From NCBI RefSeq assembly GCF_003287975.1, contig NZ_QMKQ01000029.1, positions 1 through 42,466 on the forward strand: a stretch of DNA of 42,466 bases, written 5' to 3'. The notes beneath the pieces were generated by a model, which had not been told where the DNA came from, searched no databases, and worked only from the letters and a program-made list of their open reading frames with translations. The DNA is from Arthrobacter sp. AQ5-05. GTDB lineage: Bacteria; Actinomycetota; Actinomycetes; Actinomycetales; Micrococcaceae. Made by a program: the position numbers and the translations under genes. Below, in pieces: positions 1 through 42,466 of this stretch (its first letter is position 1; each line of letters opens with the position of its first letter).

Positions 1-227
1 TTGATGCGTTCGAGCATGGCCATTTTTTCGTGTTGGTCGCGGGCGCTGCCGCCGGTGTCCAGGTTGGCGACGCCGTCCAGGAACGCGCGCAGGTAGGCCA
101 GGTCCTCGGCGTGGCTCCGTCCGGGTATCGGCGGGAGGGCGGGAGCCGGGGGCTGCCGGGCTGCCGGTGCATTGCTTTCGTCTGGAGGTTCGTCTTCCGA
201 ATCCCCTTTATGGTATTCATCGAACAT
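1..227 (-). CDS. N-terminal part of a protein that runs off the window edge (possible DUF222/HNH endonuclease family)
   Basis: An open reverse-strand frame starts with ATG at 227 and stays open for 75 codons to the window edge. The first 35 or so residues are acidic and proline-rich (start MFDEYHKGDSEDEPP). A helical-looking stretch follows (AEDLAYLRAFLDGVANLD, then HEKMAMLERI). This layout, a disordered start followed by a helix, resembles the N-termini of the DUF222/HNH endonuclease proteins that are abundant in Arthrobacter, but no catalytic motif lies inside the window, so the family call is inference. The gene diverges from the forward gene at 419; bases 228-418 between them would hold both promoters, and I see no clear element there. 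Confidence 0.4.
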   Translation of the reverse strand, partial: MFDEYHKGDSEDEPPDESNAPAARQPPAPALPPIPGRSHAEDLAYLRAFLDGVANLDTGGSARDQHEKMAMLERI

Positions 228-418
228 ATCTTCATTCTACGCCGCCGGGCCGGCAAAATGAAGGCCCGGATTGCGATCAATCAGGCATAAAGATCCATGT
301 CATAGGCTTATTTTGGTTATCCACAGAATTGCGCAGGGGGCTTGACGGACGGGCCCGGACTGGGTGTCCAGGCCGCGGAAATTGCTGCTTCGCGGCCCCT
401 GCGCGAGACAATGGTTGA

Positions 419-1324
419 ATGCTTCCCTCCACCCTGACCTGGCTGCCTCAAGAGCAGTGGCTGCCCGCGGCCACTGCCCACCAAGCGCGCGCCAAGCGCT
501 TTGGCGAGCCGTTCACAGAGCGCCGGATGAAGCGGCAGAAGCATCCGGTCGAGGATTTCCTCTTCACCTATTACACGCAGAAGCCCGGACAGCTCTACCG
601 CTGGCACCCGGGACCCGGCGTGGTCCTGGCCGGGGAAAAGGCCCTCGAACGAGCGGATTGGAAGTTCTACCGAGAGGCCATCGACCCGGATTCCGGCGAG
701 CGCGGCTACACGGTGGACCTGACGGCATTTGCCGGCGCCCGTGCAGAGGCGGTCCGCTTCGCCGCCATCGTCCTGGCCGGCACGGCATCGCGCCCGGGGA
801 ACTTCGCCTGCTTCGGGCTGCACGAATGGGCCATGGCCTACAAGTCGGCAGACAACGGCATCCGCCATGAATACCTGCCGCTGCGGCTGGGCTCCGCGGG
901 AACCGATGCGGTGGTGGAGGAACACAAGATCCGCTGCACCCACTTCGACGCCTTCCGGTTCTACACCCCCGAGGCCGTGCCGCTCAATGAGCTGCAGCCG
1001 ACCCGCGAGACCCAGCGGGACCTGGAACAGCCCGGCTGCCTGCATGCCAACATGGACCTGTACAAGTGGGCCTACAAGCTCACCCCTGCCGTTCCCACCG
1101 ACCTGGTCATGGACTGCTTCGAGCTCGCCTGGGACATCCGCACCATGGACATGCAGGCCTCGCCGTACGACCTGGCCGCATGGGGGCAGGATCCGATCCG
1201 CATCGAAACGCCAGCGGGCAAGGCCGAGTACGTGCGCCTGCAAAAGGAGTTCGCCGACCGCTCCCAGGTCCTGCGCGGGCGGCTGCTGGCCGTTGCCCAA
1301 TCCCTTCCGGTGCCACAGACTTGA
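419..1324 (+). CDS. Conserved actinobacterial protein of the type often labelled 3-methyladenine DNA glycosylase
   Basis: This 301-residue soluble protein has the conserved block HPVEDFLFTYYTQKPGQLYR near residues 42-61, followed by WHPGPGVVL. I recognise that signature from a family widespread in actinobacteria, whose members are about 290-300 residues and are commonly annotated as 3-methyladenine DNA glycosylase. I do not see the helix-hairpin-helix or AAG-type active site of characterised glycosylases, so the enzymatic label is by family habit only. The CFGLHEWAM and HANMDLYKWAYKL segments also look conserved. The ATG at 419 has only a weak ribosome site upstream. A nearby ATG at 411 is in another frame. 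The lipoprotein gene follows after 48 bases on the same strand and has its own strong ribosome site. Confidence 0.6.
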   Translation: MLPSTLTWLPQEQWLPAATAHQARAKRFGEPFTERRMKRQKHPVEDFLFTYYTQKPGQLYRWHPGPGVVLAGEKALERADWKFYREAIDPDSGERGYTVDLTAFAGARAEAVRFAAIVLAGTASRPGNFACFGLHEWAMAYKSADNGIRHEYLPLRLGSAGTDAVVEEHKIRCTHFDAFRFYTPEAVPLNELQPTRETQRDLEQPGCLHANMDLYKWAYKLTPAVPTDLVMDCFELAWDIRTMDMQASPYDLAAWGQDPIRIETPAGKAEYVRLQKEFADRSQVLRGRLLAVAQSLPVPQT

Positions 1325-1372
1325 GATAGGCCGGTAGCCACCGGTTCCGGCACGAGACGGGAGGGTTCGGCC

Positions 1373-1864
1373 ATGCGGTCCAGGTCTTCCTTCATGGCAG
1401 GGGCACTGCTCGCCGGCGCCGCGATGCTGCTTTCCGGGTGCGCCGGATCCACCGGCAGCGGGACAACGCCGTTGAAGACTTCCACTTCGCCGGCGCCTTC
1501 CGCCCCACCCGGCACGGGTCCTCCGACCACGGACCTGCAGGTCTCGATTCGGGCCGACGGCGCCGTGGAGAGCGCGCACTACCGCCTCCTGTGCAGGGGG
1601 GCCGTCCCGCTGCCCGAAAGCCGGCACCCGGACGCGGCACAGGCCTGCGCCCTGGTGGCCAAGGAGCCGAAGCTGCTCACCGGTCCCCCTCGCGGCGCCA
1701 ACGATGCGTGCACCATGCAATACGGCGGACCGGCGGTGGGCGTGGTGAGCGGGACGATGGATGGGCGCGCGGTGAACCGCAGCTTCGATCTGCGCGACGG
1801 ATGCGGGATCGCCGACTGGCACGCGGCCCTGGCGCTGCTGGTCGACCAGCCCGCCCTGCAATGA
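1373..1864 (+). CDS. Lipoprotein with subtilisin-inhibitor-like (SSI) domain
   Basis: The 163-residue product begins with a lipoprotein signal peptide: RSRS, a hydrophobic core, then the lipobox LLSGC with C23 as the lipidated residue. A Ser/Pro/Thr-rich linker follows to about residue 52. The remainder matches the Streptomyces subtilisin inhibitor-like fold: a first cysteine in YRLLCRG, HPDAAQAC, then ACTMQYGGPAVGVVSGT, and a last cysteine in RDGCG. The four cysteines fit the two disulfides of that family. The protein is expected to be anchored on the outer face of the membrane, where it may inhibit secreted serine proteases; that role is inferred from the family. GGGAGGG lies just upstream of the ATG. 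It converges with the response regulator gene. Confidence 0.7.
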   Translation: MRSRSSFMAGALLAGAAMLLSGCAGSTGSGTTPLKTSTSPAPSAPPGTGPPTTDLQVSIRADGAVESAHYRLLCRGAVPLPESRHPDAAQACALVAKEPKLLTGPPRGANDACTMQYGGPAVGVVSGTMDGRAVNRSFDLRDGCGIADWHAALALLVDQPALQ

Positions 1865-1892
1865 CCCCCGGCTTGCTCCGGGCTTCGCGGGC

Positions 1893-2558
1893 TCAGTCCT
1901 GCACGAGGTAGCGGTGCTCGGGCCGGCCCCGACTGCCGTAGGCCAATTCCAGGCGCAGCGATCCGGCCTGCACCAGATTCGCCAGGTAGCGCTGCGCGGT
2001 GGCCCGGGAGATCCCCACGGCGGTGACCACGTGCATGACGGTGGCCGGTTCGCCGGCCGCGGCAACAGCCGCCAGCACGGCCTGTTCGGTGGGGGTCGCC
2101 GCAGTGCCCGCGGACTCCTCGCCCGAAAGCAGTGCGCGTTGCGCCCGGTCGATGCCCTGCTGGTCCAGCGCCGCGGCGCCGTCCAGTTGCCGGCGATAGC
2201 GGGCGTAACCGCGCAGCCGGGTGGCGAGCATCCTGGGGTCGAAGGGCTTGACCAGGTAGCCCAGCGCTCCGCGCCTGATGGCGGTGCGCACCGCATCGAC
2301 CTCGGTGGCCGCCGAGAGCACGAAGGCGTCCACGTCCAGGGTCGCCAGCAGGTCCAGCCCGGACCCCTGCGGCAGGTACACATCCAGCAGCAGCAGGTCG
2401 GGCTTGCCCTCGGCGACCGCGCGCGGCACCATCCGGGCGTCGTGCACCGGGGCCAGGGCGCGGAACCCGGGAACCGCATCCACGTAGCCGGCGTGCAGTG
2501 CCGCGACCCGGAAGTCGTCGTCGACCACCAGGACCTTGTAGTCGGTGTGCTCGCTCAT
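1893..2558 (-). CDS. CitB/DcuR-type response regulator
   Basis: The 221-residue protein has an N-terminal receiver domain with acidic pocket D13-D15, phospho-acceptor D59 (LLLLDVYLPQ), S82/T85 and K104 (YLVKPFDP). A C-terminal winged-helix domain of the CitB/DcuR kind follows (TVMHVVTAVGISRATAQRYL, about residues 170-205, then GRPEHRYLV). Its ATG overlaps the stop codon of the upstream sensor kinase gene as ATGA (2555-2558), which implies translational coupling. The kinase type and the divergent CitM-family transporter at 4462 suggest that the pair senses citrate or a related di- or tricarboxylate and activates the transporter. That target is inference from gene order. Confidence 0.9.
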   Translation of the reverse strand: MSEHTDYKVLVVDDDFRVAALHAGYVDAVPGFRALAPVHDARMVPRAVAEGKPDLLLLDVYLPQGSGLDLLATLDVDAFVLSAATEVDAVRTAIRRGALGYLVKPFDPRMLATRLRGYARYRRQLDGAAALDQQGIDRAQRALLSGEESAGTAATPTEQAVLAAVAAAGEPATVMHVVTAVGISRATAQRYLANLVQAGSLRLELAYGSRGRPEHRYLVQD

Positions 2559-4255
2559 CGGGTGTTCTTCCCTTCGGTGGTTCCGGCATCGGTGGACAGC
2601 ACCCCGGGCAAACGGGCGGCAAAGACGGCCCCGGAGTGCGCATGGTCGGTGCTCCCCGGCCCGCCGGGGTCCGCGATCCAGACCTCGCCGCCGCGGGTGC
2701 GGGCCAGCCGGCGAACCAGCGGCAGCCCCACGCCCTGGCCGTGTTCCGGGGCATCGGGCAGCGCGCCGGTGCTGATCCCCTCGGCAAAGACGTCCAGGCC
2801 CCCCGGGACCCCGTCCCCGGAATCGGCGACGGCCAGGTGCAGCGTGGCGCCCTCGGAGAGCAGGTCGACCTCGACCCAGCGCGGAGCCGGTCCCTCCACC
2901 GCGGCGCGCAGCGCATTGTCGATCAGGTTCCCGAGCACCGCGGTGGCGTCCTGCGCGTCGACCAGGCTGCCGTAGAGCGCGCTGGCATCCCCCACCCGCA
3001 GCACCACGCCGCGCTCGTAGGCCTCGACGCCCTTGGCCCCGAGGAAGGCCCGCAGGTAGGTGTCCTCGATGGCAGCGAGGTTCTGCACGGGTTCGCGCAC
3101 CGGACCGGAGGCGATGACCTCGCCGAGGTAGTCCTGGGCCTCGGCCACATCCCCGTGGTGCAGCAGCCCGGAGATGGTGTGCAGCCGGTTGGCGAATTCA
3201 TGGCGCTGGGCGCGCAGGGCGCCGGCCATGGTCTGGACCGCGTCCAGCCGCGAGCCCAGGGTCTCGATGGTGGTCACGTCGCGCAGCAGCACCACCTGCC
3301 CCAGGTCGATGCCCTCGCGGGCCACCGGGTGCACGGTGGCAACCAGTGCCGCGTGCTCGGTTTCCAGGCGCAGCGTGGCTCCGGTGCCCTCGGCGATCGC
3401 GGCAACCAAAGGCGCCGGCAGCCGCGCGTCGGTGTAGGGCTGCCCGATGATGTCGGCGGACTCGTGGCGATGCGGCAGACCCAGCATGATCCGCGCGGCC
3501 TTGTTGCGCACCGACACCCGGCCGTCGGGGCCGATGCCGATGACCCCGTCGGCCACCCCGTAGAGCACCGCGTCGCGGTCCCGCAGCAGCTGCGCCATCT
3601 CGGCAGGTTCCAGCCCCAGGGTCTGCGCCTTGAGCCGGCGCACCAGCCAGCGGGTCGAAGCCGCGGAAAGCGCCAGGGCCCCGAGGCCCAGCCCGAGCAC
3701 CCAGGCACCTGCGGTGCGCAGCCGCGCGGCCAGCTCCTGGACGCCCACCCCGACGCTGATCTCGCCCGCCACGGTCGCGTCGTCCGGGGCGAAGACCGGG
3801 ACCTTGGCGCGCACGGATTCGCCCAGGGTCCCGTATTCGCGGGATACCGACTCGCGCCCGGACAGTGCGGCGGGATCGGTGGAGACCTTCCGGCCCAGCA
3901 GGGAGGGGGTCGGGTGCGCCAGGCGGATCCCGCGGTCCTCGGTGACCACCACGAAGAACGCACCGGTGCGCACCCGCACGCCCTCGGCCGCCTGCTGCAC
4001 GTACCCGGTGCGCAGCGCCGCGGCGTCCAGCGTTTCCGCATCGGCGTAGCGCCGCACCTGCGTCCGGATCTCGGGGTCGGCGGCCAGCGTGCGCGCAATG
4101 GCCAGCGCGCGTTCCTGGGCCTGTTCGTTGACGCGCTGGACGGTCACCCACATGGCACCGGCCGCGGCGGCAAGGATCATCAGCCCCACCACAACGAATT
4201 GCAGGGTCATGATGCGGGCGGCGAATCCACGCCCGGGCTTCGGCTCCGGAGGCAT
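2555..4255 (-). CDS. CitA/DcuS-type sensor histidine kinase
   Basis: With the ATG at 4255 the product is 566 residues. The open frame extends further upstream, but that extension is not membrane-protein-like, and the start MPPEPKPGRGF leads directly into TM1 (about 16-38). The extracytoplasmic PAS-like sensor (about 40-180) contains FFVVVTEDRGIRLAHPTP and GRESVSREYGTLG, as in CitA/DcuS. TM2 lies at about 183-203, followed by a cytoplasmic PAS domain (about 218-320). The phospho-acceptor is H352 in QRHEFANRLHTISGLLHHGD, the hallmark of this family. The HATPase domain has NLIDNALRAA and GQGVGLPLVRRL. It is co-transcribed with the response regulator and diverges from the transporter gene. No strong ribosome site precedes 4255. 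Confidence 0.88.
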   Translation of the reverse strand: MPPEPKPGRGFAARIMTLQFVVVGLMILAAAAGAMWVTVQRVNEQAQERALAIARTLAADPEIRTQVRRYADAETLDAAALRTGYVQQAAEGVRVRTGAFFVVVTEDRGIRLAHPTPSLLGRKVSTDPAALSGRESVSREYGTLGESVRAKVPVFAPDDATVAGEISVGVGVQELAARLRTAGAWVLGLGLGALALSAASTRWLVRRLKAQTLGLEPAEMAQLLRDRDAVLYGVADGVIGIGPDGRVSVRNKAARIMLGLPHRHESADIIGQPYTDARLPAPLVAAIAEGTGATLRLETEHAALVATVHPVAREGIDLGQVVLLRDVTTIETLGSRLDAVQTMAGALRAQRHEFANRLHTISGLLHHGDVAEAQDYLGEVIASGPVREPVQNLAAIEDTYLRAFLGAKGVEAYERGVVLRVGDASALYGSLVDAQDATAVLGNLIDNALRAAVEGPAPRWVEVDLLSEGATLHLAVADSGDGVPGGLDVFAEGISTGALPDAPEHGQGVGLPLVRRLARTRGGEVWIADPGGPGSTDHAHSGAVFAARLPGVLSTDAGTTEGKNTR

Positions 4256-4321
4256 GGAACCCAGTCTAGGACCTCGGGTGGGCTTTATGAGCAAAAAAGG
4301 ATTTAGGGGAAGAAGCGGGGC

Positions 4322-4333
4322 TTGTGGGCACAA
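4322..4333. promoter_or_regulatory. Small palindrome in the kinase/citM divergent promoter region
   Basis: TTGTG-gg-CACAA is a 5-bp-arm palindrome in the 206-base gap (4256-4461) between the sensor kinase and the transporter. A/T-rich tracts (GCAAAAAAGGATTTAGG) lie just upstream. It is a candidate site for the CitB-type regulator, by position only. Confidence 0.25.
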
Positions 4334-4461
4334 CCACACCACCGTGATGCGCACCACGTAGCGTTGTGTTCCACGGCGCGATCCACCGGTGAAAGCACCC
4401 CCAGCCGGTCGCAAGCCAACTCCCCCTCACCCGCGTTACACCCCCATTTAAGGAGATCCCC

Positions 4462-5886
4462 ATGCTGGTAGCACTCGGGTTCCTGATGGTCGCCACGTTC
4501 ATGGCGCTCATCATGACCAAGCGCATGACCCCGTTGCTGGCGCTGATCATCGTCCCGACCGTCTTCGGCCTCTTCGCCGGCGCCGGACTCGGACTGGGCG
4601 ACATGGTCATGGATGCCGTGAAGTCGATGTCAGGCACCGCCGCCCTGCTGATGTTCGCCATCATGTACTTCGGGATCATGATCGACGTGGGGCTCTTCGA
4701 CAAGCTGGTCGACGGCATCCTGCGCCTGGTCGGCAACGACCCGGCCAAGGTCGTCATGGGCACCGCGCTGCTCACCGGGCTGATCTCCCTGGACGGCGAC
4801 GGCTCCACCACCTTCATCGTGGTCACCGCCGCGTTGCTGCCGATCTACCAGCGCCTGGGCATGAGCCCGGTGGTGCTGACCTGTGTGGCCGGGCTGACCA
4901 ACGGCACGCTGAACATCGTGCCCTGGGGCGGGCCGACCGCCCGCGCCGCCGCGGCGCTGCACGTGGATGCCTCCGCGGTGTTCGTCCCGATGATCCCGGC
5001 ACTGGCCGTGGGACTTGTCGTCGTCTTCGGCTTCGCCTGGGCCATGGGCATCGCCGAGCGCAAGCGCCTGCAGCGCGAGGACCCGCTGCGATGGGGCCCG
5101 GGCTCGGTCATGACCGGCGGAACCGGCGGCTCCAAGGACTCCGGCAACGCCAAGACCCCGACCGGCGGCCGCGGCGTCGCCCTGCTGGAAAAGGTCGCCG
5201 TGCGCGGCGACGGCACCGAATCCGCCACCATGGACGGCACGGTCCTGGACCCGACCCGCGAGACCCTGCGCCCGAAGCTGTTCATCTTCAACCTCTCGAT
5301 GACCGTGGCCATCTTCGTGCTGCTGATCGCCGACGTGCTGCCGCTGTCCTACCTGTTCATGATCGGCACCGCCGTGGCGCTGCTGGTGAACTTCCCGCGC
5401 ATCTCCGACCAGGCCAAGATGATCGCCTCGCACTCCTCCGAGGTCATCGCCGTGGTCTCCATGGTGCTTGCCGCAGCGGTGCTCACCGGCGTGCTCTCGG
5501 GCACCGGCATGGTCGATGCCATGAGCACCTGGCTGGTCGACGTCATCCCGACCTCGATGGGCCCGTACCTGGCGATCCTCACCGGCATCATCTCGATCCC
5601 CGCCACGTTCTTCATGAGCAACGACGCGTTCTACTTCGGCATCCTGCCGGTGCTCACCGAGGCCGGCGCACACTACGGCATTCCCGCCGTGGACATGGCC
5701 CGCGCCTCGATCACCGGCCAGCCGGTGCACATGCAGTCCCCGCTGGTTCCCGCGATCCTGCTGCTGGTCTCGATGTCCCGCGTCGATCTGGGCGACCACC
5801 ACAAGAAGGTCCTGTGGCGCGCACTGGTCGTCTCCCTGGTGATGCTCACCGTGGGCGTGCTCATCGGCGCCATCGGCATCGGCTAG
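4462..5886 (+). CDS. citM: CitMHS-family citrate:cation symporter
   Basis: This 474-residue polytopic membrane protein begins MLVALGFLMVATFMALIMTK. It carries the CitMHS signatures SLDGDGSTTFIVVTAALLP and NIVPWGGPTARAAAAL. A long cytoplasmic loop (about residues 205-275) separates two transmembrane halves, and the C-terminal half has FFMSNDAFYFGILPVL and QPVHMQSPLVPAILLL. Characterised members (Bacillus CitM, CitH) import citrate complexed with Mg2+ or Ca2+, driven by protons; the metal preference cannot be read here. AAGGAGA sits 6 bases before the ATG. The divergent two-component pair is its likely regulator. A strong hairpin terminator follows the stop. Confidence 0.92.
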   Translation: MLVALGFLMVATFMALIMTKRMTPLLALIIVPTVFGLFAGAGLGLGDMVMDAVKSMSGTAALLMFAIMYFGIMIDVGLFDKLVDGILRLVGNDPAKVVMGTALLTGLISLDGDGSTTFIVVTAALLPIYQRLGMSPVVLTCVAGLTNGTLNIVPWGGPTARAAAALHVDASAVFVPMIPALAVGLVVVFGFAWAMGIAERKRLQREDPLRWGPGSVMTGGTGGSKDSGNAKTPTGGRGVALLEKVAVRGDGTESATMDGTVLDPTRETLRPKLFIFNLSMTVAIFVLLIADVLPLSYLFMIGTAVALLVNFPRISDQAKMIASHSSEVIAVVSMVLAAAVLTGVLSGTGMVDAMSTWLVDVIPTSMGPYLAILTGIISIPATFFMSNDAFYFGILPVLTEAGAHYGIPAVDMARASITGQPVHMQSPLVPAILLLVSMSRVDLGDHHKKVLWRALVVSLVMLTVGVLIGAIGIG

Positions 5887-5905
5887 GAAACGCCGCGCCA
5901 ACCAC

Positions 5906-5961
5906 GCGGCACGCCACGGGGCGGGGAACCTGAAAAGGTTCCCCGCCCCTTTGCGTGCCGC
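5906..5961 (+). terminator. Hairpin terminator after the citrate transporter gene
   Basis: A perfect 13-bp inner stem (5918-5930 with 5937-5949, loop TGAAAA) is enclosed by an outer 9-bp stem (GCGGCACGC at 5906-5914, GCGTGCCGC at 5953-5961). TTT follows the inner stem, so it can act as an intrinsic terminator. Confidence 0.85.
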
Positions 5962-6040
5962 CGGCCCTGCGCGCTTAACGTCCCCGAAACGGGCGTGTGG
6001 AAAACTGGAAGAACGGATCAAGAGGAAGAGGCACACCCCC

Positions 6041-7612
6041 ATGGAATTCCTGCTGTTGCTGGTCGGGTTGCTCTTCGGGACGGTGCTGGTGGCGGGCCTG
6101 GGCGAACGCATCCGCCTGCCCTACCCGATCCTGATGCTGGTCTTCTCGGCCGGGGCGGCATTCCTGCCGTTCATTCCCGAGGTCCACATCAACCCCGAGC
6201 TGATCCTGCCGCTCTTCCTGCCCCCGTTGCTCTATGCCGCGGCCCAGCGCAGCTCCTGGTCGATCTTCCGGCTGCGCTGGCGCTCGCTGGTGCTGTTGGC
6301 CGTACTGCTGGTTCTGGCGACCTCCGCCGCCGTGGCGGGCGTCGCCTGGCTGATGGTCCCGACCATGGCGCTTCCGGCGGCCATCGCCCTGGGTGCCATC
6401 GTGGCCCCGCCGGACCCGGTGGCCGTCGAGGCCGTTGCCGGCAAGGTGAAGATGCGCCGCCGGCTTCTCACGGTGCTGCAGACCGAGGGACTGTTCAACG
6501 ACGCGATGGCCATCGTGATCTTCCAGGCGGCGGTTGCAGCGGCCATGGGCGGCGGCGAGGTCGGCTGGGACGTGGTGCCGAAGTTCCTGATCGGGGCGGC
6601 CGGAGCCATCGTGCTGGGCCTGGGCATGGCCTGGCTGGTCGGGGCGCTGAACCGCTTCGTCCCGGACCTGGTGGCCCGTTCCGCCACCACGCTGGTGGCA
6701 CCCTACGCCGTCTACCTGCTGGCCGAGGAGGTCCACCTCTCCGGCGTCGTCGCCGTGGTGGTCACCGCGCTGGAGCTGGGCCGCCGCGCCCGCCCGCAGG
6801 ACTCCGAGGAACGCCTGACCCGCACCGCTTTCTGGGACGTGGTGGAGCTGCTCACCACCGGGGTCGCCTTCGGTCTGGTCGGCATCGAGATGCGCTACAT
6901 CATCCAGGACGAGGGGGCGAACCTGCTGACGTTCATCCCCGGCATCGCGGCCATCTGCGCCACGGTGGTGCTGGTCCGCTTCGTGTGGATGATGGCGATG
7001 TTCAAGATCGGCGGAACCGAGCGCAAGTCCAAGACCCCGGGCTCGCTGAAAGAGGTGCTGGTGCTCTCCTGGTGCGGCATGCGCGGGCTGGCGACCCTTG
7101 CGCTGGCGTTGGCGCTGCCGGCCACCGTGGCCAACGGGCAGCCGCTGGAAGGCCGGAACTTCGTGATTGCCACCGCCTGCGCCGTGCTGATCACGACCCT
7201 GGTGCTGCCGGGCCTGACGCTGCCGGCGCTGATGCGTGCGCTGAAGCTGCCCAACGACCACGCAGCGGAAGAACGCAAGCAGCGCTCGCTGGCCCGCCGC
7301 GCGGAAAAGGTCGCCCTGGAGACCATGAAGCGCTCCACCGCCGCGTCGGCGCTGCCGCAAAAACGCCGCGACGCGCTGGCCCGGCGCATGTCCTCGCTGC
7401 ACACCATCCTGGAGGCCGACCTCGAGGCGGACCCGGAGAAGATGCTGCGCCTGAAGCAGATCCTCACCGTCATGGACGACGTGCAGCGCGAGGCGCTGGA
7501 CGCCGCGCGCTCGGAGATGCTCAAGGCACGCAACGAACCGGGCAACGACCCCGAGCTCGTGGACCGGGTGCTGCGCCGGCTGGATCTGCGCACCGTCACG
7601 CTGGACCAGTGA
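6041..7612 (+). CDS. NhaP-type Na+/H+ antiporter (CPA1 family)
   Basis: From the ATG at 6041, preceded by AGAGGAAGAG, the product is 523 residues. The frame is open upstream to 5951, but that region overlaps the terminator and is not hydrophobic. About twelve membrane segments run to residue 410. They include FLPPLLYAAAQRSSW, GAIVAPPDPVAVEAV (the conserved DP region of CPA1 exchangers), LFNDAMAIVIFQAAV and SWCGMRGLATLALALALPA. The last 110 residues form a charged, probably helical cytoplasmic tail (AEERKQRSLARRAEKV and later), as in NhaP/YjcE-type exchangers. The expected role is proton-coupled export of Na+ (or K+) for pH and salt homeostasis. It appears to be monocistronic. Confidence 0.9.
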   Translation: MEFLLLLVGLLFGTVLVAGLGERIRLPYPILMLVFSAGAAFLPFIPEVHINPELILPLFLPPLLYAAAQRSSWSIFRLRWRSLVLLAVLLVLATSAAVAGVAWLMVPTMALPAAIALGAIVAPPDPVAVEAVAGKVKMRRRLLTVLQTEGLFNDAMAIVIFQAAVAAAMGGGEVGWDVVPKFLIGAAGAIVLGLGMAWLVGALNRFVPDLVARSATTLVAPYAVYLLAEEVHLSGVVAVVVTALELGRRARPQDSEERLTRTAFWDVVELLTTGVAFGLVGIEMRYIIQDEGANLLTFIPGIAAICATVVLVRFVWMMAMFKIGGTERKSKTPGSLKEVLVLSWCGMRGLATLALALALPATVANGQPLEGRNFVIATACAVLITTLVLPGLTLPALMRALKLPNDHAAEERKQRSLARRAEKVALETMKRSTAASALPQKRRDALARRMSSLHTILEADLEADPEKMLRLKQILTVMDDVQREALDAARSEMLKARNEPGNDPELVDRVLRRLDLRTVTLDQ

Positions 7613-7648
7613 CGCCAGGCGGCGGACCGCTGGAGGGAACCCCCACGG

Positions 7649-7690
7649 GGCGGTAGTGTGGTGCAAACCACACTACCGCCTCTCTTTTTT
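7649..7690 (+). terminator. Perfect 14-bp hairpin with T-tract, ending next to the following gene's SD
   Basis: GGCGGTAGTGTGGT (7649-7662) pairs perfectly with 7667-7680 around a GCAA loop, and TCTCTTTTTT follows. It is a textbook intrinsic terminator for the antiporter gene. The T-tract ends at 7690, immediately before GGAGGA (7691-7696), the SD of the next gene. Confidence 0.85.
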
Positions 7691-7701
7691 GGAGGAAACC
7701 G

Positions 7702-10689
7702 TTGTACATTCCAGGTCACTCCAACGAATCCGCAGTCAAGGGACCGAAGGCCGAGAACCTTGCGTTGGTGCGCCCGGACCTCGGCGAACGGCAGGCGGCC
7801 GCGCTGGCGCGGTGCTTCTTCGGGCTGGATGCCGACGCGGTCGAGCTGGGCAGCAACCAGGACCGGAACTTCCTGCTCACCTCCGGCGACGGCCGACGCC
7901 GGGTCCTGAAGGTGGACAACGCCGTCTTCGGCGAGCAGGAGCTGCTGGCCCAGAACCAGGCCGCCGCGCTCTTCGCCTCCGGCGCCGCGGGCGAGGGCAT
8001 TTCCGCGGCCCGGGCCCTACCCGGCCTCGACGGGCAGGCCCTGCAACGGGCCCCGGACGCCGGGAACACCGTGGCGCACCTGCGGCTCTTCGAATTCGTC
8101 GCCGGCGGCACGCTTCTGGAAGCCGGATACCTGGGCGATGCGACGCTTTCCGGGCTGGGCAGCCTGGCCGCGGCCGTCACGCGCACGCTGGAAGACTTCG
8201 GGCACCCGGGGCTGGAACGCGAGCTGCAATGGGACCTGCGCCGCGGGTTCGAGGTGGTGCAGCGGCGGCTCCCGGCCATCAAGGACGCCGCCAAGGCGAA
8301 GGCGGTTGCCGCGGCTGCGCAGGCTGCCCGGCGGTTGCTGGCTCCGCTCGCGGACTCACTTCCGGTCCAGCCCATCCACGGCGACCTGACGGATGACAAC
8401 ATCGTCGGCTTCGGCATCGACCCGGATTCGGGTCGGCCGCGGGGAACTTTGATCGATTTCGGCGACCTGGGCCACGGCTGGCGCGTGGCGGAGCTGGCGG
8501 TGCTCTGCACGTCACTGCTGCACCACCGCCCCGGCCAACCGCTGTCCGTGCTGGCGACCGCAGCCGCGTTCCACCGCGAGAACCCGTTGTCCGAGGCCGA
8601 GGCCCGGGCGCTCTGGCCGCTGCTGGTGCTGCGGGCCGCGGTGCTCATCGCCTCCGGCTGGGAGCAGGTGGGTTTGGAGGCCGACAACGTCTACGCGGTC
8701 GAACGCATGGACCACGAGTGGGCGATCTTCGCCGCGGCCACGGCCCTGCCGCTGGAGGTCGGCACCGAGGCGACCATGGCGGCCCTCGGCTTCCCCCGGA
8801 GCAACCCCGCCACCGAGGCGGCGCCGATGGTGGCGCTGGACGGACACGCCGTGCTGGACCTGGGCGTGGAATCCCCGCTGCTTGATGCCGGGCGTTGGAC
8901 GGAACCCGGCATCGAGGCCGAACTGCTCACCGCGGCGCTGGATGAACACCCGATTCTGCTGCTGCCGCAGGGGAGGGCCCGGCTGACCCGGACCGTCCCC
9001 GATGCCATGGAACCCGCGGCGACCATCCCGTTGGCCCTCCAGCTCTACACGCGCGAACCGCTCGGCTTCACCTCCCCGTGGGACGGCCGGCTGGTTGCCG
9101 GCACCGCCCGGGTGGAAGTGGTTGCCGGCTCCGGCGAGCGCATGGTCCTGGACGGGGCGCTGCCCGAAGGACCATCGCGGCACGTGGTCCGCGGCGAGTT
9201 CATTGCCCGGATCCCCGCGCGGTCCTCCACGGAGCGGGAGCTGCCCGCACCGGTGTCTCTCCAACTGCTGTCAGCCGGGGCTCCGGACGAGGTTCCCCTG
9301 TTCACGACCCCGGAGCCGGCCGAGGCATGGCTGCGCCTGGCCCGGGACCCGGCCGGGCTGCTCGGGCTGGAAACGGAAGGCCCCGCCGCCGGCCCGCATG
9401 CGGAACAGGACCGCCGCAACGCCCTGCTTTCCCCCGCCCAGGAGCGCTTCTTCGAGAACCCGCCGCAGTTCGAGCGTGGCTGGCGCCACCACCTGGTGGA
9501 CACGACGGGCCGCGCCTACGTGGACCTGGTCAACAACGTCACCTCGATCGGGCACGGGCACCCCGCGGTTGCCGATGCGGCCGCGGCCCAGCTGCGGCTG
9601 CTGAACACCAACTCGCGTTTCCTCTACCGCTTGCTGGCCGACTATTCCCGGCGGCTTGTCGATCTGGCTCCTGCGGGATCCGGGCTGGACACCGTCCTGC
9701 TGGTCAACAGCGGATCGGAGGCCGTGGAACTCGGGCTGAAACTGGCCCGTGCCGCCACGGGCCGGGACACCGTCCTCGCCCTGCGCGAGGCCTACCACGG
9801 GTGGTCGATGGCCGCCGACGCCGTGACCACCAGTGCGTTCGACAACCCGCACGCCTCCGGCAGCCGCCCCGAGTGGGTTGAACTGCTGGAGGTCCCGCAC
9901 CCGCTGCGCGGCAGCCACACCGGCCCGGACGCCGGTCCCGCGTACGCGGCAGATGCCGCCGCGCGCATCGCCGAGCTGGGCGCGGCGGGCACCCCCGTCG
10001 GGGCGTTCATCGCCGAACCGGTGCTCGGCAACGCCGGCGGCGTGCTGCTGCCGGACGGCTACCTGGCCGGGGTCTACCGGGCCGTGCGCGCGGCCGGCGG
10101 GGTGTGCATCGCCGACGAGGTGCAGGTCGGGTTCGGACGCATGGGGCGCCAGTGGGCGTTCGAGCTGCAGGACGTGGTCCCGGACATCGTCACCATCGCC
10201 AAGCCCATGGGCAACGGCTTCCCGCTCGGCGGAGTGCTCACCACCCGGAAGATCGCCGAGTCCCTGGTGAACGAGGGCCAGTTCTTCTCCTCCACGGGCG
10301 GCTCCCCCGCGGCCTGCCGGGTGGGCATCGCGGTGCTTGACGTGCTGCGCGACGAGAAGCTCATGGAGAACGCGGCCCGGATGGGCGACTACCTGCTCCA
10401 GAGGCTCACCGGGCTGGCAACGCGCCACCCGATCATCGGACACGTGCACGGCACGGGGCTGTTCCTGGGCGTCGAGCTGATCAAACCCGGGATCGGCAAC
10501 GAGCCTGCCGTGGAGGAAACCCTGCTGGCCTGCGAGCGGCTGCTGGGCCTGGGCATCATCACCCAGCCCACCTCCGAGCGGCGCAACGTCCTGAAGATCA
10601 AGCCGCCGCTGTGCCTGACGCGCGAAAGCGCCGACTTCGTACTCGGCGCGCTGGACCGGGTGCTGGCCGGCCTGCCTCGCACGCCCTAG
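7702..10689 (+). CDS. Fused APH-type kinase and class III aminotransferase-fold enzyme (HYKK/PHYKPL-like)
   Basis: The 995-residue product starts at TTG 7702, which has GGAGGA five bases upstream; no ATG, GTG or TTG nearby fits better. Residues 20-330 are an aminoglycoside-phosphotransferase-fold kinase with HGDLTDDN at H226 and DFGD at 252-255. Residues 370-560 form a beta-rich linker (SPWDGRLVAGTARVEVVAG) that may be a degenerate M23/biotinyl-like domain. Residues 570-995 are a PLP-dependent class III aminotransferase fold with LVNSGSEAVELGLKLAR, D805 (ADEVQVGFGRMG) and Schiff-base lysine K834 (IAKPMGNGFPLGG). The same pair of activities is seen in human hydroxylysine kinase and the phospho-lyases PHYKPL and ETNPPL. 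A phosphorylation-then-elimination pathway for an amino alcohol is therefore likely; the substrate is unknown. Confidence 0.8.
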   Translation: MYIPGHSNESAVKGPKAENLALVRPDLGERQAAALARCFFGLDADAVELGSNQDRNFLLTSGDGRRRVLKVDNAVFGEQELLAQNQAAALFASGAAGEGISAARALPGLDGQALQRAPDAGNTVAHLRLFEFVAGGTLLEAGYLGDATLSGLGSLAAAVTRTLEDFGHPGLERELQWDLRRGFEVVQRRLPAIKDAAKAKAVAAAAQAARRLLAPLADSLPVQPIHGDLTDDNIVGFGIDPDSGRPRGTLIDFGDLGHGWRVAELAVLCTSLLHHRPGQPLSVLATAAAFHRENPLSEAEARALWPLLVLRAAVLIASGWEQVGLEADNVYAVERMDHEWAIFAAATALPLEVGTEATMAALGFPRSNPATEAAPMVALDGHAVLDLGVESPLLDAGRWTEPGIEAELLTAALDEHPILLLPQGRARLTRTVPDAMEPAATIPLALQLYTREPLGFTSPWDGRLVAGTARVEVVAGSGERMVLDGALPEGPSRHVVRGEFIARIPARSSTERELPAPVSLQLLSAGAPDEVPLFTTPEPAEAWLRLARDPAGLLGLETEGPAAGPHAEQDRRNALLSPAQERFFENPPQFERGWRHHLVDTTGRAYVDLVNNVTSIGHGHPAVADAAAAQLRLLNTNSRFLYRLLADYSRRLVDLAPAGSGLDTVLLVNSGSEAVELGLKLARAATGRDTVLALREAYHGWSMAADAVTTSAFDNPHASGSRPEWVELLEVPHPLRGSHTGPDAGPAYAADAAARIAELGAAGTPVGAFIAEPVLGNAGGVLLPDGYLAGVYRAVRAAGGVCIADEVQVGFGRMGRQWAFELQDVVPDIVTIAKPMGNGFPLGGVLTTRKIAESLVNEGQFFSSTGGSPAACRVGIAVLDVLRDEKLMENAARMGDYLLQRLTGLATRHPIIGHVHGTGLFLGVELIKPGIGNEPAVEETLLACERLLGLGIITQPTSERRNVLKIKPPLCLTRESADFVLGALDRVLAGLPRTP

Positions 10690-10821
10690 TCAGGGCAGGT
10701 TCGGAAGCCGGATAGCGGACCTCGGTTCCGGGCGCCTCTGGCCGCGATGCCTCCGGGGGAATCAGCCTCCAGACGCATTTTGTCCAGGCTGGACGGGTTG
10801 GGGCCGTGGTTGGATGGTCCC

Positions 10822-11525
10822 ATGACCGCCACTCCAGCATTGGCACCCCTGCCCAAGCTCGCCGCGGGCGACCGGGTGGCGGTGCTCCCGCCGTCCTTTG
10901 CCACCCCGGGCTGAGACGACCACATCACGCCCACGCCGCACCTTGATGCGAGGCTGGTGGCCGCGAACCCCAAGCCGTTCTTCGGCTGCAGCGACAACAC
11001 CAACCTGCTGAACCGGCTCTGGTGCCACGGGGTGCCGGGCACCTACGGCGGGTCGACGCAGGTTCATCTGGGCGCGGGGCCCGGCACTTCCGGGGACTTC
11101 GGGCCGGACCGGCGTTCCCCCGAGGCCCTGACCGGTTTCGGCGACCGGGAACCCACCGAGCCGTGGCGGTGGGCCGGGCCCGAACCGACCGTGGAGGGCC
11201 TGACCTGGGGAGGCGGCTTCGAGGTCGTCGACCAGCTCACCGTCGCGGACCGGCTCATCAAGAGGAGGCTGCGGGCACTGGGCGAACGCGGGCTGCTCGC
11301 GGCCGTCGCCGGAGCCGTCATCGCCCGGGCGCCGGTGGGCACGCATGAATCGGTGCCGCCCAGCGCGAGGCGGTGTTCGAGGAGTTTGCACGCTACAACA
11401 ACGATGCCGTCGTGTGCACCGGGGTTCCCTTCGGACACACCGGTCCGCAGTGGGTCCTGCCCTACGGCGGAACAATGCTGCTCGATGGCCGGCAGCAAAC
11501 AAACACCGCCGACCACTTCCGACTC
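10822..11525 (+). pseudogene. Remnant of an S66 (LD-carboxypeptidase/MccF-like) peptidase gene
   Basis: The frame at 10822 reads KLAAGDRVAVLPPSFATPG and ends in TGA at 10912-10914. The same frame continues with DDHITPTPHLDARLVAANP, FFGCSDNTNLLNRLW, YGGSTQVHLG, then EPTEPWRWAGP, LTWGGGFEVVDQL and RALGERGLLAAVAG. After a frameshift near 11350-11365 it resumes in another frame as REAVFEEFARYNNDAVVC and VPFGHTGPQWVLPYGG. These blocks are the order of motifs in S66 peptidases (about 340 residues), here squeezed into some 700 bases. Segments between the first and second blocks, before DFGPD, and before RALGERG appear to be deleted. The catalytic Ser region is gone, so the gene is not functional. 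Confidence 0.8.
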
Positions 11526-11533
11526 GCCGAGGG

Positions 11534-12475
11534 TCAGTCGGTGAATTCGGTCAGCACGATCTTGCCTCCGGCATGCCCGCCCATGCTCTGCGTGATGGCG
11601 GCCGCGGCCTGCTGCATCGGATAGCTGGAGACCACGCGCACGGAGAGCTTGCCCGCCTCGACCAGTGCATCGAGCCGCGCGAGCTCGCGCCCGTCGGGCC
11701 GCACCCAGATGTAGGCCCCGCCGTGTTCACCCACGGTGCCGTCGGCGATCGAGGCGTGCTTCCCCGATTCCTTGAGCACCGCCAGGGTGTCCTCGAGCGC
11801 GCCGCCGTGGAAGTCCGCCACCGCGTCGACCCCTTCCGGGGCCAGCGCGTGCACCGCGTCGACGAGCCCCGCACCATAGGTCAGCGGCTCGGCGCCGAGG
11901 GACGCGAGCAGTTCGTGGTTCCTTTCCGAGGCGGTGGCCAGCACCCGGACCCCCGCGGCCTTTGCGATCTGGATCGCGGCCTGACCGACGCCGCCGGCTC
12001 CGTTGTGGATCAACACGCTCTGCCCGGGGGCAAGTTCCAGGGCGTCGAGGGCGCGCAGCGCGGTCCCTCCGGTCAGCGGCAGCGCGGCAGCCTCCTCGAA
12101 GGAGAGCTGCTTCGGCTTGTGCGCCACGGCCCCGGCAGGCAGGGTGATGTATTGCGCGAAGGAGCCGATGCCCACGGTGTCACGGCGGCCGTAGGCGTGG
12201 ACCTCGTCGCCGATGTTGAACTCGGGGGTGTCGAAGCCGACGGCGTCCACGACGCCTGAAACATCCCAGCCGGGGACCGCCGGGAAATCCACCTCCATGA
12301 TGGGGTCGAGGTATCCGGCCATGACCTTCCAGTCCACCGGGTTCACCCCGGCCGCCTTGATCTTGATCCGCACCGTTCCGGGGCCGACCTTCGGCAGCGG
12401 AAGCTCGAGCTGCTCCAGCTTCTCCACTCCGCCGTACCCGGAGTAGGCCATCGCCTTCATCGTGAGTGCTTCCAT
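11534..12475 (-). CDS. Zinc-independent MDR-family NADPH:quinone-type oxidoreductase
   Basis: The 313-residue protein belongs to the medium-chain dehydrogenase/reductase superfamily. It has an N-terminal GroES-like domain (AAGVNPVDWKVMAGYLD, FPAVPGWDVSGVVDAVG), then a Rossmann domain with ALPLTGGTALRALDAL and LIHNGAGGVGQAAIQIAKAA (about 145-165). It lacks the structural-zinc cysteines, as quinone oxidoreductases do. Its reaction is probably NAD(P)H-dependent reduction of a quinone or enone; the substrate is unknown. The start at 12475 gives MEALTMKAMAYSGYGG. The second ATG (12460, MKAMAYSG) matches usual family starts equally well. A 17-base tandem duplication covers the ribosome-binding region just upstream. 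It is divergent from alanine dehydrogenase. Confidence 0.85.
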   Translation of the reverse strand: MEALTMKAMAYSGYGGVEKLEQLELPLPKVGPGTVRIKIKAAGVNPVDWKVMAGYLDPIMEVDFPAVPGWDVSGVVDAVGFDTPEFNIGDEVHAYGRRDTVGIGSFAQYITLPAGAVAHKPKQLSFEEAAALPLTGGTALRALDALELAPGQSVLIHNGAGGVGQAAIQIAKAAGVRVLATASERNHELLASLGAEPLTYGAGLVDAVHALAPEGVDAVADFHGGALEDTLAVLKESGKHASIADGTVGEHGGAYIWVRPDGRELARLDALVEAGKLSVRVVSSYPMQQAAAAITQSMGGHAGGKIVLTEFTD

Positions 12476-12509
12476 GGTGTTCCCGCTTTCCTGGTGTTCC
12501 CGCTTTCCT
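12476..12509 (-). repeat. 17-bp tandem duplication at the ribosome-binding region
   Basis: GGTGTTCCCGCTTTCCT occurs twice, perfectly and head to tail, directly before the oxidoreductase start codon. In mRNA sense each copy carries AGGAAAG and GGGAA, so the ribosome site is duplicated. Confidence 0.9.
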
Positions 12510-12625
12510 GGTTGTCGTCTTCCATTATGGCCAACCGCGCGAAGGCCCGAATTATTCTCCGGGCCCGGCGGTGCAAGCCCCCGCGACTTATACCCGTGAT
12601 CCGGGCTTTTCGCGCCGGCCTCGGC

Positions 12626-12631
12626 CTAGAC
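12626..12631 (+). promoter_or_regulatory. Possible -10 element of alanine dehydrogenase
   Basis: TAGACT lies 56 bases before the start codon, inside the 211-base divergent gap (12476-12686). No convincing -35 hexamer is visible upstream, so this is tentative. Confidence 0.3.
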
Positions 12632-12686
12632 TCGTTTCAACCACCCGTTTCAGGGGTGCAGCCAAGAGCCCAAGGAGCCAGTTCAG

Positions 12687-13805
12687 ATGATCATTGCCGT
12701 GCCCAAGGAAACCAAGGACAGCGAACTGCGCGTGGCCATCACCCCTGCCGGCGTTTCCGAGTTCGTTGCGCACGGACACCAGGTCGTCGTCCAGGCCGGC
12801 GCCGGGATCGGGTCGGGGATCGATGACGCGCACTACCTCGAGGCCGGCGCGCAGATCGCCCCGGACGCCGCGGCCACCTGGGCCGCCGGCGACATGGTGC
12901 TCAAGGTCAAGGAACCTGTCGCCTCCGACTACGGATTCCTGCGCGAGGACCAGGTCCTCTTCACCTACCTGCACCTAGCGGCCTCTCCCGAATGCACCGA
13001 CGCGATCCTTGCCGCGGGCACCACCGCGATCGCCTACGAGACCGTACGCCGCGGCCCGTCACTGCCGCTGCTGGCGCCGATGAGCGAGGTCGCCGGACGG
13101 CTGGCGGCGCAGATCGGCGCCTTCACCCTGCAGCAGCCCTCCGGCGGATCGGGCATCCTGATGGGCGGGGTCCCCGGGACCCGTCCGGCCAAGGTCGTGG
13201 TGATCGGCGGCGGTGTCGCCGGCGAAAACGCGGCAGCAGCCTCGGCCGGTCTCGGTGCGGATGTCACCATCTTCGACGTGAACCTGGCCCGGCTCAAGGA
13301 GATCGACACCGACTACCGCGGCCGGGTCAAGACGCTGGCTTCCTCGAAGCACGCGATCGCCCGCGAGGTCGCAGATGCGGACCTGGTCATCGGTTCGGTG
13401 CTGATCCCCGGTGCCGCTGCCCCGAAGCTTGTCACCCTGGAAATGGTCGAGAAGATGCGCCCGGGTTCGGTGCTGGTCGACATCGCCATCGACCAAGGCG
13501 GTTGCTTCGAGGGCTCGCACCCCACCACGCATGCAGCACCCACCTACAAGGTGCACGATGCCCTCTACTACTGCGTGACCAACATGCCCGGGGCCGTCCC
13601 GCAAACCTCCACCGCCGCGCTGACCAACGCCACCCTGCCCTACGCGCTGCGCATTGCGGACAAGGGCTGGAAGCAGGCCATGGTCGAGGACGAGGGCCTC
13701 GCCAACGGGCTGATGGCCCACGCCGGAGATGTGGTCTTCGCTCCTGTCGCAGCGGCGCTGGGCAGGGAACACGTTTCGATCCAGAGCGTGCTGGCCGGGG
13801 CCTGA
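12687..13805 (+). CDS. ald: Alanine dehydrogenase
   Basis: The 372-residue enzyme matches the family's usual length of about 371. It begins MIIAVPKETKDSELRVAITP and carries the pyruvate-binding and catalytic residues K75 (LKVKEP) and H96 (FTYLHLA). The Rossmann motif is VVVIGGGVAGENAAAAS at about 169-185, and VLVDIAIDQGGCFEGS holds the conserved Asp of the active site. It catalyses reversible NAD+-dependent deamination of L-alanine to pyruvate and ammonia in the cytoplasm. AAGGAG lies about 11 bases before the ATG. The gene stands alone. The low-GC AlbA-type cassette begins only a few bases past its stop codon. Confidence 0.96.
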   Translation: MIIAVPKETKDSELRVAITPAGVSEFVAHGHQVVVQAGAGIGSGIDDAHYLEAGAQIAPDAAATWAAGDMVLKVKEPVASDYGFLREDQVLFTYLHLAASPECTDAILAAGTTAIAYETVRRGPSLPLLAPMSEVAGRLAAQIGAFTLQQPSGGSGILMGGVPGTRPAKVVVIGGGVAGENAAAASAGLGADVTIFDVNLARLKEIDTDYRGRVKTLASSKHAIAREVADADLVIGSVLIPGAAAPKLVTLEMVEKMRPGSVLVDIAIDQGGCFEGSHPTTHAAPTYKVHDALYYCVTNMPGAVPQTSTAALTNATLPYALRIADKGWKQAMVEDEGLANGLMAHAGDVVFAPVAAALGREHVSIQSVLAGA

Positions 13806-13810
13806 CACCA

Positions 13811-13885
13811 CCTACTTCAACTACCCACACTATCTACTTCAACAATCAATGGTTAGAGTTGGTGTTGTGAGTAGTGTGAGTAGTG
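13811..13885. repeat. Upstream palindromic repeat of the AlbA-type cassette
   Basis: CCTACTTCAAC occurs at 13811-13821, and CTACTTCAACAAT at 13834-13846. The imperfect inverse arms TGTTGTGAGTAGTGTGAGTAG lie at about 13863-13883. The block resembles the palindrome at 15727-15775 beyond the gene and overlaps the proposed start codon at 13849. Confidence 0.75.
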
Positions 13886-15651
13886 ACAGTCAATCCACGT
13901 CCACCCGATACGGAGATCTTGCAGGGCTGGTCGCTCGCTTGCGCTCGATTGGCTCTGACTCCCGCTACGTCGAGGTGAAGGCCGCTGCCGGGGGATTTCC
14001 CAAGTCCGTCAGAGAAACCATTAGCGCTTTCAGCAACAGTGCCGGTGGCGGACTAATAATCCTGGGAATCGATGAACGTACCGGATTCACCCTGGCAGAG
14101 GGGTTTGACGCTGAATCCTCAGCAGAAGCTGCCATTGCCATGGTCCGCCCACGCAAACTTAAGGAAGAGTCTGGCGCGCTGACACCCGCCCCTGTCGCAG
14201 AGGTAGACATCGTTCCTTTCGAAGGCGGGCGATTGGTACTCATTGATATCAGCGAACTTCAACCTCATCAAAAGCCTTGCTTTGTCACCGACAAAGGTCT
14301 CCTCAACGGAAGTTACCAAAGGCTTCATGACGGCGACCATCGTCTGAATGAGTACGAAGTCTTTGCGCTGCAAAGCAATCAGCGGCAACCACAGGACGAC
14401 ATCCAGCCCGTAACGGATGCTTCATGGGAAGATCTCGACGCCGGAGCCATACAGGAGTTCCTTAACAGACTGCGTACCGGACGGGCCCCCATATTCGCAA
14501 AACTAAGCGACGAAGAAGCCCTTATCCGCAATGGAATCCTCGCGGCCGACGGTACGACCCCGACCCTCGGCGGGTTACTTAGCTTTGGAATTTACCCACA
14601 ACAGTACTTTCCACAATTGATGATTAGCGTTGCGGAGTTTCCCGGCACGGACAAGGGAACAGTGCTCGCAGGTGTGAAACTCCTGAATCGTCAAACCCTT
14701 GACGGAAGCATCCCTCTGATGCTGGAGGGCGCCGTGACCGAAGTCATCAAATCCCTAAAGACTCGTCGAGTGGTCCGCGCTTCAACCGTCGACGAAGTCC
14801 CCGAAATTCCTGTGACAGTAATACGCGAGGCGATAGCCAATGCCCTAATGCACCGCGACTATTCTGCATACACACAGGGTGAGCAGATCCGTATCGAACT
14901 ATTCGCCGACCGTCTCGTCATTGAAAATCCTGGCGGAATCTACGGCGGGAGAAATCGGGAAGACCTCTGGAAAGGGAGCTCATTGTCCCGAAACGGAACG
15001 TTGGCACGCCTCTTGCCGCTCGTGAGGATGCCGGGTAGCGAAACGACAGTCTCGGAAAATCTCGGCACCGGGCTACAGACCATGCTGCACGGCATGCGTG
15101 AAATGGGGCTGGATGCCCCGATCATACGGTCAACCTTGCAGCAGTTCAGCATCACGCTTCCCAGATACGGCCTAATGACGGAAAGCGTCCGTGAATGGAT
15201 TCACCAGATCGGGGCAGACGGTTTGCCTATCGATCACCAACGAATACTTGCGCTGCGTGATTCCAACGAGCCCCTATCCGTAAGCAACATCCGCCAGCGA
15301 CTTGCCATAGATGGGGAAGACGTACGTGACATCCTTGAGTCGCTCGTTGCCGAGGGCTGGCTCAGTTATCCACAACGCCGCAACGAGCCGTATCCGGAAG
15401 GCCCCCGGCTACTTGAAATCCCTGGCATATCCACCCATGCTCGGCCAGGAACCGAAACAAGAGCGAACGCTGAAGCTCGAATCAGAGCGTGCTTTGAAGC
15501 ACACGATGAGCTCAACACGCAGTCATTGGCAACCATGACAAATCTTCATCAAAACACTGTTCGGCGTCATATCCGCCAGCTCACCGAGAGCGGGTGGCTA
15601 ATCGGCATTGGCTCTCCGACAAGCCCACGAAGGACATACAGAAAAAAGTAG
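13849..15651 (+). CDS. AlbA_2 / HATPase_c_4 ATP-binding accessory protein with winged-helix C-terminus
   Basis: From the ATG at 13849 the product is 600 residues. An AlbA_2 (schlafen-like) domain includes YVEVKAAAGGFPKSVRETIS and NSAGGGLIILGIDE (about 40-75). An ATPase domain of the HATPase_c_4 type has VIREAIANALMHRDYS (about 324-339), IENPGG (358-363) and ENLGTGLQTML (403-413). The C-terminus carries two winged-helix-like segments, ending TNLHQNTVRRHIRQLTESGW. Proteins of this kind are common accessory genes, variously called transcriptional regulators or DNA-binding ATPases, and some lie in defence or mobile loci. Base and codon use are visibly less GC-rich than in the flanking ald and pur genes, which suggests transfer. 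Because a palindrome overlaps the first codons, the real start could be a later GTG (13867). Confidence 0.75.
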   Translation: MVRVGVVSSVSSDSQSTSTRYGDLAGLVARLRSIGSDSRYVEVKAAAGGFPKSVRETISAFSNSAGGGLIILGIDERTGFTLAEGFDAESSAEAAIAMVRPRKLKEESGALTPAPVAEVDIVPFEGGRLVLIDISELQPHQKPCFVTDKGLLNGSYQRLHDGDHRLNEYEVFALQSNQRQPQDDIQPVTDASWEDLDAGAIQEFLNRLRTGRAPIFAKLSDEEALIRNGILAADGTTPTLGGLLSFGIYPQQYFPQLMISVAEFPGTDKGTVLAGVKLLNRQTLDGSIPLMLEGAVTEVIKSLKTRRVVRASTVDEVPEIPVTVIREAIANALMHRDYSAYTQGEQIRIELFADRLVIENPGGIYGGRNREDLWKGSSLSRNGTLARLLPLVRMPGSETTVSENLGTGLQTMLHGMREMGLDAPIIRSTLQQFSITLPRYGLMTESVREWIHQIGADGLPIDHQRILALRDSNEPLSVSNIRQRLAIDGEDVRDILESLVAEGWLSYPQRRNEPYPEGPRLLEIPGISTHARPGTETRANAEARIRACFEAHDELNTQSLATMTNLHQNTVRRHIRQLTESGWLIGIGSPTSPRRTYRKK

Positions 15652-15677
15652 GTTCGGAAGGGATTCTTCCTCGAACC
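15652..15677 (+). terminator. Hairpin after the AlbA-type gene
   Basis: GGTTCGGAAG and CTTCCTCGAACC (15651-15660 and 15666-15677) form a stem with a two-base bulge right at the stop codon. No T-run follows, so termination would be weak. Confidence 0.4.
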
Positions 15678-15726
15678 CATCGCTGCGGAGCTTGGGACAG
15701 AGACCCGAACCCCGCAACTACTGCAA

Positions 15727-15775
15727 CTACTCTCAACACCTACTTCAACAATGGTTGAGTAGATGTTGAGAGTAG
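15727..15775. repeat. Downstream 49-base palindrome of the AlbA-type cassette
   Basis: Outer arms CTACTCTCAACA (15727-15738) and TGTTGAGAGTAG (15764-15775) match perfectly. Inner arms CTACTTCAAC and GTTGAGTAG match with one extra T. The core CTACTTCAACAAT and the following GTAGTGTGAGT (15772-15782) are shared with the block upstream of the gene. It has no T-tract and looks like an operator or recombination site rather than a terminator. Confidence 0.8.
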
Positions 15776-15821
15776 TGTGAGTCAGTGGTGTGAGCAAGCC
15801 TCGCAGCTACATGCCAGTGCC

Positions 15822-16223
15822 TTAATCGTCGCCGTCGAGGTAGTACCAGTGCCCGCCCTCGCGCACGAAGTCACTGACCTCATGCTGGGAGTTGGACTGG
15901 TTCAGCAGTCGGTAGTGCGCCTCGAACTCGACAACACCGCGATCGTCGAAGGGGCCGCCTGCCTCGGTGCGGATGATGTCCAGGTCCTGCCAGACAATGG
16001 CCTCGTCGAGCTCAAGCTCGGCCGGGCGGGTGTCGGGGTGCCAGGTGGCCAGCAGGAATTCCGGCAGGCCCAGTGCAAAGGCGCTAAAACGTGAACGCAT
16101 CAACGCAACGGCGGTTCCGGGCCACTGCGGGGACCCAGGGTCGCTGAATCCGTGGTGATATCGGCCACAGCAGGATCCGTAGGATTCCCCCGAATTGCAG
16201 GGGCAGCGCGAGTCTTTTTCCAT
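15822..16223 (-). CDS. YchJ-family (UPF0225) SEC-C motif protein
   Basis: The 133-residue protein starts with a metal-binding SEC-C-like motif, CPCNSGESYGSCCGRYH. The YchJ core follows with ALMRSRFSAFALGLPEFLLATWHPDTRP and ends with FVREGGHWYYLDGD. Length and motif order match the UPF0225 family, whose function is not established; the SEC-C motif binds zinc in other proteins. It is transcribed away from the purine operon, sharing the 201-base gap 16224-16424, and has only a weak ribosome site. Confidence 0.88.
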   Translation of the reverse strand: MEKDSRCPCNSGESYGSCCGRYHHGFSDPGSPQWPGTAVALMRSRFSAFALGLPEFLLATWHPDTRPAELELDEAIVWQDLDIIRTEAGGPFDDRGVVEFEAHYRLLNQSNSQHEVSDFVREGGHWYYLDGDD

Positions 16224-16327
16224 TGAACAAGCTTAAGGGCAGCAGGAAGCGCAAAATACCGACTTATCACCCCTCCAACCAAACGTCGAGAAGCAGACAC
16301 GAAATCCACGTAGCTACCGCGTGCCGG

Positions 16328-16333
16328 TAGACT
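16328..16333 (+). promoter_or_regulatory. Possible -10 element of the purSQL operon
   Basis: TAGACT lies 92 bases before the purS start, in the divergent gap shared with the YchJ-family gene. The -35 position is poor, so confidence is low. Confidence 0.3.
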
Positions 16334-16424
16334 TAGCAGGCAAGCTCGCGGAGCGCCCCCACCCTTGGCGTGAGACGGCACGTCCGCGGGCGATTAACCA
16401 CCCCTCGCGCACAGGAGAACCCGG

Positions 16425-16676
16425 ATGCCCCGGATCGTTGTTGATGTTATGCCCAAGCCCGAAATCCTTGACCCGCAGGGCAAGGCCATCGTTGGCGCAC
16501 TTCCCCGCCTCGGCTTTACCGCTTTCAGCCAGGTCCGCCAGGGCAAGCGCTTTGAACTGACCGTTGAGGGCGAGGTCACCGAGGAAATCCTGGCCCAGGC
16601 CCGCACCGCGGCCGAGACCTTGCTCTCGAACCCGGTCATCGAAGACGTTGTCAACGTCGAGGTTGTCGCAGACTAA
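16425..16676 (+). CDS. purS: Phosphoribosylformylglycinamidine synthase subunit PurS
   Basis: The 83-residue protein has the usual PurS length and motifs: [27 protein letters not shown] and VRQGKRFEL. PurS joins PurQ and PurL in the FGAM synthase complex, where it helps channel ammonia from PurQ to PurL in the fourth step of de novo purine synthesis. AGGAGA precedes the ATG. The last base of its TAA stop is the first base of the purQ ATG, which couples translation of the two. Confidence 0.96.
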
Positions 16677-17431
16677 TGAGTGCAACCGAACTTCCATTGA
16701 TCGGCGACTATTCGACGCCGAATACCGAGCTCTCGGGCGCCCGCATTGGTGTTGTCACCTTCCCCGGAACCCTTGATGACCGCGACGCAGCCCGCGCGAT
16801 CCGCGTGGCGGGTGCCGAGGCAGTATCCCTGTGGCACGCCGACGCCGACCTGCAGAACGTCGACGCAGTCATCATCCCGGGTGGCTTCTCCTACGGCGAC
16901 TACCTGCGTGCAGGTGCCATCGCCCGCTTCGCACCGATGATGGGCAACATCATCGACGCCGCGAACTCCGATGCCAAGCTGCCCGTGCTGGGCATTTGCA
17001 ACGGCTTCCAGATCCTGACCGAATCGCACTTGCTGCCGGGCTCCATGGTGAAGAACGACCACCTGAAGTTCCTCTGCCGCGACCAGGTCCTGCGCGTGGA
17101 AAACAACACCACCGCCTGGACCAACCAGTACGGCCTGGGTGAGGAAATCACCATCGTGCTGAAGAACCAGGACGGCCAGTACGTCGCCGACGAGAAGACC
17201 CTCGACGCCCTCGAGGCCGAGGGCCGCGTGGCCTTCAGCTATGTCGGCTGGAACCCCAACGGGTCCCGCCGCAACATCGCCGGCATCACCAATGCCGCGG
17301 GCAACGTGGTCGGCCTCATGCCGCACCCGGAGCACGCAGTGGAGGCCGGATTCGGCCCCGACCACACCGGAACCGACGGACTTGGGTTCTTCACCTCCGT
17401 CCTGACCCACCTTGTTGGAGGCCAGAAGTGA
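16676..17431 (+). CDS. purQ: FGAM synthase glutaminase subunit PurQ
   Basis: This 251-residue class I glutamine amidotransferase has nucleophile C108 in [10 protein letters not shown] and the H217/E219 dyad in [11 protein letters not shown]. It releases ammonia from glutamine for PurL. The start [13 protein letters not shown] is longer than many PurQ N-termini: the usual core begins at [16 protein letters not shown], about 22 residues in. It overlaps purS by one base and purL by four (GTGA at 17428-17431), as expected for a tightly coupled operon. Confidence 0.96.
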
Positions 17432-19755
17432 GCGCCGCAGAGCAGACCGCAGAGCAGAAGAAGTTCAACATGGACACCGTGGCCAACGCCGCGGCCACCC
17501 CTGACACCGAACTTCCCTGGGCCGAACTCGGCCTGAAGCAGAACGAATTCGAAGAGGTCGTCAAGGTCCTGGGCCGCCGCCCGACCGCTGCCGAGCTCGC
17601 CATGTACTCGGTCATGTGGTCCGAGCACTGCTCCTACAAGTCCTCGAAGAACCACCTGCGCCAGTTCGGCGACAAGGTCACCGAGGAAATGAAGAAGGAC
17701 ATGCTCGTTGGCATCGGCGAAAACGCCGGCGTGACCAACCTGGGCGACGGCTGGGCCGTGACCTTCAAGATCGAATCGCACAACTCCCCCACGATGATCG
17801 AGCCGTACCAGGGTGCGGCAACCGGCATCGGCGGCATCGTGCGCGACATCATCTCCATGGGCGCCCGCCCGGTGGCCGTGATGGACCCGTTGCGCTTCGG
17901 TGCAATCGACCACCCGGACACCGCACGCGTGATCCACGGTGCCGTTGCCGGCATCGGTGGCTACGGCAACTCGCTGGGCCTGCCGAACATCGGCGGCGAG
18001 GTCGTCTTCGACTCCGTCTACCAGGGCAACCCGTTGGTCAACGCACTGGCAGTTGGCATCATGCGCCACGAGGACATCCGCCTGGCAAACGCTTCCGGCC
18101 TTGGCAACAAGGTGGTGCTCTTCGGTGCACGCACCGGCGGCGACGGCATCGGCGGCGCCTCGATCCTTTCCTCCGAGTCCTTCGACGACACCAAGCCGTC
18201 CAAGCGCCCTGCCGTCCAGGTGGGCGACCCGTTCGCCGAGAAGGTGCTCATCGAGTGCTGCCTCGAGCTGTTCAAGGGATCCCTCGTTGAGGGCATCCAG
18301 GACCTCGGCGCCGCGGGTATCTCCTGCGCCACCTCGGAACTGGCCTCCAACGGCGACGGCGGCATGGACATCGAACTGACTTCCGTGCTGCTGCGCGATC
18401 CTTCGCTGACCCCGGGCGAGATCCTGATGTCCGAGTCGCAGGAACGCATGATGGCCGTGGTCTCCCCGGAGAACGTGGCAGCCTTCGAGGCCGTCATGGA
18501 CAAGTGGGCCGTGGAGTACTCATGGCTCGGCGAGGTCACCGACACCAACCGCCTGGTCATCAAGTGGGACGGCGAGGTCATCGTCGATGTCGACCCGCGC
18601 ACCGTGGCACACGACGGCCCGGTCTACGACCGCCCGTACGCGCGTCCGGAGTGGCAGGATGCGCTGCAGGCCGACACCTTCAAGGCCTCCGAGGCCGGGA
18701 AGAACCTGCCTGCCACCGGCGGGGAACTCAAGGCAGCACTGGTTGAGCTGATGTCCAGCCCGAACATGTGCTCCAAGTCCTGGGTCACCAACCAGTACGA
18801 CCGCTATGTCGGCGGCAACACCGCCCTGGCAACCCCGGATGACGCCGGCGTGATCCGCGTTGACGAGGAGACCGGCATGGGTGTGGCCCTGGCCACCGAC
18901 GCCAACGGCCGCTACACCTTCCTGGACCCCTACCACGGCGCGCAGCTGGCCCTGGCCGAGTCCTACCGCAACGTCGCCACCTCCGGCGCCGTGCCGCTGG
19001 CCGTCTCCGACTGCCTGAACTTCGGTTCCCCCGAGGACCCGGATGTCATGTGGCAGCTCGCCGAGGCCATTCGCGGCCTCTCCGATGCCTGCATGGAGCT
19101 CGGCGTCCCGGTCACCGGCGGCAACGTCTCCCTGTACAACCAGACCGGCGCAACCCCGATCCACCCGACCCCGGTCGTGGCGATGCTGGGCAAGTTCGAC
19201 GACGTTGCACGCCGAACCCCCTCGGGCTGGCGCGCGGATGCCGACGGGCAGGCCATCTACCTGCTGGGTACCACCTTCGACGAGCTGGACGGTTCGGAAT
19301 TCGCGAACATCCGTGGACACCTCGGTGGCCTGCCGCCGAAGGTCGACCTCACCGCCGAGAAGACCCTGGGTGCGATCCTGATCAACGCCAGCCGCGATGG
19401 CATGATCGACTCGGCGCACGATCTCTCCGAGGGTGGCCTCGGCGCCGCACTGGGCGAGATGGCCCTGCGCTACGGCGTTGGCGCCCGCGTGGCCCTTGAC
19501 GACCTGTGCGAGCGGGACGGCGTTGACGCTTTCACCGCGCTGTTCTCCGAATCGCAGGCCCGCGCCATCGTTGCGGTTCCGCGTTCGGAAGAGGTTCGCT
19601 TCAACGACATGGCCACCGCACGCAACTTCCCGGTGGTTCGCCTCGGTGTTGTTGATGCCTCGGCCACCTCGCTGGAGATCCAGGGTCAGTTCGACCTGGA
19701 CCTGAACGAACTGAGCGAAGCCCACGAGGCCACGCTGCCGAAGTACTTCGGCTAA
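17428..19755 (+). CDS. purL: FGAM synthase large subunit PurL (small type)
   Basis: The 775-residue protein is the PurS/PurQ-dependent form of PurL, not the 1,300-residue fused form. It begins with GTG inside the purQ stop. Recognisable blocks are [15 protein letters not shown] (near residue 62), [73 protein letters not shown] and [17 protein letters not shown]. It forms FGAM from FGAR, ATP and PurQ-derived ammonia in the cytoplasm. The extra N-terminal 30 residues, rich in Ala, Glu and Gln, are not conserved. A GC-rich hairpin follows. Confidence 0.97.
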
Positions 19756-19777
19756 GCGATAGCACTCTGCTGATAGC

Positions 19778-19808
19778 GGGGGCGTCGGGGATTTTCCCCG
19801 GCGCCCCC
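19778..19808. terminator. Hairpin between the convergent purL and AAA ATPase genes
   Basis: GGGGGCG-T-CGGGGA (19778-19791) pairs with TCCCCG-G-CGCCCCC (19795-19808). The T-tract is poor. Its place between convergent genes suggests termination in either direction. Confidence 0.6.
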
Positions 19809-19826
19809 TCAGTTGCTTAACAGCTT

Positions 19827-20948
19827 CTACCGTTTCAGGTTCTGTCGTCGAATGAAATCGGACATGCCCGGGACGGTAAACGCGATTTCGCCGTATTCGG
19901 GTGAGTAGACCAGACCCTTGGCGATGAGCTGGGCACGATGCGGCCCCAAGCTTGTCACTTTCGTCCCCAGTCGCTCTGCCACAACTCGAGTACTGGAAGG
20001 CCCCTCTCCATCTTCGGCCATTGCGAGCATATATTCACGCTCTTTTGGCGTGGCCCGATCCCACCGGGACGGAAAGAAGCCCGAATCGAGCCGCTGCAAT
20101 CCCGCATGAATTGCTGCAGTGGCATCGTCGTGTTGAAAAGGATGCGAAGTCGCCACATTCCACATGGCACTGCCGAATTCTTGAATGAAATAGGGATAGC
20201 GCCCGGATGCCTTCACGAGCAACGCCAATGCTTCGTCAGAGTATGTGGGACCATCGGATTTTGCCGGTATCACAAATGACTCCTCGGTTTCTGATTCCGA
20301 AAGTTTACCGATTACTCGATAGTCGAAAAGTCGCTCTGCGTAGCTCCTAGCGTCGGCTAGGCGGGCCGGCAAATTGGGCAACCCCGCACCAACGACGAAG
20401 AACGGCAATTCATCTTGTCCGGCATGATGTTGCGCGGCTACCAGTGCTACCAGCAACTCTTCGTCAAGGTCTTGCATCTCATCGATAAAGATCATAAACC
20501 CTTGGCGGGCCGCTCGCATCGCACGGGCCACATCCTCCATGACGTCCCTCAAGTCGATGTCCACCACGCCAGTACGGGCCCGCGAGGGGTCTAATTCCAC
20601 ACCAAGGGATATCCCCGATACGCCAAAGGTGGCCCCAAAAGACGAAACTGTTCGAAGCATGGATTTGAATACGGCTTCGCCGGAGCGTGGCACATAGCGC
20701 CGCGAGGCGATTTGCAGTTCTCGAGCAAGGACGTTCCGCACATCCCTGGCCGCGGACGCGCCGGCCTGGGCTTCGATCTTGATCGTCAGCCAGTCGTGCG
20801 CCAGGGCTATTCCTCGCAACCGGTTAAGTAGCACGGTCTTTCCCACACCACGCAATCCGCTGAGCATCAGGGATCGGCTGTGACGCGACAATTTTGTTCG
20901 AGCTACCAGGAGGTCGAAGGCATCAATTTCAGCTTGCCTACCCGCCAA
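19827..20948 (-). CDS. AAA/STAND-like ATPase with winged-helix C-terminus, start disrupted or non-standard
   Basis: From TTG 20948 the product is 373 residues: Walker A GLRGVGKT (31-38), Walker B FMIFIDEMQD (151-160, D156 E157), then VVGAGLPNLPARLADARSYA and a C-terminal helix-turn-helix-like part (RVVAERLGTKVTSLGPHRAQ). The fold resembles Orc1/Cdc6-like and other actinobacterial stand-alone AAA proteins; its function is unknown. The frame stays open upstream and reads LEPELNPYSPGSGVPPPF, which looks like the conserved N-terminus, yet no ATG, GTG or TTG precedes it in frame. CTG at 21002 is possible; an ATG at 21006 is out of frame by one base. Codon use is less GC-rich than in purL, suggesting acquisition. 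An inverted repeat lies in the promoter. Confidence 0.75.
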   Translation of the reverse strand: MAGRQAEIDAFDLLVARTKLSRHSRSLMLSGLRGVGKTVLLNRLRGIALAHDWLTIKIEAQAGASAARDVRNVLARELQIASRRYVPRSGEAVFKSMLRTVSSFGATFGVSGISLGVELDPSRARTGVVDIDLRDVMEDVARAMRAARQGFMIFIDEMQDLDEELLVALVAAQHHAGQDELPFFVVGAGLPNLPARLADARSYAERLFDYRVIGKLSESETEESFVIPAKSDGPTYSDEALALLVKASGRYPYFIQEFGSAMWNVATSHPFQHDDATAAIHAGLQRLDSGFFPSRWDRATPKEREYMLAMAEDGEGPSSTRVVAERLGTKVTSLGPHRAQLIAKGLVYSPEYGEIAFTVPGMSDFIRRQNLKR

Positions 20949-21019
20949 GAAGGGTGGCGGAACGCCAGATCCCGGGCTGTAGGGGTTTAGTTCGGGTTCC
21001 AGCCATTGATTATGACAGG

Positions 21020-21060
21020 TTATGAGGGCTTATTAGAAGAATCCTTATAAGTCCTCATAA
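21020..21060. promoter_or_regulatory. Inverted repeat upstream of the AAA ATPase gene
   Basis: TTATGAGGGCTTAT (21020-21033) and ATAAGTCCTCATAA (21047-21060) match at 13 of 14 positions around a 13-base spacer. The A/T-rich palindrome sits where the promoter should be and is a candidate operator, possibly for the ATPase's own helix-turn-helix domain. Confidence 0.55.
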
Positions 21061-21143
21061 GCACCTACAAGATATCGGCAACGTCCGTGTCAAGCGCCGT
21101 GGCGCCGGATTCAACAACATGGGAATCGCGCACCATCTTCCCG

Positions 21144-21656
21144 TTACGCCACCCCGGTGCAGTTGAGGCACTGGGGCTGCGCGGGAGGACCAATGGGAAC
21201 CTCCTGCACCCCAAACCCCTCACGCAACAGGCAGCCCCAGGCTTGCGTGGCCGTGTCGGATCGTGAAGCGCCAGAGCGTGGCGTGAGCGCCTCGACGCGA
21301 TTTCCGAAAGGATCGCGGCAATGGAATCTTTCGCAGCATTCAAAGGTGTACCGCTCTTCCCAGGAGAAATCGAAGCCGGCCGCCTGGATCCCGGCGGCCA
21401 GCTCTTCAAGGCACGCCACGGATTCCACAACGAATGCGGGGTGCGACTTCTTGCCGGGCGCAAATCCCGGTTCGACACCCACATGGATTTCTGCCACGAC
21501 GACCTCCCCGTCGAAGGCGCGGAACCAGCAGCCCCCGCGATCGGCAAGGGATGGTGGCTTGTTGACCTCCTTCAGGCCCAGGGCGCCGGCGTGGAACGCG
21601 CGAGCTTCTTCCTCCGCGCCCGGCGGCATCGAAACCTGAACGTGATGCAATCCCAT
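21144..21656 (-). CDS. VOC-family (glyoxalase/bleomycin-resistance fold) protein
   Basis: From the ATG at 21656, preceded by GGAGG, the product is 170 residues. MGLHHVQVSMPPGAEEEAR, FHAGALGLKEVNKP, RGGCWFRAFDG, HPAFVVESV and FHCRDPFGNRVEALTP are the ordered motifs of a single VOC module, which normally holds a metal and acts on small molecules. The module ends near residue 125; the remaining 45 residues are unlike the family and may reflect loss of the original stop. No substrate can be named. The region to the left (21061-21143) has no gene that I recognise. Confidence 0.7.
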   Translation of the reverse strand: MGLHHVQVSMPPGAEEEARAFHAGALGLKEVNKPPSLADRGGCWFRAFDGEVVVAEIHVGVEPGFAPGKKSHPAFVVESVACLEELAAGIQAAGFDFSWEERYTFECCERFHCRDPFGNRVEALTPRSGASRSDTATQAWGCLLREGFGVQEVPIGPPAQPQCLNCTGVA

Positions 21657-21825
21657 CGTGCCTCCGCACCCGTTGACTTGCTTGGCAGTCCATGGGGCGA
21701 CCGCACCGCCGGGCCCTCCGCAATGCCGCTGCTCGGCGCCACCCGGAGATTCGGCAGCCGTCACGCGTCCACAGGCACTTGTGAGCCACGTCGCCTTGCC
21801 GTAGAGTTCTACGTCACAGGCCAGT

Positions 21826-21860
21826 GTTCGACTATAGAATCCAAAGTTCTAATATAGAAC
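21826..21860 (+). promoter_or_regulatory. Twin IclR-like operator palindromes before the flavin monooxygenase gene
   Basis: GTTCGACTATAGAAT (21826-21840) and GTTCTAATATAGAAC (21846-21860) are related palindromes, the second with perfect 6-bp arms. They are spaced 20 bases apart, two helical turns. GTTC-n7-GAAC-like sites are typical of IclR regulators of aromatic catabolism. No such regulator gene is in the window. Confidence 0.6.
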
Positions 21861-21907
21861 AGTAGCGTTGGCCAACAGACATAGACCTGCGAAAAGAGGA
21901 AAGCCCC

Positions 21908-23812
21908 GTGCAGTTCCACCACCACGGTTACGTATCCGGTGACCCGCGTATCAAGCCAGCCGCCGGAGTCGGCATCAACCGCCCGGAGGAACTTCCCGAG
22001 GAAGTCGACGTGCTCATCGTCGGCTCGGGCCCCGCCGGCATGCTCACCGCCGCCCAGCTGGCCCAGTTCCCGGGCATCACCACCCGCCTGGTCGAACACC
22101 GCGGCGGTCGCCTGGAGATCGGCCAGGCCGACGGCATCCAGGCCCGCAGCGTGGAAACCTTCCAGGCCTTCGGCTTCGCCGAGCGCATCACCGCCGAGGC
22201 CTACCGAATCACCGAGATGGCGTTCTGGCGCCCGGACACGCAGAACCCGAAGAACATCGTGCGCGGCGGCCGCGCGGTGGACGACGAGAACGGCATCAGC
22301 GAATTCCCGCACCTGATCGTCAACCAGGCCCGCGTGCTGGACTACTTCGCCGAGGTCGCCCGCAACTCCCCCACCCGACTGGTGCCCGACTACGGCTGGG
22401 ACTTCCAGACCCTCGAGGTCTCCGAGACCGGCGAGTACCCGGTCAAGGTCACCCTGGTACGCAGTGCCGGACCGGATACGGGCGCCGAAAAGATCGTGCA
22501 CGCAAAGTACGTGGTCGGCGCCGACGGCGCCCGCTCCAAGGTCCGCTCCTCCATCGGATGCACCATGGCCGGGGACAAGGCCAACCACGCCTGGGGTGTC
22601 ATGGACGTGCTGGCCTCCACCGATTTCCCGGACATCCGCCTCAAATGCGCCATCCAGTCACACGACGGCGGCTCGATCCTGCTGATCCCCCGCGAGGGCG
22701 GACACCTCTTCCGCATGTACGTGGACCTGGGCGTGGTGCCCGAGGACGACAACGGCGCGGTCCGCCAGACCGGCATCGAGCAGATCATCGCGCATGCGAA
22801 CCAGATCCTGACCCCCTACACGCTGGAAGTGCGCAATGTCGCCTGGCACAGCGTCTACGAGGTCGGCCACCGCCTGACCGACCGCTTCGACGACGTCCGG
22901 GTCCAGGACATCGGCACCCGCACCCCGCGCGTGTTCATCACCGGGGACGCCTGCCACACGCACAGCGCCAAGGCCGGCCAGGGCATGAACGTTTCCATGC
23001 AGGACGGCTTCAATATCGCATGGAAGCTGGCCCACGTGCTCGAGGGCCGCAGCCCCGAGTCCCTGCTGGCCACCTACTCGGCCGAACGCCAGGTCGTCGC
23101 GAAGGACCTCATCGACTTCGACAAGACCTGGTCCACCATGATGGCCAAGAAGCCCGAGGAATTCGAGAGCCCCTCGGACCTTGAGGACTTCTACGTGCGC
23201 ACCGCCGAATTCCCGGCCGGCTTCATGACCGAGTACGCGCCCTCCATGCTCACGGGGACACCGACGCACCAGGAACTGGCCACCGGGTTCCCGCTGGGCA
23301 AGCGCTTCAAATCCGCCATGGCCTCCCGGGTCTGCGACACCAACCCGATGCAGCTGGGCCACCACGCCACGGCCGACGGGCGCTGGCGCATCTATGTCTT
23401 CGCCGATCCCGCCGCCCCGGGCAGCGGCTCGAAGGTGGACGAACTGGCCGCGTGGCTCTCCACCGCGCCGGACTCGCCGCTGGCCGCAACGCCTGCCGGA
23501 CTCGACGAAGACGCCTGGTTCGATGTGAAGGTCATCTACCAGCAGAAGCACGAGGACATCGACATCAACGCGGTCCCCCGGGCCTTCAAGCCCGAGGTCG
23601 GCCCGTTCAAGCTCACCGACTACGAGAAGGTCTACGGAATGGTCCCCGGCGCGGACATCTTCGAGACGCGCGGGCTCGCGCGCGAGGGCGTCATCGTCGT
23701 CGTGCGCCCGGACCAGTACGTCGCCAACGTGCTGCCGCTGGATGCCACCGAGGAACTGGGTGCGTACTTCGCGCAGATCCACTCCGGAGTGCCCACTGTC
23801 GCGAAGGCCTGA
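21908..23812 (+). CDS. FAD-dependent aromatic monooxygenase (3-hydroxybenzoate 4-monooxygenase / phenol 2-monooxygenase type)
   Basis: The 634-residue enzyme starts at GTG, with GAGGAAAG upstream. It has the FAD dinucleotide-binding GSGPAG (39-44), the aromatic hydroxylase motif ADGARSKVR, and the second FAD motif GDACHTHSAKAGQGMN (346-361). A C-terminal thioredoxin-like domain (about 440-634) is the hallmark of phenol hydroxylase and of MobA, the 3-hydroxybenzoate 4-hydroxylase of about 639 residues. The expected reaction is NADPH- and O2-dependent ortho-hydroxylation of a phenolic acid; 3-hydroxybenzoate is the best guess because of the N-terminal HHHGYVSGDPRI and the overall length. No ring-cleavage genes are adjacent. 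Twin palindromes suggest induction by an IclR-type regulator. Confidence 0.85.
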   Translation: MQFHHHGYVSGDPRIKPAAGVGINRPEELPEEVDVLIVGSGPAGMLTAAQLAQFPGITTRLVEHRGGRLEIGQADGIQARSVETFQAFGFAERITAEAYRITEMAFWRPDTQNPKNIVRGGRAVDDENGISEFPHLIVNQARVLDYFAEVARNSPTRLVPDYGWDFQTLEVSETGEYPVKVTLVRSAGPDTGAEKIVHAKYVVGADGARSKVRSSIGCTMAGDKANHAWGVMDVLASTDFPDIRLKCAIQSHDGGSILLIPREGGHLFRMYVDLGVVPEDDNGAVRQTGIEQIIAHANQILTPYTLEVRNVAWHSVYEVGHRLTDRFDDVRVQDIGTRTPRVFITGDACHTHSAKAGQGMNVSMQDGFNIAWKLAHVLEGRSPESLLATYSAERQVVAKDLIDFDKTWSTMMAKKPEEFESPSDLEDFYVRTAEFPAGFMTEYAPSMLTGTPTHQELATGFPLGKRFKSAMASRVCDTNPMQLGHHATADGRWRIYVFADPAAPGSGSKVDELAAWLSTAPDSPLAATPAGLDEDAWFDVKVIYQQKHEDIDINAVPRAFKPEVGPFKLTDYEKVYGMVPGADIFETRGLAREGVIVVVRPDQYVANVLPLDATEELGAYFAQIHSGVPTVAKA

Positions 23813-23849
23813 CCCACCCCCGGCCATCCAATCCCGCCAGGCCCGATAG

Positions 23850-23893
23850 CCCCGGCGCAGTTCCCGCCCTCGAGGGCGGGATCTGCGCCGGGG
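23850..23893 (+). terminator. Long GC-rich hairpin after the monooxygenase gene
   Basis: CCCCGGCGCAG (23850-23860) pairs with CTGCGCCGGGG (23883-23893), and an inner palindrome CCCGCCCTCGAGGGCGGG fills the loop. There is no T-run. Confidence 0.65.
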
Positions 23894-23978
23894 GCCCGAC
23901 CACTGCTCCGCACCGCACCCGGGCCCCCGAACGTCCCCCTGCGGATTTCCTTGGATCTTGCACTTCAGCAGGCCACAA

Positions 23979-24017
23979 GGGAATAATCCCACAAATGCAT
24001 GTGTTTGCATGTATATA
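23979..24017 (+). promoter_or_regulatory. Operator-like repeats and -10 region of the SDR gene
   Basis: GGGAATAATCCC (23979-23990) is a palindrome. TGCATGT is repeated directly at 23996-24002 and 24006-24012, ten bases or one helical turn apart. TATATA at 24012-24017 may be the -10 element, so the repeats overlap the promoter. Confidence 0.45.
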
Positions 24018-24057
24018 GGCGGTTATCCCCGCTTCATCAAGGGAAAGGAATTCCACA

Positions 24058-24840
24058 GTGCAGAGGTTCGAAGGAAAGTCAGTCATCATCACCGGTGCCG
24101 GCTCCGGCCTGGGCCGGGCGGCCGCCATCCAGGTCGCCAAGGAAAAGGGCAAGTTGGCCTTGGTCGACTTGAACGCCGCCGGGCTGCTGGAAACCGAAAA
24201 AGAAATCCGCGCGGTTGCCCCGGACACGGAGATCCTCTCGCTGACGGCAAACGTCGCCAACGAGTCCGAGGTCCAGAACTATGTCTCCGAAACGCTCAAG
24301 CGTTTCGGCTCGATCGACGGTTTCTTCAACAATGCCGGCATCGAAGGCAAGCAGAACCCCACGGAGGACTTCGGCTCGGAGGAGTTCGGCAAGGTCGTCG
24401 GCATCAACCTCAACGGCGTCTTCTACGGGCTCAAGCACGTCCTGAAGACCATGCGCGAGCAGGGCTCCGGTGCCGTGGTGAACACCGCATCCGTCGGCGG
24501 CATCCGCGGCGTGGGCAACCAATCCGGCTATGCCGCGGCGAAGCATGGCGTGGTGGGCCTGACCCGCAACTCCGCCATCGAATATGGCCAGTACGGTATC
24601 CAGATCAACGCCATCGCCCCGGGCGCCATCATGACCCCCATGGTCGAGGGGTCGCTCAAGCAGATGGACCCCGAAAACTGGGAACAGGTCGGCAAGGCGT
24701 TCGTCGAGCCCAACCCGATGAAGCGTTTCGGCAAGCCCGAGGAGGTCGGCCAGCTGGTCGCCTTCCTGCTTTCCGGAGATGCCGGCTTCATCAACGCGGC
24801 GGTCATCCCGATCGATGGCGGCCAGTCGTACAAGTACTGA
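24058..24840 (+). CDS. Short-chain dehydrogenase, levodione-reductase-like
   Basis: The 260-residue SDR starts at GTG, with AAAGGA upstream. It carries the nucleotide-binding TGAGSGLGR (12-20), NNAG (91-94) and the catalytic S145, Y158 and K162 (YAAAKHG). D37 after the second strand suggests NAD(H) preference. The stretches FFNNAGIEGKQNP, NTASVGGIRGVGNQSGYAAA and INAIAPGAIMTPMVE closely resemble the levodione reductase of Corynebacterium aquaticum, which reduces a cyclic diketone. A cyclic ketone or alcohol is therefore a likely substrate; this is by similarity from memory. The gene has its own operator-like promoter and a terminator, so it is probably a separate unit from the monooxygenase. 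Confidence 0.85.
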   Translation: MQRFEGKSVIITGAGSGLGRAAAIQVAKEKGKLALVDLNAAGLLETEKEIRAVAPDTEILSLTANVANESEVQNYVSETLKRFGSIDGFFNNAGIEGKQNPTEDFGSEEFGKVVGINLNGVFYGLKHVLKTMREQGSGAVVNTASVGGIRGVGNQSGYAAAKHGVVGLTRNSAIEYGQYGIQINAIAPGAIMTPMVEGSLKQMDPENWEQVGKAFVEPNPMKRFGKPEEVGQLVAFLLSGDAGFINAAVIPIDGGQSYKY

Positions 24841-24874
24841 GTCACCGAGTGCCCGGCCGGGCACTGGCATGATT

Positions 24875-24905
24875 CGGGCCCCCGCAGCCAAACTGCGGGG
24901 GCCCG
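24875..24905. terminator. Perfect 13-bp hairpin between convergent genes
   Basis: CGGGCCCCCGCAG (24875-24887) and its complement (24893-24905) enclose CCAAA. It lies between the SDR gene and the convergent haem oxygenase gene and could stop transcription from either side. Confidence 0.7.
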
Positions 24906-24930
24906 CTTGCGTCCGGGTTCGGCGGCGGCG

Positions 24931-25221
24931 CTAGCCGAGGTCGACGACCTCGAACTCGAGCAGCTCCGCACCGCTGGAAACCGGCGCCTGGGCGGAGTGG
25001 TCGTGGCCGGCACGGTTGTCTCGCCAGTTCTCGAAGTCCTCGCGGGTGGCCCACTGCGTGTAAACAAAGTAGCGGTCCTCCCCGGCGACCGGGCGCAGCA
25101 GCTTGAATCCCTCGAATCCCGGGGAGCCGTCCACTGCATGCTTGCGGGCCGCGAAACGCGCTTCGAGCTCGGGCCCGGCCTCGCCGGGAACCTTCAGGGC
25201 GTTGATGACAACGATGGACAT
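24931..25221 (-). CDS. MhuD-like haem-degrading monooxygenase (ABM fold)
   Basis: From the ATG at 25221, preceded by GGAAGGAG, the product is 96 residues. It is a single antibiotic-biosynthesis-monooxygenase domain. N7 (VVINALKVP) and H75 correspond to the two residues that MhuD of Mycobacterium tuberculosis uses at its haem site. PGEAGPELEARFAAR, SPGFEGFKLLRPV and SSGAELLEFEVV also parallel MhuD. It is expected to open cytoplasmic haem and release iron, making a mycobilin- or biliverdin-type product. No haem uptake genes are adjacent. Confidence 0.8.
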   Translation of the reverse strand: MSIVVINALKVPGEAGPELEARFAARKHAVDGSPGFEGFKLLRPVAGEDRYFVYTQWATREDFENWRDNRAGHDHSAQAPVSSGAELLEFEVVDLG

Positions 25222-25323
25222 TTGTGCTCCTTCCGGGCCCGGCATCCGCGCTGGGCCGCTTGTCCTTCCAAGCTACCGCACGCCGCCGCGTCCGGCCGGG
25301 CCAGGTGGCGCCCGGCGTCCGGG

Positions 25324-26949
25324 TCACCTGGCCTCGCGGTCCCACAACCCGTTCTCCAGGGCGAAGAGCGTGGCGGAGACGCGGTTGGCCGCACCGGTCT
25401 TGAGGTAGATGTGCTCGATGTGGTTCCGGACGGTTTTCGGGGAGATGACCAGGGCCGCGGCAATCTTCTGGTGGTCCATCCCCCGGCACAGCAGCCGCAG
25501 CACCTCGATCTCGCGGGCCGTCAGCCCGCCGGGTCCGGCCCCGGGCAACCGTCCCCCGGCGCCCGCGGCCGCGACGAGCACCGCCTCGACCGATCGGGCC
25601 TCAAGCCTGCCGGAGTCGGCCTCGGCGCGCAGGCGCAAGCCCGCCGCCCGGGCATCCAGCGCCGCCCGGTGCGGGCGCGGCTCCAGGTACGTTTGGTAGG
25701 CATCGACGGCCGCAATCAGGCGTTGGCTCGGATCCAGCTCGGAGGCGGTGCGCCCCAGCGGGTAGCCCGAACCGTCCAGCCGCTCGCGGTGCGCCCCCGC
25801 CACCTGCCCCACGCGCCGCATGCCCGGCACCCGGGCGAGGACCCTTTCGCTGAGCAGCGGGTACATGTCCAGGTGTTCGCGCTGGATCCCCGAGAGCTCC
25901 CCCGGGGCATCCCACAAGGCGTTGGACACCCCCATCCTCCCCAGGTCGTGCACCCATCCGGCTTGGCGCAGCACCCGGGTTTCGTCGGCGCCCAGCCCAT
26001 AGCTGGCCGCCGCGCCGGCGGCCAGGGCCGCCACGGCCCTCGAATGCCCGATGGTCCACGGGGATTTCAGGTCGGCAAAATCGCCCATGGCCTCCAGCAC
26101 CGAGTCCAGTTCCGCCCCGGCCAGGGCTGCGTCCCGGGGCGCGGAATCCAGCACCCGCGGCCAGGGGTCGGCCTCCAGCAACCCGTGGGCCAGCTCAGCG
26201 GCCCGGGCGCAGAACAGGTCGGCGAGCGCCGGGTCGAATTGGGTGCCGCGGCGGGCCCTTGCCATGGCCACGGCCCCGTCCAGGCCCGCGGTGCGCAGGT
26301 GGACCTCGACGGTGTCGGCCAGTTGCGCGATCCGCATTTCCAGCGGGATCTGCACCCCGGATCTCCCTGCCGGCAGTCCCCGGCCGTCCCAGCGCTCAAA
26401 GGTGTGCGCAAGGATCACCGGCAGGCTTTCGTCCAGGCCCACGCGTGCGGCCAGCCGGCCGGCGGAGGTGCAATGCGAAGAGATCAGGTCCCGCACGGAC
26501 GAGCGTGCGGTGGCGATGAACCGGGCACGCGCCACGGCCCGTTGCCCGCCCGGCAGATCCGCGGCCGTGTGGCGCACCATCATCGAGAGCATGGGCAACC
26601 CGGTGGCATCGATGAGGTAGTAGTCAAAGCGAAACCCGATGTCGTCGCCGAAGAGCGCGGCCAGCTCGAATGAATCGGCGTGGCAGCCGATCCAGGCCAA
26701 AAGGTTCGCGTAGTAGATCCGCTCGCGCACCTCCTGGTCGACGTCCAGGGCCTCCGCGATCCGCAGCCCCAGCAGGGTCGCGCGCATCATGTGTTCCATG
26801 GGCTGGCCGAGCCCCAGGTCGATGGCCAGCGAGAGCGCGGCCAGCAGTTCGCTGCGGCGCGGGGCGGGCCCGGGAACCGGCGGCAGCGCAGCGGATTGCG
26901 CTCCGGGCCCAGCGGGCCCCGAAAACGCGTCCGATCCCTGTCTGGCCAC
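25324..26949 (-). CDS. Tandem HD-GYP-like domains with C-terminal LuxR DNA-binding domain
   Basis: The 541-residue protein starts at GTG. Residues 33-235 form a first HD-GYP-like half with degenerate motifs (CHADSFELA; HTFERWDGRGLPAG). Residues 280-425 form a second with H302, H334-D335 (WVHDLGRMG) and HRERLDGSGYPLG, close to the consensus of active cyclic-di-GMP phosphodiesterases. A LuxR/NarL-type helix-turn-helix occupies 474-537 (LTAREIEVLRLLCRGMDHQK). A regulator controlled by binding or hydrolysis of a signal nucleotide is the natural inference; the signal is not known. The start lacks a clear ribosome site. The conserved unknown gene upstream ends 39 bases before, so both are probably co-transcribed. 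Confidence 0.8.
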   Translation of the reverse strand: MARQGSDAFSGPAGPGAQSAALPPVPGPAPRRSELLAALSLAIDLGLGQPMEHMMRATLLGLRIAEALDVDQEVRERIYYANLLAWIGCHADSFELAALFGDDIGFRFDYYLIDATGLPMLSMMVRHTAADLPGGQRAVARARFIATARSSVRDLISSHCTSAGRLAARVGLDESLPVILAHTFERWDGRGLPAGRSGVQIPLEMRIAQLADTVEVHLRTAGLDGAVAMARARRGTQFDPALADLFCARAAELAHGLLEADPWPRVLDSAPRDAALAGAELDSVLEAMGDFADLKSPWTIGHSRAVAALAAGAAASYGLGADETRVLRQAGWVHDLGRMGVSNALWDAPGELSGIQREHLDMYPLLSERVLARVPGMRRVGQVAGAHRERLDGSGYPLGRTASELDPSQRLIAAVDAYQTYLEPRPHRAALDARAAGLRLRAEADSGRLEARSVEAVLVAAAGAGGRLPGAGPGGLTAREIEVLRLLCRGMDHQKIAAALVISPKTVRNHIEHIYLKTGAANRVSATLFALENGLWDREAR

Positions 26950-26988
26950 GAAACAAGTTTACGACGCGGGCCCCGCCCTGCACCCGGT

Positions 26989-27732
26989 TCAGGGCATGGA
27001 GCCGCCGCCCACGGGCGCGACCGGCACGGCGGGGGCAGTGGAGGGGAACTCGAGGTCCAGCTCGGCCACGAACAAGCCGCGCTGCGGCAGCCAGAAATCC
27101 GCCAGGTGCTCCTGCACCGCCAACGGCTGCGGCGCCCCGGCGTCCTGGCCGTCGATGACCGCCTCGGCGGTGGCCACAGTCCACACCCGCAGCGGGCGGG
27201 CCCGGAACCGTTGGCCGTTGGGAACCAGCCCGGCCATGCCCAGCCTTCCGGCACGCAGCGCCGGTCCCATCGCCTGCCCCATGGCGCCGAGCAGCCGGTC
27301 GTTGCGCCACACGGCGGCCGGCATCATCCCCGCCATGGCGCTCAGTGCGCCCGCGGCCCGGGAGCTCTCCAGCCCGATCCGCCATTCCAGCACGCCGGGC
27401 ACCGCAACCTCCAGCGTGAACGGGTCGGTGAAGCGGCCGGTGACCGGTGTCTGGACGGCCCGGCTGAACGCAGCACCGAAGTACCTGTTGCAGCTGAGTT
27501 CCGGCGGGGCGTCGACATAGACATTCCAGCGCCCGTCGCCCCGGCGCAGCCACACCGCATGATAGGCCGGGCCGATGGAACTGGCGGTGAAGCGCCGGTA
27601 GGCCAGGTACCGGCCTTCCCCGAAGGGCATGCCCATCAGCGCGTACCCGGAAAAGCGTTCGGCGCTCCCGCGCGGCAGCCGCGGCCCGGCCTCGGATTCA
27701 GCGGCGCATTGACGCGGTGTTGGTGTCTTCAT
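26989..27732 (-). CDS. Conserved hypothetical protein upstream of the HD-GYP/LuxR regulator
   Basis: I do not recognise this 247-residue protein's family with certainty. It starts at ATG with AGGAG nine bases upstream. There is no signal peptide, and the sequence looks soluble and beta-rich: YLAYRRFTASSIGPAYHAVW, GRWNVYVDAPPELSCNRYFG, then PFTLEVAVPGVLEWRIGLES. A helical Ala/Met-rich part follows (GALSAMAGMMPAA, LLGAMGQAMGPALRAG), and then more strands. The pattern is that of a barrel enclosing a hydrophobic ligand, but this is a guess. Its position just before the HD-GYP/LuxR gene suggests a shared role, such as providing or sensing the regulator's ligand. Confidence 0.6.
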   Translation of the reverse strand: MKTPTPRQCAAESEAGPRLPRGSAERFSGYALMGMPFGEGRYLAYRRFTASSIGPAYHAVWLRRGDGRWNVYVDAPPELSCNRYFGAAFSRAVQTPVTGRFTDPFTLEVAVPGVLEWRIGLESSRAAGALSAMAGMMPAAVWRNDRLLGAMGQAMGPALRAGRLGMAGLVPNGQRFRARPLRVWTVATAEAVIDGQDAGAPQPLAVQEHLADFWLPQRGLFVAELDLEFPSTAPAVPVAPVGGGSMP

Positions 27733-27815
27733 CGCGGACTCCTTGTGCTCGATACCCCGAGCCTAGGAGTCCCTCCGCGTGAAAGCATGGGGCGCCTGCC
27801 CCATCTGTTGCCTTC

Positions 27816-28484
27816 TCAGGCTTCCTGCCGGCGCACCATCTCATTGATCCAGGCCGGGGCGAACGGCGAGGTGCAATTCGGCGGCGTGGGGTAGTCCTTG
27901 AGCACCTCGAGGCGCTCACCGATCCCCAGCGCCCGGGCGCGCAGTGCGGGATGCTCGATCCCGATCGTGGCCAGCGCCTGGTTCATGGCCCACTGCAGGC
28001 GTTCGGGTGCATCCTTCATCTGCGCCTCGATGACGTCCAGCAACCCGGGCAGGTCCAGGCCCTCGGGTTTCTTGGCAATCCGTTCGCTGGTCAGCGCCCA
28101 TCCGGCGCTGGCCACCACCGGATCCCGATCCGCCATCCAGGCCAGGCGCAGCTCCTCGACGTGCTTGGATTTCTTCACCACGTAGTTCACCAGCCAGTCG
28201 TGCACCTTCGGTGCGCGGGCTTGGCGCAGCATCGCATCCAGCTGCCCGGACCCGAATTCCTTGGGCTTGCAAACCAGCAGCGCCAGCAACCTGCCCGCGG
28301 TGTCATCCGTGGCCCACAGCTCGAGGGCCAGGTCCTGTTGGGTCTTCAGCCGCTTGGCCACTGCCCGCAGCTGGGTCAGGTTCACCCCGTGGTCATCCCC
28401 GCGCTTTTCGTTGGCTTCGCGCACCTTCGGGTTTTCAAGCCCGGCCAGCTCTGCCATGATCTCTGCAACAGTCGTTTCCGACAT
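27816..28484 (-). CDS. DNA alkylation repair protein (AlkD-like HEAT repeats)
   Basis: The 222-residue all-helical protein starts at ATG with GGGAGG upstream. NEKRGDDHGVNLTQLRAVAK, LALELWATDDTAGRLLALLV, and then MNQALATIGIEHPALRARAL with YPTPPNCTSPFAPAWI at the end are typical of the DNA alkylation repair family (PF08713). Its members bind DNA with HEAT-like repeats and some remove alkylated bases. It lies downstream of the preceding reverse-strand pair with no shared promoter visible. The gap 28485-28592 holds nothing I recognise. Confidence 0.82.
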   Translation of the reverse strand: MSETTVAEIMAELAGLENPKVREANEKRGDDHGVNLTQLRAVAKRLKTQQDLALELWATDDTAGRLLALLVCKPKEFGSGQLDAMLRQARAPKVHDWLVNYVVKKSKHVEELRLAWMADRDPVVASAGWALTSERIAKKPEGLDLPGLLDVIEAQMKDAPERLQWAMNQALATIGIEHPALRARALGIGERLEVLKDYPTPPNCTSPFAPAWINEMVRRQEA

Positions 28485-28592
28485 CCAAACCTCCCGGTGT
28501 TTGTTCCCGGCCCCCAGTCTACGGACAGCCCGCCACGGGATGTACGGGCTTTCGCCGCACGGGCCATGAAAGCCCCCGGCACACGACCCGGC

Positions 28593-30017
28593 CTACAGCG
28601 CTTGCACTCCGGGTTGATGGCCGCCGGCCAGCTCGCGGGCGGCGGCGACGTACCTCCGGGTGGCCAGGCGCTGGGCGGCTTCCGCCACCGGGGAGGCCAT
28701 CGCGAAGAACCGGTTGGAGTGCCTCGAGGCGGCCTTGATTTCCAGGTACACCGATCCGTCGCTTTCCAGCACCGCGGCAAATGACTCCTCCCCCGTTTCG
28801 GGGTGCCCGGCCAGCGTCCCGTAGGCAAAACCCGACCGCGTGGTTTCGTCGATCAGGCGCACCACACGGCAAGGCGCATTGATGCGTGCCGGGCCGACGC
28901 CGAAGCCCAGCTCGACGCGGCTGCCGAGCTTCACACGCGGGGTGTCGGGCCGCGTGCGCAGGCCCGAACGCCGATGCAGCGACCAGGTGAGAATGCCTTC
29001 GGCCAGCGCGTCGAAGGCGGCCCGGCCGGAGCCCACCCGTTCGCGCAGGTGCAGGTGGCTGTAACCCCCGGGCATCGGGTCAAGCCCGGTCATCCCGGCT
29101 TCCGGGTAGCTTAGGTCGGACAGCACCCCGAGGCGGAAGAGCCTGCGCCGGGCGGCCAGCTCGGCCGGACCGCGCTTGGCCAGGGCCAGGCCGGCGACCC
29201 CCAGCACCGCCTTCCCGCCGAGGCGGGCCGGCAGCGGCAGCGGGCCCAGCGCGGGCCGCTGCAGGCCCAGCAGCCTGCGGTGGTTTTCCGGCAGCGTGTC
29301 CACCACGGCGGCAAAGAGCAGCTTGTAGCCGGGCAGCACCGCCGGATCCAGTGGCGGGTTCTTCAGGAAGGAGACGACCTGCTCCACCCTGGGGCCTCCG
29401 GCCAGTTCGCCGCGGGCCTCGTACCCGGCGATGGCCGACCTCAGTTCGGCGTCGCTGCGCGGCGGGTTGGCCACGCCCATGAGTTCGCCGGCCATGGCCC
29501 ATTCGCGCACGTAGGCGTCGGCGCCTTGGGGGACGGGGCCGGAGAAGATTTCGTGGCTGCGCAAGAACGCGTCGGCGAAGGCGATGTGCACCCATTCGGC
29601 GAGCCCGGGGTCGTTGGCCGCGTAGTCGCGTTCCTCCCCGGTGCCGGAGACATAGCGCCCGGTGACCGGTTCGTGGCGGCGGGCCACCCGGGCGCAGGCG
29701 GCGTTCGCGGCCGTCGTGTCGCCGTAGGTCAGGGTGAAGATCCAGCGGATGGTCCCGGCCAGCCGGGACAGCGGGTCCGTGCGGTAGTCCGAATGCTCGG
29801 CGACACCGGCCAGCGCGCCGGGATGCAGCGCCTGGGTCAGCAGCGCCCGGATGCCCGCGGCGATCGGGCTCATGCCCCCGTGCACCACCCAGACCGCGGA
29901 GTCGTGCGGGAAGTATCCCGCATCGTCTCCGCGGTCCAGCTCGCGTTCCCACACCGGATCGTAGTGTTCCTGGGCGGAGAACGTCTGCTGCAGCTTGTGC
30001 CGCAATGGCTCGAACAT
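28593..30017 (-). CDS. Fusion of an MpaB-family oxygenase (DUF2236) and a DUF1990 domain
   Basis: The 474-residue protein joins two families. Residues 30-280 match the oxygenase MpaB/rubber-oxygenase-like family (DUF2236): HGGMSPIAAGIRALLTQALH, RLAGTIRWIFTLTYGD, ARRHEPVTGRY (R114, H115), HIAFADAFLRSHEIF. Residues 302-465 match DUF1990: LSYPEAGMTG, PGGYSHLHLRERVGSGRAAF, SGFAYGTLAGHPETGEESF and SRHSNRFFAMASP. DUF2236 members bind b-type haem; DUF1990 has no established role and is usually a free protein of about 170 residues. The start ATG lies nine bases after the stop of the YgiN-like gene, so translation is probably coupled. Confidence 0.8.
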   Translation of the reverse strand: MFEPLRHKLQQTFSAQEHYDPVWERELDRGDDAGYFPHDSAVWVVHGGMSPIAAGIRALLTQALHPGALAGVAEHSDYRTDPLSRLAGTIRWIFTLTYGDTTAANAACARVARRHEPVTGRYVSGTGEERDYAANDPGLAEWVHIAFADAFLRSHEIFSGPVPQGADAYVREWAMAGELMGVANPPRSDAELRSAIAGYEARGELAGGPRVEQVVSFLKNPPLDPAVLPGYKLLFAAVVDTLPENHRRLLGLQRPALGPLPLPARLGGKAVLGVAGLALAKRGPAELAARRRLFRLGVLSDLSYPEAGMTGLDPMPGGYSHLHLRERVGSGRAAFDALAEGILTWSLHRRSGLRTRPDTPRVKLGSRVELGFGVGPARINAPCRVVRLIDETTRSGFAYGTLAGHPETGEESFAAVLESDGSVYLEIKAASRHSNRFFAMASPVAEAAQRLATRRYVAAARELAGGHQPGVQAL

Positions 30018-30026
30018 TGCCGGTCG

Positions 30027-30350
30027 TTAGCCGATCTGCAGTTCGCCCATGTCGCCCCAGGAATCGCCCTCGACCTTGCGGGAGACGATCTTCGGGGTGG
30101 CGGCGAGGGCCGGGCGCATGGACTCCAGGCCCGCCTTGAAGTGCTCGGAGTTCACGTGGGTGCCGGCGGCCTCGTCGTCGAGGAAGGCCTCGACGAGCAC
30201 GAACTCGGCCGGGTTCTCGACACTGCGGGACCAGTCGAACCAGAGGTTCCCGGGCTCGGAGCGGGTGGCTTCGGTGAACGGGGCCACCAGGTCCATGAAT
30301 TGTTCGGTGTATTCGGGCTTGGTTTGGAACTTGACAACGATGAAGTACAT
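30027..30350 (-). CDS. YgiN-like ABM-domain monooxygenase
   Basis: From the ATG at 30350 the product is 107 residues. An ATG four codons upstream (30362) is the other option, but MYFIVVKFQTKPEYTEQF is the usual family start. EPGNLWFDWSRSVENP, FVLVEAFLDDEAAGTHVNS and HFKAGLESM are conserved in putative quinol monooxygenases of the ABM superfamily. No substrate is known. It is the first gene of a two-gene unit with the MpaB-DUF1990 fusion. Confidence 0.82.
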   Translation of the reverse strand: MYFIVVKFQTKPEYTEQFMDLVAPFTEATRSEPGNLWFDWSRSVENPAEFVLVEAFLDDEAAGTHVNSEHFKAGLESMRPALAATPKIVSRKVEGDSWGDMGELQIG

Positions 30351-30374
30351 GGTGCCCAGCATACATATTCCGGA

Positions 30375-30761
30375 TCAGCCTCGCTCGACAAGGCCCTTCC
30401 ATCCCAGCGCCGCGCGGTCGGCGGTCGGCAGCGAGGCGACCACCAGGTCATAGGAGTCCTCGATCATCGCCAGCATGGTCTCGGCGTCCAGACCCGGCAC
30501 CACGGTGTTCCAGTGTTTCTTGTTCATGTGGTAACCCGGGGTGATCTGGGGGTTTGCGACGCGCAGCTGTTCTGCCAGCACGGGGTCGCACTTCAGGTTC
30601 AGGCTCGTTGTCCCGCCGCGGTGCATCAGCAGCCCGAACATCTTGGCCCGTGCGCCTTCCCTGCCCGCGACCTTGAAGACAGCCGCGTCCTCGCCGAAGG
30701 GGAAATCCTCGAAGGCGCCCGGAAGGGAGAGCAACATCGCACGCCAGGTTTCGTATTCCAC
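30375..30761 (-). CDS. MmcQ/YjbR-family DNA-binding-like protein
   Basis: The GTG at 30761, preceded by TTAGGA, gives 128 residues. The frame is open far upstream but that part is low-complexity and crosses the terminators of the next gene. ETWRAMLLSLPGAFEDFPFG, FKVAGREGARAKMFGLL, SLNLKCDPVLAEQLR and PGYHMNKKHWNTVV are the ordered motifs of the MmcQ/YjbR family, a CyaY-like fold of uncertain function. It is followed after 24 bases by the YgiN-like gene and may share its transcript. Confidence 0.85.
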   Translation of the reverse strand: MEYETWRAMLLSLPGAFEDFPFGEDAAVFKVAGREGARAKMFGLLMHRGGTTSLNLKCDPVLAEQLRVANPQITPGYHMNKKHWNTVVPGLDAETMLAMIEDSYDLVVASLPTADRAALGWKGLVERG

Positions 30762-30794
30762 GCTGCCAATCCTAAGCCCGGCGGGCAGAAAAGA

Positions 30795-30834
30795 GGCCGG
30801 CCCCGCCACCTGGGGGGGTGTGGCAAGACCGGCC
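30795..30834 (-). terminator. Second terminator downstream of the giant surface-protein gene
   Basis: GGCCGG (30795-30800) pairs with CCGGCC (30829-30834), and inner GCCAC pairs with GTGGC. Read on the reverse strand it is followed by TCTTTTCT, a good T-tract. Confidence 0.7.
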
Positions 30835-30845
30835 GGTCTACGGGG

Positions 30846-30892
30846 GTTCGCGGTCGACCCGTCCCCGGAACGGGGAGAGTCCGACCGCGAAC
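30846..30892 (-). terminator. First hairpin after the giant surface-protein gene
   Basis: GTTCGCGGTCG (30846-30856) and CGACCGCGAAC (30882-30892) form a perfect 11-bp stem, with an inner CCCC/GGGG stem. It begins 18 bases past the stop codon. Confidence 0.7.
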
Positions 30893-30910
30893 TTCGGTTC
30901 TTCCTGTGGG

Positions 30911-33900
30911 TTAGTTCCCCTCGCCCTTGCGGCGGCGGGAGCTTGCCACGAACGCTGCCCCGAGGAGCAGGATCAGTGCGCCGGAGCCCAGGATCCACAG
31001 CGTGGAGTCATCCGCGCCCGTGGTCGCCAGCGGCGGTGCCGGCTTGCGCGGCGAAACCACGGCGACAGGTGCCGGATTCACCGGCGGACCCACGACCACC
31101 GGTGCCGGATTCAGCGGCGGGACCACGATGACCGGCGGTGCCGGCAGCACGATCTCCTCGTCCGGCGTGGGGTGCACGGTCTTCGACGGCGGGACATCCC
31201 CATTGCCGGTGGCCACGTTCACCAGGACCTCGTCCCAGGCCTCGTCATCGACCGTGATGGAGTAGGTAAGGGTCTTCTCCTCGCCGACCGCCAGGTCGCC
31301 CACGGTCCACACCAGCTTGCTGCCGTCGATGGCCGACTCGCCGCCGTGCAGCCGCAGGCTTCCCTCGTCGAGGGTTGCCGCGTGCTGCCAACCGGCCATC
31401 TCGTCGGTGACCACCGCCCCGGTGTACACGAACTCGCCGGTGTTGCGCACCGTGAGGGTGTAGGTGACGGTGTCGCCCGGCCAGACGATGGTGCCGCTGG
31501 CCGGATCCGAGGTCTTCACCAACGAGTAGCTGCGCGGGTTCTTCACCGGGGTCGCGCAATCGCGGGACGCGGTGGTTTTGCCGTTGGCGCTCAGGATGGC
31601 CTCGTTCAGGAAGCCGCCGTTGGTGTTGGTGTCCTCGGGCTGGCAGGTGCCGGCCTCTGATCCGATGACCCCGTCCGCCAGGACCGCGACGACGTGCACC
31701 ACGTAGGTGTGGGAGTCGCGTGCCTCGAGGTTGCGGTCGGCGGCGAGCACCGTGCCCGTCTGCGTGCCGGGGTTCTCCCAGCTGCCGGTTTCAGCGGTGC
31801 CTTCCAGGGTCCAGTTGGCGCCGGTGGCGGTGAGCCCCGCGCCGAAGCGCAGCGTGTCGGTGAGGTCGTAGCGGGTTGCCACGTCCGAGGTGTTGTTCAC
31901 CACGACCGTGTAACGCGCATCCCAGCTGCCATCCGCGTTCTCCTCGGCCGAGACGGCCGTCTTGACGACGTTGCTGCTCGGTACCGGGATTTCCAGGCAG
32001 GCCGTGTCCTGGTCGGACTCGTTTCCTGCGGTGAGAACGCCGGTGTTCAGCAATCCGTGGCCGTCGGAGCCGCAGACCCGATCCGCATCGTTGATCGCCG
32101 AAGTCAGGGACACGTTGACGATGACCGTGAAGGTGTGGACAGCTCCCGGGTCCAGGACCTGGTTGGCCGCCACGAGCTCGTCGGTGGAGTCCTTGCCGTG
32201 CCAGGCCTCGTTGACAACGACGTCGGTGGAGCTGACGTGGCGGTCGTTGACGGTGACGCCGTCGGCGAAGGCCGGGGTGTCGGTGAGCGTGTAGTTCGCG
32301 CTCGCACCCTCGGTTCCCGGGTTGGTGACGATCAGCTTGTAGCTCGCGTCCCAGGTGCCGTCCCAGTTTCCGTCCGCGTTCTCATGCTGGACCAATTCAA
32401 GGGCCTGCTTGTCGAGGCTCGGGGCAACGGGTGCCGCGCAGGCGCGGGCCTCGCGGTCCTGGCCGTTGGAGGTGATTCCCGCCGTGTTCAGGAACCCGGT
32501 GCCGTCTTCCCCCTCGGTCAGTTCGCAGTCGGCTGCAGCACTGCCGGTGGTTCCGGCGGCCACGGTGGCGGTGACGCTGATGCTGTACTCGTGGGTGTCG
32601 CCCGCGGCCAGGAACTTGTTGGTGGCCAGCGTGGTGGCGGGATCGGTGTCGGGTGCGCTCCAGGCGCCGTCGGCACCGTCCGGTCCGCTCCAGGTGGCCG
32701 AATCGATGGTGGCACCTGCGCCGAAGGCCAGGGTGTCATCCAGCGAGTAGATGCCCGGCGAGGCCACGTCCCCTCTCACCGTGACCTTGTAGTCCACGGC
32801 CCAGCTGCCGTCGGGCTGCTGGCTGGCCGAGGTGACGGTCTTGGCGATGTCCGGGTTTCCGGTGGCCGGGATCTTCACGCAGTCCTCGTCCGAATCGGTC
32901 TGGTTGCCGCTGGTGAGCCTTGCGGTGTTGAAGAAGCCGCTGCCGGCGCCCTCGCATTCCCGCTTGCTTTCCAGGTCCAGCCCGGCCAGGTCCACGGTGA
33001 AGGTCACCCGGTAGGCGTGCTTCGTGCCCGCCGCGATCGGGGTGTCATCCGCGATGGCCACCGGGACGGTGGTGCCGTCCAGCGTGGTTGCCGGGGTGTC
33101 CTCGCCGACCGAGACGACGTTCCAGCCCTCGATCTGCGTTCCTGCGGCGAATGCCGGGGAATCGAGAAGATCGTAGTGGGAGTCGTGTCCGGTGGTGTTG
33201 TCCACGTCCAGCGTGTAGGAAACCTTCCACGTTCCGGTCGCCTCATCCAGCACCGGGTCCCCGGTGGCGGTCTTGGCGATTTCCGGTGTGGTCGGCTCCG
33301 CGCAGGCCGTGGCCTCGGTGCCCTGTCCGTTGGCGGTGATGGTGGCCGAGTTCAGGAACCCGGTGCCGTCCTCGCCTTCGACCAGTTCGCAGTTGCCGGC
33401 CTCGGTGCCCACGACCCCGGCCGCGACGGTGGCGGCGACCGTGACCTCGTAGGCCTCGGTGGTTCCGGCGTCGATCAGCTTGTCGGCGGCCAGGACCTCG
33501 GTGTAATCCGGGGTCGCCAGGTCCCAGTCGCCCGAGTCGCCGGCCGTCGGGCCGGTCCACGAGGCGTCGGTGACGGTGATGCCGTCGCCGAAGGACAGGG
33601 TGTCTTCCAGCGAGTAGCGTCCCTGGACGTCGTCGTTGTTGGTGACCTCCAGCTTGTAGGTGATGCTCCAGCTGCCATCGGCGTTCTGCCGGGTGCCGGT
33701 GACGGTCTTTTCAACCGTCGGGGCTCCGACCCTCACGCAGACCTCGACCGAGGTGCTGGCATCATCGGTCGCCACGGAGGTGGCGGTGTTGGTGTGGGTG
33801 GTGCAGGTGCCGTCCGGGGCATCCGGGTCCGGGTTCGTGAAGACCACCTGGTAGGTGAATTCCGTGGAAACGCCGTCGGGGTTCCAGTCCGCGGTGCCCA

Positions 33901-36900
33901 GGGACACCGGGGCCGCAACGGTTCCGGCCTTGTCGTCAAGGACCTCAAGGTCCTTGTTGGTGGAGCCGGCCTCGGCGTAGTTCACCTCGGCCGTCCCCGT
34001 GGCGGACACAGCGTCGCCCTTGGCGTTTTCCCAGCTGGCGGTGGCGGTGTTCGCACCGGTGTAGTCCATGTCCCGCGGGGTGCCGGTGCACGTGTAGTCA
34101 AGGACCACGGTGCCCGGTTCCCCGTCGGTACCGGCGGGAACCAGGACCTGCAGGCCTTCGGTTGATTCGTCGGCGTCCTTGGCGTCGACCTTGCAGGCGA
34201 CACCCTGGATGTCGATGTTCTCGGAGACGGTGGCCGTGATGGCACCTTCGGCGAACCGGTTCGGGTTGGACAAGGTGATCTTGCCGCTTACCGCGTGGTT
34301 CGAATCCTCGAATCCGGACGGGGTCGCGGCCACCGTGTAGTCGAACGTTGCCGTCCCGTCCAGGCCGATCTCGGCCTTGGTGGCCGAGACCTTCTTGTCC
34401 AGGTCCCACAGGTACTCGCGGTCGAAGGATGCCTCGGCGCTCTTGCTGACCGACAGGCCCTCCTTGGCGCAGACCGTGACGTCCGTCGAGTCGGTGTTGT
34501 CGCCGGCGGCGCTCGTCGGCATGACCTCGGCGGGGCCGTTCTCGGTGCTTTCCTCGAGCACCGCGTTGTTGGTGTAGATGGTGCACTGTCCGGCCACGCC
34601 GGCGAGCTCGACCGGGTAGGTGAACGTCCTGGCGTCCTCGTTGTCTCCAACGCTGACGGTGCCCAGGTCGTGGGTGGCACCGGGTACCGTCTTGTCGTCG
34701 AGAACGTTGACCGTCTCGTCGATGCTGCCGGTCTGCGTGAACAACACGTCGGCGTCGAAGGAAGCGGTGCGGTCCTCACCGTCAACGCCACTCCAGCTGA
34801 CCGTGGCGGTGTTGGTGTGGCCCGAGTAGTCGGCCTCGAGCAGCTTGGCGTCGATCATGCAGTCGTAGCTGACCGTGGTCTTGCCGCTGACAACTTCGCC
34901 GTCAACGACGGTGGCCGCGGGGACCACCACGTCCGTGCCGCCACCGGCGACGGTGCACGTTGCGCCCGGAACCGAGGTGGCATCGCTGATGTCGACGCTC
35001 AACTCGCCCTGCTGGTTCGGGTTGAACACGTCGATCGATCCGGACATCGTCCAGTCCTGGTCGGCATGCCCGTCCAGGCTGGCGGTGACCGTGTAGTTCG
35101 CGGTCGCCTTGCCGTTGCCGTCGACCGTGAACTTGCCCTTCTCGACCTGCTTGTCGATGCTCCAGTCGTAGTCGCGGGTGAATCCGGCCTTGACGGTCTT
35201 GACGACCGTCATGCCCGTCTCCACGCAGACCTCGACGGATACCGAATCGGTGTTGTCCTCGTTGCTGCCGGCCTTTTCCTTGAGCACCGCGGTGTTGGTG
35301 AACGTGGTGCACTTGCCCGCCGTGCCCACCAATTCCTGCGCGTATGTGAAGACGTTCTCGCCGCCCAGGGTCGCGGTGCCCAGTTTCACGGGCTCCGCTT
35401 CCGGGTTGGTCTTGTCGTCATAGACGTCGACCGAGGCGTCGGTGGCCTGATCGAGCGTGAAGTCCACGTCAACCGGATCGCTGGATGCGGTGCGGCCATC
35501 GCCCCAGGCGGCGGTCGCGGTGTTCTTGAGGAAGCCGGTGTACTTGGCTTCGTCCACGCCGGCGGCAACGTTGCAGGTGTAGTCGAGCGTTGCCGTCGCT
35601 CCGGCAGCGATCTGCACGTCCGCACCGTCGGCGACCGTGCAGGTGATGCCCGCGATATTCAAGGCATCGGTGACGTCGGCGGTGATCGAGCCGAAGTCGT
35701 TCGGGTTGTGCACGGTGGTCTTTCCACCGAGCGTCCAGCCCGAATCCGTGTGTGCATCCTGCGTTGCGGCCACGGTGTAGTTGGCAACAACCTTGCCCTC
35801 GCCATCGACCTTGAAGTCGGTCTCGTCGACCTGCTTCTCGATCTTCCAGTCGTAGTCGCGGTCGTAGGTCGCCGTGGCGTCCTTGGAGACATCCAGGTCC
35901 GCCTCGACACAGACCGTGACGGTCTGCTCGTCGGTTGCCAGGATGTTCGTTTCGCCGGCTGCCGCCATCGCCCGCGGCTCCCCGGCCACGCCGGCCAGGG
36001 TCGCGGTGTTGGTGTAGTCGGTGCAGGTGCCCAGCACGCCTGGGAACGACAGGTCGTAGGCGTCAAACGCCGTGGGTCCGTCATTCCAGTGTGCGGTGCC
36101 CAGCAGGACCGGTTCCCCAACGGTTCCGGCCTTGTCGTCAAAGACCTGCACGGTCTCGTCCGTCACGTTGGCAGCCTCGTACGCGAAGCCTGCCGTGGCC
36201 TTGGCGGACTTCGGATCGCCTGCGGCATCCGTCCACGTCACGTCTGCGGTGTTGGTGCCGTTGTAGGCGGCGGGTGTGCCGCCGCAGTGGTAGGCCAGTT
36301 CCCCGATGCCTGGGTTGCCGTCGGTGCCCGCGGGCACCAGCACCTGGAATCCGTCCTGGTCCGGATCAAGATCCGTCGGGTTGGTGATGTCGCACGTCAA
36401 TCCGGCGATGCCCGCGGTGTCCTTGACGGTTGCGGTGATTGCACCGCCGGCGAACTGGTTGGGGTTGGTCAGCGTGATCTTGCCGTCCAGAGTGAACCCG
36501 GTGTCGACCTTTTCCTTGGGCTCTGCCGAAACGGTGTAGGTGAACGTCGCCGATCCGTCCGGGGCAATCGTCTGCTTCGTCGAATCCACGGACTTCTTCA
36601 CGTCCCAGGTGTACAGGCGGTCAAATGAGGCCGCGGCGTCCTTCTCCACCTGCAATCCGGCCTTGGCGCAGACTTCCACCTCCTGGCTGGCCTTGTTGTT
36701 TGCATCCTTGCCGTCGGTTGCTGTTTCCTCGTTCAGCACCGCGGTGTTGGTGTAGGTGGTGCACTGCCCGGCAGTGCCTTGGAGTTCAACCGGGTACGGG
36801 GCGAACGTCTTCGGGGCCTCGGACACGCTCGCGGTGCCCAGGTCATGCTCGGCGCCGGGAACGGTCTTGTCATCGACAACCGTGACGGTCTCGTCGATGC

Positions 36901-39900
36901 TGCCGGTCTGCGTGAAGACGATCGGCGCACTGTTGGTCACGGTGCGGTCCATCCCGTCAACACCCTTCCAGCTGACGATGGTGTGGTTCTTCTTGCCCGT
37001 GTAGTCGCCTGCCGAAACCCCGCCGGCAAAGGTGCAGTTGTACTGCACCGTGGCGGTCCCGTTGCTGACCTCGCCGTCCGCCTCGGTGGCGGCGGGAACA
37101 TTCACGCCGGTGCCGTTGGCCACCGTACATACGGCGCCCGGGATCTCCGGGGTGTCGGTGACGTCGACGGTGATGGCTTCCTGCTGGTTCGGATTGAACA
37201 CGGTGATCACACCGGACATGGCCCAGTCCTGGTCCTTGTGCCCGTCCAGGAGCGCCTTGACCGTGTAGTCTGCGGTGGCCTTGCCGTTCCCGTCAACGGT
37301 GAACTTGCCCTGGTCGACCTGCTTGTCGATGCTCCAGTCGTAGTCGCGGGTGAAGCCCGCATCGACGGTCTTGACCACGGTCAGGCCGTCCTCAACGCAG
37401 ACCTCGATGTCGGCCGATGATTCGTTGCCTTCGGGGTTGTCGTCGTCGCCCTCGAGCACGGCGGTGTTGGTGAAGGTGGTGCACTTGCCGGCAACGCCCT
37501 GCCATTGAACGTCGTATGCAAAGGTCTGCGGCGACTGGTCGCGCGTCACCGTGCCCAGCACGCCGTCATTCCCGGCGTAGTGGTCGTCGGCCACCCTGAT
37601 CTCGGTGTCCGTTTCGGTGGCCAGTGCGAAGTCCACGTCGACCGGGCCGCTGGAGGCGCTGCGGTTGCCTCCCCAGGTGGCCGTCGCGGTGTTGGTGATC
37701 TTGCCTGTGTAGTCGGCTTCGGCCACGCCGGCTGAAACCTCACAGGTGTAGTCGAGTGTTGCCGTCTTGCCGGCAGCGACCACCACGTCCTGGCCCTCAG
37801 CGACGGAGCAGGTGATGCCCTCAACGTTCAAGGCATCGGTGACATCCGCGGTGATCGAACCGAAATCGTTCGGGTTGGCCACCGTGATGGTGCCCGCGAG
37901 CTTCCACTTCGAATCCGTGTAGCCGTCCTGGGTGGCGGCCACCTTGTAGCCGGCGGTGACCTTGCCGTTCCCGTCGACCTTGAAGGAGGTCTCGTCGGCC
38001 TTCTTCTCGACCTTCCAGTCGTAGTCGCGGTCGTAGGTGGCCGTGGCGTCCTTGGAGACAACCAGGTCCTGTTCGGCACAGACCGTGACGGGCTCGCTGT
38101 CCGACGCCAGGGTTGCCTGGTTCCAGCCCTTCTCGGTCACGATCGCGGTGTTCGTGTAGTCGGAGCAGGTTCCCGGGGTTCCGCCGAACTTCAGGTCATA
38201 GGGGAAGGCAGTGGGGGTCTTCTCCTTGTTCCAGGTGGCTTCGCCCAGCAGCTCGGGGTACTCGGTCTCGTAGACCTTGTCGTCAAAGACCAGGACGGTC
38301 TTGTCGTACTCGGTGTCGAGGGCATACTCGACCTTGGCCGTGGCCCGGGTCGACTTCTTGTCGCCGGTGACATCCGTCCACGACACATCCACAGTGTTTG
38401 TTCCGGTGTAGCTGGCAGGGACGCCATCGCAGGTGTAGTCCAGGACGACTATGCCGTTGTTTTCCCCGGCGTTGGCGGGCACCAGGACCTGCAGTCCCTC
38501 GGTGTTCAGGTCGTAGTCGGTGGCCTGGATTTCACAGGTCACGCCGCCGATGCCCACCGTGTCCGTGAGCGTTGCGGTGATCGCGCCGCCAGCGAAATTG
38601 TTCGGGTTGGTCAGGGTGATCGTGCCGCCCAGGGTTTCGCCAAAGTCATCAAAGCCGTTCGGGACTGCCGTGACGGTGTAGTTGAAGGTTGCCTTTCCGT
38701 CCGGGGCGATCGTCTGTTGCGTCTTGTCGACGTCCTTGGTCACGTTCCACTTGTAGAGGCGGTCGAAGGATGCCTTGGCGGTTTTGGAAACCTGCAGTCC
38801 TGCCTGGCCACACACGGTGGCAGTGGCTTCGTCGGAGGGGTTCTCCGAGCCGTCGCCTTCAAGCTCGATCCAGGCCTTGTTGGTGAAGGTGCCGCAGGTG
38901 CCGGGATCCACAACGTGCTCCAGCTCGTACGGGAACGCCTTGGATCGAGTGGCTTTGTCCTTGACCTCGCTCCACGAGACGGTGCCGACCTCGGTGCCGT
39001 CGCCCCCGGGTGCCGCCTGGTCGTCAAATACCTTGACGGTTTCGTCGGTGATCGTTCGCGGCTTGAATTCGATGGGCTTGGCCGGGCCGGTGGCTTCGCC
39101 GCCGGCCCAGGCAATCTTTGCGGTATTGGTTCCGCCGGTGTAGTCGGATTCGGCTACATTGCTGGGATCACAGGCGTAGTTCACGGTCGCGGTTCCGGGA
39201 ATCCAGTTCCCGTCGACCAGGGTGGCCTGCGGTACGTTGATCTGGATGCCGGCAGCGTTCAGGTTCACGTCGTGGGTGGCATCCACGGTGCAGACCAAGC
39301 CCGCCAGCGACGTACTATCCGAGACCGTGGTCTCGACATCGCCGCCGAACTGGTTTGCGTTGGCCACCGTGATGGTGCCGCCCATCGACTTGGTGTCCGT
39401 GTAGCCCTCGCCGGTGACGGTGATGCCGTATCCGACCGTTGCCTTTCCGTCGGAGTCCGCGTTGACGGTCCCCTCGGTCTTGGCCTTCTTGTCGATGTCC
39501 CACGTGTAGGTGCGGTCGTAGCTTGCGTCGACGGTCTTTGACACGCTCAAGCCGGCCGGGAGGCAGGCCAGGATGGTCGCGTCCTCGGATGCGAGGGCCT
39601 CGGTGGCGGAAACCTTCGCGGTGTTCGTGAACGGTACGCATTGTCCGGCGTCTGCCGCCGGGACCGTCCAGGTCACCTCGTAGTCCTTGGACTGTGGCGT
39701 CGTGCCATCTGCCCCGTCAATGGTCCATGCGGGGTCAAAGGTGAACTCGTCGTCGGTCACGGTCACGTTTTGGTTCAATGGGCTCTGCGTCCACGAACCG
39801 GCGGTGACCTCGGCGGTGCCCTCGTCGACCTCGCCGGGGGTTGAGGCCTCGGCCTTGCTCCAGTCAACTCTGGCGGTGTTGGTTCCCGTGTACCTGGGCT

Positions 39901-42334
39901 GCGAACCGAAATCACAGCCGTAGTCGAACTCGACGGAGCTGTTCTTCGGGATGACCGTCTGGAATCCGGCCTTGGTCGGGTCCAGGTCGGTCCCGGTGCC
40001 CGGGCTGGTCTGGCCGGTCACGGCACAGACGGCGTCGCCGCCCACGTCCACCGAGTCGGTCAGGGTCGCGGAGACGTCCTGCCACTTGTTCGGGTTCGTC
40101 ACCGTCATGGTCCCGGTCATGGCCCAGTTGCTGTCCACGTACGGCTGCGGCGTCACCGTCACCCGGTAGTCGATGGTGACCTCGCCGTTCGCATTGGTGT
40201 TGTACTTCGTGTTGTCCGCGACCGGCTGGCCGTTCAGCAGCGGGGTCTTGTCGATCTTCCAGGAGTAGGCGCGGTTGAAGCTTCCCTGGACGTTCTTGGT
40301 GACTTCCAGGTTGGCACCGATGCACACCTGGACCGACGCCGAATCGCTTCCGGTTCCGCCGTCGGATTCCTTGTAGGTGGCAATGTTCCCGTATGGCGTG
40401 CATTCGCCGGAGACCCCTGGCCACTTGATGGAGTAGTCAAACGTCTTCGATGCTTGCTCCGCGGTGACCTCGTTGCCGCCCGGAAGCATGCCCAGGTCAA
40501 ATTTGTTGTCCGTGACGGTGACCTTGTCATCGGTGACGGTGGGTTCCACACCTGTGAAGGTGAAGTCCTTGCTGGCGCTGGCTTCGCCGTCGGTGCCGTA
40601 GTAGGACGCCGCGTCCCAGGTGGCCTTGACGGTGTTGGTTCCTGCCGTTGCCTCCGTGGTTCCGGCCGGCATCTCACAGGTGTAGTTGAAGTTCGTCGTT
40701 CCGCGCGGAATCGAGATCGGGCCGGTAACGGCCGTGCCGCCGGTTGTTTCGATGGCGCACTGGGCACCGGGGAGGCTGTCACTCAGCGTCACGCCGTTGA
40801 TGGCGGCGGCATTGCTGTTCTCGACGCTGATGACACCGTCGACGACAAAGTTGCTGTCCTTGGGAGCGCTGGCCTTGACCATCACGCTGTAGTCGACACT
40901 GACGTTTGTCGTCGGCGACTTCACGCTGGCGGCCTGGCCGGCGGCAAGATTCTTGTCGATGGTCCAGTCGTAGTCGCGGTCAAACCTGGGCTTGGCCGTC
41001 GTGGAGACCGCAAGATCCTGGTATGTGGTTTTGGTGTTGGTGAACGTACAAACGACTTCCACACGGTTCAGCAAGGTAAAGGACACAAGCCGCTTCGTTT
41101 TGTCGACCGTCGGTATGACACCCGTACAGGTCAGGTCTGCGAGGTTCCAGCCGGCAGGAAGGACACCTTCCGAAATCGTGACCTCGCCCGGTGCAACGTT
41201 GTATTCAATCTGGTTCGGAAGGTTCTCACCGGTGTCGGATTCTGAACTGTCATCCAGATCGAAGTTGGCTGAAGACTCTGCTTCCTCCGAAGACAAGTTG
41301 AAATTGAAATCCGTCCCGTCAGCGGGAATGGCCTTCTTGACAACTGTCACAAAACCGACCTGCATGCCCGCCGTTTTTATCGACAGGGCCGAGGCACCCT
41401 GACCGACGCAGTTCAGTGAAACCTTGGATACGTGGTACGAGGAACCTGAAATCGATGAGGCTCCGGTGGACGGCCCATGGTCAAGTTCGGAAGCGATATG
41501 TGCACTGAAGTAAAGGATTCCGCTCCTCTCGGTGGCATCGAATGTCACGTACACGGTATCTTCGCGGGCAGAGCCGGAGCCTTCCACAACCCTGGTCCTG
41601 ATGTTGTTTCCGCCATCCATGGAGAAGCGGCTAGCGTAGTCAAAACCCCATCTTTCGCCGTCCCTGACTTGGTACCTAAAAACGAATTCGTTCTCTCCAA
41701 GGCTCAAACCACTCATCATGACCCTGTACTGGACGAATCCGCCTTCAAACAGCCCCTGGGCAAGGTTGCCAGTCATCCAATCGGTCACTTCCGACTTTTG
41801 TTCCATCTTGCCAAGATTTCCCGTGCCCCCATTGGGACCACAGGTACCAATAGCCGACGGAGTGACCGGTTCTTCCGCAGGGAGTGCGGCCTTGGGGTCA
41901 GCGGTTTTCGCCGAGGGGTCGCTGGTCTTCGTTTCTGTCTTATTGGGGGCTTCGGTGGTAGGGGCAGCCGACTTCTTCGTCTGGACGGGCTTCTTCGTCA
42001 CTGGAGCTTCGGACTTGGGGGCCGCGGACTCCTGCGGTTCGGCGACCTTCTCGGCCGCGGGCGGTTCGGTGCCCTCGGAAGGTGCTTCAGCAGCTTTCTC
42101 TTCTGCGGCAGCGGCCGGGGATTCTTTCTTCGACGCGTCCGATTCGAGCGTCGTTTCGCCGTCCTTCGCCGCGTCGAGCAGCTGCTGCTCCACGGTGGTG
42201 TCCTGTTTGTCGGCTGGCGCGGCCACGGCGGGATTGAATCCACCGCCGCCAAACATCATCGTTGCGACGAGCGCCGTCGTTGCACTGGCGCCAACGGTTG
42301 AACGGACGACGCCGTTCCTCCAAATCGCAGCCAA
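30911..42334 (-). CDS. Giant (3,807-residue) LATTG-anchored cell-wall repeat protein, probable adhesin or stalk
   Basis: Order of parts: signal peptide (1-39, ending AVAA); Lys/Glu/Ala/Pro/Thr-rich spacer (40-160); N-terminal domain with C165 (165-315); prealbumin/SpaA-like domain (325-438); ten long repeats R1-R10 (440-2868); five short repeats S1-S5 (2869-3598); a DUF11-like domain (3599-3710); Pro-rich stalk (VVPPLNPAPVVVGPPVNPAP); sorting signal L3769-ATTG, a membrane helix and RRRKGEGN. LATTG fits the LAXTG motif of class E sortases of high-GC actinobacteria. R repeats share xLxVxK, DRxYxWxxxK, NPNxF, four cysteines and CxxxTNTA. Such proteins are covalently fixed to peptidoglycan; adhesion or a surface fibre is inference. 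The only available start is TTG 42334 with a weak ribosome site, because an insertion sequence ends six bases upstream; the true N-terminus may be lost. Two terminators follow. Confidence 0.88.
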   Translation of the reverse strand: MAAIWRNGVVRSTVGASATTALVATMMFGGGGFNPAVAAPADKQDTTVEQQLLDAAKDGETTLESDASKKESPAAAAEEKAAEAPSEGTEPPAAEKVAEPQESAAPKSEAPVTKKPVQTKKSAAPTTEAPNKTETKTSDPSAKTADPKAALPAEEPVTPSAIGTCGPNGGTGNLGKMEQKSEVTDWMTGNLAQGLFEGGFVQYRVMMSGLSLGENEFVFRYQVRDGERWGFDYASRFSMDGGNNIRTRVVEGSGSAREDTVYVTFDATERSGILYFSAHIASELDHGPSTGASSISGSSYHVSKVSLNCVGQGASALSIKTAGMQVGFVTVVKKAIPADGTDFNFNLSSEEAESSANFDLDDSSESDTGENLPNQIEYNVAPGEVTISEGVLPAGWNLADLTCTGVIPTVDKTKRLVSFTLLNRVEVVCTFTNTKTTYQDLAVSTTAKPRFDRDYDWTIDKNLAAGQAASVKSPTTNVSVDYSVMVKASAPKDSNFVVDGVISVENSNAAAINGVTLSDSLPGAQCAIETTGGTAVTGPISIPRGTTNFNYTCEMPAGTTEATAGTNTVKATWDAASYYGTDGEASASKDFTFTGVEPTVTDDKVTVTDNKFDLGMLPGGNEVTAEQASKTFDYSIKWPGVSGECTPYGNIATYKESDGGTGSDSASVQVCIGANLEVTKNVQGSFNRAYSWKIDKTPLLNGQPVADNTKYNTNANGEVTIDYRVTVTPQPYVDSNWAMTGTMTVTNPNKWQDVSATLTDSVDVGGDAVCAVTGQTSPGTGTDLDPTKAGFQTVIPKNSSVEFDYGCDFGSQPRYTGTNTARVDWSKAEASTPGEVDEGTAEVTAGSWTQSPLNQNVTVTDDEFTFDPAWTIDGADGTTPQSKDYEVTWTVPAADAGQCVPFTNTAKVSATEALASEDATILACLPAGLSVSKTVDASYDRTYTWDIDKKAKTEGTVNADSDGKATVGYGITVTGEGYTDTKSMGGTITVANANQFGGDVETTVSDSTSLAGLVCTVDATHDVNLNAAGIQINVPQATLVDGNWIPGTATVNYACDPSNVAESDYTGGTNTAKIAWAGGEATGPAKPIEFKPRTITDETVKVFDDQAAPGGDGTEVGTVSWSEVKDKATRSKAFPYELEHVVDPGTCGTFTNKAWIELEGDGSENPSDEATATVCGQAGLQVSKTAKASFDRLYKWNVTKDVDKTQQTIAPDGKATFNYTVTAVPNGFDDFGETLGGTITLTNPNNFAGGAITATLTDTVGIGGVTCEIQATDYDLNTEGLQVLVPANAGENNGIVVLDYTCDGVPASYTGTNTVDVSWTDVTGDKKSTRATAKVEYALDTEYDKTVLVFDDKVYETEYPELLGEATWNKEKTPTAFPYDLKFGGTPGTCSDYTNTAIVTEKGWNQATLASDSEPVTVCAEQDLVVSKDATATYDRDYDWKVEKKADETSFKVDGNGKVTAGYKVAATQDGYTDSKWKLAGTITVANPNDFGSITADVTDALNVEGITCSVAEGQDVVVAAGKTATLDYTCEVSAGVAEADYTGKITNTATATWGGNRSASSGPVDVDFALATETDTEIRVADDHYAGNDGVLGTVTRDQSPQTFAYDVQWQGVAGKCTTFTNTAVLEGDDDNPEGNESSADIEVCVEDGLTVVKTVDAGFTRDYDWSIDKQVDQGKFTVDGNGKATADYTVKALLDGHKDQDWAMSGVITVFNPNQQEAITVDVTDTPEIPGAVCTVANGTGVNVPAATEADGEVSNGTATVQYNCTFAGGVSAGDYTGKKNHTIVSWKGVDGMDRTVTNSAPIVFTQTGSIDETVTVVDDKTVPGAEHDLGTASVSEAPKTFAPYPVELQGTAGQCTTYTNTAVLNEETATDGKDANNKASQEVEVCAKAGLQVEKDAAASFDRLYTWDVKKSVDSTKQTIAPDGSATFTYTVSAEPKEKVDTGFTLDGKITLTNPNQFAGGAITATVKDTAGIAGLTCDITNPTDLDPDQDGFQVLVPAGTDGNPGIGELAYHCGGTPAAYNGTNTADVTWTDAAGDPKSAKATAGFAYEAANVTDETVQVFDDKAGTVGEPVLLGTAHWNDGPTAFDAYDLSFPGVLGTCTDYTNTATLAGVAGEPRAMAAAGETNILATDEQTVTVCVEADLDVSKDATATYDRDYDWKIEKQVDETDFKVDGEGKVVANYTVAATQDAHTDSGWTLGGKTTVHNPNDFGSITADVTDALNIAGITCTVADGADVQIAAGATATLDYTCNVAAGVDEAKYTGFLKNTATAAWGDGRTASSDPVDVDFTLDQATDASVDVYDDKTNPEAEPVKLGTATLGGENVFTYAQELVGTAGKCTTFTNTAVLKEKAGSNEDNTDSVSVEVCVETGMTVVKTVKAGFTRDYDWSIDKQVEKGKFTVDGNGKATANYTVTASLDGHADQDWTMSGSIDVFNPNQQGELSVDISDATSVPGATCTVAGGGTDVVVPAATVVDGEVVSGKTTVSYDCMIDAKLLEADYSGHTNTATVSWSGVDGEDRTASFDADVLFTQTGSIDETVNVLDDKTVPGATHDLGTVSVGDNEDARTFTYPVELAGVAGQCTIYTNNAVLEESTENGPAEVMPTSAAGDNTDSTDVTVCAKEGLSVSKSAEASFDREYLWDLDKKVSATKAEIGLDGTATFDYTVAATPSGFEDSNHAVSGKITLSNPNRFAEGAITATVSENIDIQGVACKVDAKDADESTEGLQVLVPAGTDGEPGTVVLDYTCTGTPRDMDYTGANTATASWENAKGDAVSATGTAEVNYAEAGSTNKDLEVLDDKAGTVAAPVSLGTADWNPDGVSTEFTYQVVFTNPDPDAPDGTCTTHTNTATSVATDDASTSVEVCVRVGAPTVEKTVTGTRQNADGSWSITYKLEVTNNDDVQGRYSLEDTLSFGDGITVTDASWTGPTAGDSGDWDLATPDYTEVLAADKLIDAGTTEAYEVTVAATVAAGVVGTEAGNCELVEGEDGTGFLNSATITANGQGTEATACAEPTTPEIAKTATGDPVLDEATGTWKVSYTLDVDNTTGHDSHYDLLDSPAFAAGTQIEGWNVVSVGEDTPATTLDGTTVPVAIADDTPIAAGTKHAYRVTFTVDLAGLDLESKRECEGAGSGFFNTARLTSGNQTDSDEDCVKIPATGNPDIAKTVTSASQQPDGSWAVDYKVTVRGDVASPGIYSLDDTLAFGAGATIDSATWSGPDGADGAWSAPDTDPATTLATNKFLAAGDTHEYSISVTATVAAGTTGSAAADCELTEGEDGTGFLNTAGITSNGQDREARACAAPVAPSLDKQALELVQHENADGNWDGTWDASYKLIVTNPGTEGASANYTLTDTPAFADGVTVNDRHVSSTDVVVNEAWHGKDSTDELVAANQVLDPGAVHTFTVIVNVSLTSAINDADRVCGSDGHGLLNTGVLTAGNESDQDTACLEIPVPSSNVVKTAVSAEENADGSWDARYTVVVNNTSDVATRYDLTDTLRFGAGLTATGANWTLEGTAETGSWENPGTQTGTVLAADRNLEARDSHTYVVHVVAVLADGVIGSEAGTCQPEDTNTNGGFLNEAILSANGKTTASRDCATPVKNPRSYSLVKTSDPASGTIVWPGDTVTYTLTVRNTGEFVYTGAVVTDEMAGWQHAATLDEGSLRLHGGESAIDGSKLVWTVGDLAVGEEKTLTYSITVDDEAWDEVLVNVATGNGDVPPSKTVHPTPDEEIVLPAPPVIVVPPLNPAPVVVGPPVNPAPVAVVSPRKPAPPLATTGADDSTLWILGSGALILLLGAAFVASSRRRKGEGN
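31541..33730 (-). repeat. Five short protein repeats S1-S5, alternating in two subtypes
   Basis: S1 (33730-33293), S2 (33292-32867), S3 (32866-32435), S4 (32434-31985) and S5 (31984-31541) are 142-150 residues each. Each has a DGSW-like start, xYxLxDTxxF, and two cysteines around a GFLN/NxxxLTxxG segment. S1, S3 and S5 resemble one another (ATVAAG, GxEAGxC, ANGQ). S2 and S4 resemble each other (GNxxDxDxxCxxIP). Confidence 0.85.
33731..41017 (-). repeat. Ten long protein repeats R1-R10 with A-B-C order
   Basis: Starts (first base on the reverse strand): R1 41017, R2 40315, R3 39556, R4 38803, R5 38071, R6 37390, R7 36661, R8 35902, R9 35218, R10 34462; R10 ends at 33731. Lengths are 234, 253, 251, 244, 227, 243, 253, 228, 252 and 244 residues. 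R4, R7 and R10 are alike (ASFDRxYxW), as are R5 and R8 (SKDATATYDRDYDWK) and R6 and R9 (AGFTRDYDWSIDKQV). By loop type and length R2 is A-like, R1 B-like and R3 C-like. Confidence 0.88.
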
Positions 42335-42339
42335 AAAAG

Positions 42340-42466
42340 GGCTCTACTGACTCTTCCGTGGGTCATCCCCGTCCCGGGAGTACCGGTTTCCGGCCTCCGA
42401 GGCTGAGCATCGCCAGGCCGATGAGGGCTTCGGGTGCTTTGAATCCGAAGGCCACCCGGGTGATGA
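42340..42466 (-). mobile_element. End of an ISL3-like insertion sequence, running off the window
   Basis: GGCTCTACTGACTCTTCCG at 42340 resembles the outer inverted repeat of ISL3-family elements, many of which begin GGCTCT or GGxTCT. The eight bases before it, CAAAAAAG (42332-42339), are A/T-rich and of the 8-bp size that ISL3 elements duplicate on insertion. The transposase C-terminus lies just inside. Confidence 0.65.
42363..42466 (-). CDS. C-terminus of an ISL3-family-like transposase (partial)
   Basis: The reverse frame reads ITRVAFGFKAPEALIGLAML followed by SLGGRKPVLPGRG and a stop at 42363-42365. I recognise this ending (VAFGF, PEALIxLAML, GGxxPxLPGR) from the C-termini of ISL3-type transposases of coryneform bacteria and Arthrobacter; the DDE residues lie outside the window. 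It is transcribed toward the giant surface-protein gene, with 28 bases between its stop and that gene's first codon, so the element could supply read-through transcription. Confidence 0.65.
   Translation of the reverse strand, partial: ITRVAFGFKAPEALIGLAMLSLGGRKPVLPGRG

Follow-up and report, generated by a model that had tools for sequence, protein, structure and literature searches.

What holds together a surface protein of 3807 residues whose long array of repeats carries cysteines at regular places? An earlier sequence-only reading of this locus had proposed a wall-anchored stalk with modules locked by disulfides. The window that we analyzed is the entire contig C29 (42,466 bases) of a soil-dwelling Paeniglutamicibacter relative (Micrococcaceae, Actinomycetota), the genome of which comprises 4.65 Mb in 116 contigs. 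Its congeners include Paeniglutamicibacter psychrophenolicus, P. antarcticus, P. quisquiliarum, and Arthrobacter sp. C2. Our verdict on the giant open reading frame is a fibrillar-adhesin-like, LAxTG-anchored stalk protein, which varies on the Ig-like stalks with both disulfides and isopeptides that are known from Actinomycetota. The gene and its surroundings are laid out as follows, in the direction of the protein:

42339..42466, minus strand: right end of an insertion sequence (IS), comprising a reading-frame end and the terminal inverted repeat and reaching the contig end
42333..42338, minus strand: six T adjoining the IS; the same six T stand beside the IS in contig C42
30911..42334, minus strand: giant surface protein, a single open frame of 3807 aa with a TTG start
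42221..42334, minus strand: signal-peptide remnant, aa 1-38, with basic residues, a hydrophobic core, and an AVA|A-like cleavage site, read by eye and from the N-termini of relatives
41360..41872, minus strand: N-terminal head, aa 155-325, with C165 and C309, without a Pfam match
41036..41350, minus strand: SpaA_4 prealbumin-like domain, aa 329-433, with C403 and C429 (PF24514, 37.3 bits, cut-off 27.3)
33737..41047, minus strand: ten long repeats, R1-R10, aa 430-2866, four Cys each, from the repeat alignment
31556..33736, minus strand: five short repeats, S1-S5, aa 2867-3593, two Cys each, with an invariant Lys/Asp/Asn set
31166..31528, minus strand: DUF7927 domain, aa 3603-3723 (PF25549, 65.7 bits, cut-off 31)
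31034..31135, minus strand: Pro-rich segment, a 33-base tandem repeat
30926..31030, minus strand: sorting signal of LATTG, hydrophobic stretch, and basic tail, aa 3769-3803 (TIGR01167, 16.6 bits, cut-off 15.9)

Between the signal-peptide remnant and the head lies a linker, recognized by eye, in which Ala, Pro, Lys, and Glu are abundant. The C-terminal DUF7927 domain also scores above the cut-offs of DUF11 and DUF7507, and the Pro-rich segment behind it may span the wall.

The protein contains 54 Cys, of which four lie in the N-terminal part outside the repeats (C165, C309, C403, and C429), 40 in the long repeats, and 10 in the short ones. The sequence-only reading had counted about fifty regular Cys, and the repeats hold exactly 50. 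The long repeats measure 227-253 aa and are 26-64% identical in pairs (n = 10). Each has exactly four Cys, and four alignment columns are Cys in 10/10, compared with a maximum of 4/10 Cys in any column over 1000 within-repeat shuffles, which bears out the claim of four fixed Cys per long repeat. The short repeats (141-147 aa, n = 5) were said to keep two fixed Cys each. The count of two holds in every one, and the second Cys occupies a single column (5/5); the first does not, being split in this alignment over two columns four apart (3/5 and 2/5). Within the long array, R4/R7, R5/R8, and R6/R9 are 58, 63, and 64% identical, respectively, and R4-R6 and R7-R9 look like a duplicated triplet. An assembly artefact was considered as the source of the array and rejected, because ten-repeat orthologues in the same order occur in G003, G006, and G010; those of G003 and G006 are assembled in one and two contigs, respectively.

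We then asked how constant these Cys are outside the window. The 22 proteins compared, which come from Actinomycetota and a single member of the Chloroflexota, hold 131 long repeats; C1 was present in 131, C2 in 131, C3 in 130, and C4 in 123. In one repeat of each of 7 of the 20 relative loci the C3 is there by construction, because the scan of the named genome collection used one peptide pattern containing C3. The count omits loci L037-L040 and L043, which come from the same genomes as L070, L072, L074, L073, and L078. With a wider profile, 133 of 149 distinct stretches showed all four Cys, and the remaining 16 were read by eye. Three of these are pieces of other domains. One Ornithinimicrobium repeat is without positions 3 and 4 only, and in a repeat of G601 positions 3 and 4 have no Cys, with Cys occurring near 1 and 2. 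In G528, G447, and both G670 stretches the Cys stand a few residues off the columns, and the G073 stretch has a Cys near 2, none at 1, and another in an earlier strand. Position 1 is without Cys in six remote partial matches of family f73; in five of them position 2 lacks it too, the sixth ends before 2, and positions 3 and 4 lie outside these matches. None of the 131 repeats had lost one Cys of a pair alone. The Cys are thus kept in homologues; their loss there was one of the outcomes that would have refuted the sequence-only reading.

The model of a single long repeat is confident (pLDDT 95.7) and all-beta, and its strand limits place the two Cys of each pair on neighboring strands, across a hairpin. 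This strand order fits the proposed pairing of 1 with 2 and 3 with 4, as does the joint loss of 3 and 4 in two repeats with no single losses in 131, a pattern that comprises few independent cases. The pairs so derived lie within one module, which does not support the idea of disulfides between successive modules. For the short repeats the models are less telling: the first Cys (model residues 611 and 756) falls outside strands, in blocks of pLDDT 62 and 55, and across 44 short-repeat stretches no single column holds the first Cys in ≥70%; the second is Cys in 41 and a gap in 3. The Cys might instead bind metal or serve as free redox or coupling thiols. We regard this as very improbable, given that no His appears among the columns conserved in ≥80% of 56 long repeats, that the strand limits set each pair across a hairpin, and that the host genome encodes VKOR and DsbA-like proteins. 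The Cys pairs of the long repeats are probably disulfide staples, and they appear to stand beside a second type of cross-link.

That second type is suggested by Lys, Asp, and Asn residues. All five short repeats keep K10, D45, and N129, which recur in 42, 43, and 42 of 44 matched stretches, respectively; together with the predicted CnaA-type Ig fold, this is the arrangement of CnaA-like isopeptide domains. The long repeats contain two sets of the same type, recognized from residues only: K24-D80-N128 and K8-D163-N203 are each complete in 50 of 56 selected long repeats, and each is complete in 9 of the 10 repeats of the window. The spacing of K24-D80-N128 (56/104) resembles that of DUF7617 (56/94), a family that aligns weakly, under its cut-off, across the D80 and N128 part and not across K24. 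In PMC12617251, the CnaA-like isopeptide domains with a Lys/Asp/Asn set include DUF11, DUF7507, DUF7927, and DUF7617.

The sequence-only reading had taken disulfides to be the sole cross-link, in which case the Lys, Asp, and Asn would be structural. Consistent with this, the long repeats fall under every Pfam cut-off, and K24 is unchanged in all 56, including those in which the partner Asp or Asn is missing. Weighing more heavily for us are the two complete sets in 50 of 56 repeats each, the six exceptions to K24-D80-N128, in three of which D80 and N128 are changed together, and the short repeats, which keep their set almost throughout and fold like known adhesin domains of the CnaA type. We therefore judge it unlikely that disulfides act alone. 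Since long and short repeats both keep Lys/Asp/Asn sets, disulfides more likely add to isopeptides than replace them, and the residue patterns make both bonds in one module the likelier arrangement; the claim that one bond type stands in place of the other is not supported. A stronger version is that the long repeat forms an unnamed stalk family of Actinomycetota and Chloroflexota whose module of ~230 aa has four cross-links, two disulfides and two Lys-Asn isopeptides. We put this forward tentatively, with more doubt than confidence.

Does the long repeat belong to a named family? The profile search that the sequence-only reading had proposed as a check gave nothing over cut-off for the long repeats (~230 aa) in Pfam, NCBIfam, or PDB sequence searches, and hence no named family. 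The best weak rows were Haemocyan_bet_s (23.8 bits of 24) and a designed scaffold (E 0.023). DUF11 (PF01345) was absent from the families found at E ≤ 0.01 for 56 long repeats, and its best score among nine long-repeat pieces was 11.8 bits against a cut-off of 24.6. DUF7617 (PF24593) reached 18.2 bits against 27.4, with 2 of the 56 members at E ≤ 0.01. The whole protein had no PDB sequence match, and profile comparison of long with short repeats (probability 7.5%) gave no support for common descent. The Foldseek matches of both models were generic Ig-like chains, most with rmsd >19, and were set aside. The predicted fold of the short repeat resembles the MSCRAMM and antigen I/II C-terminal adhesin domains (SdrD, SdrG, Bbp, and BspA); for the long repeat, fold comparison bears mainly on the part before about residue 154. 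We found no paper on the long repeat in the open-licence literature. What looks new here is an unnamed long repeat with two constant Cys pairs and two possible isopeptide sets.

The general design has precedents. PMC12617251 reports disulfides in predicted structures beside isopeptides for 29.7% of DUF11/CLIPPER domains and for 41.3% and 42.7% of the isopeptide domains of Actinomycetota and Chloroflexota, respectively, so that the sequence-only description of an undescribed design does not apply to stalk domains of this general kind. The window protein shares with the CLIPPER/DUF11, DUF7507, DUF7927, and DUF7617 stalks of that paper the tandem Ig-like modules, the Lys/Asp/Asn set, and the often predicted disulfides, and itself ends in a DUF7927 domain. 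Unlike those domains, its long repeat of ~230 aa combines two conserved Cys pairs with two possible Lys/Asp/Asn sets and scores below every Pfam cut-off. In FimP of Actinomyces oris, isopeptides occur alongside disulfides (PMC3485203); FimP and SpaA of Corynebacterium diphtheriae resemble the window protein as actinobacterial, sortase-handled modules with both bonds in one molecule. They are short pilin subunits polymerized by sortase, whereas the window protein is long through repeats in one chain. The short repeats are likened by predicted fold to the MSCRAMM and antigen I/II domains named above, from which the window protein differs in having no PDB sequence match; the Firmicutes members of that group are not known to have the Cys pair of the short repeat.

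To trace the distribution of the long repeat, we built profile A1 from the ten repeats of the window. Matches came from 9 of 59 genomes in the relatives set and from 7 of 394 in the class, with the own genome counted in both; the named collection contributed 12 loci, including Microbacterium, Nocardioides, Ornithinimicrobium, Glutamicibacter, and the Chloroflexota member Kouleothrix aurantiaca. At phylum level, 13 of 396 genomes, again counting the own one, gave matches to a broader profile, A5; several of these matches were partial. The known spread is a lower bound, as no more than 7 candidates per genome were scored in the class and phylum scans and the named collection was scanned with a single peptide pattern. 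In alignment A3, 8 short-pair rows had been placed wrongly on long repeats; these and 9 redundant rows were dropped to give A4 (56 of 73 rows). Profile A5 holds 56 of the 57 repeats left after removal of those >55% alike and of early-ending matches, one Nocardioides row being omitted. Two repeats searched against 72,556 plasmid records gave no match. Separately, in Microbacterium sp. Leaf288 (L048 1-7893) a neighboring open reading frame has 11 short-repeat matches, one of them weak, and no long-repeat match in its available part; it is possibly a stalk of short repeats only.

Of the 15 genomes in the genus, 8 (own included) have the stalk gene, with 10, 10, 10, 10, 7, 7, 4, and 2 repeats; the gene is therefore accessory and its length variable. 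In the two congeners with seven repeats, these correspond in order to R1-R4, R5 or R8, R9, and R10 of the window. The variable length recalls periscope proteins, whose repeat number, by the definition in PMC9210967, differs between related genomes. The long repeats of the window are 26-64% identical, unlike the highly identical repeats of periscope proteins.

The head, too, differs among relatives. Residues 155-325 are common to five congeners and Glutamicibacter uratoxydans at 42-95% identity. In the class, 3 of 394 genomes gave a match, one of them the own genome; in the other two it covered half of the head. At this position P. antarcticus (L074) and G002 (L075) have a vWA domain (26.8 and 44.0 bits, respectively; cut-off 23.8), and the Pfam search found no adhesive domain in the head of the window protein itself. 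At L071 15427-16980, the head is 48% identical to that of the window and R1 is 88% identical; this difference suggests domain exchange between congeners. PMC9210967 characterizes fibrillar adhesins as very long proteins that have an anchor, a binding region, and a repetitive stalk whose repeat number varies. Of these, the long repetitive stalk and the surface anchor are present here. The head may bind a target and the protein may be adhesive.

Candidate genes for folding and anchoring are present in the host. Its genome has one VKOR, three Thioredoxin_4 (DsbA-like), and two sortase (PF04203) matches, all over cut-off and all on contigs other than C29. Thioredoxin_4 is not specific, because it also matches 9 of 14 control genomes. 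These genes, with the LATTG signal over the TIGR01167 cut-off and the repeats, support the long wall-anchored stalk and fit the need for oxidative folding outside the cell that the sequence-only reading had claimed. Model NF041528 (LAETG) stayed under cut-off on the sorting signal (24.6 of 30); according to PMC5148588, sorting signals of the LAXTG type belong to class E and are used by actinobacteria of soil and freshwater. In PMC9974433, Firmicutes largely exclude Cys, while ~60% of the exported proteins in Actinobacteria such as A. oris and C. diphtheriae have even Cys numbers, and oxidative folding in A. oris is carried out by MdbA, which VKOR recycles. The premise that Gram-positive surface proteins avoid Cys accordingly holds for Firmicutes and has to be corrected for Actinobacteria, as FimP (PMC3485203) also illustrates.

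We consider it quite probable that the protein is a sortase-anchored, fibrillar-adhesin-like stalk with disulfides 1-2 and 3-4 and probable CnaA-type isopeptides, which holds a changeable head off the cell. After export by way of the signal peptide, DsbA-like oxidoreductases outside the membrane, recycled by VKOR, would join Cys 1 with 2 and 3 with 4 in each long repeat and the two Cys of each short repeat. CnaA-type Lys-Asn isopeptide bonds would probably form in the same modules, and a sortase would couple the LATTG signal to the wall. The product would be a covalently cross-linked rod in which ten long beta modules and five short ones hold the changeable N-terminal head away from the cell.

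Is the gene intact in its own strain? Six contig ends of the assembly carry the IS right end at 100% identity; the IS thus fragments the assembly. Its 33-aa reading-frame tail, which resembles that of an ISL3-type transposase, has no Pfam match. The upstream flank of the gene lies on contig C42 and ends in the opposite, left IS end (L083 1-134) with the same six T. The flank shares 93-95% identity with L070-L072 of three congeners and 69-88% with four others. Since the reading frame of seven congeners runs on upstream past the IS point, the IS probably sits within the signal-peptide coding sequence, and TTG is probably not the native start. Relatives, P. psychrophenolicus among them, carry uninterrupted copies of the gene. 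The copy in this strain may accordingly be silenced, its native start and promoter probably severed, as the IS right end directly before the frame, the C42 flank with identical T on both sides, and the congeners in frame through the insertion point suggest. Against silencing, all 3807 codons are open, TTG and the signal-peptide core are kept, and some IS ends carry outward promoters. Expression in this strain is therefore uncertain, and we give silencing an even chance. It concerns expression and not the nature of the protein, so that it and the sortase-anchored stalk can be true together.

Other genes of the window were also noted. Downstream of the stalk gene lie an MPAB/rubber-oxygenase-like and DUF1990 protein (28593-30017), nearby in 7 of 9 loci compared, and an HD-domain/LuxR regulator (25324-26949), nearby in 3 of 9. 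A gene with Schlafen/AlbA_2 and RecG C-terminal-like domains (13729-15651) stands beside purine-synthesis genes in a region of lower GC (55% at 14001-16000) and was possibly acquired. One open reading frame (7702-10689) combines APH-type kinase and class III aminotransferase domains.

Herein, our findings add to the Actinomycetota, with one Chloroflexota, a stalk repeat that has no Pfam family and whose Cys are conserved as strictly as any other position. Should one module form both cross-links, a single recombinant domain would make it possible to test how much each contributes to stalk stability. If the module has four cross-links, the chain would carry up to 27 disulfides and up to 23 isopeptides, the latter counted from complete Lys/Asp/Asn sets in the repeats only (9 + 9 + 5), and would offer a natural system in which to measure how disulfides and isopeptides share mechanical load.
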